From Zygnema cylindricum (Eukaryota; Streptophyta; Zygnematophyceae; Zygnematales; Zygnemataceae), in NCBI GenBank assembly GCA_037447655.1, contig JBBHKE010003302.1, positions 28,500-92,499 of the forward strand: 64,000 nucleotides of DNA, read 5' to 3'. A program made the translations under genes and the position numbers. This document shows positions 1 to 64,000 of the stretch, one piece after another. Positions within the stretch are counted from its first letter, which is position 1. Every line of letters starts with the position of its first letter. The notes beneath the pieces are model-generated. The model worked only from the letters and a program-made list of their open reading frames with translations. It searched no databases and was not told the DNA's origin.

Positions 1-244
1 TAGATTCACCCCTGTGAAATAACACTTTCTGTGTGCTCAGTTCCACCACAGAATGCAAAGTTAGAATATGAGATTTGGACACATTCACCCACTTTGACTT
101 TCCCTTAGAAATACAGCCACCCTGGCAGACAAAAACTCTGACCGACTACACCCCTGTGTAGCCTAGACTCCCCTGAGTCCGCAGCAAAAAGAATCACTGA
201 AAATGGTCAAGTAAATTGATAGTTATGGCTGGCCAAAGTTTGCC

Positions 245-252
245 ATTTATAC
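245..252 (-). promoter_or_regulatory. Candidate TATA box of the TR-GAG LTR
   Basis: The minus strand reads GTATAAAT, downstream of two G-box cores and upstream of the LTR end that carries the gag start codon. Position and sequence fit a Pol II TATA box for the gag transcript. The same site recurs in the LTRs at 3051-4244 and 6227-7420. No start site has been mapped, so this is inference. Confidence 0.4.
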
Positions 253-359
253 AGGGTGCTCTCTGGGAGAGGCAGCTGCCTACCCAAAATTTATCTAAGT
301 CCTATTCCCTCTCTAAAACTCTATCTACTGAAGTACGGCACCAATCAAATTACAGTATC

Positions 360-396
360 GTACATAAAAGTACAGGTGCCGGTGTACTTTATGTAC
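360..396. repeat. GTAC hairpin in LTR (conserved across families)
   Basis: GTACATAAAAGTACA at 360-374 is the reverse complement of 383-396 apart from one extra A. The loop is an 8-base GC-rich segment. Related hairpins with changed stem bases but the same GTAC..AAAGTAC plan occur near 30850, 35880, 42835, 48237 and 59410. Confidence 0.7.
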
Positions 397-426
397 GGCC
401 ATTGTACGACATGGCAAAAATGTCGA

Positions 427-496
427 CACGTGTCATATCCGGATTTGTTCCCGTAATCTCCGGAGTTGCCGCAATCCAATGTAGTGTTACCACGTG
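427..496. promoter_or_regulatory. Paired G-box (CACGTG) motifs in LTR
   Basis: Two CACGTG cores (427-432 and 491-496) lie 64 bp apart, each inside ACGTGTC context. This is a typical plant bZIP/bHLH binding core. ACGTG-containing sites at matching places occur in the other LTRs, for example near 14635 and 35942. Regulation through them is inference. Confidence 0.4.
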
Positions 497-827
497 TCAC
501 TTAATGTGGCGGTGATCGCAAACCGCCAAAATCGTACGCCGCGATCTCGGCATCCTTCGCGGCCGTCCGATCAAATTTGGATTTCAATCGTGGCCGTCAT
601 AAATACCTGCGCGGTATTCTTTCCGGCGTCAAACAAACCGCGCGGTATTTATTTCGTAATCGTACCGTACGTCCTACTTTCCACAACTGTTTCTATGCAG
701 TATGCATATAGTTCTAGTTAAATGAATTATTCTTATAGTAACTATTTAAATAAATATCATACCTCTTAATATCTAATACAATTTAGACTATCTGGATAAT
801 TCTACCGGCTATTGCGGGTGTGACAAG

Positions 828-861
828 TGGCAGGTACCAGGATCAAATCCTGGACCTGGCA
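828..861 (+). repeat. tRNA T-arm/acceptor-like hairpin in LTR 1
   Basis: On the plus strand (antisense to gag) an 8-bp outer stem (828-835 with 854-861, one mismatch) encloses a 5-bp CCAGG/CCTGG stem with a 7-base loop ATCAAAT. This resembles a tRNA minihelix, and the core resembles a Pol III B box. The same element is at 4003-4036 and, with mutations, at 7179-7212. It is close to the T-arm of plant initiator tRNA-Met as I remember it. Confidence 0.6.
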
Positions 862-933
862 AAACTATCTTTTAGAGAAAACCCCCTATAAAACAACTGT
901 CTGTCTCCCTCTAGACAGCACAGGCAGCCATGG

Positions 934-993
934 CTAACTCCTCCTTCAGTCTTTAGTGACTGCGACAAGTGTGGGGACTTGAGGAGGAGTTAG
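934..993. repeat. LTR hairpin with conserved loop
   Basis: An 18-nt arm (934-951) pairs with 976-993 with few mismatches. The loop carries a block that reads CTTGTCGCAGTCACT on the minus strand. The same loop, with different but still complementary arms, occurs in every copia-type LTR of the window (near 14150, 31455, 34285, 36535, 42250, 47660, 58870 and 62490). Confidence 0.65.
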
Positions 994-1087
994 AGGCAGG
1001 CTGTCAATATCTACTATTTTGCTTTTTATTTTGCAATCTCTAGACCTAGAAAATACTTGAATTCCAACACTCACATTATTTTCTAGT

Positions 1088-3070
1088 CTATTTTTCTTTC
1101 AACTCCCACAAATAAGTAAACAAACATCCCCTCCCCTTTTTCCTTTTCTTTTTCCTTTTTCCTTTTCCTTTCATAAAACTTAAGTATTTAACACAGTGCA
1201 TTAAATGAACTGAAATGATAATTATATCACACATTTTATTTAACATCCTATTTTTCTTAAATTCAAGCAAAGATTTTATCCACTTTATCACTCTTTCATC
1301 CACACACAAACCGATTTCCCTCTTGCGATCCAAATAGCCAGCCCCATTTCCAATCTGCAACATACACCTAGATGCTAACCCTTTTACAGGCACATCTTCG
1401 TCACACCAAGTAGTGATGTCAAATCCATCCACCCCCAAATATTCCCAAAAACCACTAGTCCCCACTAAGTTCCTCATAAGATCTATATCTTTCGTACTCA
1501 AATTTTTATCCATGATAATTACCCCATTTTCTGAACTTCCCTCACTCTCTCCCATGGAATTCTTTCCACTATTACTTTCTAATTTAGTTCCCAATAAATA
1601 TTTCTTCTCCCCTAAACCTTTAATCAAATATTTCTCTTCTCCCCTATCCTTTAAAACCTCTTCGAGTTTCACTTCTCCCCTTTCCTCGGAATCCGTTGAA
1701 GTCTCCCTTTCCGACCAGTTTTCTGTTTCCCTATTGTGTATAAAATTATCCTCATTAATTTTATCTTTCCCGTTTTCACTTATGGATCCTAGATCTGACT
1801 TTCTCATTTCTAAATCATATACTCTACACTCCTTGACATCCTCAAGTACCTCTTCTCTCTTTACTTCCCTTATACCTCCAAAAGCACACTGTTGCCTTCG
1901 AGCAATTTCTGTGTACTTTTCTCCCTTCCCCATTCTACCGATGTGAAGAAGCTCCAATTTTTCTTCATCCTCTTTCTCCTCTTCATCTTCGTCCTCCTCA
2001 TCCACATTCCAACTTCTAAGTTTTTCCAAACAAGGGCATTCCTCCATATAATGACCCGGTTCCCTTCAAAAGAAGCAAACCCCTTTTTTCAAAGCTCCCG
2101 TGCCTTTTCCTCTCCCTCTCTTTCCACCAAAGTTCCGATAAGGTTTACCTTTGTCTTTCTTTCTCTCATCACGTTTCCGCTCGTCACCACCGTTCTTCTC
2201 ATCACGCTTCCGCTCGTCACCGCCGTTCCTCTCATCACGATTCCGCTAATCACCACCAGCTGAAAATGCATTGACCCTGTCCTTTCCCCTACGAAGCTCC
2301 AAAGTGCTTTCCCTCACAAGAATTATCCCCATGGTAAAGCTCCAAGTCCATGAGGAGCCATCCATTGCCTACATACGACAAATTATATTTTCGTACTCAT
2401 CTGGGAGTTTCATAATTAGTGTATTAATCTTACTCTCCTCAGATTCTACATATCCCGCACTAGTAAGCTCAACATATAACGCAGCAATATCATTACAAAA
2501 CTCTATCATGCTACCGCCTTTATAAACGTAGGCATCTATTTCGTGTTTTACTAATTGCTGCCTCTGAATAGTCTCACTCTTATAAATCTGAGTTAGTGCT
2601 TCCCATATCTCTGAAGACTTGGTTAGACTTAAAAGAGTGATAGCTATCAACTTAGACACATATCTAAGTATGAGATGTTTTGCTATAGTGTTTTTGTATT
2701 CCCATATTTTCCTGTCATTTTCTTCAGTTTTAATCCCTACATGTGGTACCATAGCTGAGAGCCTAGCTCCCCTCACCATAGGTGTCCCTTTTTCTTTCTC
2801 CCCTATTTTCCCATCCACGGAAAGGTTTTTCCCTTCACCTTCCGTTGCATCTGAACTCCGGGTGATATTCTGGACAGTCTCAGATGATTCTCCGTAGTAA
2901 GCTCCTCCAAAGCTAGGTGGCGGACATCTCACTTGTCCCGCAACAATTCCCCATAAGTGCTTCTCGAAAAGCAATCCCTCCATTGTAAACGCCCAATACG
3001 TGAAGCCTGTTCCATCAAACATAGGCACCCTAGATGGTGGGCCCATAACCTGAAACTCTGAGACCTCCAT
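1088..3070 (-). pseudogene. TR-GAG gag, copy 1 (three nonsense mutations)
   Basis: This is a decayed version of the intact 625-residue gag at 36663-38540. It would encode a copia-type capsid/nucleocapsid that assembles virus-like particles in the cytoplasm. The start ATG at 3070 lies inside the LTR, and translation would run through the primer-binding site (residues VMGPP). The first 233 codons are open. Then come a CAG-to-TAG stop after ICRM (near 2369), a TGG-to-TAG stop near 2249, and a Cys-to-TGA stop at the second Cys of the CCHC zinc knuckle (near 2067). The C-terminal 319 codons (2047-1088) stay open. They include an acidic Glu/Asp/Lys-rich stretch and a tail resembling eroded RNase H. 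Identity to the intact copy is obvious over the whole length. Confidence 0.85.
3036..3050 (-). other. Primer-binding site, half-tRNA initiator Met type
   Basis: The minus strand reads GGTTATGGGCCCACC directly after the LTR end (CA). This is complementary to the anticodon stem-loop of plant initiator tRNA-Met as I remember it, the type of site used by Drosophila copia with a tRNA 5' half. It is also translated as part of gag. Confidence 0.75.
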
Positions 3071-4244
3071 TGGCCCTCAGAGTATGCAGATCCAAAAGAA
3101 GCTAATCTAGATATTGCCGACTCCAAGTTAATATAAACCCAAGTGACTGACCCCTTGACAGTCAGAACCCCAATATAGATTCACCCCTGTGAAATAACAC
3201 TTTCTGTGTGCTCAGTTCCACCACAGAATGCAAAGTTAGAATATGAGATTTGGACACATTCACCCACTTTGACTTTCCCTTAGAAATACAGCCACCCTGG
3301 CAGACAAAAACTCTGACCGACTACACCCCTGTGTAGCCTAGACTCCCCTGAGTCCGCAGCAAAAAGAATCACTGAAAATGGTCAAGTAAATTGATAGTTA
3401 TGGCTGGCCAAAGTTTGCCATTTATACAGGGTGCTCTCTGGGAGAGGCAGCTGCCTACCCAAAATTTATCTAAGTCCTATTCCCTCTCTAAAACTCTATC
3501 TACTGAAGTACGGCACCAATCAAATTACAGTATCGTACATAAAAGTACAGGTGCCGGTGTACTTTATGTACGGCCATTGTACGACATGGCAAAAATGTCG
3601 ACACGTGTCATATCCGGATTTGTTCCCGTAATCTCCGGAGTTGCCGCAATCCAATGTAGTGTTACCACGTGTCACTTAATGTGGCGGTGATCGCAAACCG
3701 CCAAAATCGTACGCCGCGATCTCGGCATCCTTCGCGGCCGTCCGATCAAATTTGGATTTCAATCGTGGCCGTCATAAATACCTGCGCGGTATTCTTTCCG
3801 GCGTCAAACAAACCGCGCGGTATTTATTTCGTAATCGTACCGTACGTCCTACTTTCCACAACTGTTTCTATGCAGTATGCATATAGTTCTAGTTAAATGA
3901 ATTATTCTTATAGTAACTATTTAAATAAATATCATACCTCTTAATATCTAATACAATTTAGACTATCTGGATAATTCTACCGGCTATTGCGGGTGTGACA
4001 AGTGGCAGGTACCAGGATCAAATCCTGGACCTGGCAAAACTATCTTTTAGAGAAAACCCCCTATAAAACAACTGTCTGTCTCCCTCTAGACAGCACAGGC
4101 AGCCATGGCTAACTCCTCCTTCAGTCTTTAGTGACTGCGACAAGTGTGGGGACTTGAGGAGGAGTTAGAGGCAGGCTGTCAATATCTACTATTTTGCTTT
4201 TTATTTTGCAATCTCTAGACCTAGAAAATACTTGAATTCCAACA
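3051..4244 (-). repeat. TR-GAG LTR 2 (shared, complete)
   Basis: This is a 1194-bp LTR beginning TGAAACTCTG and ending CCAACA on the plus strand (TGTTGG...TTTCA in sense). It serves both internal regions. It differs from LTR 3 by only a few bases. The T-arm-like hairpin is at 4003-4036. Confidence 0.9.
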
Positions 4245-4262
4245 CTCACATTATTTTCTAGT

Positions 4263-6246
4263 CTATTTTTCTTTCAACTCCCACAAATAAGTAAACAAAC
4301 ATCCCCTCCCCTTTTTCCTTTTCTTTTTCCTTTTTCCTTTTCCTTTCATAAAACTTAAGTATTTAACACAGTGCATTAAATGAACTGAAATGATAATTAT
4401 ATCACACATTTTATTTAACATCCTATTTTTCTTAAATTCAAGCAAAGATTTTATCCACTTTATCACTCTTTCATCCACACACAAACCGATTTCCCTCTTG
4501 CGATCCAAATAGCCAGCCCCATTTCCAATCTGCAACATACACCTAGATGCTAACCCTTTTACAGGCACATCTTCGTCACACCAAGTAGTGATGTCAAATC
4601 CATCCACCCCCAAATATTCCCAAAAACCACTAGTCCCCACTAAGTTCCTCATAAGATCTATATCTTTCGTACTCAAATTTTTATCCATGATAATTACCCC
4701 CATTTTCTGAACTTCCCTCACTCTCTCCCATGGAATTCTTTCCACTATTACTTTCTAATTTAGTTCCCAATAAATATTTCTTCTCCCCTAAACCTTTAAT
4801 CAAATATTTCTCTTCTCCCCTATCCTTTAAAACCTCTTCGAGTTTCACTTCTCCCCTTTCCTCGGAATCCGTTGAAGTCTCCCTTTCCGACCAGTTTTCT
4901 GTTTCCCTATTGTGTATAAAATTATCCTCATTAATTTTATCTTTCCCGTTTTCACTTATGGATCCTAGATCTGACTTTCTCATTTCTAAATCATATACTC
5001 TACACTCCTTGACATCCTCAAGTACCTCTTCTCTCTTTACTTCCCTTATACCTCCAAAAGCACACTGTTGCCTTCGAGCAATTTCTGTGTACTTTTCTCC
5101 CTTCCCCATTCTACCGATGTGAAGAAGCTCCAATTTTTCTTCATCCTCTTTCTCCTCTTCATCTTCGTCCTCCTCATCCACATTCCAACTTCTAAGTTTT
5201 TCCAAACAAGGGCATTCCTCCATATAATGACCCGGTTCCCTTCAAAAGAAGCAAACCCCTTTTTTCAAAGCTCCCGTGCCTTTTCCTCTCCCTCTCTTTC
5301 CACCAAAGTTCCGATAAGGTTTACCTTTGTCTTTCTTTCTCTCATCACGTTTCCGCTCGTCACCACCGTTCTTCTCATCACGCTTCCGCTCGTCACCGCC
5401 GTTCCTCTCATCACGATTCCGCTAATCACCACCAGCTGAAAATGCATTGACCCTGTCCTTTCCCCTACGAAGCTCCAAAGTGCTTTCCCTCACAAGAATT
5501 ATCCCCATGGTAAAGCTCCAAGTCCATGAGGAGCCATCCATTGCCTACATACGACAAATTATATTTTCGTACTCATCTGGGAGTTTCATAATTAGTGTAT
5601 TAATCTTACTCTCCTCAGATTCTACATATCCCGCACTAGTAAGCTCAACATATAACGCAGCAATATCATTACAAAACTCTATCATGCTACCGCCTTTATA
5701 AACGTAGGCATCTATTTCGTGTTTTACTAATTGCTGCCTCTGAATAGTCTCACTCTTATAAATCTGAGTTAGTACTTCCCATATCTCTGAAGACTTGGTT
5801 AGACTTAAAAGAGTGATAGCTATCAACTTAGACACATATCTAAGTATGAGATGTTTTGCTATAGTGTTTTTGTATTCCCATATTTTCCTGTCATTTTCTT
5901 CAGTTTTAATCCCTACATGTGGTACCATAGCTGAGAGCCTAGCTCCCCTCACCATAGGTGTCCCTTTTTCTTTCTCCCCTATTTTCCCATCCACGGAAAG
6001 GTTTTTCCCTTCACCTTCCGTTGCATCTGAACTCCGGGTGATATTCTGGACAGTCTCAGATGATTCTCCGTAGTAAGCTCCTCCAAAGCTAGGTGGCGGA
6101 CATCTCACTTGTCCCGCAACAATTCCCCATAAGTGCTTCTCGAAAAGCAATCCCTCCATTGTAAACATCCAATACGTGAAGCCTGTTCCATCAAACATAG
6201 GCACCCTAGATGGTGGGCCCATAACCTGAAACTCTGAGACCTCCAT
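4263..6246 (-). pseudogene. TR-GAG gag, copy 2 (shared stops plus frameshift)
   Basis: This copy is nearly identical to the gag copy at 1088-3070 and carries the same three nonsense changes (near 5545, 5425 and 5243). One extra C in a C run near 4700 additionally shifts the frame, splitting the C-terminal part into 5223-4681 and 4745-4263. The 5' 233 codons (6246-5545) differ from copy 1 by a couple of missense changes only. The common stops show that both copies descend from one already inactive gag. No functional full-length Gag is expected from either. Confidence 0.85.
6212..6226 (-). other. Primer-binding site of TR-GAG copy 2
   Basis: The same GGTTATGGGCCCACC lies on the minus strand, abutting the LTR at 6227. 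Confidence 0.75.
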
Positions 6247-7420
6247 TGGCCCTCAGAGTATGCAGATCCAAAAGAAGCTAATCTAGATATTGCCGACTCC
6301 AAGTTAATATAAACCCAAGTGACTGACCCCTTGACAGTCAGAACCCCAATATAGATTCACCCCTGTGAAATAACACTTTCTGTGTGCTCAGTTCCACCAC
6401 AGAATGCAAAGTTAGAATATGAGATTTGGACACATTCACCCACTTTGACTTTCCCTTAGAAATACAGCCACCCTGGCAGACAAAAACTCTGACCGACTAC
6501 ACCCCTGTGTAGCCTAGACTCCCCTGAGTCCGCAGCAAAAAGAATCACTGAAAATGGTCAAGTAAATTGATAGTTATGGCTGGCCAAAGTTTGCCATTTA
6601 TACAGGGTGCTCTCTGGGAGAGGCAGCTGCCTACCCAAAATTTATCTAAGTCCTATTCCCTCTCTAAAACTCTATCTACTGAAGTACGGCACCAATCAAA
6701 TTACAGTATCGTACATAAAAGTACAGGTGCCGGTGTACTTTATGTACGGCCATTGTACGACATGGCAAAAATGTCGACACGTGTCATATCCGGATTTGTT
6801 CCCGTAATCTCCGGAGTTGCCGCAATCCAATGTAGTGTTACCACGTGTCACTTAATGTGGCGGTGATCGCAAACCGCCAAAATCGTACGCCGCGATCTCG
6901 GCATCCTTCGCGGCCGTCCGATCAAATTTGGATTTCAATCGTGGCCGTCATAAATACCTGCGCGGTATTCTTTCCGGCGTCAAACAAACCGCGCGGTATT
7001 TATTTCGTAATCGTACCGTACGTCCTACTTTCCACAACTGTTTCTATGCAGTATGCATATAGTTCTAGTTAAATGAATTATTCTTATAGTAACTATTTAA
7101 ATAAATATCATACCTCTTAATATCTAATACAATTTAGACTATCTGGATAATTCTACCGGCTATTGCGGGTGTGACAAGTGGAAGGTACCACGATCAAATC
7201 CTGGACCTGGCAAAACTATCTTTTAGAGAAAACCCCCTATAAAACAACTGTCTGTCTCCCTCTAGACAGCACAGGCAGCCATGGCTAACTCCTCCTTCAG
7301 TCTTCAGTGACTGCGACAAGTGTGGGGACTTGAGGAGGAGTTAGAGGCAGGCTGTCAATATCTACTATTTTGCTTTTTATTTTGCAATCTCTAGACCTAG
7401 AAAATACTTGAATTCCAACA
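6227..7420 (-). repeat. TR-GAG LTR 3 (right end of array)
   Basis: This is a 1194-bp copy. It ends at CCAACA (7420), where the repeat identity stops and gypsy sequence begins. Its T-arm-like hairpin (7179-7212) has lost two stem bases. Confidence 0.9.
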
Positions 7421-8465
7421 TCATTGACTCCTCGGGTGGTGATTTTGAACTAAGACATCGGTCTCGGAATCAAATCCACCAATCCCCCTTTCCCTCGCGT
7501 GAAGAAATTTCCTCTCGAATTCGAAAAATACGAAACTGATAAACAAAAAGGAGATGTAAAAACCGGCAAAAGAGGAGGAAAAACGTAACAATCAAGATTG
7601 GTTCGATCAGCATATCGCGGAACGCCCAAAGGATAAAACACCAGGAATGCCTCCCGCACCGGAATTAGACAATGAAAGTGAGGAAGCACGAGGGGGGTGG
7701 GCAAGAGAAATCGGAGGAACCCGGTTCCCCTATTTTTTCGCCAAAAAACTCAACCTCCTTCCTCCAAACTAGTAGTTATTCTAGTAAGGCACCTCATGCC
7801 CTACGCCCTCACCCATGTGAAAACATTAGCCTTGTCATATAACCTGCCTGAAGAAACTCTCATTCATGCACAAAGAAGGGAAATTCACTCGGGAAAGAAG
7901 CGAAGGGACCTGTCAGACCAGCCGAGGTCAGTCTTTTGGTCCGCTGACCCCAAAACCCTTATGATGGATAGGGATTACAAGACGTTATCTGTGGCGCTTA
8001 TCCTACACAGGACAGGGAATTTCAAAATTATCAAGTACAGAGGATATCAGGATGTAGTGGTCGACACCGGTCCATTACCCAATTTGATAACTACTTCGGC
8101 TTTGCAGAAAATGCTCGAGGAACACCGGCCGAAATTTTTCCCCAGTAACATATGTTTGAGCATGGTTAGCAGTGGGAACAAGCCGGTATACGGAATTATC
8201 AAGGTTATGCTGATTGAATTCTTATATGACGCGGGTCAGAGAGTCCAAATCCAGCTTCCCTTCTTGGTGGTAGAAGTTAAGCAGTTTGAAATTCTACTGG
8301 GGATGGCCAGCTAGTCAAGGTTGAATATGGATTTAAGTGTGTGAAAAGAGTCGTTCATAGTCCAGGACCCTAAAAATCCGGAAAGGGCCTAAGTGGTCGT
8401 ACCCCTCGATTTATTGAATCGCGGAAAACCAATGTTCTCGTTTCCAAATGTTATCTTGTTTATGT
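7421..8465 (+). pseudogene. DNMT-gypsy D1: gag-protease part
   Basis: The frame at 7697-8314 (about 205 codons) matches the protease region of gypsy element E at 54524-55431. It has the LVRHLMPYALTHVK segment, then the retropepsin active site VDTG (Asp-Thr-Gly, here VVVDTGPLPNLI) and the C-terminal ILLGMA segment. Retropepsin would cleave the gypsy polyprotein inside particles. Upstream, 7421-7696 matches the acidic spacer between gag and protease, with broken frames. The left part is displaced by the TR-GAG array. The right part is interrupted by copia element B at 8466 (TSD TATGT, 8461-8465) and resumes at 15767. A stop after MAS and further indels show decay. Confidence 0.8.
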
Positions 8466-9507
8466 TGTTGTTTTTGGAAACCTTTAGTCCTCTCTTTATC
8501 TCACTACTATATTGCTTTGCTCCGCTAAGTTTGACATCGCAGTTGGAAACCTGTAATCCTCTCTTTATTTCGTTTTTATGCTGCCATGCTGCGCTGCTCT
8601 AATATCACTTTATTTCGTTTTTATGCTGCCATGCTGCGCTGCTCTAATATCACAGCTGCGCTGGTAGAACACCGCAGCTATAGCAGCTTGAGTGAAAAGT
8701 GCGCTGCTCTAAAACATCACAGCTGAGCTGATAAAGCACCGCAGCCATAACAGTTTGTGTGAAGGATCAATTGTCTTAGACAAGATTTAGTTATGTATGT
8801 AACTCCAAAGAAAGTACACAGACTTGGTACACCTCAGGCACACGTGTCGGTCCGTGAGGGAGTTAAGGTTGTTTGATCTGGACGACGAAGTACAAATTCA
8901 TTTGGGGACCAAATTTACACGTGGAGGTTGATATTCAGTGGGGAACAAATGCGTAGACGGCGGACGGAGTTTGCCATCATTCTTGGAAGAGAAATATTGA
9001 TTGCGCCGTCATTTCGGTGAACGAACTTTTGTTGCACACTTTAGCGGCGGCTAGAGTTAAAAGATTGATGTAAATACTTTGTACGGTAGACGGTGAAGGT
9101 TTAGTTTGGTAAATATTTAGTGTACTTGTGGATCGCGGTAATTGTGGTACGGTTTAGATCAGTTGTAGGCTCACTTGTATATGTAGGACTTAGAATATTT
9201 TGGAAGCTAAGATTTCCTTGTATGAAAACTGCGAAGCAGTTTTTGGGGTTTTTGAATTGTAAGATCATTATGATCTTTTGGCAAAACTTTGTGAAATTAT
9301 GCAGGTGTTTTCTTTGGTGTATTTTCTATGTTGTGGCAAATTTGCACACCTAGTGTGAGTGTGGTTTTCTTGGGACGTCATTATGAAGGTTGTCATTTGT
9401 GGGTATTCGTGAGAGTTTCCACTTTGTACTTTGATTGTGATTATGGCAACTGTTGCTGCTGCTGCTTCTTCTTCTTTTTCAAGGGCACCAGCTGCCTCAA
9501 ATCAACA
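8466..9507 (+). repeat. Copia B 5' LTR
   Basis: This LTR is 1042 bp. It contains an exact 45-bp tandem duplication (8564-8608 and 8609-8653) absent from the 3' LTR, and imperfect repeats of a GCTGCGCTG/CACAGCTGCGCTGG unit (about 8590-8750). The LTR end encodes the gag N-terminus. Confidence 0.88.
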
Positions 9508-9928
9508 GGTTATGGGCCCACCCTCACGGATCCCGGTGTTTAATGGAGAAAAATATATGCATTGGGCTGATTTGACTAAATCTTACCTTAAGCAAGTAAA
9601 ATTGTATGATGTGGTTTCTGGTGTTCTTCCGGATACGGACCCAAAATTTGAAAAGAAAAATGAGGATGCATTACATATTCTCAAATTTATTTTGTCGGAA
9701 GACTTAAATATAACATATATTCATATCTCTACGGTATCTGAATTATGGAAGAGTTTAAGAGAATCTCATGTCATAGCTACTGAGCAGAATGAGGTTATAA
9801 CTGCTGGAAAATTTTGGGATTATAAATATACTGGGGGTGATATGAAATCATACTGTAGTGGTTTGAAACTTTTGTTGTCGGAAAATGCATGCTTCGGGGG
9901 AATTTTCCTCCCTATCATCAAGCAATGA
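9443..9928 (+). pseudogene. Copia B gag, N-terminal part
   Basis: The probable start is ATG 9443 inside the 5' LTR (ATG 9431, four codons earlier in the same frame, is an alternative). Residues continue through an Ala/Ser-rich leader and then QVMGPPSR, encoded by the LTR end and primer site. The Trp/Tyr/Leu pattern of a UBN2/copia gag capsid domain follows (KYMHWADL, SELWKSL). The frame is lost near 9890-9928, where the continuing gag is read in the frame starting at 9889. One indel therefore separates the halves. The role would be capsid formation. Confidence 0.75.
9508..9522 (+). other. Copia B primer-binding site
   Basis: GGTTATGGGCCCACC directly follows the 5' LTR end (ACA at 9507). It is complementary to the anticodon arm of initiator tRNA-Met and is translated as VMGPP in gag. 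Confidence 0.75.
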
Positions 9929-11724
9929 TTTTAATGAGAGGGCTTCCTACTAAATATAAAGGAGCCTCAGAACACTTAAAGAGGTTACAGAAGAGTAGAT
10001 GGACTATAGCTGTAGCCGAATCTTACATTCTAGAGGAAGAGGGAAATCACATAGCATTAAAAGGAGGACATTCAGCAATAGCTTACAATGCTCAGACATA
10101 TATGCCGGCTGGATTTTCAGGAAATATGAATTTTACTCCTAATTTGAATTATAAGCAATATGATAGATGTGTCTATTATTTTGGTCAAGGTCATGTTTTC
10201 CGGCTGTGTCCGGCATTTATAAAAGCATGTGAAACAAGAATTTATCGTGCGGGATGGAAGGTTCGATCGGAGGATTCATCACCAAAATTTTTGGCATCAA
10301 AACTGCTAATTAAAAATGCGGCTTTCTTTGCAATCGACGAGATGGAACAAGATAATCCAGCGGAAGAAAAAGACGACATGGTCAGATTTCCGCTATCAAA
10401 TGACGATGAATTCTTTGCTCTTGCGAAAGATCTCATGGAGGGACCTCGAGAGAACGGGTGGATTATGGATTTCAGGTGCTCTTCCCACATGTGCGACAAT
10501 TGGGCTTACTTCAAAACCCTTACTCCAATTCCCACTCGTCGGATTTATTACGCGGATGATAGCGGTGTGGAGGCTACGGCAAAAGGAAGCGTGGAGTTAG
10601 CATGTGACATCAATGGTCAGATTGTAAAGAGAACTCTACATGATGTTCTCCATATCCCAAAATTTAAGAAAATTTTGTTTTCCACTTCGGTGGCTAAAAT
10701 GAAAGGATTTGAAATTTTGCAAAAAAATGGGAAAAAGGTAGTAAGCAAAGATGGGAGAGTAGCCTTGGTAGGAACTAGAGGCCCAAACTTGTTATACCAG
10801 ATGGACTTGGCTAATGAAATTGACTTTGCATACTCCAGTGTCTTTTCGAAAAATGTTTTGTGGCATAAGAGGCTCGGACATGTTCATCATGAAAGGCTTG
10901 ATAAAATGGTAAAGCAAAATATGATAGATGGTGTCAAATTAGGACAAAAATATTTTCTTATATGTGATGGTTGTGCTTTGGGCAAGCTTCACAAGCTGCC
11001 CCTACCTCAGACCACGGATAACCGGGCCACGGATTTGCTGCAAGTAATTCATTCAGATGTGTGGGGACCATCAAAAGTTCCTTCCTTTAGTGGCAGTCGG
11101 TTTTTTGTTACTTTTACAGATGATTTCTCCCAATACAGCAAGGTTTACTTTATGAAGAAGAAGAGTGAAGTGTTTACTCACTTCAAGCATTTTCGGCTTT
11201 GGGCAGAAAAACTTCACGGGAAGTCGATTCTCTCCCTTCGGTTCGACAACGGAGGAGAATATATTTCTAATATATTTTCAGATTATTTAAAAGAAAATGG
11301 CATCTCTCGTCAATTTACGGTTCCCTATACTCCGGAGCAAAACGGCGTATCGGAAAGACTTAACCGAACTTTAACAAAAAGTGCAAAATCTATGATGTTA
11401 AATAAAGGGATAGATTTTAAATTTTGGGGTGAAGCTTTCTCTTGTGCATCTTATATTAAGAATAGAATAAAAACTAGAGCCGTAAAAGATAAAACACCCT
11501 ATGAAGTGTGGACCGAAAGGAAACCCAATGTGAGTCACTTACGGGTTTTTGGTAGCAAATGCTTTATTTTAGATAATCTTCCTATTTCTAAGCTTCATCC
11601 GAAATCAGTTCCCATAATTTTTAAGGGATATGATTATGATTCCGTAGGCTATAGAGTATACAATATGGATAGAAAAACTCTTCAAGCTGCTAGAAATATT
11701 CAGGTTAAGGAAGAAAGTCACTAG
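9889..11724 (+). pseudogene. Copia B gag C-terminus, protease and integrase
   Basis: This is a 611-codon frame. The first part is the gag C-terminus with a damaged zinc knuckle (C-VY-Y-FGQG-H-VFRL-C; the second Cys is Tyr). The protease signature reads WIMDFRCSSHM where copia normally has D-S-G, so the catalytic triad is changed. The integrase part is well kept: zinc-binding H...H (WHKRLGHVHH) and C..C (CDGCALGK), then catalytic Asp (VIHSDVWGP), Asp (FDNGGEY) and Glu (NGVSERLNR), followed by the copia C-terminal region. It would insert cDNA into chromosomes. The frame ends in TAG at 11722-11724. Because of the gag frameshift and protease mutation the unit is called broken, although the integrase core looks intact. 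Confidence 0.82.
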
Positions 11725-13665
11725 GTTGATGTCTTTGGCATGACAAATTTTGAGAAAAATGCCAAAATTCAAGAATATGTAATTTTTGAAAATGTTCCTC
11801 TTCAATCTGCGACAAGTTCTTCCTCATCTGTCGGAGGAGAATCATCTCCTATCCATACTCCAACCATTGCGATGGTTCAACCAGTAGGACCTACTTGTCC
11901 TCCTCCTCTTCCTCCACCTCCTCCTTCTCCTCCTCGGAGGACACGGTTGGCTCCAACAGTTCTAGCCTCAAATTTTCCGAGGGGAACAAGGCAAAGCTGA
12001 AGGTTTGCGAGGCTGCAAAGCTGCGCTGCGAGCCTGCGAAGTGAACAGGTGGAGCATGCTCTATTTTCAGCCACCACGATGGAGCCGGTCACCATACAAG
12101 AAGCTTTTTCAGCCTCAAAAAGGGATCAATGGATTTCCGCAGCGAATGACGAAATGCGATCGATAATGGAGGCCTCAAACTGGGGAGCTTATGGAGCTTC
12201 CACCGGATCAAAAAGCCATCGGGTGTAAGTGGGTTTTCAAAATGAGGTTGAATCCGGATAATTCAATTGAAAGGTATAAGGCTAGGCTTGTTGCAAAAGG
12301 CTATAGTCAAAAGGAGGGAATTGACTACGAAGAGACTTTCTCACAAGTTGTCCGGTTTCCAAATGTTAGAATTTTGTTGTCTTTAACAGCCATTGAAAAT
12401 ATGGAATTACATCTAATGGATGTTAAGACGGCTTTTCTACATGGAGATTTATAGGAAGTGATCTATATGAAGCAACCTCAAATGTATGCACAGAATGGAA
12501 AAGAAAATTTGGACTTTAAGTTGTTGAAATCCTTGTACGGACTAAAGCAGGCTCCACGTCAGTGGAATCTAAACAAGATGAGTTTCTAACTAGTCTCGGC
12601 TTTGTAAGGATTAGCTCAGATCACTCAGTCTATGTTATGAAATTGGAAGATGGGATTATTTACATTGCGCTGTATGTAGATAATTTGCTGCTACTAAGTA
12701 AGTCATTAAATGAGATTAACAAAATAAAGGCAGCTTTGAATTCCAAGTTTGAAATGAACGATTTAGGGGAGGCAAAGTACATTCTCGGAATTCAAGTAGA
12801 AAGGGATAGAGATTGGAGAATAATCTATCTAACGCAGCGTGAAGCGATTGGGAACATGCTTGAAAAGTTTGGCATAGCAGAGGCAAAGGGAAGTGCCACT
12901 CCCATGGAATTTAAGCAAAAAGTGTAAGGCACGGAGACCGATGGAGGAGTCGTTTCTGATGACACCTTGGAATCGAGGAGGCAAATTCTATGGCTGCCAT
13001 TCGATATCGTCAGATTGTTGGCAGCCTAATCTACTTCATGAACTGCACACGCCCAGACATCGCGGCTGCAGTTGGTACTCTAATCCGGAGTTTACAAAAT
13101 CCGAGGAGATCGGATAGGGAGGCAGCAAAGAGGGTCCTTCAATATCTTGCAGGGACACGGAATCTACAACTTGCTCTCGGTGGAGATGAAGTTAAAATTC
13201 AGACTTGGAGCGATGCGAGTTACGAACACATGCCAAGCCGCCGCTCCACTATCGGATTCATTCTGAAGATTGGAAATCGAACATGCTGCTAGAGCAGCAA
13301 ACTTCAAAAAGTCACAGCTCAGTCTACAATGGAGGGTGAATACATGGCAGCCAGCTCAACTATCAAGGAGTTACTTTGGGTAAAGTCTCTCCTTCAAGAA
13401 CTTCATTTCATGCAATCTAGACCTGAAATAGTGTGGTGTGACAACCAGGCACCTATAGCGATTGCATCTAACCTAAGTCATCACTTCAAAAGCAAGCACA
13501 TTGATATCAAGCTACATTTTGTCTGAGAGAAGGTGATAAACAAAATTTTAAAGCTTAGTTATTTGCCAGATGAGATGATGGTAGCAGATATGATGACTAA
13601 GCCTTTACCTGCACCTAAATTGAAGTTTTGTAGAGAGGCATGCGGATTTAGTGACTGATAGAGTG
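11725..13665 (+). pseudogene. Copia B reverse transcriptase and RNase H
   Basis: 11740-12000 is a Pro/Ser-rich linker. RT motifs follow: [22 protein letters not shown], the first catalytic Asp region ([10 protein letters not shown], 12420-12450), then a stop. Next come KSLYGLKQAP and YVDN at about 12675, in place of the catalytic YVDD, so polymerase activity would be lost. RNase H is recognisable by WSDAS, MEGEYMA and CDNQAP, and the usual DMMTKPLP motif ends near 13610. At least four stops or frame changes interrupt it. The part from 12693 onward is duplicated at 22135. Confidence 0.85.
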
Positions 13666-13681
13666 TAAAGGTTTAAGGGAG

Positions 13682-15761
13682 TGTTGTTTTTGGAAACCTT
13701 TAGTCCTCTATTTATCTCACTGTTATACTGCCATGCTGCGCTTAGTTTGACATCGTAGCTGGAAACCTGTAATCCTCTCTATATTTCGTTGTTTTGCTGC
13801 TATGCTGCGCAGCTCTAATATCACAGCTGCGCTGGTGGAACACCGCAGCTATAGCAGCTTGAGTGAATAGCTGCGCTGCTCTAAAACATCACAGCTGCGG
13901 TGGTAGAGCGCCGCAGCCATAGCAGTTTGTGTGAATGATGAATTGTCGTAGACAAGATTTAGTGTTCTATGTAACTCCAAAGAGAGTACACAGACTTGGT
14001 ACACCTCAGGCACACGGGTCGGTCCGTGAGGGAGTTAAGTGTAGAAATTGATGGTTCTTTTTAAGTATTTTCTAGGTCTAAATTAAAATACAAAAAGAAG
14101 CCGAGGCAGTCTATCTCTAACTTCTCTCTCCAAACTCCCACACTTGTCGCAGACACTGGGGAGTTGGAGTGGAAGCTATAGCCAGGGCTACCTTGGCTAT
14201 CTAGAGGTTTACGGGAAATGGATTAGTTTATATACCGATAAGTAGTTTATTTACAAAAAAGGATAGATGTCGGAACCGGGATTTTATCTTGGTACCTGCG
14301 GAAAGAAAAGTAGGCGGTAGCCGGTAGTCGTAGCCGTTAAGTCTAAGACTAATGATGTATGATATAGGGTTTGATATTTATTTGAATATTATTACGCAGG
14401 ATAATTCATTTAACTACAACTGTTTACGAGATACATAGATCCAATTATGTAAAAGTACGGATTACGATATATGTAAGAAACTAGTACCGCGCATTTATTT
14501 CTTTAACGAAACAAATACCGCACATGTATTTATTACGGCTACGATTGAAATCTGCATTCAATCGGACGGCCGAAAGAAAGCCGAGATCGCGAAAGAGAAT
14601 CTCAGCGGTTTGTGGTCATCGCCACATTGGATGACACGTGGCAAAATTACGTTGGATCGCGGCATCCCGGGGATTACGAGACCGAACCCAAATATGACAT
14701 GTGTTGACTTTTAGGCCATATCGTACAGTTTTTGTACATAAAGTACACCGACAGATGTACTTTTATGTACGGAAGTGTGATATGATTGGTTTCGTACATC
14801 AGTAGATAGAGTTTGTGAGAGAGATAAGACTTAGAAAAAATGGTAGATAGGACCCTCTCTCCCGGAGAGGTTCTGTACAAAAGGTCAACTTTGACCCTCC
14901 ATAACTTACTTCTCAGGGGAGCAAATTCAGAGATTCTTTTTTGCTATCGACTCAAGGGAGTCTTGCGTTCACAAAGGTGAAGGTGGTCAGAGTTTTTGTT
15001 TCCCAGGGTGGTGGTTATTCGTGCTGAAAGACAAAGGGGTCAGGGTTATCCTAGAGGCTTTGTGTGAGCTGCTTACTTTGAGGTCCTATGGAGGTCTCAG
15101 AGTTGCATTAAGGTTGTTTTATCTGGACGACGAAGTACAGATTCATTTGGGGACCGGATTTACACGTGGAGGTTCATATTCATTGGGGAACGAATGCGTG
15201 GACGGCGGATGGAGTTTGTCGTCATTCTTGGAAGAGAAATGTTGATTGCGCCGTCATTTCGGTGAACGAACTTTTGTTGCGCACTTTAGCGGCGGCTAGA
15301 GTTAAAAGATTGATGTAAATACTTTGTACGGCAGACGGTGAAGGTTTAGTTTGGTAAAGATTTAGTGTACCGGTGGATCATGGTAATTGTGGTACGGTTA
15401 AGATCAGTTGTAGGCTCACTTGTATATGTAGGACTTATAATATTTTGGAAGCTAGGATTTCCTTGTATGAAAACTACGAAGCAATTTTTGGGGTTTTTGA
15501 ATTGTAAGATCATTGTGATCTTTAGGCAAAACTTTGTGAAATTCTGCATGTGTTTTCTTTGGTGTATTTTCTTTATTGTGACAAATTTGCAGACCTAGTG
15601 TGTGTCTGGTTTGCTTGGGATTTCATTGTGAAGTTGGTCATTTGTGGGTATTCGTGAGAGTTTCCTCTTTGTACTTTGATTGTGATTATGGCAACTGTTG
15701 TTGCTGCTGCTGTTGCTGCTTCTTCTTCTTCTTCAAGGGCACCAGCTGCCTCAAATAAACA
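13682..15761 (+). repeat. Copia B 3' LTR (split by a solo LTR)
   Basis: The parts are 13682-14039 and 15113-15761, interrupted by the solo LTR at 14040-15107 and its duplicated TTAAG. A purine-rich tract (AAGGTTTAAGGGAG) precedes it. The end at ACA (15761) is followed by TATGT. Confidence 0.88.
14040..15107 (+). mobile_element. Solo LTR C1 (TSD TTAAG)
   Basis: It begins TGTAGAAATTGATGG, ends CAGAGTTGCA, and has TTAAG on both sides (14035-14039 and 15108-15112). It has no internal region, so it is a product of LTR-LTR recombination. It carries the conserved-loop hairpin (about 14120-14185), a degenerate T-arm-like element (about 14269-14300) and the GTAC hairpin (about 14735-14772). It belongs to the same superfamily as the LTRs of elements F and G. 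Confidence 0.9.
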
Positions 15762-16000
15762 TATGTCACCCAAACACCAACAAAACTGCTTGCCACCGCC
15801 CATACATCGCCAAAGAGATATAGCAATTCCGTATTTCTAAGCGGTGGGAAAAGGAATACCAGGAAATATTATCACCAGTATCCACACTTCGATGGGAAGT
15901 GGATCAATCATTCTCAATTTTTTTTACCAACGAAATGACTTCCAAGCCTCAGTCGGAATCTTCGGAGGTTCAACCCAAGAGACAAAAACTCAATCGATAG

Positions 16001-17006
16001 GTGGTGTCATTATTAGTTCCGGAATCCGGACTACGGATACTATCACTTTTCTCTGGAATCAGCTCGGACCTAAAAGTTGTCTTGAATGCAGGATATAAGG
16101 TGGAGTCTTATATTGTCGTGGGAATCTCACCCGATGCCCGGGCTGTTAGTGAGCATCGAGTACAACAGCTTCACCAACTGTATCCCCAACACCTTCCCGT
16201 GTTCGTAATCTGTAAAGCTCACCGAAGTCTGCCCCAAAATGTTGAAAACATCCTGGCACCACATTTAGCCATGCTCAAGAGAGTAGATCCGGTAGTAGCA
16301 GGATGGCCGTGTCAGGGATACTCTCTAGCAGGGAAAGGTAAGGGACGTCAAGACAGCCGAAGCCGAAATTTCTTTCAAATGATCAAATTAGTTCCCTGGC
16401 TGCAGCAACTTCAAGATACGCCCTGTGGGGTACATCTTGGAGAATGTCCACCCTGAAGACAATAAAAGAAAACATGTCGCCAATAGCTGGAATCAAGTTT
16501 TGTAGGTTCTAGGGGTTCCACTTGTTTTCGATGCACCACAAATGGGATTAAGAGCTCACTGAGTAAGGGCTTACTGGACTAATCTAATCCCATTTTCCAA
16601 CCTCCACCAACTCTTATAGAACCACAAAACAGATCCCCATATCACTCTACAATAGATTCTTGGACCAGGGTGGATGGCCACTCACATGACAAAGGTTGAT
16701 CGTCTCCCATTCTTTTGGTGCAACAACCCAGGGGCCCCACAGCGAGCCCTGCCAACTCGGGTTTCCTTCCCCAATAGCCATGCATATCGAAAAGGAGTGG
16801 CAGGGATGATATTTGACAGCTGGAGCTTGGACAACTCTGACGATCGAGGAATGAGAACAGGCAATGGGATTCCAATCTATAACAACGGCTGCACCAAGTA
16901 TTTTAGATCTTCAAAGGTGCAACCTACTCGGACAGAGCATGGATATGAATGCGGTCTCATAGGTGTTAAAACATTCCCTTTCCCAATCTCCTCAGATAAA
17001 GGCTAG
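16001..17006 (+). pseudogene. C5 cytosine DNA methyltransferase domain (gypsy D1)
   Basis: This would transfer a methyl group from S-adenosylmethionine to cytosine C5. The first 151 codons (16001-16456) are open. They hold motif I (LRILSLFSGISSD) and motif IV with the catalytic Cys (GWPCQGYSLAGKG). After a one-base shift near 16420 the next frame gives motif VI (LENVHP). Then come a damaged motif VIII (RAH-VRAYWTN, with a stop), PFFWCNNPG...FPNSHAYRK, and the motif X area. Order I-IV-VI-VIII-X is canonical, so the domain is DNMT3-like and not the rearranged DRM type. It lies between protease and RT, as in element E. Several frameshifts make it inactive, but the N-terminal half preserves the catalytic loop better than element E does. 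Confidence 0.85.
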
Positions 17007-17238
17007 TAACCTTCAAGCTCCAAAAGTGTTAGCGAGTAGGCCACTGTGCAGCTTGAGGGGGGGAGAGAAGAAAAGAGAAAAATTCACAAATTCCATCCAG
17101 TGGGGGGGAGCGGAGGCTCGGAAAGAGACAACTTAGCGGAAGTTGTCAGTAGTGGTGTCCTAAACAGAGGGGGAGACATAGACCCACAAGTAGGACCGGA
17201 ATTTGATATCACCAGGTGGGGCCGACCAGCGGAAGCAT

Positions 17239-18285
17239 GGGCAGCAGTAGAGCCATGAAAAATGGATTGGACCTTAGGGGAGCAGTTAGACCACCAGCAG
17301 AAGGCCCAACTCTCAGAATTACTTGCAAAAAACAAAGGTGTGATTTCTTGACAGACACGGATGTAGGCATCTATAAAAAGACTCCTTTCAGAATAGACTT
17401 AATAGACAAGACAGCAACTATTTGGCAGAAGCAGTACCCTCTCAGTTTTAAAAAGATAGAGTTCATTACAGCCAAAGTCAAAACCTTGGTAGATGCCGGA
17501 TTGGTGAAAGAGAGTACGAGACTCCATGGGTTTGCTTCCCCAACAGTTCTCCCTCCCAAGAAAGACTCGTCTGGGAAAATAGTAGATTTCCAGATGTAAT
17601 GGGACTTTCGCATGCTGAACACGACCACCATTCCTAGCATATATCATATGCTAACCCCCGAAGAGATTTTCGACTCTCTTGCTGGGGCCACAATTTACTC
17701 TACCTTTGACATAAAATGGTTTCACCAAATTGATATGGAACCTAAATATCGGGAGATAATAACATTTTGGGCAGGTTTTAGGTTGTATAAGTGGTTTTAT
17801 ATGCCATTTGGATTGAAAAACGCACTTGCAAAGTTCCAGCGAGCAATGGACAAAGCTCTGTGAGAAATTGACTACGCCAGATGCTAGATCAACAATGTTA
17901 TTATTTTCTCAAAAACATTTGAAAAGCACTTGGAGCACACACAGGTTGTCCTCCAGCTCCTTCAAGCAACGAGCTTGAAATGTCACCCGGGCAAAGGTAT
18001 TTTTGGAGTTCAAAAAATAGTTTACCTGGGACATGAAGTTAAACCCGGACAGTGGGTCCCCACATGGTCAAGGTAGCCGCCCTTGACGCTCTCCCTCCAC
18101 CTCAAGACATCTCAGCCCTCCGTACCTTTTTGGGTTTCGCTAATTTCTATCGCTACTTCATCCCCGAGTTCAACATTCAAGCTCAACCCTTAAATCAGTA
18201 ACTACAAAAGGACCAAGAGTGGCACTAGGCCGAGGAACAGCAGATATCTTTCAAGTTTTGAAGGATGCCCTGAAGTAGCACCGCT
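17239..18285 (+). pseudogene. Gypsy D1 reverse transcriptase
   Basis: Ty3/gypsy RT motifs are DVGIYKKTPFRIDL, WQKQYPLSFK, GLVKEST, LPPKKDSSGK, then FDSLAGATIYSTFD and YMPFGLKNALAKFQ. The catalytic YxDD position reads INNV (near 17885), so both Asp are lost. Stops occur at 17599 and 17863. Relative to the duplicate copy it has a 3-base deletion at FDIK-WFHQ. It then continues to the LRTFLGFANFYRYF segment (about 18120-18160). Confidence 0.85.
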
Positions 18286-18830
18286 TACTTTGGATGCCCG
18301 ATCATCAGAAACCTTTCCTCCTTTACAGCGATTCGAGCAGGTTTAGATTGGGGGCAGTTTTTGCACAAATAGATGATGTACGGGCAGAATATGTGGTTGC
18401 TTACGCCAGCAGGAGCAATAACCGAGCGGAAGGGAATTATAGCAATTACCATGGAGAGCTCCTCGCAGTTGTTTGGGTGATACAGCATTTCCAGCCCTAT
18501 TTATACGGGATCCATTTCACCTTTATTACGGACCATCTACCCTTGAAATGGATCATGGAGAACAGTAAGTTAACCGACAAACTCGCTATATGGGTTCAAA
18601 TCTTGCAGGAATATGATTTATGTATCATCCACCAGGTAGGGGAAATCCATAGGAATGGCGACGGACTTAGCCAAATTCCCGATCCCTCCAATCTGGATTC
18701 TACCAGGGCTACGCACGATGAGGATCCACAGATTAGGGAATCATTCGAGCATCTTCTGCCAAAATCTGGCTTCCCCGAGCTGGGGGCGAATTGTCTACTT
18801 TTGCGACAAATATATAGGCGCAGGCCCTAA
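18286..18830 (+). pseudogene. Gypsy D1 RNase H
   Basis: 178 codons are open. RNase H Asp/Glu/Asp positions are visible as LLYSDSSRFRLG, GELLAVVW and FITDHLPLKW, followed by the connection segment (LQEYDLCIIHQVGEIHRNGDGLS). It would degrade the RNA strand of the hybrid. The domain itself is intact but isolated by stops on both sides. Confidence 0.8.
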
Positions 18831-18963
18831 AAGGAGCCGGACGTAGAGATATCTGAATGACCTTAACTCTCTACAATCCATCCAACAAGGGGCTCGTCTT
18901 CCCCACTTGGCTGGAGTTCAATTGTCTCGAGTGCAAACCCGGATGGCGGTGTATAATCAAGAC

Positions 18964-19032
18964 TGAGGCATACTACTCCGGAAATGTGAGGCATACTACT
19001 CCGGAAATGTGAGGCATACTACTCTGGAAATG
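18964..19032 (+). repeat. 23-bp tandem repeat, three copies
   Basis: The unit begins TGAGGCATACTACTCCGG and occurs at 18964, 18987 and 19010, the last with one change. It lies in the region before the integrase zinc domain. Element D2 shows a single related unit near 28408. Confidence 0.85.
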
Positions 19033-19063
19033 GGAGGACGGACGAAGAAAGTGTTTCCTCCTC

Positions 19064-20092
19064 CCTCACAATCGAGAAACTATGATCACCCATCTCCATC
19101 AGCAATGTGGACACTTTAGGCAAGAGCATACTACCTCTTTGGTTATAGGATCTTATTGGTGGCACGGGCTGCGGACCCAAGTCAACCGAATAATACAAAC
19201 TTGCTCCTCTAGGGATAGAGTAAAAGTGACTTTTGACAAAAAGGGCGAAACCAAGCTCCATTCCCTTCCCATCCGAGGAATGTTTTATCGATGGTCTTTG
19301 TACCTTTTAGGGCTTTTTCCAACTAGCAGACAGGGGAACCACTTCGTGTTGGTCATGATCGAACATTTTTCAAAATGGATAGAGTTGCTGGTTTTTCCCC
19401 GAAAAGAGTCCAAATCAAATAGAGATGTTTTTTTTTAAAGGGTGTTGTCACAATTTGGGGCGCCAACAGAGATTTTAAGAGACGAAGGCTTCGAATTTGT
19501 CAGAGAATTTTTTAACATTTGGGAGAAATGCCTCATAAACCATCGGTTGAATAGTCGTGACCACCCACAAGCGGACGGTTTGGCCGAAAGGTGCGTGCAA
19601 ACAGTTAAGCAGTCTCCACATAAATATGTAGTTAAATAAGATTTGGGAGAGTGGGACCGAAGGGTTCCTTGGATTCCCATGGGATACAGATTCAGCCGCC
19701 AAGCTTCCCTCCACTTCTATAGCCCTTACTTCATTTTATTTGGACGCATCCCATCTTGTTTGGAGCTGCCTTGGCCCAAGCACTTGTCCTTCAGAAATGG
19801 ATGACCAGGGGACTGTCGAAAATTGATCGCCGACAGAGCTAAAATATTCCATTGAGAGATGCCTCTTGCCATGGGGAATTTACGAGCGGCTCAACACTGG
19901 GATCAACTGTGGTATTCTCAACGCCGGAGCGGAAATTATGTGCCTCGACAAAGGCTATTTATGCCCGAGGACTTTCTGTATAGGATGGAACAGAAAAAAG
20001 ACACGCACGATATTTTTGTCGGGCGGGTAATCTTGAAAGTGGTGGAGGTTTCTAACAAAGGAGTTCTTACTTTAGAGGGGAAGGATGGTTGA
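19064..20092 (+). pseudogene. Gypsy D1 integrase
   Basis: The zinc domain is HLHQQCGHF...CSSRD (last Cys changed). The first core Asp region is eroded (YLLGLFPTSRQ), the second Asp remains (LRDEGFEF) and Glu remains (ADGLAERCVQTVK). The C-terminal domain follows at 19859-20092 (MPEDFLYRMEQKK). Stops lie at 19438 and 19639. No chromodomain was recognised. Confidence 0.8.
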
Positions 20093-20383
20093 AAAATTAA
20101 AGATAATCAAATCAATGTGGCCCCTTGCCATTTTTGGAATTTAGAGGACGAACCAACCTTTACCTAACTTACTTTGCTGACCCTCTTTCCTGTTCCTCCG
20201 CCTGTAACCTATCCTCCCCGCTTGACACCGTCTTCGTCTGCCATCACTGCATCCAGTGTTGGCATCAATCCTATCTTCCCGCCTCTTAGGAGCCATGCCC
20301 TTAACCCTCAACCACCTGGTTTCGCGGGAGCTGCAAATTGGGAGGGTAATTATTCTATTTTTTAGTCACGGTGGACTAAGAGA

Positions 20384-20393
20384 GGGGGGGGGG
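20384..20393 (+). other. Polypurine tract of gypsy D1
   Basis: A run of ten G after AGA is followed by AAT and then the LTR start TGGGATATC (20397). It would prime plus-strand DNA synthesis. Confidence 0.65.
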
Positions 20394-20396
20394 AAT

Positions 20397-20677
20397 TGGG
20401 ATATCAACCCTATTCCCAAAACTCACTCCCTTTTTATTGGCCAGATGGGGAAAGGAAGGGGGAGTGGGTATCTTTTTCACCTTCCCATGCATGCATCTTC
20501 GTTTCCGGTCCAATTGTCTCCTATGTTCTGTATGCATGTATACGGTAGAGATGGGGGCAAAAATGGGCATCATTACCATCATGGGAAGCATCCGCATGTG
20601 GGGTCATTTGCAGGACTCATATGCAGACTATTTCTGGCTGCAGGCCTTCCTTTTGTGTTTCCCAAGCAGGCCCGACA
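20397..20677 (+). repeat. Gypsy D1 LTR segment R (ends CCCGACA)
   Basis: 281 bp from TGGGATATC is homologous to 29735-29974, 32283-32524 and the last about 180 bp of element E. It stops at CCCGACA, without the following 1.2-kb LTR segment L seen after 29977. Confidence 0.75.
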
Positions 20678-21259
20678 GCCGTCGCTTTATTTCGTTTGAA
20701 ATTTGTGTAAATTATTTTACACGTGCGAATACGTGTTCCAATTTGTTTTTCGAAAATACTTTGTTTTAAATCACATCTTCCATGTGTTTTAAAGAAAAGT
20801 TTGAAGATGACGTTTTTTGGCGTTGCCGTGGGTTGTAGAACACAAGACGACAATATCCTAAATTCGATAATGACACAAAATATACTTCTCATTTTTCTAT
20901 TTTTTTGTACGGTTGAAATTTACGCGGTAAGGCTCTAAGTTTTACGAGAAAATGACAGAAAAAAAACCTTACTTAGGCACATGCAGACGCACCCTTAAAA
21001 ACAACATTACAAAAAACAAGATTACGATTCTTGAAGTATCTGGGAGAAAACATCGACCGTCCGATTACATTTTGGTCTTCATGTGCGAAGCAATCGCTCC
21101 ATCCACCCCCGTAATGGTGAACCCACCTTACCTCACAAAGGTGAGTTCACCATTATAGAATCAGTCAATTCACTACACATGGACGATAAACATGTACGTC
21201 GATGAAAAAGGAAAATTTTCACACCTCCCCAAAGTCACTCGCCTTCGAACAAGGTGACT
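20678..21259. other. Non-coding stretch without recognisable gene
   Basis: It is AT-rich with no credible coding frame. The only structure seen is a foldback at 21112-21154 (18-bp stem, one mismatch, 7-base loop) with arms reading TAATGGTGAAC. It may be a small MITE remnant. Confidence 0.5.
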
Positions 21260-21267
21260 GTAAAATC

Positions 21268-21542
21268 CATAGTTCAAAAGTAGGCGTTTTGTGGTAGGCT
21301 TTTGTAGGCGCAAGTTATGTTATGGGCTTTTCATGTGATCTTCTTAGATCACTCTTTTGATTGCTACTTTGATCAGAGACCGTCCAATGATGTTTAATTC
21401 TCTATCAAACGATGTGCAACTCAACCTTGTTACCTTTTTTTTCATTTTGCGACCAATATAATATGGGTCTGAAGGTCATATTTATGTTTTCCGTACAATA
21501 TGCATATTTTACGGGCCTACTTTCACCTACTTTTGAACCATG
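21268..21542. mobile_element. 275-bp MITE with 8-bp TSD GTAAAATC
   Basis: The ends are inverted repeats: CATAGTTCAAAAGTAGG at the left, and the complement of CATGGTTCAAAAGTAGG at the right. An 8-bp direct repeat GTAAAATC flanks it (21260-21267 and 21543-21550). It has no coding capacity. TSD length fits a hAT-like transposase, but the superfamily is not certain. Confidence 0.75.
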
Positions 21543-21927
21543 GTAAAATCTTTGCCGAAAACAAATGCGTTTTTTTCCTAAAAGTCAGCAGAGTGAAGGT
21601 GATCTTTGAGGTACATTGACGCGGTACACTTGCGAAGTACACGTACGTAATACACAAGTACGGATCTCTATACGAAAATGGTCGATTTCCAAATCTTTGA
21701 CGATTTTAGAGATTTGATCCTCAACTTACGTGGAGCCACTTAAATCAAAACACGTATGTACAAACTTATTTACAGACGATACGTGATATAACTGAGGCCT
21801 TTGTAATACATAAATTTTGTTGTCCGTACTATTATACAGACCCACGATGTAACCATACCCTTAAACTATAGTTGCAAGTTTAAGGGGACACCGTTCAAAT
21901 CAAACACTACAGTACAGTACACCATAG

Positions 21928-22134
21928 CATAGTTCAAAAGTAGGTGAAAGTAGGCCCATACAATATGCCTATTGTATGCAAAACATACTATATGACCTTA
22001 AGACCCATATTGTATTCGGACCTGTTCGGACTTTTTCGGACTAATTAAAACATTCAGACCAAAAATTGCACCAATTAAAACATTGGGACCAAAATTTTTT
22101 ATTTTCACCGTCAGATGCGGACGAACGGACGGTC
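21928..22134. mobile_element. Second MITE copy, truncated
   Basis: It starts CATAGTTCAAAAGTAGGTG and over about 90 bp is the reverse complement of the right end of the MITE at 21268-21542. Its other end is cut by the segmental-duplication breakpoint at 22135. Confidence 0.6.
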
Positions 22135-23107
22135 ACTAAGTAAGTCATTAAATGAGATTAACAAAATAAAGGCAGCTTTGAATTCCAAGTTTGAAATGAA
22201 CGATTTAGGGGAGGCAAAGTACATTCTCGGAATTCAAGTAGAAAGGGATAGAGATTGGAGAATAATCTATCTAACGCAGCGTGAAGCGATTGGGAACATG
22301 CTTGAAAAGTTTGGCATAGCAGAGGCAAAGGGAAGTGCCACTCCCATGGAATTTAAGCAAAAAGTGTAAGGCACGGAGACCGATGGAGGAGTCGTTTCTG
22401 ATGACACCTTGGAATCGAGGAGGCAAATTCTATGGCTGCCATTCGATATCGTCAGATTGTTGGCAGCCTAATCTACTTCATGAACTGCACACGCCCAGAC
22501 ATCGCGGCTGCAGTTGGTACTCTAATCCGGAGTTTACAAAATCCGAGGAGATCGGATAGGGAGGCAGCAAAGAGGGTCCTTCAATATCTTGCAGGGACAC
22601 GGAATCTACAACTTGCTCTCGGTGGAGATGAAGTTAAAATTCAGACTTGGAGCGATGCGAGTTACGAACACATGCCAAGCCGCCGCTCCACTATCGGATT
22701 CATTCTGAAGATTGGAAATCGAACATGCTGCTAGAGCAGCAAACTTCAAAAAGTCACAGCTCAGTCTACAATGGAGGGTGAATACATGGCAGCCAGCTCA
22801 ACTATCAAGGAGTTACTTTGGGTAAAGTCTCTCCTTCAAGAACTTCATTTCATGCAATCTAGACCTGAAATAGTGTGGTGTGACAACCAGGCACCTATAG
22901 CGATTGCATCTAACCTAAGTCATCACTTCAAAAGCAAGCACATTGATATCAAGCTACATTTTGTCTGAGAGAAGGTGATAAACAAAATTTTAAAGCTTAG
23001 TTATTTGCCAGATGAGATGATGGTAGCAGATATGATGACTAAGCCTTTACCTGCACCTAAATTGAAGTTTTGTAGAGAGGCATGCGGATTTAGTGACTGA
23101 TAGAGTG
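22135..23107 (+). pseudogene. Copia RT end and RNase H (duplicate of B)
   Basis: It starts inside RT (SKSLNEINKIKAALN, DLGEAKYILGIQVERD), followed by GSLIYFMNCTRPDIAA and RNase H motifs WSDAS, MEGEYMA and CDNQAP. It carries the same stops as element B. It has no 5' part, so it is a passenger of the duplication. Confidence 0.85.
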
Positions 23108-23123
23108 TAAAGGTTTAAGGGAG

Positions 23124-25203
23124 TGTTGTTTTTGGAAACCTTTAGTCCTCTATTTATCTCACTGTTATACTGCCATGCTGCGCTTAGTTTGACATCGTAG
23201 CTGGAAACCTGTAATCCTCTCTATATTTCGTTGTTTTGCTGCTATGCTGCGCAGCTCTAATATCACAGCTGCGCTGGTGGAACACCGCAGCTATAGCAGC
23301 TTGAGTGAATAGCTGCGCTGCTCTAAAACATCACAGCTGCGGTGGTAGAGCGCCGCAGCCATAGCAGTTTGTGTGAATGATGAATTGTCGTAGACAAGAT
23401 TTAGTGTTCTATGTAACTCCAAAGAGAGTACACAGACTTGGTACACCTCAGGCACACGGGTCGGTCCGTGAGGGAGTTAAGTGTAGAAATTGATGGTTCT
23501 TTTTAAGTATTTTCTAGGTCTAAATTAAAATACAAAAAGAAGCCGAGGCAGTCTATCTCTAACTTCTCTCTCCAAACTCCCACACTTGTCGCAGACACTG
23601 GGGAGTTGGAGTGGAAGCTATAGCCAGGGCTACCTTGGCTATCTAGAGGTTTACGGGAAATGGATTAGTTTATATACCGATAAGTAGTTTATTTACAAAA
23701 AAGGATAGATGTCGGAACCGGGATTTTATCTTGGTACCTGCGGAAAGAAAAGTAGGCGGTAGCCGGTAGTCGTAGCCGTTAAGTCTAAGACTAATGATGT
23801 ATGATATAGGGTTTGATATTTATTTGAATATTATTACGCAGGATAATTCATTTAACTACAACTGTTTACGAGATACATAGATCCAATTATGTAAAAGTAC
23901 GGATTACGATATATGTAAGAAACTAGTACCGCGCATTTATTTCTTTAACGAAACAAATACCGCACATGTATTTATTACGGCTACGATTGAAATCTGCATT
24001 CAATCGGACGGCCGAAAGAAAGCCGAGATCGCGAAAGAGAATCTCAGCGGTTTGTGGTCATCGCCACATTGGATGACACGTGGCAAAATTACGTTGGATC
24101 GCGGCATCCCGGGGATTACGAGACCGAACCCAAATATGACATGTGTTGACTTTTAGGCCATATCGTACAGTTTTTGTACATAAAGTACACCGACAGATGT
24201 ACTTTTATGTACGGAAGTGTGATATGATTGGTTTCGTACATCAGTAGATAGAGTTTGTGAGAGAGATAAGACTTAGAAAAAATGGTAGATAGGACCCTCT
24301 CTCCCGGAGAGGTTCTGTACAAAAGGTCAACTTTGACCCTCCATAACTTACTTCTCAGGGGAGCAAATTCAGAGATTCTTTTTTGCTATCGACTCAAGGG
24401 AGTCTTGCGTTCACAAAGGTGAAGGTGGTCAGAGTTTTTGTTTCCCAGGGTGGTGGTTATTCGTGCTGAAAGACAAAGGGGTCAGGGTTATCCTAGAGGC
24501 TTTGTGTGAGCTGCTTACTTTGAGGTCCTATGGAGGTCTCAGAGTTGCATTAAGGTTGTTTTATCTGGACGACGAAGTACAGATTCATTTGGGGACCGGA
24601 TTTACACGTGGAGGTTCATATTCATTGGGGAACGAATGCGTGGACGGCGGATGGAGTTTGTCGTCATTCTTGGAAGAGAAATGTTGATTGCGCCGTCATT
24701 TCGGTGAACGAACTTTTGTTGCGCACTTTAGCGGCGGCTAGAGTTAAAAGATTGATGTAAATACTTTGTACGGCAGACGGTGAAGGTTTAGTTTGGTAAA
24801 GATTTAGTGTACCGGTGGATCATGGTAATTGTGGTACGGTTAAGATCAGTTGTAGGCTCACTTGTATATGTAGGACTTATAATATTTTGGAAGCTAGGAT
24901 TTCCTTGTATGAAAACTACGAAGCAATTTTTGGGGTTTTTGAATTGTAAGATCATTGTGATCTTTAGGCAAAACTTTGTGAAATTCTGCATGTGTTTTCT
25001 TTGGTGTATTTTCTTTATTGTGACAAATTTGCAGACCTAGTGTGTGTCTGGTTTGCTTGGGATTTCATTGTGAAGTTGGTCATTTGTGGGTATTCGTGAG
25101 AGTTTCCTCTTTGTACTTTGATTGTGATTATGGCAACTGTTGTTGCTGCTGCTGTTGCTGCTTCTTCTTCTTCTTCAAGGGCACCAGCTGCCTCAAATAA
25201 ACA
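23124..25203 (+). repeat. Copia B 3' LTR duplicate, split by a solo LTR
   Basis: The parts are 23124-23481 and 24555-25203. The nested solo LTR with its TTAAG duplications is carried along, so the duplication is younger than that insertion. Confidence 0.88.
23482..24549 (+). mobile_element. Solo LTR C1, duplicated copy
   Basis: This copy of 14040-15107 has TTAAG at 23477-23481 and 24550-24554. It was not independently inserted. Confidence 0.88.
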
Positions 25204-25442
25204 TATGTCACCCAAACACCAACAAAACTGCTTGCCACCGCCCATACATCGCCAAAGAGATATAGCAATTCCGTATTTCTAAGCGGTGGGAAAAGGAATA
25301 CCAGGAAATATTATCACCAGTATCCACACTTCGATGGGAAGTGGATCAATCATTCTCAATTTTTTTTACCAACGAAATGACTTCCAAGCCTCAGTCGGAA
25401 TCTTCGGAGGTTCAACCCTAGAGACAAAAACTCAATCGATAG

Positions 25443-26448
25443 GTGGTGTCATTATTAGTTCCGGAATCCGGACTACGGATACTATCACTTTTCTCTGGAA
25501 TCAGCTCGGACCTAAAAGTTGTCTTGAATGCAGGATATAAGGTGGAGTCTTATATTGTCGTGGGAATCTCACCCGATGCCCGGGCTGTTAGTGAGCATCG
25601 AGTACAACAGCTTCACCAACTGTATCCCCAACACCTTCCCGTGTTCGTAATCTGTAAAGCTCACCGAAGTCTGCCCCAAAATGTTGAAAACATCCTGGCA
25701 CCACATTTAGCCATGCTCAAGAGAGTAGATCCGGTAGTAGCAGGATGGCCGTGTCAGGGATACTCTCTAGCAGGGAAAGGTAAGGGACGTCAAGACAGCC
25801 GAAGCCGAAATTTCTTTCAAATGATCAAATTAGTTCCCTGGCTGCAGCAACTTCAAGATACGCCCTGTGGGGTACATCTTGGAGAATGTCCACCCTGAAG
25901 ACAATAAAAGAAAACATGTCGCCAATAGCTGGAATCAAGTTTTGTAGGTTCTAGGGGTTCCACTTGTTTTCGATGCACCACAAATGGGATTAAGAGCTCA
26001 CTGAGTAAGGGCTTACTGGACTAATCTAATCCCATTTTCCAACCTCCACCAACTCTTATAGAACCACAAAACAGATCCCCATATCACTCTACAATAGATT
26101 CTTGGACCAGGGTGGATGGCCACTCACATGACAAAGGTTGATCGTCTCCCATTCTTTTGGTGCAACAACCCAGGGGCCCCACAGCGAGCCCTGCCAACTC
26201 GGGTTTCCTTCCCCAATAGCCATGCATATCGAAAAGGAGTGGCAGGGATGATATTTGACAGCTGGAGCTTGGACAACTCTGACGATCGAGGAATGAGAAC
26301 AGGCAATGGGATTCCAATCTATAACAACGGCTGCACCAAGTATTTTAGATCTTCAAAGGTGCAACCTACTCGGACAGAGCATGGATATGAATGCGGTCTC
26401 ATAGGTGTTAAAACATTCCCTTTCCCAATCTCCTCAGATAAAGGCTAG
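25443..26448 (+). pseudogene. C5 DNA methyltransferase domain (duplicate)
   Basis: It is essentially identical to the D1 domain. An open 151-codon block (25443-25898) holds motif I (LSLFSGISSD) and the catalytic loop GWPCQGYS, followed by the same frameshift before motif VI. A few bases upstream one substitution creates a TAG where D1 has AAG (near 25418). The same decay is shared, so it supplies no independent evidence of selection. Confidence 0.85.
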
Positions 26449-26680
26449 TAACCTTCAAGCTCCAAAAGTGTTAGCGAGTAGGCCACTGTGCAGCTTGAGG
26501 GGGGGAGAGAAGAAAAGAGAAAAATTCACAAATTCCATCCAGTGGGGGGGAGCGGAGGCTCGGAAAGAGACAACTTAGCGGAAGTTGTCAGTAGTGGTGT
26601 CCTAAACAGAGGGGGAGACATAGACCCACAAGTAGGACCGGAATTTGATATCACCAGGTGGGGCCGACCAGCGGAAGCAT

Positions 26681-27730
26681 GGGCAGCAGTAGAGCCATGA
26701 AAAATGGATTGGACCTTAGGGGAGCAGTTAGACCACCAGCAGAAGGCCCAACTCTCAGAATTACTTGCAAAAAACAAAGGTGTGATTTCTTGACAGACAC
26801 GGATGTAGGCATCTATAAAAAGACTCCTTTCAGAATAGACTTAATAGACAAGACAGCAACTATTTGGCAGAAGCAGTACCCTCTCAGTTTTAAAAAGATA
26901 GAGTTCATTACAGCCAAAGTCAAAACCTTGGTAGATGCCGGATTGGTGAAAGAGAGTACGAGACTCCATGGGTTTGCTTCCCCAACAGTTCTCCCTCCCA
27001 AGAAAGACTCGTCTGGGAAAATAGTAGATTTCCAGATGTAATGGGACTTTCGCATGCTGAACACGACCACCATTCCTAGCATATATCATATGCTAACCCC
27101 CGAAGAGATTTTCGACTCTCTTGCTGGGGCCACAATTTACTCTACCTTTGACATAAAAAATGGGTTTCACCAAATTGATATGGAACCTAAATATCGGGAG
27201 ATAATAACATTTTGGGCAGGTTTTAGGTTGTATAATTGGTTTTATATGCCATTTGGATTGAAAAACGCACTTGCAAAGTTCCAGCGAGCAATGGACAAAG
27301 CTCTGTGAGAAATTGACTACGCCAGATGCTAGATCAACAATGTTATTATTTTCTCAAAAACATTTGAAAAGCACTTGGAGCACACACAGGTTGTCCTCCA
27401 GCTCCTTCAAGCAGCGAGCTTGAAATGTCACCCGGGCAAAGGTATTTTTGGAGTTCAAAAAATAGTTTACCTGGGACATGAAGTTAAACCCGGACAGTGG
27501 GTCCCCACATGGTCAAGGTAGCCGCCCTTGACGCTCTCCCTCCACCTCAAGACATCTCAGCCCTCCGTACCTTTTTGGGTTTCGCTAATTTCTATCGCTA
27601 CTTCATCCCCGAGTTCAACATTCAAGCTCAACCCTTAAATCAGTAACTACAAAAGGACCAAGAGTGGCACTAGGCCGAGGAACAGCAGATATCTTTCAAG
27701 TTTTGAAGGATGCCCTGAAGTAGCACCGCT
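26681..27730 (+). pseudogene. Gypsy reverse transcriptase (duplicate; D2)
   Basis: Same as the D1 RT, but it keeps the normal KNGFHQI segment (3 bases longer). The catalytic site is likewise INNV (near 27333). Stops lie at 27041 and 27308. Confidence 0.83.
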
Positions 27731-28260
27731 TACTTTGGATGCCCGATCATCAGAAACCTTTCCTCCTTTACAGCGATTCGAGCAGGTTTAGATTGGGGGC
27801 AGTTTTTGCACAAATAGATGATGTACGGGCAGAATATGTGGTTGCTTACGCCAGCAGGAGCAATAACCGAGCGCAAGGGAATTATAGCAATTACCATGGA
27901 GAGCTCCTCGCAGTTGTTTGGGAAATTCAGCATTTCCAGCCCTATTTATACGGGGTCCGTTTCACTCTTATAACAGACCATCAACCTCTCAAATGGATCA
28001 TAGAAAACAGTAAGTTGACCGGCAAACTCGTTAGATGCGTTCTGATCTTGTAGGAATACATCTTCAGTATCATCCACCGGGCACGGGAAATCCACGAGAA
28101 TGCCGACGGACTTAGCTGAAATCGCGATCCCTTCACGCTGGATTCTACCGGAGCACGGCACGATGGAGATCAATGTGGGACTTATTCGAACCTCTTCCTC
28201 TTTGATCTGGCTTCCGCGATCTCCAAGGAACGGTCCACTTTTGCGGCGGACGTGAAGGGG
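27731..28260 (+). pseudogene. Gypsy D2 RNase H
   Basis: Asp/Glu/Asp positions are present (LLYSDSSRF, GELLAVVW, LITDHQPLKW). A TAG after RCVLIL at 28053 interrupts it. From about 27922 the sequence departs from D1, so this is where the duplicate joins a different family member. Confidence 0.8.
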
Positions 28261-28479
28261 CAGGCACCGATAAAAGAATAAAAGGAAAGATATCAGGAAT
28301 GACCACGATTCCCTAAAATCCATCCAGAAGGAATCTCCTCTTTCACACTTGCCTGGAGTTCAATTGTTCCGTGTGCAGATCTGGATGGCGGCGTATGACT
28401 GGAACCGAGGTATTCTTCTCCGGAAATGGGCTGACAGAACGAGGAAAGTGGTTCCTCCCCCGCAGATCGCGAAACTTTG

Positions 28480-29249
28480 ATCACCCCTCTCCATAAGCAA
28501 TGCCGGCACTTCGGGCAGAAAAATACCACTTATATGGTCACAGGACTTTATTGGTGGTACAGTTTGCAGACCCCAATCAACCGAATTCTGCAAAATTGCT
28601 CTTCTTGCGATGGAGATTGAGTTAAAGCAGCTTTTGACAAAAAAGGCAGAACCAACCTTCCCATCGAGGGGATGTTTTATCGATGGCTTTTGATCTTTTT
28701 GGGCCTCTTCCGACCAGCAGACGAAAGAATCGCTTTGTGCTGGTCATGATCGAACTTTTTTCAAAATGGATAGAGTTGGTGGTTTTGCCTCGGAATGAGT
28801 CCAAAGCTATTGTAGATACCTTCCTTCATAGAGTGTTGTCACAATTTGGAGCGCCTTCAAAGGTTCTAACAGATCAAGGATCTGAATTTGCCGGAGAATT
28901 CTCAACCCTTTTGGAGAAATGTCTCATCGACCATCGACTTACCAGTTGTGACCACCCCCAAGCCGACAGTTTGGACGAAAGGTGCGTACAAACAGTGAAG
29001 CGGTCACTACGAAAATATGCAGTTGAAGAAGATTTGGGGGAGTGGGACAGGCGGGTGTCATGGATCCACATGGGATACAAGTTCAGCCAACAAGCTTCTC
29101 TCCATTCCTATAGCCCTTACTACATTTTATTTGGACAACATCCCATCCTCCCCGGCGTTGCTTCAGCCCAGGCAGTGGTCCTCCCTGAGATGGATAATCA
29201 AGAGACAGTTGAGAAAATGATCGCTGACAGAGCCAAAGTGTTCCACTGA
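28480..29249 (+). pseudogene. Gypsy D2 integrase (core nearly intact)
   Basis: The zinc domain is at about 28485-28615 (H...H...CSSCD) with a stop after it. A 188-codon open frame follows (28683-29249) with Asp (FDLFGPLP), Asp (LTDQGSEF) and Glu (DERCVQTVK), plus the C-terminal region (YSPYYILFGQHP). This is the best integrase of the family in the window. The remaining C-terminal domain runs to about 29500 with frame breaks. Confidence 0.82.
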
Positions 29250-29723
29250 GAGATGCCACTAACCATGGGGGAATTAGAGGCAGCGCAACATCGGGATCAG
29301 TTATGGTATTCCTAATGCAGGAGCCGAAACTATGTACCTCAACAACGTCAATTCATGCCCGGAGACTTTGTGTATCGGATGCAGCAGAAAAAGAACACGT
29401 TAAATATTACTGTCGAGCGAGTGATTTTAAAAGTTATGGACGTTTCCAATAAAGGGGTTCTTACCTTGGAATGAAAAGATGGTCGAAGAATCAAGGAAAA
29501 TCATATCAATGTAGCCCCTTGCCACCTTTGAGGCTTTGCTCCTCGAACTGCACGCCGTCATCCTCACCAGACCTTATCTTGGTCTAAGACATATGCAGCT
29601 AATGCTAGGATACAACATGTATCCCCTTCTCTTTGAAACCACACACCCAACCCCAAGGCCTTTACTTGTGTGAGAACTGTGAATTGGGCGGGTAAAATTA
29701 TATCTTAGTCAAGGTGGACTAAA

Positions 29724-29730
29724 GGGGGGG
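29724..29730 (+). other. Polypurine tract of gypsy D2
   Basis: AAAGGGGGGG is followed by AAAT and LTR start TGGGATATG at 29735. Confidence 0.65.
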
Positions 29731-29981
29731 AAATTGGGATATGAGTCCTAGAGGGGGTGATATGGTATCTTTTCACCTCCCCACGCTTTCATTTCCCATG
29801 CGGGCTCCATTGCCTCTTTTGTTTTGCATGCATTTCCGTGGGGGGTTTGGTGGCAGAAATGGGCATGGTCACTATCATTGGAAGCACGTGCATCGGGGGG
29901 GGCGTTTGCAAGACTCCCACATCAACTAAGGTGGGCTCTGGGCCTCACCTTATATTTACCAAGTACGCTCGACAATTGTCA

Positions 29982-30062
29982 AGCTCGTGTGCATTCTCGG
30001 CACATTTCAGCTCGTGTGCATTCTCGGCACATTTCAGCTCGTGTGCATTCTCAGCACATTTC
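29982..30062 (+). repeat. 27-bp tandem repeat, three copies
   Basis: The unit starts AGCTCGTGTGCATTCTCGGC and occurs at 29982, 30009 and 30036. Element E has one unit at the same place (49247). It lies directly at the left end of LTR segment L. Confidence 0.85.
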
Positions 30063-30510
30063 TACTCCCAGGCTTTCCAAGGCCTCATTCAACCATGTAT
30101 GGACTAAAACATACAGGGAACGGGAGGACAACCAATCGGATCACATCTTTGTATTCTCACCTAGGAGCACCATGCAATTTAGTTCACCTCAAACAGAGGT
30201 CGAACAACGGAGTTAGTCCGTTGCAACAATGGCGGCTCCATGACATGGAATCAGTTCTATGTAGCTCTAGCAGAGGGATACATTGTGGAAATCCACATAA
30301 CCTTTGAGATTGTCTTGTAGATTTTGCTCTTAGCCGTCAATAGGATGTTAGTTCATGCTCAACAGACGGGCAGAGCATTTATTACGTTGGGTCAAAGTTA
30401 GACGTTTTCACGTCAATTCAGGACTTTGTTGCCTATAAGTGTACCATAAGAGGACCTTTTGCTCCAAATCCAACCAGAGCCAGTCACCTTAATTTTTTGC
30501 CTAAGTGTAG

Positions 30511-31564
30511 TGAAACTCTGAGACCTCCATAAGTCCTCAGAGTGGATTGCTTCCAAGAAGCCTCTAGGATAACCCTAACCCCTTTGTGTTTCAGCAAAAA
30601 TAACTCTCACCCTGGCAAAAAATAACTCTGACCAACGTCACCGCTGTGAAGGCAAGACTCCCCTGAGTCGATAGCAAAAAAGAATCTCTAAATTTGCTCC
30701 CTTGAGCAATAAGTTATGGATGGTCAAAGTTGACCTTTTGTACATTAGCTCTCTGGGAGAGAGGGTCCTATCTTCTAATTTTCTAAGTCCTATCTCTCTC
30801 ACAGACTCTATCTACTGATGTATGGAGCCAATCAGATTTCAGTTCCGTACACAAAAGTACAGCTGCCGGTGTACTTTCTGTACGGACACTGTACGACATG
30901 GCCTAAATGTCGACACGTGGTATGTCCGGATTCGCTCCCTTAATCCTTGGAGATGTCGCGATCCAATGTCATTCCGCCACATGTCATCCGATGTCGCGAT
31001 GACCACAAACCGCCGAAATCCTCTTTCGCGATCTCGGCGTTAATTCCAGCCGTCCGATTAAATTCACATTTAATCGTAGCCGTAATAAATACATGCACGG
31101 TATTCGTTTCACTAAAGAAATAAATGCGCGGTATTGGTTTCTTATCCATACCGTAATCCGTACTTTTACATTACTGGATATATGTCTCCCGTAAACAGTT
31201 ACAGTTAAATGAACTATCCTATGTATAAATGTTTAAATAATTATCAAACCATATGGTACTTAACACTACTTCTAGACTTAACGGCTAAGGCTAACGGCTA
31301 CCAGCTATCTGCCGGCCGTTAGGTATCAGGATCAAATCCTGTGGCCGGCACATATCTTTTAGTAAATAAACCCCTAACTAATATATATTTTCATGTAAAC
31401 CTCTGGATAGCCTAGGTAGCCATGGCTCTAGCTCCCTCTCCAATTTCTCATTGACTGCGACAAGTTTGAGAGTTGAAGAGAGAAGTTAGAGGTAGACTGC
31501 CTCGGCTTCTTTCTTATTTCTATTTAGACCTAAAAAATACTTTAAAAGACCATTAATTTCTACA
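30511..31564 (-). mobile_element. Solo LTR C2 (TSD TGTAG)
   Basis: On the plus strand it begins TGAAACTCTGAGACC and ends TTTCTACA, with TGTAG at 30506-30510 and 31565-31569. It is inserted in the gypsy LTR. It contains the GTAC hairpin (about 30847-30885), the T-arm-like hairpin and the conserved-loop hairpin. Confidence 0.9.
31310..31350 (+). repeat. tRNA T-arm/acceptor-like hairpin in solo LTR C2
   Basis: A perfect 8-bp outer stem TGCCGGCC/GGCCGGCA (31310-31317 with 31343-31350) encloses CAGG-ATCAAAT-CCTG. The outer stem sequence differs from that in the TR-GAG LTR (828-861) but still pairs. Confidence 0.65.
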
Positions 31565-32282
31565 TGTAGTACATACTATTTTGTCTTATGTTAGTACGAT
31601 AACAATTGCTGGCCGGTGATTGGCTTCTGGCATTTCTTTGACTTTGGCCCCTGCAGTAGAACAAACTCTGATGTATAATTCACTTGGGGCCGAAAAAGAC
31701 AGGTTGCTTTTCAGTACTGTCTCTTGATAAAAACCTTAAAAAATTCCAACAAATCTTCTTTTGGAGAACCTTTATTTGTTATGTGATTGTGACCCTACTG
31801 CCATCTTGGTTTGCATTTGTCCTTTGTAGGGATCGTAGTTCGGTTGGGTAGTTAGCACTATCTTCTCTTTTTAGGCGATTTGGGACTTGTGGCTCTTTGA
31901 TACCGAAAGGGGTCTTTCCGGTTCCGGGTTGCGGAAACCAAGGAGTTAAGGAGGACATTACCTGTTTTGATGTCTTCAAGAGATATTTCATCTCCTCTTC
32001 TTGTCAGCGTTTCTGTTGGGGGTAGGTTAAGCTCGTTTGCTTCTATTTTGAATCCTATCTTTATCTCTAATTTTCTAAGGCAAGGTGATATTGTTAATTC
32101 TGAAATAGCTTATTATTCTTTTATTTTTCCGTTATTCCGCGTGGAAGTGCCATTGTTCTCTCTTTGGTAGTCTTTTTTGGGCTTCGTTTGCGTTTAAGCG
32201 AGGGTTAACTACTACAATCTTTTGGACCAGAACAGTGGGTTTTGAGGGAATCTTTATTAGATTTCCAGCGGAGCAGCAAAAT

Positions 32283-32524
32283 TGGGATATCAGCCCTAGA
32301 GGGGGAGGGTACGGTATCCTTTCACCTCCCCACGCTTTCATTTCCAATGCGGGCTCCATTGCCTCTTTTGTTTTGCATGCATTTCCCCATGGGGATTTGG
32401 TGGCAGAAATGGGCATGGTCACTATCATGGGAAGCACGCGCATCGGGGGGGGCATTTGCAGGACTCCCACATCAACTAAAGTGGGCTGTGGGCCTCACCT
32501 TATATTTCCCAGGCACGCTCGACA
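32283..32524 (+). repeat. Second gypsy LTR segment R after an LTR-LTR junction
   Basis: Segment L ends at 32278. Then comes AAAT, the four bases normally between the polypurine tract and the LTR, and a new segment R that ends at CTCGACA (32524). It is followed by unrelated A/T-rich sequence and the inverted fragment N. Confidence 0.75.
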
Positions 32525-32534
32525 ACTATTCTCT

Positions 32535-34166
32535 ATTTTTTTTTTTAAGATTGGTGATCGGTGATGAGGGTGAAATGAACACCATAAAGATACGGTGGAA
32601 AGTGTTGGATGGCCCAAACAGCTGCAAGAAGCTCCCCATGATAGCTATTGAAAGAGGCTTCTGCCTTTTTGTTGCTACGGCTTGCATAGGCTACCACGTA
32701 TTCGGCTCCCAAATCATCAAGTTGAGCTAATAGGACCCCTTATCCAAATTTACTCCAATCGGTATAAATAATAAATGGTGGTTCGGCATACGAAGAATCT
32801 GACTCTCTTAAAGTGCATTCTTCAAAAATTGGAATGCCTCTTCTTGCTCTTCCTTCCATTGCCACTCTTCATCTTTCCTCAAGAGTAAATTGAGGGCATG
32901 ACTGCTAAAATCTAGAACAAATATTCTGTAATAGTTAGCTAGCACCAAAAATGTGCGAAGTGATGAAACATCAGTGGGAGCTGGCAATGCATCCAAAGCA
33001 ACGATTTTAACCATATGTGGACCTACGGTCCCAAGGGTAACCTCATGTACCAAATACAAAATCTAGTCTACCCGAACTATGTATTTACTTGGATGACACT
33101 TTAAGCCTGCCACTCTCAGAGCATGAAACACCATTTGTAAATGAATGAGGTGATCCTTGAAATTTTTATAAAAAATGGTCACGTCGTCAATATAACACCA
33201 AGCACATTCAATATCTCGTAAAGCTTCATCCATTACTTGTTGGAATTTGGCGGATGCATTTTTCAATCCAAAAGGCATATAAAGCCACTCGTATAACGTG
33301 TTACCCGCCCAAAATGCGGTCCTCTCTCGATGCTTCGGTTCCACAGGTACTTGGTGAAATCCCTACTTCAAATCCAAGGTGGAATATATAGTTCCGCCAG
33401 TCAATGCCTCAAATATTTCTTCAAGAGTGGGCATAGGTTACTTTTCCGATATAGTGGCTGCATTCAGTATTCGATAATCTCCACACATTCAGAAATCGAC
33501 AATCTTCCTTGCACAATCTTTCTTCCAAAGAAGTACCGTTGGTGAGGCAAACCCATGAAGCCCAGTGCTTTCGTGTACTCATCTTGAATCAACCAAACAT
33601 TGGATTTTCTCTTCAGAAATTCTTTCTCCAAGTGGCTCAAATGATATTGTTTTTGCCAAACCGTCGCTGATTCGTCCACTAAGTCAATCCTGAATGGTGT
33701 GCCCTTGTAAATTCCAACATCTGTATCAGCCCTTGAAAACACATCCTGATTCCTTCCCAATATATCCACAATTGTAGACTTTTGGCTCTTTTCTAGTTGT
33801 TCCCCAATAATTCAATCCATCTTTCCCGGTTCTACAACTGCAAAAATTTCCGGTGGTCTTGTCCACTAGGACGGATCAAACTCGTCCCCCCCCCCCCACC
33901 CTTTTGCTTTATCTCCTTGCTTTAACACCCTACTAGACACCCACAAAACATCCTCTATCTTATGCCCTTGCTTCTTTCGTTCTTTTGCCCCCCCCACCCC
34001 CGTTGATTTTTTTTTGTTGGATCTTCTGATGAATTTTTCTATCTCTCCCCCCTTGAAAGCGCTAGTGTGACCTGCATAGCCAGCCAAGCTAGAGCTTGAA
34101 AAAATGAAGCGCGTTCTTGGTGAGAATGCAAGGGACCATTAGATAGTGAAAGACCACCTAACTATC
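32535..34166 (-). pseudogene. Inverted DNMT-gypsy fragment N (RNase H, RT, end of DNMT)
   Basis: Read from 34166 down: the end of the DNMT domain (HSLAF region), the linker before RT (33850-34087), RT motifs (ADTDVGIYKGTPFRIDL, WQKQYHLSH at 33769-33464; YMPFGLKNASAKFQ and an intact catalytic CYIDDV within 33344-33063; LRTFLVLANYYRIF at 33059-32808), then RNase H (AQLDDLGAEYVVAYASRSN, about 32740-32640). It is the same family as D1, D2 and E, truncated on both sides and interrupted by stops. Copia G inserted at its upstream side (34171). Confidence 0.8.
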
Positions 34167-34170
34167 GTAA

Positions 34171-35241
34171 TGTAGAAATTAATGGTTATTTTAGTATTTT
34201 CTAGGTCTAAACATGTAAAATTAAATGTAAAAAAAAAGCAGAGGCAGTCTACCTCTAACTCCTCTCTTCGGCTCCCACACTTGTCGCAGTCACTGAAGGT
34301 TAAAGAGGGAGCTAGAGCCATGGCTGTCTATGCTGTCTAGAGAGAGAGAGAGAATGAGAGACACGCGGCAAATTTTGGTAGGTTTACCAAAATGTACTTG
34401 ACGGACCCAAGATTTGATCCTAGTACTTGCCATCCGTCAAGTCAACAATAGCCGATAACTTTATCTTATAGTCTAGGATCACTACTGAGTTATATAGGGT
34501 TTGATAAGTATTTAAAGATGTACCTATACATAAATTCATTTAACGGCATAAACAAACATGTAACATAGACACAGTAAGAATATACGTACGGCTTATGGTA
34601 CTTTGCAAAACGAAAACCCCGCATTTGTTTTGACGGCAAAACAAATACCGCGCATTGATATTCGACAACTATAATTAAAAGTCAGTTTTGATTGAACGGC
34701 CACGATAGGTGTCGAGATCGCGGAATAGACGCTTTGGCGATTTTCGGTCACCGTCACTTAAAGCGCCACGTGGCACAACATCATTGGCTTGCGGTATCAG
34801 TGGAGAATATGCGAACTAATCAGGATATGGCAAGCGTCAACATTTCAGCCATGCCGTACGATAGACGTATAAAAAGTACTTCGACAGCAATACCTTTCTC
34901 TACAACACGGTCTCATGATTGGTGCCGTACTCTAATAGTAGAGGGTTTAGAGAGGGTTATATGACTTAGAATATTCGGTAGGTAGCCGCCTATCTCCCAG
35001 GGTGCTACTGCACAAAAGGTAAACTATGACCCTTCATAACTTACGGCTCAGGGGAGAAAATTCAAAGATTTTTTTTGCTATCGACTCATTGGAGTCTTCT
35101 CTTCGCAAGGGTGAAAGTTATCATAGTTTTTGTCTACCACGGTGGTATTTATTCTTGCTGAAACACAAAGGGGGCAGGGTTATCTTAGGGGCTTCGTGTG
35201 AGCTTCCTATTCTGAGGACTTACAGAGGTCTCAGAATTGCA
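34171..35241 (+). repeat. Copia G 5' LTR
   Basis: It begins TGTAGAAATTAATGG and ends GAATTGCA, followed by the primer-binding site. It carries the conserved-loop hairpin (about 34255-34318) and a T-arm-like hairpin (34399-34439). No matching 3' LTR is visible in the window. Confidence 0.85.
34399..34439 (-). repeat. tRNA T-arm/acceptor-like hairpin in copia G LTR
   Basis: On the minus strand the outer stem TGACGGAT/GTCCGTCA has seven Watson-Crick pairs and one T-G wobble around CTAGG-ATCAAAT-CTTGG. On the plus strand the wobbles become A-C mismatches. Confidence 0.6.
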
Positions 35242-35390
35242 CGTTATGGGCCCACCCTTTAGGGTGCCCATTTTTAATAGAAATGGTTTCATATACTGGA
35301 GGAGTATGATGATAGGAGCTCTATGTGAGAAAAGGTTTTAGGGGATAGTGAGTGGACAAGTGAGGCGTCCATCCAGCCTGGGTATTCTTG
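35242..35390 (+). pseudogene. Copia G primer site and gag start
   Basis: The primer site at 35242-35256 differs from GGTTATGGGCCCACC only in its first base. The gag leader then follows (VMGPP, EKRF-GIVSGQV with a stop), matching element F at 43206-43360. Element M interrupts it here; gag resumes at 39763. Confidence 0.75.
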
Positions 35391-36124
35391 TAGGAACTCT
35401 GAGACCTCTATTGGCCCTCAGAGTATGCAGATCCAAAAGAAGCTAATCTAGATAGTGCCGACTCCAAGTTAATTTAAACCCAAGTGACTGACCCCTTGAC
35501 AGTCAGAACCCCAATATATATTCACCCCTGTGAAATAACACTTTCTGTGTGCTCAGTTCCACCACAGAATGCAAAGTTAGAATATGAGATTTGGACACAT
35601 TCACCCACTTTGACTTTCCCTTAGAAATACAGCCACCCTGGCAGACAAAAACTCTGACCGACTACACCCCTGTGTAGCCTAGACTCCCCTGAGTCCGCAG
35701 CAAAAAGAATCACTGAAAATGGTCAAGTAAATTGATAGTTATAGCTGGCCAAAGTTTGCCATTTATACAGGGTGCTCTCTGGGAGAGGCAGCTGCCTACC
35801 CAAAATTTTCTAAGTCCTATTCCCTCTCTAAAACTCTATCTACTGAAGTACGGCACCAATCAAATTACTGTGTCGTACAGAAAAGTACAGGTGCCGGTGT
35901 ACTTTCTGTACGGCCAATGTACGACATGGCCAAAATGTCGACACGTGTCAAATCAGGATTAGTTCCTGTAATCTCCGGAATTCACGTAGTCCAATGTTAT
36001 CACGCCACGTGTCACATGACGTGACAAAGACCGTAAAACGCCAAAAATGCCTTTTCCGTGATCGCGGCGCCTATCGTGGCCGTCCGATCAAGACCGGCTA
36101 TAATCGTAGCCGCTGAAATTCGAC

Positions 36125-36217
36125 GCGCGGTATTTGTTTCGCTATCGAAACAAATGCGCGGTATTTGTTTCGCTGTCGAAACAAATGCGCGGTATTTGTT
36201 TCGCTATCGAAACAAAT
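36125..36217. repeat. 31-bp palindromic tandem repeats in LTR M
   Basis: There are three head-to-tail units (36125, 36156, 36187), each containing the inverted pair ATTTGTTTCG/CGAAACAAAT and a GCGCGG linker. The second LTR has the same three units from about 39254. Other LTR families have one related palindrome (CGAAACAAATACCGCGCAT). Confidence 0.85.
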
Positions 36218-36399
36218 GCGCGGTATCCGTTCTGCCCCCATTCCGTACTTCGTACTAAATTAAACTGTATCTATGTACTAATTATCTATTAGCCGTTAAA
36301 CGGATTAATCTACATATAACGATTTATATATTTGTCAAACCCTATATATCGTAATATTTGTTCTAGACATAACGGCTAGAGCTAACGGCTAACGCGGAT

Positions 36400-36440
36400 T
36401 GATGGACGGTAGGTACCAGGATCAATTCCTGGGTCCGTCA
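36400..36440 (+). repeat. tRNA T-arm/acceptor-like hairpin in LTR M
   Basis: The outer stem TGATGGAC/GTCCGTCA (one T-G wobble on this strand) encloses CCAGG-ATCAATT-CCTGG. The second copy, at 39529-39569, has one inner-stem change. Confidence 0.6.
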
Positions 36441-36662
36441 ACTAACTTTTGGTAAGACTACATAATTTACCCCCTGTCTTCTCTAGAGAGCCTAGGCAGC
36501 CATGGCTCTAGCTCCCTATCCAGCCTTCAGTGACTACGACAAGTATGGGGGCTTGGAAAGGGGAGTTAGAGGCAGACCGCCTCAGCTCTTTTTCTATCCT
36601 AATACAGACCTATAAAATACTCAAATATCAACACTCCCCTTATTTTCTAGTCTATTTTTCTT

Positions 36663-38540
36663 TTAACTTCCACAAACAAGTAAACAAACACCCCCTCCCC
36701 TTTTTCTTTCCTTTTTCCTTTTTCCTTTTCCTTTCATAAAACTTAAGTATTTAACACAGTGGATAAAATGAACTGAAATGATAATTGTATCACATATTTT
36801 ATTTAACATCCCATTTTTCTTAAACCCGAGCAAAGATTTTATCCACCTCTTCCCTTTTCCATCCACACTAAATCCACTTTCCCTCTTGAAATTCAAACAA
36901 CCAGCCCCATCCCCAACCTTCAACACATACCCGGATGATAACCCTTTTACAGGCACATCTTCACAAGAGACATCACACCAAGTAGTGATGTCAAATCCAT
37001 CCACCTCCAAATATTCCCAAAAACCACTAGTCCCCACTAAGTTCCTCATAAGATCTACATCTTCCGTAATCATATTTGTATCCATGATAATTACCCCATT
37101 TTCTGAACTTCCCTCACTGTCTCCCATGGAATTCTTTCCACTATCACTTTCTATTTTAATTCCCAATAAATATTTCTCTACTCCCCTATCTTTTAAAACC
37201 CCCTCTAGAATTAATTCTCCCCTTTCCTCGGAATCCGTTGAAGTCTCCCTTTCCGACCAGTTTTCTGTTTCCAAAATATTTATGAAACTATCCTCAATAT
37301 TTTGAACTTCTTCAAGTATCTCCTCTCTCTTTACTTCCCTTATACCTCCAAAAGCACACTGTTGCCTTCGTCCTATTTCTGTGTACTTTTCTCTCTTCCC
37401 CATTCTACCGATGTGAAGAAGCTCCAATTTTTCTTCATCCTCTTTCTCCTCTTCCTCTTCGTCCTCCTCATCCACATTCCAACTTCTAAGTTTTTCCAAA
37501 CAAGGGCATTCCTCCATATAATGACCCGGTTCCCTACAAAAGAAGCAAACCCCTTTTTTCAAAGCTCCCGTGCCTTTTCCTCTCCCTCTCTTTCCACCAA
37601 AGTTCGGATAAGGTTTACCTTTGTCTTTCTTTCTCTCATCACGCTTCCGCTCGTCACCACCGTTCTTCTCTTCACGCTTCCGCTCGTCACCGCCGTTCCT
37701 CTTATCACGATTCCGCCAATCACCACCAGCTGAAAATGCATTGACCCTGTCCTTTCCCCTACGAAGCTCCAAAGTGCTTTCCCTCACAAGAATTATCCCC
37801 ATGGTAAAGCTCCAAGTCCATGAGGAGCCATCCATTGCCTGCATACGACAAATTATGTTTTCGTACTCATCTGGGAGTTTCATAATTAGTGTATTAATCT
37901 TACTCTCCTCAGATTCTACATATCCCGCACTAGTAAGCTCAACATATAACGCAGCAATATCATTACAAAACTCTATCATGCTACCGCCTTTATAAACGTA
38001 GGCATCTATTTCTTGTTTTACTAATTGCTGCCTCTGAATAGTCTCACTCTTATAAATCTGAGTTAGTGCTTCCCATATCTCCGAAGACTTGGTTAGACTT
38101 AAAAGAGTGATAGCTATCAACTTAGACACATATCTAAGTATGAGATGTTTTGCTATAGTGTTTTTGTATTCCCATATTTTCCTGTCATTTTTTTCAGTTT
38201 TAATCCCTACATGTGGTACCATAGCTGAGAGCCTAGCTCCCCTCACCATAGGTGTCCCTTTTTCCTTCTCCCCTATTTCCCCATCCACGGAAAGGTTTTT
38301 CCCTTCACCTTCCGTTGCATCTGAACTCCGGGTGATATTCTGGACAGTCTCAGATGATTCTCCGTAGTAAGCTCCTCCAAAGCTAGGTGGCGGACATCTC
38401 ACTTGTCCCGCAACAATTCCCCATAAGTGCTTCTCGAAAAGCAATCTTTCCATTGTAAACGCCCAATACGTGAAGCCTGTTCCATCAAACAAAGGCACCC
38501 TAGATGGTGGGCCCATAACCTGAAACTCTGACACCTCCAT
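36663..38540 (-). CDS. gag: Gag polyprotein of TR-GAG element M, intact
   Basis: This is a 625-residue open frame, the only long intact retroelement gene in the window. The start ATG at 38540 lies within the LTR, and translation runs through the primer site (VMGPP, residues about 9-13). Residues about 15-230 form a copia/UBN2-type capsid domain (FTYWAF, IAKHLILRYVSK, SEIWEAL, KLPDEYENIICRM). A charged Arg/Lys/Asp/Glu repeat region (NGGDERKRDE) follows at about 280-320. A CCHC zinc knuckle (CFFCREPGHYMEEC) lies at about 340-353, then an acidic region. The last about 120 residues resemble a degraded copia RNase H (FDITTWCD, GYVLKVGDGAGC, WIKSLLGF). It would package RNA into particles and depend on another copia element for pol. 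It is uncertain whether the fossil tail has a role. Confidence 0.88.
   Translation of the reverse strand: MEVSEFQVMGPPSRVPLFDGTGFTYWAFTMERLLFEKHLWGIVAGQVRCPPPSFGGAYYGESSETVQNITRSSDATEGEGKNLSVDGEIGEKEKGTPMVRGARLSAMVPHVGIKTEKNDRKIWEYKNTIAKHLILRYVSKLIAITLLSLTKSSEIWEALTQIYKSETIQRQQLVKQEIDAYVYKGGSMIEFCNDIAALYVELTSAGYVESEESKINTLIMKLPDEYENIICRMQAMDGSSWTWSFTMGIILVRESTLELRRGKDRVNAFSAGGDWRNRDKRNGGDERKREEKNGGDERKRDERKKDKGKPYPNFGGKRGRGKGTGALKKGVCFFCREPGHYMEECPCLEKLRSWNVDEEDEEEEEKEDEEKLELLHIGRMGKREKYTEIGRRQQCAFGGIREVKREEILEEVQNIEDSFINILETENWSERETSTDSEERGELILEGVLKDRGVEKYLLGIKIESDSGKNSMGDSEGSSENGVIIMDTNMITEDVDLMRNLVGTSGFWEYLEVDGFDITTWCDVSCEDVPVKGLSSGYVLKVGDGAGCLNFKRESGFSVDGKGKRWIKSLLGFKKNGMLNKICDTIIISVHFIHCVKYLSFMKGKGKRKKERKRGGGVCLLVCGS
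38506..38520 (-). other. Primer-binding site of TR-GAG M
   Basis: GGTTATGGGCCCACC on the minus strand abuts the LTR at 38521 and is read as part of gag. Confidence 0.75.
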
Positions 38541-39762
38541 TGGCCCTCAGAGTATGCAGATCCAAAAGAAGCTAATCTAGATAGTGCCGACTCCAAGTTA
38601 ATTTAAACCCAAGTGACTGACCCCTTGACAGTCAGAACCCCAATATATATTCACCCCTGTGAAATAACACTTTCTGTGTGCTCTGTTCCACCACAGAATG
38701 CAAAGTTAGAATATGAGATTTGGACACATTCACCCACTTTGACTTTCCCTTAGAAATACAGCCACCCTGGCAGACAAAAACTCTGACCGACTACACCCCT
38801 GTGTAGCCTAGACTCCCCTGAGTCCGCAGCAAAAAGAATCACTGAAAATGGTCAAGTAAATTGATTGTTATAGCTGGCCAAAGTTTGCCATTTATACAGG
38901 GTGCTCTCTGGGAGAGGCAGCTGCCTACCCAAAATTTTCTAAGTCCTATTCCCTCTCTAAAACTCTATCTACTGAAGTACGGCACCAATCAAATTACTGT
39001 GTCGTACAGAAAAGTACAGGTGCCGGTGTACTTTCTGTACGGCCAATGTACGACATGGCCAAAATGTCGACACGTGTCAAATCACGATTAGTTCCTGTAA
39101 TCTCCGGAATTCACGTAGTCCAATGTTATCACGCCACGTGTCACATGACATGACAAAGACCGTAAAACGCCAAAAATGCCTTTTCCGTGATCGCGGCGCC
39201 TATCGTGGCCGTCCGATCAAGACCGGCTATAATCGTAGCCGCTGAAATTCGACGCGCGGTATTTGTTTCGCTATCGAAACAAATGCGCGGTATTTGTTTC
39301 GCTGTCGAAACAAATGCGCGGTATTTGTTTCGCTATCGAAACAAATGCGCGGTATCCGTTCTGCCCCCATTTCGTACTTCGTACTAAATTAAACTGTATC
39401 TATGTACTAATTATCTATTAGCCGTTAAACGGATTAATCTACATATAACGATTTATATATTTGTCAAACCCTATATATCGTAATATCTGTTCTAGACATA
39501 ACGGCTAGAGCTAACGGCTAACGCGGATTGATGGACGGTAGGTACCAAGATCAATTCCTGGGTCCGTCAACTAACTTTTGGTAAGACTACATAATTTACC
39601 CCCTGTCTTCTCTAGAGAGCCTAGGCAGCCATGGCTCTAGCTCCCTATCCAGCCTTCAGTGACTACGACAAGTATGGGGGCTTGGAAAGGGGAGTTAGAG
39701 GCAGACCGCCTCAGCTCTTTTTCTATCCTAATACAGACCTATAAAATACTCAAATATCAACA
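38521..39762 (-). repeat. TR-GAG M, LTR at right (5' LTR in sense)
   Basis: This is a 1242-bp LTR beginning TGAAACTCTG and ending ATATCAACA on the plus strand. The gag start codon is within its first 20 plus-strand bases. Confidence 0.87.
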
Positions 39763-42138
39763 GTTTGCAAAAACCAGCTTGACCAAAAGGGCAGATCTAG
39801 CTCCATCAGAGGAGAGTGAGGATAGGGAGAGTATTGTGATGGAGAATGGGAAAGAAAAAGAGACTATCACACCAATCGCAACACCTATAGCAACCGCATC
39901 GGCTTTCATGTCACATGTTTCAATGAATGAGGAGAGTGGTATTGATACATGGGATTAGAATAACATGGCGGCAAAACACTTCATACTGCGACATCTTACT
40001 AAAGGACTTACATCTCCTCATTTGCAGGTAGAAAGGGCATCCGTTCTATGGGTGGCTCTCATAAAGATGTACCAAAGTGGTACAATTCAACAACAGTTGT
40101 TGGCTGATCTTAAAATAGATGCATATGTATACAACGGGGGGAAGATGTTAGATTATTGTAATGAGCTCGCGACACTTTTCATGGAGCTAGAGAGTGCTAA
40201 AAGGTAAAAATTGAAAAAGGAAAAGGTTGACTGCTTCCTCATGAAGTTACTCGATGAGTTCAAAAATAAAGTTAACCTAGTGCAGGACTTGCCGGACTCA
40301 ACGTGGATATTTAAAGTTTTTGGTATGGATGATTCTCGTTCGAGAGAATATGATAGATATCTGAAGGGGAAGAAAGAGTGGGCAAGCCTTGGCAATCGGG
40401 ACCGATTCGAAGAACAAGGATTCTAGAAAACCTGTCGGAAACTACGGAGGGGGGTGGCAGAAAAATCAGTCCGATGAGTCGGGACCAAGGGCTCCCAAGA
40501 GGTTGTGTCATTTCCGTAAAAAACTAGGGCATTTTATGGTTGGGTGCTCTAAGGTAACTAAACTTCAGTGAAAAGAGGGGCGGATCGGTGGATCTTTGAG
40601 AGGAAAGAAAAAGGCTCTTGTGGCGCAGGTACATGAGGAGGAATCAGAGGACGAGGACAATGAGCTTTTGTCGGATGAGGAGTTAGAAACGAAGACCGAG
40701 GTCAAAATTCCATAAAGCATAAATGTGCCTTCGGAGGATTAAAAGGTGAAGGAGGTTGGATTATGGATTCGTGTGCCTCCATGCACATGTGTAAAGACAA
40801 ACACATGTTCACTAAAATGAATAAGATTCCCACCGTAGAGATAGATTATGGGGATGGGAGAGTAGTCACTACTACAATGGTGGGATCGGTAAATCTAAAA
40901 GTCCTAGTGGAGGGAAAGACATCTATAATGACATTCTCTGATGTGTTGTTTATTCCAGAGTTAAACAAAAACCTTATCTCAACCTCTTTGTTAGATATAA
41001 AGGGTTTGGAGACTAGCACTAGGAAGGGAACCTTTACTGCTAGCTTTGAAAAGGAAGTTTATTTCACTGCTGAAAAAGGTAGCGAAGGGATGTCTATGCT
41101 GATTTTAAGCAATGAAAAGAAGAACGTTATTATGTTGGTATTCGTGATATTATGTTGTGGCATAAGAGGCTTGGATATGTGAATTTAGATAAGTTAAAAG
41201 AAATGAAAAAGATGGGAATATTGGAAGGAATTGAGTTTGGAGAAAGTGAAAATCTAAGTGACAGTATTGGTTGTGCTCAAGGTAAGGCACACAAGTTACC
41301 CTTCCCAAAGGAAGCCACTTATAAATGAGAAAAAGTTTTAGACTTGGTACATACTGATGTTTGGGGACCGGCCAAAGTGCCTTCACTAGGGGTAAGAGGT
41401 TTATGAGGACAACCACTGACGATTGGCCTCGGTATTTTAGAGTGTACTTTCTGAAAAATAAATCACAAAAGCGTGGAGTGACAAACTTCATGAAACCTCT
41501 ATTATGAGAGTAAGGAGTGATAATGGGGGGGTAATATACCTCCAATCAGTTTGAGGATTTTTTGAGAGAAGATAAAGTGCAACATCAAAAGACAGTCTTT
41601 GAAAATCATGAGCAGAATGGTGTAGCCGAAAGGTTAAATAGGACACTCAGTGATAGTGCTAAGAGTATGTTGTCGGATAAGAAGATAGGAAAGAGATTAT
41701 GGGCAGAAGGAATGAACAATGCTAATTATCTCAATAATAGTGGTCTTAATTCGGCAGTAAAAGGCCAAACTCATTATGAGAGATGGACCGGCCAAAAACC
41801 AGATGTAACACACTTAAAGGTTTTCGCTAGTTAAGTGTTAGGTCTAGACACAGATACGACAAATTAGAAGTTCGATCCGAAAGGAAAACCAGGATATTTG
41901 CTAGGATATGATGAAGATGTAAAAAGATATAGTGTATGATCTTAAGAGAGAAGATATAATCCTAGTGAAGCATCTAGTGGTTATGGATGAAGGGAAATCT
42001 ATATTTTCATTTAAGCATACAAAGACAGTCAAAGTCAGATTTGAGTGAGAAATTCTGATGACTTTGAGCTTCCTAACTATCCAAGTTTTAAAGAAAATGA
42101 TAATCTTGCGGGTACAAAGCAAACCGAGGAGGATTCAG
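39763..42138 (+). pseudogene. Copia G gag, protease and integrase
   Basis: This continues the gag interrupted by element M. Homology to element F is continuous: capsid (MAAKHFILRHLTKG, MLDYCNELATLFMELESAK), a damaged zinc knuckle (CHFRKKLGHFMVGC), and protease with WIMDSCASMHM (Asp-Ser kept, Gly changed to Cys). The integrase zinc region and WGPAKVPS follow, then a short-deleted catalytic core (SDNGGVIY near 41517), NGVAERLNR (41618-41644) and the C-terminal part. At least eight stops or frameshifts are present. It ends at the insertion of element F (TSD CCGTG, 42139-42143). Confidence 0.82.
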
Positions 42139-42143
42139 CCGTG

Positions 42144-43205
42144 TGTAGAAATTAATGGTCTGTTTTAAGTATTTTCTAGATCTAAATAGAAATATAGAAA
42201 GAAGTCAAGGCAGTCTACCTCTAACTTCTCTCTTCAACTCTCAAACTTGTCGCAGTCACTGAGAAGTTGGAGAGGAAGCTAGAGCCATGGCTACCTAGGC
42301 TATCCAGAGGTTTACGGGATACAATTATTAGTTTATTTACCATTAGGGGTTTATTTACTAAAAGGTATGAGATGCCTCCAGGATTTGATCTTAGTACCTG
42401 CCAAACAGTAAGCTGCCGGTAGCCGGTAGCCAGTAGCCTTAACCGTTAAGTCTACACATAGTGTTACGTATTATAAGGTTTGATAATTAGACAAATATTA
42501 ATACGTAGGATGGTTCATTTAACTGAAACAGTTTTACGGGAGACATAGATCCAGTAATGTAAAAGTACGGATAAAAAACGAATACTGCACATTTATTTCT
42601 TTAGCGAAACAAATACCGCGCATGTATTTATTACGGCTACGATTTAATGTGAATTTAATCCTACAGCCGGAATTAACGGCAAGATCGCGGAAGAGAATTT
42701 CGGCGGTTTGTGGTCATCCCCACATCGGATGACACACGGAAAAATTACATTGAATCATGGTATCTCCGGAGATTACTGCACCGAATCCGGATAGGACATG
42801 TGTCGACATTTAGGCCATGTCGTACAATGGTCGTACAAAAAGTACACTGGCAGCTGTACTTTAGTGTACGGAAGTGTACTCTGATTGGCTCCATACATCA
42901 GTAGATAGAGTTTGTGAGAGAGATAGGACTTAGAAAAATTAGGAGATAGGACCCTCTCTTCAGAAAGCTTCTATACAAAAGGTCAACTTTGACCCTCCAT
43001 AACTTACTGCTCAGGGGAGCAAATTCAAAGATTCTTTTTGCTATCGACTCAAGGGAGTCTTGCCTTCACAAGGGTGAAGTTGGTCAGAGTTTTTGTCTGC
43101 CAGGGTGGCAGTTGTTCTTGCTGAAACACAAAGGTGTAAGGGGTTATCCTAGAGGCTTCGTGGAAGCTGTCCACTCTGAGGACTTATGGAGGTCTCAGAG
43201 TTTTA
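42144..43205 (+). repeat. Copia F 5' LTR
   Basis: It begins TGTAGAAATTAATGG and ends GAGTTTTA (final CA mutated to TA). It includes the conserved-loop hairpin (about 42215-42283), a degenerate T-arm-like element (about 42377-42400) and the GTAC hairpin (about 42833-42870). The gag ATG at 43187 lies in it. Confidence 0.88.
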
Positions 43206-44589
43206 GGTTATGGGCCCACCCTCTAGGGTACCAATCTTTAATGGAACTGGCTTCATAAACTAGGAAAGTATGTTGATAGGATCTCTATGCGAAAAAAGGT
43301 TTTGGGGGATAGTGAGTGGACGATTAGGGCGTCCATCAAGTCTTAGAATTCCTCCAGGGTTTGAAGGAAGCAGATTCACAAAGAAAGGAGGTCCATCTTC
43401 AACATAGGAGATAAAGGAATGAGAGGTGGTGGACAAAGGAGCGGAGAAGGAGACGACCACACCAATAGCAACCGGTTCAGCATTGATGTCACCTATTCCG
43501 AGGAACGAGGAAAATGATACTCAAACCTGGGATTTCAACAATATGGCGGCAAAGCACTTCATCCTACGCCATCTTACTCAAGGACTTGCATGTCCTCATT
43601 TGCAAGTAGAAAAGGCATCCGATCTGTGGATGGCTCTCATAAAGATGTACCAAAGTGGTACGATTCAGCAACAACAGTTGGCTGATCAGAAAGTTAAGGA
43701 ATATGTATACAAAGGGGAGAAAATGTTGGATTTTTGCAATGAGCTTGCTACACACTTCATGGAGCTAGAGAGTGCGGGAAAAGATTTTGGTGAAAAAGAA
43801 AAGGTTAACTGTTTATTGATGAAGTTACCCGATGAGTTCGAGAACATAGTCAACCGTGTTCAGGACTTGCCGGACTCAAGGTGGATATGGAACTCAGTGG
43901 TAGGGATGATTCTCGTTCGGGAGAATACGATTGAGATCCGAACGGGAGGAAAGAGTGGCCAAGCCTTGGCAACTGCGACCGATTCGAGGAACAAGGATTC
44001 CCGGAAACCGGTCGGAAACTATGGGGGGAGGGAGCATAAAAATCAGACCGACGAGTTCGGACCAAGGGCTCCCAAAGGTTTATGTCATTTTTGTAAGAAT
44101 CAGGGGCACTATATGGCAGAGTGCACTAAGCTAACCGAGCTTCGGTTAAAGGAGGGGGAGACCGATGGAACCCCGAGAGGAAAGAAAAAGGCCCTTGTGA
44201 CACAGGTACATGAGGCGGAATCGGAGGACGAGGACGATGAGCACCTTTTGGATGAGGAGTTTGAGGCGAAAAACGAGGTCGAAATTCCACGAAGGCAAAA
44301 ATGTGCTTACGGTGGATTGAAAGGTGAAGCAGGCTGGATTATAAATTCAGGTGCCTCCATGCATATGTTTAACGATAGGCACCTGTTCACTAAGATAAGA
44401 AAGATTCCCACCGTAGAGATAGAGTACGGGGATGGGAGGATAGTCACCACTACTCTTGTAGGATCGGTAGATTTGAAAGTGTTAGTAGAAGGAAAGACAT
44501 CCATAGTAACATTCTCCGATGTATTGTTTATTCCAGAGCTGAACAAAAACCTCATCTCTACATCTGTATTAGATGATAAGGGTTATTGA
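43187..44589 (+). pseudogene. Copia F gag and protease
   Basis: The start at 43187 (MEVSEF) is followed at once by TAG where other copies have CAG. Further stops lie in the leader. From 43426 a 387-codon frame is open: capsid (MAAKHFILRHLTQG, KASDLWMAL, VNCLLMKLPDEFENIVNRVQ), zinc knuckle CHFCKNQGHYMAEC with all four ligands, an acidic spacer, and the protease site WIINSGASMHM, where the catalytic Asp is Asn. The frame ends at a TGA near 44587. Gag would form particles. Protease would be inactive as written. Confidence 0.83.
43206..43220 (+). other. Copia F primer-binding site
   Basis: GGTTATGGGCCCACC directly follows the 5' LTR, the same half-tRNA initiator Met type. Confidence 0.75.
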
Positions 44590-45531
44590 ACTAGCACTAG
44601 GGAAGGAGTCTTTATAGCTAGTTTTGAGGAGGATGTCTATTTCATTGCTGAGAAAGGTAGCCATGGGATGTTTAGGCTGATTTTAAGTAATAAAACAAAG
44701 AAACTTTATTATGCTGGTGTTCATGATATTATGATGTGGCATAAGAGGCTTGGGCATGTGATTCTAGATAAGTTAAGTGAGATGAAAAAGATGGGAGTAG
44801 TGGAAGGAATTAAGTTCAATGAGAGTGATAATATAAGTGATTCTAGTGGATGTGCTAAAGGTAAAGCACACAAATTACCCTTTCCTAAAACAGCCACCTA
44901 TAAGGGAGAAAAAATTATAGATCTAGTACACAGAGATATTTGGGGACCGGCTAAAGTGCCCTCACCGGGGGGGAAGAGATTTAGGATGACTATCACTGAT
45001 AATTGGTCTCGGTATTCCCGGGTGTATTTTTTGAAAAACAAGTCAGAAGCTCAGGATTGTTTTAGACAATATAAAGCATGGAGTGAAAAACTCCATAAAA
45101 CTCCAATCAAGAGAGTAAGGAGTGACAATGGAGGGGAGTATACTTCTAACCAGTTTGAGGATTTTTTGAGGGAAGATGGAGTCCAACACCAAAAGACAGT
45201 TCCAGAAAACCCGAAACAGAATGGGGTAGCTGAAAAGTTAAATAGAACACTAAGTGATAGTGCTAGAAGTATGTTGTCAGATAAAAAGTTAGGAAAAAGG
45301 TTTTGGGCAAAAGCAATGAACTATGCTAATTACCTCAAAAATAGAGTTCTTACTTCAGCTATAAAAGATCAAACACCTTATGAGAGATGGACAGGCCGGA
45401 AACCAGACTTATCTCATTTAAAGGTTTTCGGCAGTCAAGTATTCAGTCTACATACAGATCGGTCTAATTGGAAGCTATATCCTAAAGGAAAACCGAGATA
45501 CTTATTAGGATATGATGAGGATGTTAAATGA
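44590..45531 (+). pseudogene. Copia F integrase
   Basis: A 287-codon open block (44668-45531) contains zinc-binding WHKRLGHV, a CAKGKAHKLP region in which the first Cys of the pair is Ser, and catalytic Asp (VHRDIWGP), Asp (SDNGGEY) and Glu (NGVAEKLNR). The copia C-terminal segment (PYERWTGRKPDLSHLKVFG) follows. The catalytic triad is complete. It is separated from gag-PR and RT only by single stops. Confidence 0.82.
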
Positions 45532-46436
45532 TATAGAGTTTATGATCTAAAAAAAGAAGATATAATCTTAGTAAAGCATCTAGTAGTTATGGATGCAGAA
45601 AAGTCTGTGGATCCCTTCAAGTATACAAAGTCAATAAGAATCAGATTTGAGTCAAAAAAATTCGATGACTTTGAGCTTCCTAACTATCCAGGTTTTAGAT
45701 AAGATGACATTCTTGCAGATACAAATCAGACCGAAAAAGACTCGGCTATGGAAACTCCAGTGACAACTCTACCCGAAGCATAAGACGTGGTGGAAATTGA
45801 TTCAGAATCAAGGGATAGGGGAGAAGTCGAGATTGTTTGAAAGAATCCACGACAACCATCTATTCCGACCTCATATTTTGAGGGAGGAAGGAGAAGTAGC
45901 AAAAGATTGCAATAAAAACAGGTTAACAACAAGGTAACAAAACTATCTTATCAAGATGAACCTCGGACTTATGGAGAGGCGATGACTTGTCCAAAAGAAA
46001 CAGATGGAAGACAGCCATCAATGAGGAGATGGCCTCAATTATGGCAGCCGATACTTGGGAGCTGGTGGACAATCCACCTAACCGAAAACTAATCGGTTGT
46101 AAGTGGGTTTTCAAATTAAAACTGAATCCAAATAACACAATCGAGCGCTACAAGGCCCGATTAGTGGCAAAGGGATTTACACAAAATGAGGGAATTGACT
46201 ACGAGGAAACCTTTGCCCCGATCGTCAGATTTCCCTCTATCCACATACTTCTCAGCCTGGCAGCAGCGGAAGACATGGAAGTGCACCAGATGGACATGAA
46301 GACAGCCTTTTTGCATGGGGAATTGGAAGAGGAGATCTTCATGCGACAACCTAAAGGGTTTGTGGAGGAAGGAGAGGAGAGTAAGGTATGCCGGCTGATT
46401 AAATCTCTTTATGGTTTGAAACAAGCGCCTCGATAG
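45532..46436 (+). pseudogene. Copia F linker and RT N-terminal half
   Basis: After an acidic linker with stops, 45987-46436 encodes RT fingers: [38 protein letters not shown], the first catalytic Asp (QMDMKTAFLHGELEEEIF) and KSLYGLKQAPR. A TAG replaces CAG (Gln) at 46435. Confidence 0.83.
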
Positions 46437-47542
46437 TGGAATAAGAAGCTTGATGAGTTTCTTACCGGTCTGGGATATATCCGGATCAGCTCAAATCACT
46501 CAATCTACGTTTTCGAAGATGAGGAAGGTTTTATATTTATTATAATTTTTGTTGATGATTTGCTTGCTTTAAGTAAATCAATGAAAAAAAAAATTAACTG
46601 AAAACCGATCTTACGGGGAGATTTGAAATGAAGGATATGGGGGAAGCAAAATATATTTTGGGAATTTAAGTAGAAAGAGACCGAAAAAGAAAGATTATAA
46701 GATTGACTTTAAAGGAAACAATATGGAACATGCTTGAAAAAATTCAGATGGATAAAGCTAATAGTTGTACAACTCCAATGGAGTTGAAGAAGGGAAGTGA
46801 AAGGAGTGAGGAAGAAGGAGTCATAGTCTTAGACGAAGAATTATCTCTTGAAGAACATAAGTTCATGCAGACTATTGCTTACAGGCAAGTAGTGGGAAGT
46901 ATTATCTATTTTATGAATTGTACCCGGCCGGATTTAGCTGCAGCTGTAGGAGTGCTGAGTAGAAGTCTAAATGCTCCCACTAAAAGGGATTGGGAGGCAG
47001 CAAAGAGAGTCTTTAGATATTTGATAGGAACTAGGGATCTATGGTTGCATTTGGGTGGGGAGAATACTGACATCACTACGTGGAGTGATGCCAGTTATGG
47101 TGATGCTCCGATGAGGAGATGCACTTCTGGATATGTATTATATGTGGGTGATGGGGCTTGCTGTTGGAGTAGCAAACAGCAAAAGGTTATTGCTCAGTCC
47201 ACCATGGAGGCTGAGTATATGGCCTCTTGCTCTGATGTAAAAGAATTGATGTGGGTCAAGTCTTTGCTTGGTGAGCTAGGTCACCTTAAGAGTGGTGTGC
47301 AAAAAATATTTTGTGATAATCAGGCTGCAATCGTTATTTCTGCCAATCCTAAACATCATTTTAAAGCCAAACACATGGACAATAAACTCAGCTTTGTTAG
47401 AGAGAAAGTAGAAAACAAAATAATCAGTTTAGAGTACCAACCAGATAGTGAGATGGTAGCAGATATGATGACCAAACCTGTGCCTTCCCCTAAGCTAATT
47501 TTTTGCAGGGAGAAGTGTGGTATGAAATTAAAGAATGACTAG
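46437..47542 (+). pseudogene. Copia F RT C-terminal half and RNase H
   Basis: The RT catalytic site VDDLLAL is intact near 46550, but an A-run frameshift follows at about 46585. The 279-codon frame 46703-47542 holds the RT thumb and a complete RNase H: Asp (WSDAS), Glu (MEAEYMA), Asp (CDNQAA) and the DMMTKPVP end motif. The RNase H domain has no visible damage. A purine tract (AAAATAAAGGGAG) follows at 47543-47555. Confidence 0.85.
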
Positions 47543-47555
47543 AAAATAAAGGGAG

Positions 47556-48608
47556 TGTAGAAATTAATGGTCTGTTTTAAGTATTTTCTAGATCTGAATA
47601 GAAATATAGAAAGAAGTCAAGGCAGTCTACCTCTAACTTCTCTCTTCAACTCTCAAATTTGTCGCAGTCACTGAGAAGTTGGAGAGGAAGCTAGAGCCAT
47701 GGCTACCTAGGCTATGCAGAGGTTTACGGGATACAATTATTAGTTTATTTACCATTAGGGGTTTAATTACTAAAAGGTATGAGATGCCTCCAGGATTTGA
47801 TCAAGGTACCTGTCGGAGAGTAAGCTGCCAGTAGCCGGTAGCCTTAACCGTTAAGTCTAGACATAGTGTTACGTATTTTAGGGTTTGATAATTAGTTAAA
47901 TATTAATACATAAGATAGTTCATTTAACAAAAACAGTTTTACAGGAGACATAGATCCAGTAATGTAAAACAACGGATAATAAACGAATACCGCGCATTTA
48001 TTTCTTTAGCGAAACAAATACTGCGCATGTATTTATTACGGCTACGATTTAATATGAAATTAATCCGACGGCCGAAATTAACGCCGAGATCGCGGAAGAG
48101 AATTTCGGCGGTTTGTGGTCATCCCCACATGAGATGATACGTGGCGAAATAACATTGGATCGTGGTATTTCCGGAGATTACTGCACCGAATATGGATATG
48201 ACATGTGTCGACATTTAGGCCATGTCGTACAATGGTCGTACAGAAGTACACCGGCAGCTGTACTTTTGTGTACGGAAGTGTACTCTGATTGGCTCCGTAC
48301 ATCAGTAGATAGAGTTTGTGAGAGAGATAGAACTTAGAAAAATTAGGAGATAGGACTGTCTCTCCCAGAGAGCTTTTGTACAAAAGGTCAACTTTGACCT
48401 TCCATAACTTACAGCTCAGGGGAGCAAATTCAGAGATTCATTTTGCTATCGACTCAAGGGAGTCTTTCCTTCACAGGGGTGAAGTTGGTCTGAGTTTTTG
48501 TATGCCAGGTGGCAGTTGTTCTTGCTGAAACACAAAGGGGTCAGGGTTATCCTAGAGGCTTCTTGGAAGCTGTCCACTCTGAGGACTTATGGAGGTCTCA
48601 GAGTTTCA
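47556..48608 (+). repeat. Copia F 3' LTR
   Basis: It begins TGTAGAAATTAATGG and ends GAGTTTCA, followed by CCGTG. It differs visibly from the 5' LTR, so the insertion is not recent. Confidence 0.88.
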
Positions 48609-48613
48609 CCGTG

Positions 48614-49241
48614 GAACCCCTAGTGCTAACTCGAACCGAAACGGAAGACGTGGTGGAAATAGACACGGAATTAAAGGATAGGCGAGAAGTAGAAACTGTT
48701 CGAAAAAATCAACGAGAGCCATCTAATCTGGTATCAAAGTTTGAGGGTGGAAGGAGAAGCAGCAAAAGACTACAAGAGAAACAAGTTAACAACAAGGTAA
48801 CCAAAGTGTCTCACCTCGATGAACCCCGAACTTATGGTGAGGCGATGAACTGTCCTGAGAGGAACCGGTGGAAGACAACCATTAATGAGGAGATGGTTTT
48901 GATTATGGCAACCGATACATAGAAGTTGGTGGAGTCTCCTCCTGATTCAAGCCAAAAGGGTAAAACTGGGTATTTAAATTGAAACTCAACTCGGATATTA
49001 CCATTGAGCTTTACAAGGCTCGATTAGCGGCGAAAAAATTTACATAGAAAGAGGGAATTGATTACGAGGAGACGTTAACCCCAGTCTTCAAGTTTCCCTC
49101 TATCCAAATACTTCTCAGTTTGGCAGCAGCAGAAGACATGAAAGTACATGAAATGGACATCAAGACGGCCTTCCTACATGGAGAGTTGGAAGAGGAGATC
49201 TTTATGCCACAGCTCGAAGGATTTGTGGAGCAAGGGCAGGA
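48614..49241 (+). pseudogene. Copia G linker and RT N-terminus
   Basis: G resumes after element F: an acidic linker (DVVEIDTELKDRREVE), FEGGRRSSKRLQEKQ, then RT motifs with stops, MDIKTAFLHGELEEEIF (first catalytic Asp) and EGFVEQGQ. It is cut by gypsy E; the reading frame continues exactly at 58725 (QDCKVCLLIKSLYGLK), which fixes the insertion point. Confidence 0.83.
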
Positions 49242-50428
49242 TGTCAAGCTCGTGTGCGTCTTCGGCACATTTGCACTCCCAGGAATTCCGGGGCCTCATT
49301 CCACTTTGTACGGACTCTAGGGTACGGAGAAAGAAGAGGACAACTAGCCAGATCAGATCTTTATATTTTCACTCTAGAGCCCTAAGCAATTAAGTTCACC
49401 TAAAACGGAGGCCGAACGGCGGAGTTAGTCCAGTGCAAAGCGTCTGCTCCATTATATTGTGTGTTCTATGTAGCTCTAGTAGAGGGATACATTAGAGAAC
49501 GACACGTAACCTTTGGGATTATCCCGTAGATCCTACTGTGAGCTGTCAGTAGGATGTTAGTTTAGGCCCAACAGCCGGGCAAAGCATTAATGACTTTGGG
49601 TAAAAGTTAGGCGGTTTCACGTCGAGTCAGAACTTTGTTTCCATTTTGTGTATCATAGGAGGACCCTTAACCGTAAATCCAGCCGGGACCAGTCGTCTAA
49701 CTTTTAGCCCAGAGTGTAGTACAGTCTGTTTTGTCTTATGTCCGTACGATAACAATTGCTGGCGGCTGATTGGCTTGTCACATTGCTTTGACTTTGGAAC
49801 TTGCAGTAGGACAAACTCTGGTTGTATAAGGCACTTTGGGGCCAAAGGAGACAGGTTGCTTTTCAGTACTGTCTCCTGAGGAAACCCCCAGAGAATTAAA
49901 TCAATCTTTCTGTTGGAGAACGATTGCATTGTGTCGTTGACTCTATTGCCATCTTTGTTTTGTATTGTCTTTTGTGGAGACCATAGCACGGGTGGGTAGT
50001 TGGCACTATCTCCTCTTTTGGGCGGTTTGGACTTTCGCTGTTTGAAACTAAGAAGAGTCTTGTCGGATCCTTGCGGTGGAACCGCGAGGGGTGAGGGAGA
50101 CTCATACCGGTCTTCGAGGCCATTGGGAGAGGTTTTCTTCTGCTGAGTTTGGTCATCGTTGCACTCCGGGATATGTGAATTCGCTTCACCATTATTATTT
50201 ATTTCTATCTTTAATTCCATTCTCTGGGGCAAGGTGATATTGTTTAATCTGAAAAGCCGATATTTGTTATTTCTATATTTCTGCGTGGGAGTTATTTGCA
50301 CACTCTTGTGGTCATCTTTGGGTTTGTCCAGAGTTTTTGCGGAAAGGATCGGACGACTCTCATTTCCTTCCTATTTTTTGGAGAGTAGCTAGGAGTGTGG
50401 CATTTAGTGGGCTTCCAGCGGAGTAGCA
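49242..50428 (+). repeat. Gypsy E LTR segment L
   Basis: It is homologous to 29977-32278 (minus the solo LTR there). It ends GGAGTAGCA. It contains the 24-nt segment 49848-49871 that is complementary to the primer-site region. Confidence 0.8.
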
Positions 50429-50453
50429 CAGTACTGAAAAGCCACCCTGTCTC
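50429..50453 (+). other. Putative primer-binding region of gypsy E (complementary to own LTR)
   Basis: CAGTACTGAAAAGCC... directly follows the LTR end CA. It is the reverse complement of 49848-49871 except for one short mismatch/bulge. I recognise no standard tRNA 3'-end match. This suggests intramolecular or self-priming, which is inference. Confidence 0.45.
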
Positions 50454-50498
50454 TTTAGGTTAAAGAGGATAGGTGCTCACATCGAAGTACTTTTATAA

Positions 50499-53400
50499 GG
50501 GGATTTAGATCTTCTTCTCCAGTCAGCTAAGGGGGGAGGAGAAGTTCAGGATAAGGATCTTCCGGGTGTCAGATCGGACGAGCAGGAGAGGCAGGAAGCG
50601 GCGGCCCAGGAGGAAGAGTCACAGGTGCCCGAGGGAGCACCCCCCTTTGGCTCACCTGTACACATAGAGCGGTTTCTTAAGGGAGAAATGCCCCGGGGGG
50701 TTGCGGTCGACACTCCTCCTACGCCCCCAGAGGGGAGACCCTCTCCTCTACCTCCTCCAGTCTTTTCCCCTGAAAACTTTCCGACGTTGTCCGAGGCTGC
50801 CAAGGCTAGGGCTACGGAGAAGGTAGAAAGACAGACTTTTGCTCCCCAATCCCGTAGGAAGGGTTTGGCTCATAAGGAAACGGTCCCAGGCCACCCTCCC
50901 GAGGTGGTACGTTATACCAGATCCAAGTCTCCGATAGTGGAGACATACATGGATCGTGAACTTTTGTCGGATCCTAACCGACCCGGTCGAAGGAGATTTT
51001 AGCCCTTCGCAATATCCATGAATTGAAGGTTAAGAAGGAGCTGATGCAACGGGTTGCCAGAAGCGACCGAGCTTGGATCATACGCCCAGTGGGAGGAGTA
51101 GTGGAGATCCTGAGTAGCTCGTCCGAAAGTGGCTTTCCCATCTCAGTCCGAGAGCAACCGGAGATGCCGTCTACTTCACCACAACAGCCCTCCATATCTC
51201 AGGAAACTGCTACTAGTAGACCTTCTAGGGGCAGAGCCACTTCTCGGGGCCGGACCAGGGAAGGGAGTAGCAAGCGGAAGTTACCTGAGCCTAAGAGAGA
51301 TTTCCGGTTCAAGCATCGGGACAGCAAAGGTCGATTTGCTCCCCTAGTCAAAGAAGAGCCATTCTTTCCTTCTGCCTCAATTCCCCCAAGTTCCATGTCT
51401 CCTTCCACACCAGTTGTCCGACCATCCGAAGGACTATGGCGTTCAAGGCCTACGGACCCCGAGGTACCCGGTTTGGGGATTGCGGATCTCTCGGGTGTGG
51501 TGAGCAGCACCCAGAAATTGGTTGAGATTCTGCGATCGCAGGATAAGGCTACTACGGGGGCCGGACCCGTCGCAATAGATTGGGATGCCCTTGAAGAGAA
51601 AGGAAGAGAGCATTGGAACAAGAGCTGATCCTGATACGGGAGGCTAGACGGAGATCTGGGGGAATCCTTAGTGGACTGGTAGCACCTCCTCGTAGAACCG
51701 GTCCCGTGACGGAAGTACAACCTCTGGAACAGGCAACTCCTCCTATCACGCGAGATCCCCGGACTTCACCAGAACCGAGACCAGAATCTCCTCTTCAGCG
51801 GGAAGGGGAGGAAACAACATGGCCAAACAAAAAGGGGTTGGGTGCAGATTTGCCGAGTAATCCGATAGCCACGGCTACAGATGTCCCTTCATTTGTCTCG
51901 GTCGAGGGATCTTCTACCGTGGAGGCCGTGGTGCAGCTACAACCCGACCAGAGACTACACATTTCCCTCGAGCTTACCACTCCTCCTCCATCACCACCTC
52001 ACGCCTCCTCTCCCTCGCAATCAATCTTCCTCGCGGGAGCAGTCCGTGGGTCACCAGGTCCACTTCGCCTATCCCCCAAACCAGACGTCTACTCGCCACC
52101 TCACAGACGGTCGCCATCCTCTATTTTCGGAACTCCTCCTCCCAAAGATTCCCAGAGGCGACCTAGGAAGCAGACTCCTTTCAGGAAACAGTCACCTTCT
52201 CCTCCAAGCTCCCAGTCTTCACCTTCTCCGCTGTCATCCATTCCCCGGGGAATTAGACCTCGTCTTCACATACCATCGGAAGAGGAAATTCTCCGTCAAG
52301 CACGCGCTTCTCCTCGATTTAGAGGAGCAGACGACTATCCAACTTTTTCAAGTTCAAGACCTTCCTCAGCGGGGGGGGGGGGGCACTGCTGGTACAACTG
52401 CCCTTCCTATTGGAAGAGGGACCGGTTCGGATCTCGAGGTAGCAGATTCTGGGGCAATCTCACCGGCTCAGTTTGTCAGCCCGACCGGACAGGCGTCACC
52501 AAGGTTCAACAACCCTACCGAAGAAGAAAGGAGAATGGGAGACGTCCGGATCTTCACCAGAGACAACTCGGGAATTGCTTTCTCTGATTTTGAACTGCTG
52601 TGGAAATCCTTCACGCAGTCCGAAATTAACAAATACAGGGGAGGGGCCATTCCAACAGATTTTGAAACAACCCTGTTTCGGATGATGGTAAATTATCTAG
52701 CCGGAGGAGCTTTGGCCGATTATAAGGAGCGTCAACCTTTGTTGATGGCCCCCAGTATCAAAATATCGGATCCGGATCTGGACGCCGAGGCTCTTCAGGC
52801 AGCAGCCGACCAGACTGCTGCAGCCGCAGCTCCTCTCACCCCCAATTTCACCATGGATATGAAACTTCACGCCCATGGCAGGGCCTATGTTAACCACCTG
52901 CAGGCGGTACAGGCAGCCGAAGCAGCCACCAGGATGGTTGCCAATCCTAATCCCTGTACCACTCTTCTGGACGCTTGGAGACTTCTTTACACAGAAAGGA
53001 ACGAAACTGCCATCAAGGAGTTCACAGACTTCCGCTATTTGAAGAATGAAACTCCACAGACGCTGTTCAACCGCCTCGCCTGCCTCTGCCAGAAGACCAT
53101 ACTGTCCACCATCGATACACCGGCTATGGCCACCAAGTATTATGTTGCTGTTCGAAATTCCTTCGGGCCAACAGGACAGGCAGCTCTGGACAATTGGAGT
53201 GCCAGCCAGGCTATACACGATCGGAATCCCACAGCTCAAGAAATTTCATTGGCGGCTATGAAATTGTATGATCATTTTGTTCATAGCGAGGCACGAGAAA
53301 AGGCTGTTACCGGGAAATCCAGAGCCAACTTTGCAGGTTTCGCCGGGGAAACATCGCTCAGCCTCGACGAACAGACAGAACTGCAAGCTTTGCGGAAGCT

Positions 53401-53992
53401 TAAAGGGAAACAGGAAGCGGAATCCCGACCAGAACCTGCAATGGGAGGAGATGAAAAAGTTTTTCTTTACGACTGCCTGAACTGTAACCAGACCGGTCAC
53501 GGATGGAAGAGGTGCCCCCGAAAGCTCAAACCAGAACTCGCCATCAAACAGAAGGAGTTTGAGAGAGAGCGTGCGGAACGAACAAGGAAACAGCAAGAAC
53601 GCAAACAAGGAGGCGGGGGAGGAGACCGAACTCCGGTCACTAAGGAAACCTATAAACCTATTTCACGCTCTGAAACCGCCAAAATGTCTCAATCCCAGTT
53701 GAGACAAATCCAACTTCCGAAATTCGATGACGCTCAAATCTCTAATGAGCTAAGGGGGAAGTATACTACTGAGGGGTCAAAATGTGAAGCTTGTGGGTTC
53801 ATGGGACACAAAGAAGGACAATGCTTTCGGAAAAATGGGGTTCCGAAGGAGATGATGCAGTATGCATTGTTTACAGACGAACTGGAAACTGCCGTTAATC
53901 CTCTGCCACTACAACTTTTGTATCCCTGGGGACGATCTCCAAATGACCCGGGCCCCAGCAGACTGACAACGGAACATATCATTCAGAAATAG
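50499..53992 (+). pseudogene. Gypsy E gag (large, frameshifted)
   Basis: It is open from 50499 with no clear ATG. The N-terminal half is Pro/Ser/Glu-rich and spread over three frames (to 51002; to 51628; 51613 to about 52370), joined by single-base shifts. A run of 13 G (52371-52383) marks the next frame change. The following frame to 53992 contains the capsid-like region (DFELLWKSFTQSEINKYRGG, LFNRLACLCQ), then two CCHC zinc knuckles (CLNCNQTGHGWKRC and CEACGFMGHKEGQC) separated by a basic coiled stretch. It would build the gypsy particle and bind RNA. The shifts may be decay or, at the G run, sequencing slippage. Confidence 0.78.
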
Positions 53993-55432
53993 AGCACTCA
54001 GTTGGCCGCTTTGGCAACAGAACTGACCGCTCTCCGACTGAAATCCTCTGAGCGCACTCCTCAACCTCTTACGCCGGCACAGAAACTGCAGAAACAAAAA
54101 CAAGAACTGCTACAAAAGCTAGCAAAATTGGAGCAGCAGACCACGGTGGGTGGAGATGATGATGACCTGCTGGGTTGGGATATGGAGCCTCCAAAGGTTC
54201 ATCATGCTCGAACATTTCTGTCCGGAGCATGGAACGTTGGTGTAGGGGATAGTCGCAGGCAATTGCGTTCTACATTGGCCTCCCAAAGAAAAGATAAACA
54301 ACCGATGGATCAAAAGGACCACAGTCAGAAAGCCACAGGTCCCTTATCCTTTACCCCACGAGCAGTCCTTCTGAACAGTAACATTGGACTGGGACTCTAG
54401 CCGACTGACCCGCCTCCTCTAGCTCCGACAAAACTTCCTCCCGGTTTTGAAGATTACAAGAAGACACAGCCGAAAGAAAAAACTTCAACCACTGAAACAG
54501 ATCAGGAGTGGTTCGACAGATACATGGCTGAGAGACTGTCCACAGATCCGCCAGTTACACCTCCTACGGGGATTTCTGACGCAGAGAGTGAGGAAGCAGG
54601 GGGGGGGGAACAGGAGAAATCGGAAGACGAGGACTCACCCATTTCATCGCCCAAAACTCTCCCTCCTTCCTCCAAACCGGCAGTTATGCTAGTACGACAC
54701 TTGATGCCCTACGCCTTGACGCATGTCAAAATGCTAGCTTCCTCCCACAACCTGCCCAAAAAAACCCTCATTAAGGCATAGGGGAAGAAATTCACACTAG
54801 GAGGAAAAGGGTCGCGTTGGCAGAACCGCCCAACACAGTCTTCATGTCGGCAGAACCAAAAACCTCTATGGCAAATAGGGATTATAAGACCCTTTCGGTG
54901 GCTCTTATTCTCAACAAGACGGGAAATTTTAAACTTAAAGGATACGGCGGGTACCAGGATGTAGTGGTGGATACCGGAGCTCTTCCAAACTTAATAACTA
55001 CATCAGCATTACAACAAATGTCCGAGGAACTCCGGCCAAAAATCAGTCAAAGTGACATATGCTTCAACATAGTCAGCAGTGGCAGCCAACCAATATATGG
55101 GATCATTAAAGCCATGGAAATCGAATTTTCTGACGACGCAGGCCAGCACGTGCAGATTCGGCTTCCCTTCCTAGTGGTGGAAGGTAAGCAATTTGAAATT
55201 TTGCTGGGCATGGCTACGTGGACAAGGTTGAACATGGAGTTGAGTGTATGGAAGGAACAAATTATAGTCTCAAACCTTGAGGATCCGGAAGGCACAAAAG
55301 TAGTGGTCCCCTTAAATTTGTGGAACCGGGGAAAAACGACTGTTCCGGTGTCTGGATGCTATCCCGTCTACTCTGCCTCAACCCCCTCGGAGCTGTTCAA
55401 ATACTCTAATGATATCGCTGATTCTATCTAGC
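53993..55432 (+). pseudogene. Gypsy E spacer and aspartic protease
   Basis: After a TAG at 53990-53992 the same frame continues with a Leu/Gln-rich coiled coil (LQKQKQELLQKLAKLEQQ), an acidic spacer and HLMPYALTHVKMLASS. One frame change near 54780 follows. The retropepsin domain lies at 54817-55431: active site VVVDTGALPNLI (Asp-Thr-Gly intact), flap region and ILLGMATW. A TAG at 55430-55432 separates it from the DNMT, but the frame is the same, so protease and DNMT were one polyprotein. Confidence 0.83.
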
Positions 55433-55485
55433 AATTCCCTATTACCAAGCGGTGGGAAAGGGAGTATGAGAACCGATCGGTACAG

Positions 55486-57032
55486 ATGGCCACACTTCGG
55501 AGGGAAGTGGACAGGAGCTTAACTGCAATATCACCCGTAGCAGCAAAGGTCCCCCGGGCGGAACTTCCAACGGTTCCTAACAAAGAGAAAGACTTCAATC
55601 GACAAGTGGTGTCACTACAAATCCCGCTTTCAGGACTTAGGATTCTTTCCCTGTTTTCTGGCATTAGTTCCGATCTGGAAGCCGTCCTGAAAGCTGGATA
55701 CCAAGTAGAAACTTACTCGGCAATCGAGATTGACCCGGACGCCCGTGTAGTCAGTGAGTACCGCTTGGAACAGCTGCACCAACTTACCCCTAGCAACTCC
55801 TGGTGTGCGCCATGCGTAACTCTCATCGCACGCTTCCCCAGAATGTGGATAATATCACAGATTCCCATTTGGAAAAGCTCGGAAGGGTAGACCTGGTGGT
55901 CACTAGATGGCCATGCCAGGGGTATTAATTAGCAGTACAAGGCCGAGGACACCAGGACGTCCGTAGCAGAACTTTCTTTCAAATGACCAGATTAATAACA
56001 GGGTTAGAGGAACGCCAGGACACACCAGTGGGGTACGTTTTGGAGAACGTTCACCCCACAGATGATAAGAGAAAATAGGTGGTCAACAGCTGAAACCAAG
56101 TGACCAAGGTTCTAGGGACTCCCATAGTGTTTGATGCAGCTCAGATCGGATCGAGAGCCCACAGAGTTCGGGCATATTGGACCAACTTGGTTCCCCTTCC
56201 AATCCTCCAACAGCTGTTGAAAACACAGGTTAGGGATCCCAACATTACGGTCCAACAGATCTTCGGACCGGGGCGAATGGCCACACCGGTGATCACAGCC
56301 GACAAAGCACCCTTCTTCTGTTGTAATAAGCCTGGGTATCCACGTAGGGCCCTACCAACTCTAGTATCTTTTCCTAACAGCCACGCTTACCGAAAGAACG
56401 CACCAGGAATGATCTTTGACAGTACAATCGCCACGTGGACAACGCTGAATATTACAGAACGGGAAGAAGCAATGGGGTTTCAACCGGGAACCACAGCTGC
56501 GCCAGGGGTATCCGCCTCAACAAGGTGCAGTTTAATCGGACAAAGCATGGATTTAAATGCAATTACTTGGGTGCTGAAACATTCTCTTGCATTCTCAAGC
56601 CTTCAGTCTCCACAATCACGGACAACATACCTTCAAGCTCCACAGTTGCTGGCCATGCAAACAACTCTAAAGCTTGAGAGGGGGAGAGAGACAAGGAGGG
56701 AAAAATTAACATTCACCAAATTCCCAGGAATTTCCTCAGTGGGGAGGAGCAATGACACACTGGACCCAGGAGTTTCCTTAGTGGGGGGGAACAGAGTCTC
56801 CGAACAGGACAGCTTAGAGGAAGTTGTCAGCAGCAGCGTTTTAACAGCCGAACAAGGGACAGACCCACTGGTAGAGCTGAACTTCGACATCTCTCTCTTG
56901 GGGAGACCACTGGAAGCATTGGCGGCAGAGGATACTGGGAAGATGGACTGGACTCTAGGTGAACAGCTAGACCCACAGCAGAAGGCCCCGCTCTCCAAGC
57001 TGTTACAAGAGAACTGGCAGGTGTTTGCCTAG
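55486..57032 (+). pseudogene. C5 cytosine DNA methyltransferase domain (gypsy E)
   Basis: This is the most complete DNMT of the window. Motif I is LRILSLFSGISSDLEAVLKAG, with the acidic SAM-binding segment AIEIDPDARVVSEYR (55640-55770). A frameshift lies near 55800. Motif IV is WPCQGY at about 55905 with the catalytic Cys, directly followed by TAA. Motif VI is YVLENVHP (about 56034-56057). Motif VIII is RAHRVRAYWTNL (about 56150-56190). A Cys-containing segment (FFCCNKPG) follows, and the motif X region is LNITEREEAMGF...LIGQSMDLNAITWVL. From 56100 to RT the frame is open, except for a TAG at 57030, and continuous with RT. The motif order is canonical and closest in look to DNMT3. The domain could methylate the element's own cDNA or its target sites; that role is inference. 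Confidence 0.88.
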
Positions 57033-57890
57033 TCTGACACAGATGTAGGGATCTATAAGGGGACTCATTTTCGGATTGACCTGATCGACGAGACGGCTAT
57101 TGTGTGGCAGAAACAGTACCCTCTTAGTTTCAAGGAGAAGGAGTTCATCACTTCAAAGGTGCACACTTTGGTGGAAGCTGGGCTGGTTCAAGAGAGTACA
57201 GGACTACATGGTTTTGCCTCACCAACCGTGCATCCGCCAAAGAAAGACTCCTCCGGAAAAACTGTAGATTTCCGGATGTGTGGGGACTATCGGATGCTCA
57301 ACGCGGCAACTGTCTCCGACCGTTATCCTATGCCCACCCCGGAAGAGATTTTCGACTCTCTTGCTGGGGCCACCATTTACTCTACTTTGGATATGAAAAA
57401 TGGATTCCACCAGATTGCAATGGAGCCGAAACACCGAGAGAGGACTGCTTTTTGGGCCGGATCCAGGCTATATGAATGGTTATACATGCCATTTGGCCTC
57501 AAGAATGCACCTGCCAAATTCCAACGGGCCATGGACGAGGCTCTCCAGGGAATTGACATCGCACGGTGTTTTATCGACGATGTTATCATTTTCTCCAGGA
57601 CATTCGCAGAACACTTGGAGCACATACAGATTGTTCTCCGGGCACTCCAAGCAGCGGGCTTGAAGTGTCACTCGGGGAAGGGCATCTTTGGGGTGCAAAA
57701 AATTATTTATCTGGGTCATGAGGTGACTCCCGCGACAGTGGGTCCCCACATGGTTATGGTGGCAGCCCTAGACGCTCTTCCACCCCCTCAGGACATTTCT
57801 GCTCTTCGTACTTTCCTGGGCCTTGCCAATTATTACCGGCGGTTTATTCCTGAATTCAGTAGCCACGATCAGCCATTGAACCAATTGTAA
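57033..57890 (+). pseudogene. Gypsy E reverse transcriptase (catalytic site intact)
   Basis: A 262-codon open block (57102-57890) follows a short lead with DTDVGIYKGTHFRIDL. Motifs are WQKQYPLSFKEKEF, PPKKDSSGKTVDFRMCGDYR, catalytic LDMKNGFHQI, YMPFGLKNAPAKFQRAMD, FIDDVIIFS with both Asp (about 57575), and LRTFLGLANYYRRFIPEFS. It is complete by Ty3/gypsy standards and lies in the same frame as the DNMT C-terminus. A TAA at 57888-57890 separates it from RNase H. Confidence 0.87.
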
Positions 57891-58541
57891 CGAAAGGACC
57901 AGGAGTGGCAGTGGAAGGAATAACAGCAGATAGCGTTCCAATTCCTGAAGGATTCCCTCAAACAGCATCCTGTACTCCAGATGCCCGATCACCAGCGGCC
58001 TTTTCTCCTTTATACAGATTGGAGCAGGTTCGGATTGGGAGTAGTTTTGGCTCAATTGGACGACGCACAGGCTAAGTATGTAGTTGCCTACGCAAGCCGG
58101 AGTAATAACAGAGCCGAGGGGAATTACAACAGTTACCATAAAGGAATTACTCACCGCGGTGTGGGCCATCCAGCACTTCCGGCCTTACCTCTATGGAGTA
58201 CACTTCACCCTTATTACGGATCACCAGCCCCTCAAATGGATCATGGAGAACAGTAAGTTGACTGGAAAGCTGGCGAGATGGGTTCTCATCTTGCAGGAAT
58301 ATGATTTCAGCATCATCCATAGAGCCGGGGAGATTCATGGGAATGTCGACGGACTCAGCAGGAATCCGTACCCTTCCACCAGAGACTCTACTAGGACGCG
58401 GCATGACGAGGACCCTGAGCTCAGCCTGGGAGTTATCCGGGCTTCCTGTGCTTTTATTTGGCTGCCTCGAGCCAAAGTAGAAATATCAACTTTTGCTGCC
58501 GATGTGGAGGGGCAGGCCCCCATTGGAGCGGTACAGGGTAC
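57891..58541 (+). pseudogene. Gypsy E RNase H
   Basis: RNase H positions are LLYTDWSRFGLG (Asp), KELLTAVWAIQ (Glu) and LITDHQPLKW (Asp), followed by FSIIHRAGEIHGNVDGLSR. A one-base shift lies near 58140. The sequence passes at about 58541 directly into LTR segment R. The integrase present in D1 and D2 after this point is missing, an internal deletion. Confidence 0.83.
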
Positions 58542-58724
58542 TTTTCTTTTCCACTCCATTCCTCCTTACTATCTATGCATATCCTTGAAGGGGGGGTAAT
58601 GAACAGAGATGGGCATTGTCACAGATCCGGAGAAGCATCAGCATTTGGGGTGGATTGCAGGTTTCTCATGCACACCTCTTTCGACATCTTACCTGAACCT
58701 CCCGGTTCCCAGGCACGCTCGACA
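58542..58724 (+). repeat. Gypsy E LTR segment R, 5'-truncated
   Basis: It is homologous to the later part of 32283-32524, ending CCAGGCACGCTCGACA. The first part (TGGGATATC...) is missing because of the integrase deletion. Confidence 0.75.
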
Positions 58725-60116
58725 AGGATTGCAAGGTTTGCCTATTGATCAAATCTTTGTATGGGCTGAAATGTTGAAATTATGTATTTTCTAGGTTTGG
58801 AATAGGAAAATAAATGAAAAGAAAACTGCAAAGGCAACCTCCTTCTCACTCAATTCTCTAAGTCCCCACACTTGTCGCTGTCACTGAAGACTGAAGAGGG
58901 AGTCAGAGCCATGGCTGCATATGCTGTCTTAGAAGATAGAGTAGGCTAAATTTAGTTTGTACCAAAAGAGGCTATTGGAACCAAGACTTGATCATGGTAC
59001 CTATCGTCCAAAAGATTGGTCGGTAGCAATTAACTCTATCCTATGACCTAGGACCACTGCAAGATTTTATGGGGTACGATACTTATTTGAATGTGAACGT
59101 TGCGTTACTTTTCATTTAGCATTTCACGGGACGGAACGTACATAAAAATGAATTAATACGCACGAATTCAAGACCGCATGGAATTAACGAAACAACATTA
59201 ATTTCGACGACTAAGATTACGTGCCGGCATTCATCAAACGACCGTGGTAGGAGTCGAGATTGCGGATAGGGCGTTTTGGCGTTTTCGGGACGCCGCCACT
59301 CCGGATGACATGTTGCAAGATCGTACGCGTTTGCGGAATCTCCAGAGTGCTAAACAACAAATCTGGATGTGACAAATTTCACTATTACGGCGATGTCGTA
59401 CCATGTCCGCACAAAAAGTACTCCGGCACCTGTACTTTAATGTACGGTACAATTCTTTGATTGGTCCGTACCTCAGTTCTTTAGATCTGCGAATTCTGTG
59501 TGGCAATGGAGCCCATAGAGTTTCATGAAACAGGCGCCATGACAATGGAATAAAAAGCCCGATGAGTTTTTTACAGATTTTGGGATACATTCAGATCAAC
59601 TCAGATCACTCAATTTATTTGTTTGAAGATGCGGAAGGTATATTTATTGCAATTTATGTTGAAGATTTGCTTGTCTTAACTAAATCTATGGATAAAATAA
59701 ATAAGTTGAAAATGGATCTAAAAGGTATATTTGAGATGAAGGATATGGGCAAAATAATGTATATTTTAGGAATTCAGGTAAAGAGAGACAGAGATAGAAA
59801 GATAATTAGATTAACGCAAAAAGTGGCCATTGGAAACATGTTAAAAAGATTTTGAATGGACAAGGCTAATAGTTGTACCACTCCAATGGAACTAAAGAAG
59901 GGAAGTGAGGGGAGTGTGGAAGAGGGAGTTATAATCTTGGATGATGAGTTAGGCCCTAAATATAAAATAATTATGTTGAGAATTCCTTATAGAGAAGTAG
60001 TGGGCAGCCTAATATATTTTATAAATTGTACCCGGTCAGACATAGCTGCAACTGTAGGAGTACTCAGTAAGATTTTGAATGCTCCCACTAAGAAACTCAA
60101 AAAATCCTCAATTTGA
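58725..60116 (+). pseudogene. Copia G RT end (split by solo LTR H)
   Basis: 58725-58771 continues RT (DCKVCLLIKSLYGLK). After solo LTR H, 59526-59855 gives QAP-QWNKK and a 98-codon frame with VEDLLVL in place of VDDLL (first Asp changed to Glu). 59856-60116 gives NSCTTPMELKKGSE and GSLIYFINCTRSDIAA. The RNase H part is missing: at about 60100 the sequence switches to an inverted copia fragment. Confidence 0.82.
58772..59525 (+). mobile_element. Solo LTR H (TSD TGAAA)
   Basis: It begins TGTTGAAATTATG and ends GAGTTTCA, with TGAAA at 58767-58771 and 59526-59530. At 754 bp it is a shorter subfamily. It has the conserved-loop hairpin (about 58840-58905), an eroded T-arm-like element (about 58979-59010) and a GTAC hairpin (about 59408-59446). 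Confidence 0.88.
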
Positions 60117-62457
60117 TTAGATGTGTACTCCCCCCCATCATCACTTCAAACTCTGTTAATCGGGGTTCCATGCAACTTCTCACTCCCTGTTTTATATTCT
60201 TTAAAATAAAAATCTGCTTCACACTTATTTTTGAGGAAGTAAACTCTGGAATATCTAGACCAGTCATCGGTTATGGTTAGCATATATCTTTTCCCTCCTA
60301 CCGAAGGTACTTTGGAAAGTCCTCAGGTATCATTTTTTACCAGATCTAGCATCTTTTCCGCTCTATATGTGGCAGTTTTGGGAAAGGGCAATCTGTGAGC
60401 TTTACGTTGTGCACAGTCACCATAATCATCTATCACTTCATTATTCTCAAAGTGAATCCCTTCGAGTACACCCAATTTTTTCATTTCCCTTAATCTATCC
60501 AAATGCACATGTCCCCAACGCTTATGCCATATCATCATCTCGAGGACACCAACATAATAAGCATAATTATTTTCATTGCTCAAGTTAAGCCTTAATGTTC
60601 CTCAACTACCGATGTTAGCAGTGAAATAGACCTCTTCATCATACTTTGCTGTGAAAGTTCCCTTTCTATTGTAAGTCTCAAAATCTTTATTATCCAAGAT
60701 AGAGGTAGAGATAATATTTTTGCATAACAGAGGTATTTAGACGACATCTGAAAATTTGACAATGGACGTCTAACCCTCTACAAGTACTTTTAGATCTACG
60801 AATGCAATTAGATCTGTAGTTACCACTCTCCCATCTCCATGTTGAAATCGGAGGTTTTGTTGTATTTTCTAGGTTAAAATGTAAAAAACTAAAAGGTCTT
60901 ACTGGGCAGTCAGGCTCTACCTTTCCCTCTCTCCAGTCCCAATTCCCTTTGTAGTCATTGAAGACTGGTGAGAGAGAGATAGAGCCATGGCTGCCTGAAG
61001 AGCCGAAGAAGATAGGGGATTAGCCCTTGCAAAATGATGACGTACTAAGGATTTGATCCTGGTTCATACAGATTGCCAAACTAGCTGGTCGTCTTATCCA
61101 ATAGTCTAGTACTTGTGCTGGGATATACAATAATTGTTAAATATATAAACAGATATTAGTGGACTTTATCGATTCACGGGTGAAGTAAGTCATGGTCATT
61201 GTATACCACGAAGGCAGGTGTTTGAAAAAGAAGGGAGGCATTTAAAATTATCCTTGAGGCTTCAAGCAAGCTGCATATTTTGTGTACTAATGGAGGTCAC
61301 AAAGTTACACCACATACTCTATCTCTACAGTATAGATCTTTCTCAGCTTAGTAAATAACTTTTTTTCATGGCACATATGCATTGAGGCACCCGATTGAAT
61401 AATCCAATCTTCCTCCGAGCTTCTCAAATACCTCTGATCGCACATTTTTGCCTCCGTGAGATCTCCTTCTCCTCCAACTTTTCTTTGAAAAGAAGCTTTC
61501 CGTCCTCTTTGTCGGAGATCTCTTTTTCTGCAAACTCCCCTTTTATCTGTGTGGTCACAAGTGCCTTCTTCTTTACGAAAGGTCCACATGATTAGTTCTC
61601 CTTGAGCCTCAGCTCCGTCAGCTTAGTGCACTCTGCCATGTAGTGACACAGTTTTTTACAAAAAATGGCAAAGCCCCTTTCGAGGTCGAGATCCATATGC
61701 GTCCGGTTAGATTCCTCTCCCTCCTCCGCCAAAACTCCCATAAGGTTTCTTGTTCTCTTAATCTCTCCAATTGGTTCCGGCGGCCAAGGCTTGACCACTC
61801 TTCCGTCCGCTCCCAAACTCAATGGTGTTTTCTCTAACCAAGATCATTCTAACAACTGTGTTCCAAATCCATCGACTGTCTGGCAGATCTAAAACTTTGT
61901 GAACAATATGGTCATACTCTTCTGGGAGCTTCATCAACAAGGTATTCACCTTCTCCTTCTAAAATTCCACCTTCCCAGCACTATGTAACTCCCCAAATAA
62001 ACGGGCCAAATTATTAGAAAAGTCAAGCATTTTCTCTCTTTTATAACCAAATGCTTGATATTTTTTATCTACGAGTTTTTGTTCCTAAAATTGTGCCACT
62101 CCTAAAAATGTTTTCAAGTGCCTCCCACAGATCGGCCTCCCTTTCTACATTAAGGTGAGGTGTGGTCATCTTCCGGGTAAGATGTCCGCGAATGAAGTGA
62201 TACGTGATTGAGGTGTTGTAGTCCCAAATATCAGGGTTATTCTCCTTTGTTTTAGGCATCTATTCCACCAATACCAGCTTTGATGCCAATCTCGGCATCA
62301 CTAGTGTAAGCTTCTCCTTTCTCGTTTCCTTTCTTCTATCTAGGACGTTACTTTCTCCTTTGTCATCACATTTTTTCTGACTGCCCATATCCTGTTGAGA
62401 ATCACAGTCCTCCAAATCTTGTGGAGCCCCGAATAATGTGGATGGTCGTCCAACACT
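60117..62457 (-). pseudogene. Inverted copia fragment I (integrase, protease, gag)
   Basis: Read from 62457 down: gag leader (GAPQDLEDCDSQQD), capsid (DIWDYNTSITYHFIRGHLT at 62259-62065; MKLPEEYDHIVHKVLDLPDSRW at 61949-61758), a zinc knuckle remnant (FCKKLCHYMAEC, at 61822-61592), and protease WIIQSGASMHM (Asp changed to Gln, at 61589-61305). Solo LTR J comes next. Then integrase zinc region WHKRWGHV...CAQRKAHRLPFPK (60583-60323) and SDDGGEYTSN near 60145. It has many stops. It belongs to the same lineage as F and G. Confidence 0.8.
60840..61309 (+). mobile_element. Probable solo LTR J
   Basis: It begins TGTTGAAATCGG, has TATTTTCTAGG near its start, the hairpin with GTCATTGAAGACTGG loop, AGAGCCATGGCTGCC, a T-arm-like AGGATTTGATCCT (about 61050-61062), and an end AAGTTACA. 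It interrupts the protease of fragment I. Flanks share only CCA, so the target duplication is not clear. Confidence 0.7.
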
Positions 62458-62760
62458 ATGTATTTGTTAGATGGTCTTGTCTAAGTCATCCATACTTGTC
62501 GTAGTCACTGGTAGACACGGATAGCCATGGCTGCCCCCATAGTTAAAAGAAACAAGCAAACAAGCAGGCAGACAGGCAGAAAAACTGGTTGCCCCCATAG
62601 TTATAAAGAAACAAGCAAACACACAGGCAAACAAGCAGAAAAATTGACAGGTGATCAAAATGATGCCCTGAGCCAGATTTGAACCTGGGTCTTGTTGTCC
62701 ATAGCCTATTTCAACCATGGATTACGCTCGGAAGAACCACAGACTACCCTCCAAAACAGT
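62458..62760 (+). repeat. LTR-like fragment K with tRNA-like segment
   Basis: It contains the LTR module CTTGTCGTAGTCACTGG...AGCCATGGCTGCC (62490-62535), and a tandem duplication of about 58-60 bp rich in AAGCAAACA (about 62532-62650). At about 62660-62695 its complement reads like a tRNA 3' part with B-box-like GGTTCAAATCT. The element's right limit is not visible. Confidence 0.5.
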
Positions 62761-64000
62761 TGTATTTCATACACCTCTGATAACTCCAAAATTAATAAAA
62801 GTAGCTGAAACTGCACCAATATGTAGTTTATCCTAGACATTGTAACCTCCCAAAGTTACAGCTAAATACATCAAATAAATCATAGATATGAGCTGCAAAG
62901 TTTCCAAAAAACATGTGACAGCTTACCAAACGAACCAAATAGACTCCTCACACCAGAACAGAGTGAAACTACACCAAAATATAGATTCTAGATCACATAA
63001 TTCATTCACAAAGTTTCACATAAAACTAACCACCAGAGTGATCACACTAACAGGTCAAAGTTGTAGAAAAACAGTTTGCCATATCTTTGATAAACTCAGC
63101 TGTGATACGGAAAATAAACTAAGTCTTACAATTTATACTCACATATTCATCTACCGATCTCTACACTTATCAAAAAACTACACGTGTAACAAGTACATTA
63201 CACTAAAAAAGACATTTTACGTCAACGGTACGTTTACTATACCGACAATATGTCCAAACCCTAATTATAGTTTTTATCCTATTTTATTATGGTAACACTA
63301 ATAATTAATCCATAACATATAAATAACGTTTATTTCAGATATTTACAAATATGGTCCGTACATTAAATTATGCCACTAACTTAGTCAGCAATTGGCCAAT
63401 ACGTCCAAATGTTTGTACACACAAAAGTGAAAACCTTGGAAGCAAGTCGGTCGCGCAAAGCGACGAGACTTGCTTAGTCAACTGTGGTCCATTCAGACTT
63501 CCTTTGCCGTCGATGTACTCTGGATCAAAAGATTCTCTTAGCGTCGGTTTAAGAGCGTTCCGGAATTTGCAGAACGCCGTAAAATGTAAGTTATGTCTTC
63601 GCGCTGGACGACACGCGTCCAATTACATTTGTCCCAATGTGGTCCCATTTCAAATCGCGTCGGTCGACACGATTCATATTCCCCGTTCATTCTTGCATCC
63701 GTAATCTGTTAATTCAGTTGTTGACGCGCGCATTCCTGTCCGTCCGATTTGTCATATGTGACTATATAGGTTACCTTCGAATTCCGTACTGGATAAACTT
63801 GATCCGCCGTCAGCTGGCGCCGCGTGTCCCAACAAAGTACATTACACTCTTTTGTACTTTGAGTGACTTTCACACTATTAGAGGAAAGACTGAAGTGTTT
63901 ATACAGACATTTCTCAAAAATATTCTAACTACCAATCCCTCTCCCACTGACCAATTTACTGAGTAGTAAATTTTTCAAGTCACAACACTCCCTTAAAACT
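62761..64000. other. AT-rich stretch, no recognisable gene
   Basis: No protein family is recognised in the short frames here. A weak GTAC-type hairpin (AAAGTACA...TGTACTTT, about 63833-63862) and a GTCCGTCCGATT segment near 63740 recall the LTR modules elsewhere in the window. The region may therefore be a diverged LTR, but this is not secure. Confidence 0.4.

Follow-up and report, generated by a model that had tools for sequence, protein, structure and literature searches.

A DNMT3-type DNA methyltransferase domain in the Pol region of a Ty3/gypsy retrotransposon family known here from decayed copies, with a proposed role in methylation of element cDNA

Cytosine methylation is a main weapon against transposons, so that elements preserving a methylase of their own present a paradox, for which few testable systems exist. 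The locus studied here raises this question directly: does a Ty3/gypsy element in it encode a C5 DNA methyltransferase (DNMT) as a part of its Pol region, was the enzyme kept by selection, and what could it do for the element? The window, that is, the whole 64-kb stretch of DNA analysed, consists mostly of nested LTR retrotransposons. Our reading, which as a whole we find somewhat probable, is that they include a Ty3/gypsy family with a long-standing functional DNMT3-type domain in Pol, for which we propose methylation of the element's own cDNA.

One copy, element E, lies on the forward strand. It extends from near 49242, where a TG is found within Copia RT-like sequence, to a truncation at approximately 58.6 kb, and in order it comprises a likely LTR, a gag-like ORF, protease (PR), DNMT, reverse transcriptase (RT) and RNase H. 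The likely 5' LTR occupies 49242-50292, and two parts of it resemble sequence downstream of another copy, D1' (49247-49720 matches 30036-30511 at 76%, and 49715-50292 matches 31565-32148 at 72%); no second LTR was found in 48.8-64 kb, hence no LTR pair surrounds E. The gag-like ORF (51869-53989) is an open frame whose translation shows two CCHC zinc knuckles towards the C-terminus; it yields no Pfam match. The protease (54775-55428) matches Asp_protease_2 under the Pfam cut-off (E=0.0047) and is 68% identical to a fragment at 7880-8428. A TAG (55429-55431) marks the PR/DNMT boundary, and the DNMT follows in two parts, 55597-55779 (motif I, frame 1) and 55794-56600 (motifs IV, VI, VIII and X, frame 0). 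The linker between DNMT and RT (56601-57029) is an open frame, the last part of which resembles both the metagenome protein P0026 (42% over 38 residues) and the inverted fragment N described below. After a second TAG (57030-57032) come RT (57033-57887; RVT_1, E=5.7e-28) and RNase H (57966-58422, in two frames; RT_RNaseH, E=1.1e-18 for 58084-58596), and E is cut off soon after. The interval 55486-57890, to which the initial annotation had assigned a methyltransferase between protease and RT, thus comprises the DNMT, the linker and RT.

This assignment holds. Motifs I, IV (WPCQ), VI (LENV), VIII (RAHRVRAYW) and X are present at 55597-56600, with protease upstream and RT downstream, and the profile search proposed as a check is far above chance: PF00145 matches the joined pieces of E with E=1e-6 and 28.9 bits, and the first piece of D1 with 29.6 bits (cut-off 22). 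A comparison of the E domain with PDB sequences gives E=1.9e-12, and its best match of known structure, both by sequence and by fold, is DNMT3A/3B. Among the 54 structure matches listed, which do not include DNMT1, the domain is nearer to DNMT3 than to other C5 methyltransferase classes of known structure, DNMT2 being the weakest (E=0.0075). The catalytic Cys of motif IV and the Glu of motif VI are present in both E and D1. Motif IV reads PCQ in both copies, and not PCN as in DNMT3A, and 25 of the 30 rows of the family have Q at this position; the motif order is I-IV-VI-VIII-X and not the rearranged order of DRM. The domain is almost certainly a C5 methyltransferase of the DNMT3 type residing in a gypsy Pol.

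The DNMT copies of this window are dead. The frame had been described as continuous from protease to RT, interrupted by one TAG after the former and one before the latter; both TAGs are real (55429 and 57030), but the DNMT of E also shifts frame once, somewhere in 55779-55794, and has three in-frame stops (55926, 56076 and 56091). The DNMT of D1 is more decayed: its frame shifts twice, and the three frame pieces counted contain seven stops, among them one (15998) directly ahead of the DNMT core.

D1 occupies 15.8-19.9 kb of the forward strand and contains a DNMT region decayed into three frames (15824-16990), followed by RT, RNase H and integrase (17351-19852; tblastn for RT and RNase H, Integrase_H2C2 with E=1.1e-9 for 19013-19435, core match to 19852). 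Its counterpart D1', also on the forward strand, has a DNMT region at 25266-26428 and RT, RNase H and integrase at 26793-29246 (rve, E=3.1e-11 for 28638-29246). As initially annotated, both D1 and its duplicate hold the DNMT, but they belong to one duplicated block: the stretches 12693-18986 and 22135-28428 share 97.9% identity over 6.3 kb and are fully identical over 16001-17006, so D1' adds no independent DNMT. Identity falls to about 80% only past ~18.45 kb, and the integrase part is down to 76.6%, D1' being a part of a diverged copy beyond ~28.0 kb. The 6.3-kb block starts within a Copia RT, and its end slides into the diverged gypsy copy; its double presence suggests that copies recombined or that the assembly was wrongly joined here. 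An unfiltered profile search of the window revealed no DNMT copies besides E, D1 and D1', and hence the number of independent copies is two, E and D1.

Two more pieces of the family were identified. The inverted fragment N (32551-33880, reverse strand) was thought to keep the end of the DNMT; its alignment begins only 49 residues before the end of the linker that precedes RT and continues through RT and RNase H, and profile search finds no DNMT in it. The protease fragment at 7880-8428 (forward strand) belongs to a further copy, possibly to D1's own element; that it and D1 once made up a single element, now interrupted by Copia sequence from 8.46 to 15.7 kb, is only suggestive, and the junction on the D1 side, at 15.7 kb, is a truncated Copia start instead of a clean LTR edge. 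Both N and the protease fragment look truncated, and therefore do not demonstrate elements lacking the DNMT.

Several other features of the window were observed. The LTR-like sequence at 30036-32148, which matches the 5' end of E, is interrupted by approximately 1 kb (30511-31565), and this insert is 69% similar to 34170-35242 on the opposite strand. In the first 7 kb, a unit of ~3.18 kb is repeated, with stretches 1-300, 3176-3475 and 6352-6651 recurring three times at 100%, and related copies are found at 35517 and 38646 (96-97%). An unbroken Copia gag-integrase frame of 621 codons is located at 9859-11721; its top protein match is 40% over 68%, and with such distant kin the host elements are poorly represented in the protein database searched. 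There were no tRNA or Rfam matches within the window, and two words for initiator tRNA primer sites proved uninformative, with one match (1.13 expected) and three matches (0.75 expected). GC and CpG profiles gave no pointer to the host.

The divergence between E and D1 carries a record of past selection. The nucleotide alignment of their DNMTs is 66% identical, and differences at codon positions 1, 2 and 3 number 82/332, 60/333 and 196/332, an excess at the third position reached in none of 5000 permutations. Piecewise codon counts for the DNMT give pN 0.198 and pS 0.775 over 329 codons (two pieces overlap by ~13 codons), which resembles RT (279 codons, pN 0.115, pS 0.726), RNase H (93 codons, pN 0.143, pS 0.784) and the protease of E compared with 7880-8428 (180 codons, pN 0.181, pS 0.742); silent sites are close to saturation, and an exact pN/pS ratio is not claimed. 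In the out-of-frame control, the linker read outside the Pol frame of E, the two values coincide (75 codons, pN 0.329, pS 0.328). Judging by these substitution patterns, the DNMT was very probably kept by selection while the family diverged.

E and D1 also share the TAG at the PR/DNMT boundary (55429 in E, 15821-15823 in D1), which stands at the same place within identical ten bases, TAGCAATTCC. Within the window, the nine bases TAGCAATTC are confined to this TAG of E, D1 and the duplicate D1'. The context of the shared TAG fits UAG CAR YYA, the readthrough signal of tobamoviruses, at five of six downstream positions. Moreover, both copies come from lineages under selection, and therefore a shared ancestral stop would need to be compatible with function. 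On the other hand, both copies hold other stops and, being in decay, could have this one in common by chance. The surroundings are well conserved in any case: the alignment around the TAG has 62 identical columns out of 102, and a longer stretch of identity (13 bases) lies close by. Downstream of the TAG, RNA folding does not exceed that of shuffled sequences (z of -0.92 and 0.27), and in the Closterium relative P0029 PR is read into DNMT without a stop. Programmed readthrough at this UAG may have operated in the family, but on the sequence context we consider it doubtful. The TAG of E at 57030 was also considered as a programmed signal and rejected: it is absent from D1, which has TTG there, and from N, which has AGG.

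Protein searches with E gave five proteins, and a small profile gave 31 among 8000 candidates sharing most words; together they comprise 35 different proteins. One of these, P0005, is a bacterial-type enzyme with a full-length PF00145 match and served as an outgroup, and the other 34 are relatives, of which 25 were scanned with Pfam and all 34 compared with the E pieces. None of the proteins from the profile search bears the name Klebsormidium. Retroelement domains within the same protein are seen in four relatives (P0026, P0029, P0017 and P0034); most relatives are short contigs, where the absence of such domains says little. In P0026, DNMT is followed by an RT 61% identical to that of E over 174 residues. 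In P0029, from Closterium sp. NIES-53, the DNMT is preceded by a zinc knuckle and by a protease that matches Pfam with E=5e-5, under the cut-off, the gene model being without the middle of the DNMT domain. RNase H precedes DNMT in P0017 (by Pfam) and P0034 (by blastp), which places the enzyme at a different position in Pol than in the window copies. An integrase after the DNMT of P0009 seemed possible by eye, and Pfam gave none. A profile search of IMG/VR returned two loci, one of which (L001, 900-1500) resembles an ordinary C5 methyltransferase frame, and no relative of P0006 was found there.

The tree has 34 rows and was built without four short rows of the family; two distant rows serve as its outgroup, one of them long-branched, and the lone DNMT3A row is partial and on a long branch. 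In this tree, E and D1 form a pair at 100/99. E, D1, P0006, P0003 and P0026 group together at 94/82, below the program's starred level, and the Closterium pair, P0024 and P0029, stands apart at 100/99. P0024 and P0029 carry this DNMT sequence family into Zygnematophyceae. The catalytic Cys is conserved in 29 of the 30 rows covering it, the exception being P0003, a frame-broken piece; of the 32 rows that cover motif VI, 31 have its Glu. As for motif IV, in 15 of 30 covering rows Glu replaces Pro before the catalytic Cys, giving WECQ or FECQ (P0007, P0009-P0011, P0014, P0016-P0019, P0021, P0023, P0024, P0030, P0031 and P0034); to our knowledge, Glu at this position is very unusual for C5 methyltransferases.

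Combining the copies yields the Pol order PR-RT-RNase H-IN expected of Ty3/gypsy: E gives PR-DNMT-RT-RNase H and D1 gives DNMT-RT-RNase H-IN, no single copy being complete. The coding order of the family would thus be gag - PR - DNMT - RT - RNase H - IN. Because the domain lies within the Pol region, the enzyme is expected in the particle with RT and IN, where it would meet the element cDNA and could methylate it before or at integration. A new copy would then enter the genome pre-marked, and might pass for DNA of the host or do it little damage. If the shared UAG after PR was indeed read through, and this is a guess, the DNMT and the downstream products would have been made only by that route. 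Self-methylation of cDNA by the element enzyme is a plausible step, to which we give slightly less than even credence. The CpG observed/expected ratio is 0.64 in E, 0.58 in the D1 block (0.51 in its DNMT), 0.68 in the window, and 0.56 and 0.71 in two Copia copies, and no clear footprint of CG self-methylation is seen in these values.

Other explanations of the domain were weighed against this one. That a piece of a host gene was captured once, without function, and copied passively would agree with every DNMT copy in the window being broken and with D1' being merely a duplicate of D1; but the codon-position bias between the two independent copies counts strongly against an unused one-off capture, and related DNMTs are joined to PR or RT elsewhere, so that we give this reading almost no weight. 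The same bias, together with the PR-DNMT join of P0029 and the DNMT-RT join of P0026, supports the initial view of the enzyme as a fixed part of a multi-copy family.

A selected domain could also have acted on the host, for instance by methylation or heterochromatin formation at target sites, steering integration or expression. In other gypsy elements, Pol-borne domains such as chromodomains direct integration, and chromatin at insertion sites is among the subjects discussed in PMC5890265; the ORFs scanned yielded no targeting domain, and a host target appears unlikely. Less likely still is an active enzyme with RNA of the element or host as its main target, serving to package or stabilize that RNA. 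Enzymes of the DNMT2 branch do have tRNA substrates, but it is DNMT3A/3B that sequence and fold favour here, with DNMT2 the weakest match listed. RNA methylation was raised for the LINE class in PMC5890265. Methylation of the element's own cDNA by a DNMT3-type Pol domain remains our preferred reading. In a bolder version of it, one ancient DNMT3-type capture would have founded a broad green-lineage Ty3/gypsy lineage, in which the enzyme later changed its place in Pol, the order being PR-DNMT-RT in the window, P0026 and P0029 and RNase H-DNMT in P0017 and P0034; the window branch, in a host outside the reported lineages and perhaps a land plant, would have placed it behind programmed UAG readthrough. 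We regard this scenario as improbable.

The literature lead given in the initial annotation, DNMT-carrying retrotransposons of dinoflagellates and Klebsormidium, is correct according to PMC5890265. In the open-access literature searched, we found no other paper that first describes a DNMT in a gypsy element, and none that mentions the Closterium members, gypsy elements with the order RNase H-DNMT, a Glu-Cys motif IV or the shared TAG. PMC6338049 and PMC12344493 cite PMC5890265, the latter naming LTR Copia and DIRS. PMC6338049, an opinion paper of 2019, describes transposons with DNA methylases as absent from land plants; were the host of the window a land plant, the family would contradict this. 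PMC6453930 deals with plant DNMT3 and its loss in angiosperms.

Animal DNMT3A/3B, the nearest solved structures to the window DNMT, differ from it by PCN in motif IV and in that the window enzyme is a part of a retroelement Pol; the latter also separates it from plant DRM, as does the motif order. SymbioDIRS-Dnmt3 and SymbioLINE-Dnmt of Symbiodinium are likewise retroelements encoding a C5 DNMT, but they belong to other classes (tyrosine recombinase and LINE) and are independent acquisitions according to the authors (PMC5890265). SymbioDIRS carries a Dnmt3-type enzyme, as does the window family, and the DNMT domains of two of its copies perform de novo CG methylation in yeast, whereas the Klebsormidium gypsy DNMT gave no methylation there, a result that the authors call inconclusive (PMC5890265).

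P0026, P0006 and P0003 (metagenome) and P0024 and P0029 (Closterium) belong to the DNMT family of E and D1, P0026 and P0029 each sharing one of its joins; unlike E and D1, P0029 has no stop between PR and DNMT and misses the domain middle in its gene model. These relatives in Closterium and in metagenome contigs suggest an old association, maintained by selection and wider in range than the one gypsy case found in print. That case is KnitGypsy-Dnmt3 of Klebsormidium nitens, an LTR Gypsy element with a Dnmt3-type domain inside its Pol ORF, purifying selection on the DNMT (Ka/Ks < 0.2) and repeats described as having a DIRS-like arrangement (legend of Fig. 4c; PMC5890265). It shares with E and D1 the Dnmt3-type domain within a gypsy Pol and the purifying selection (Ka/Ks there, codon-position bias here), a likeness at the level of the published description. 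KnitGypsy-Dnmt3 is a direct precedent, and the window family adds another gypsy element of that kind.
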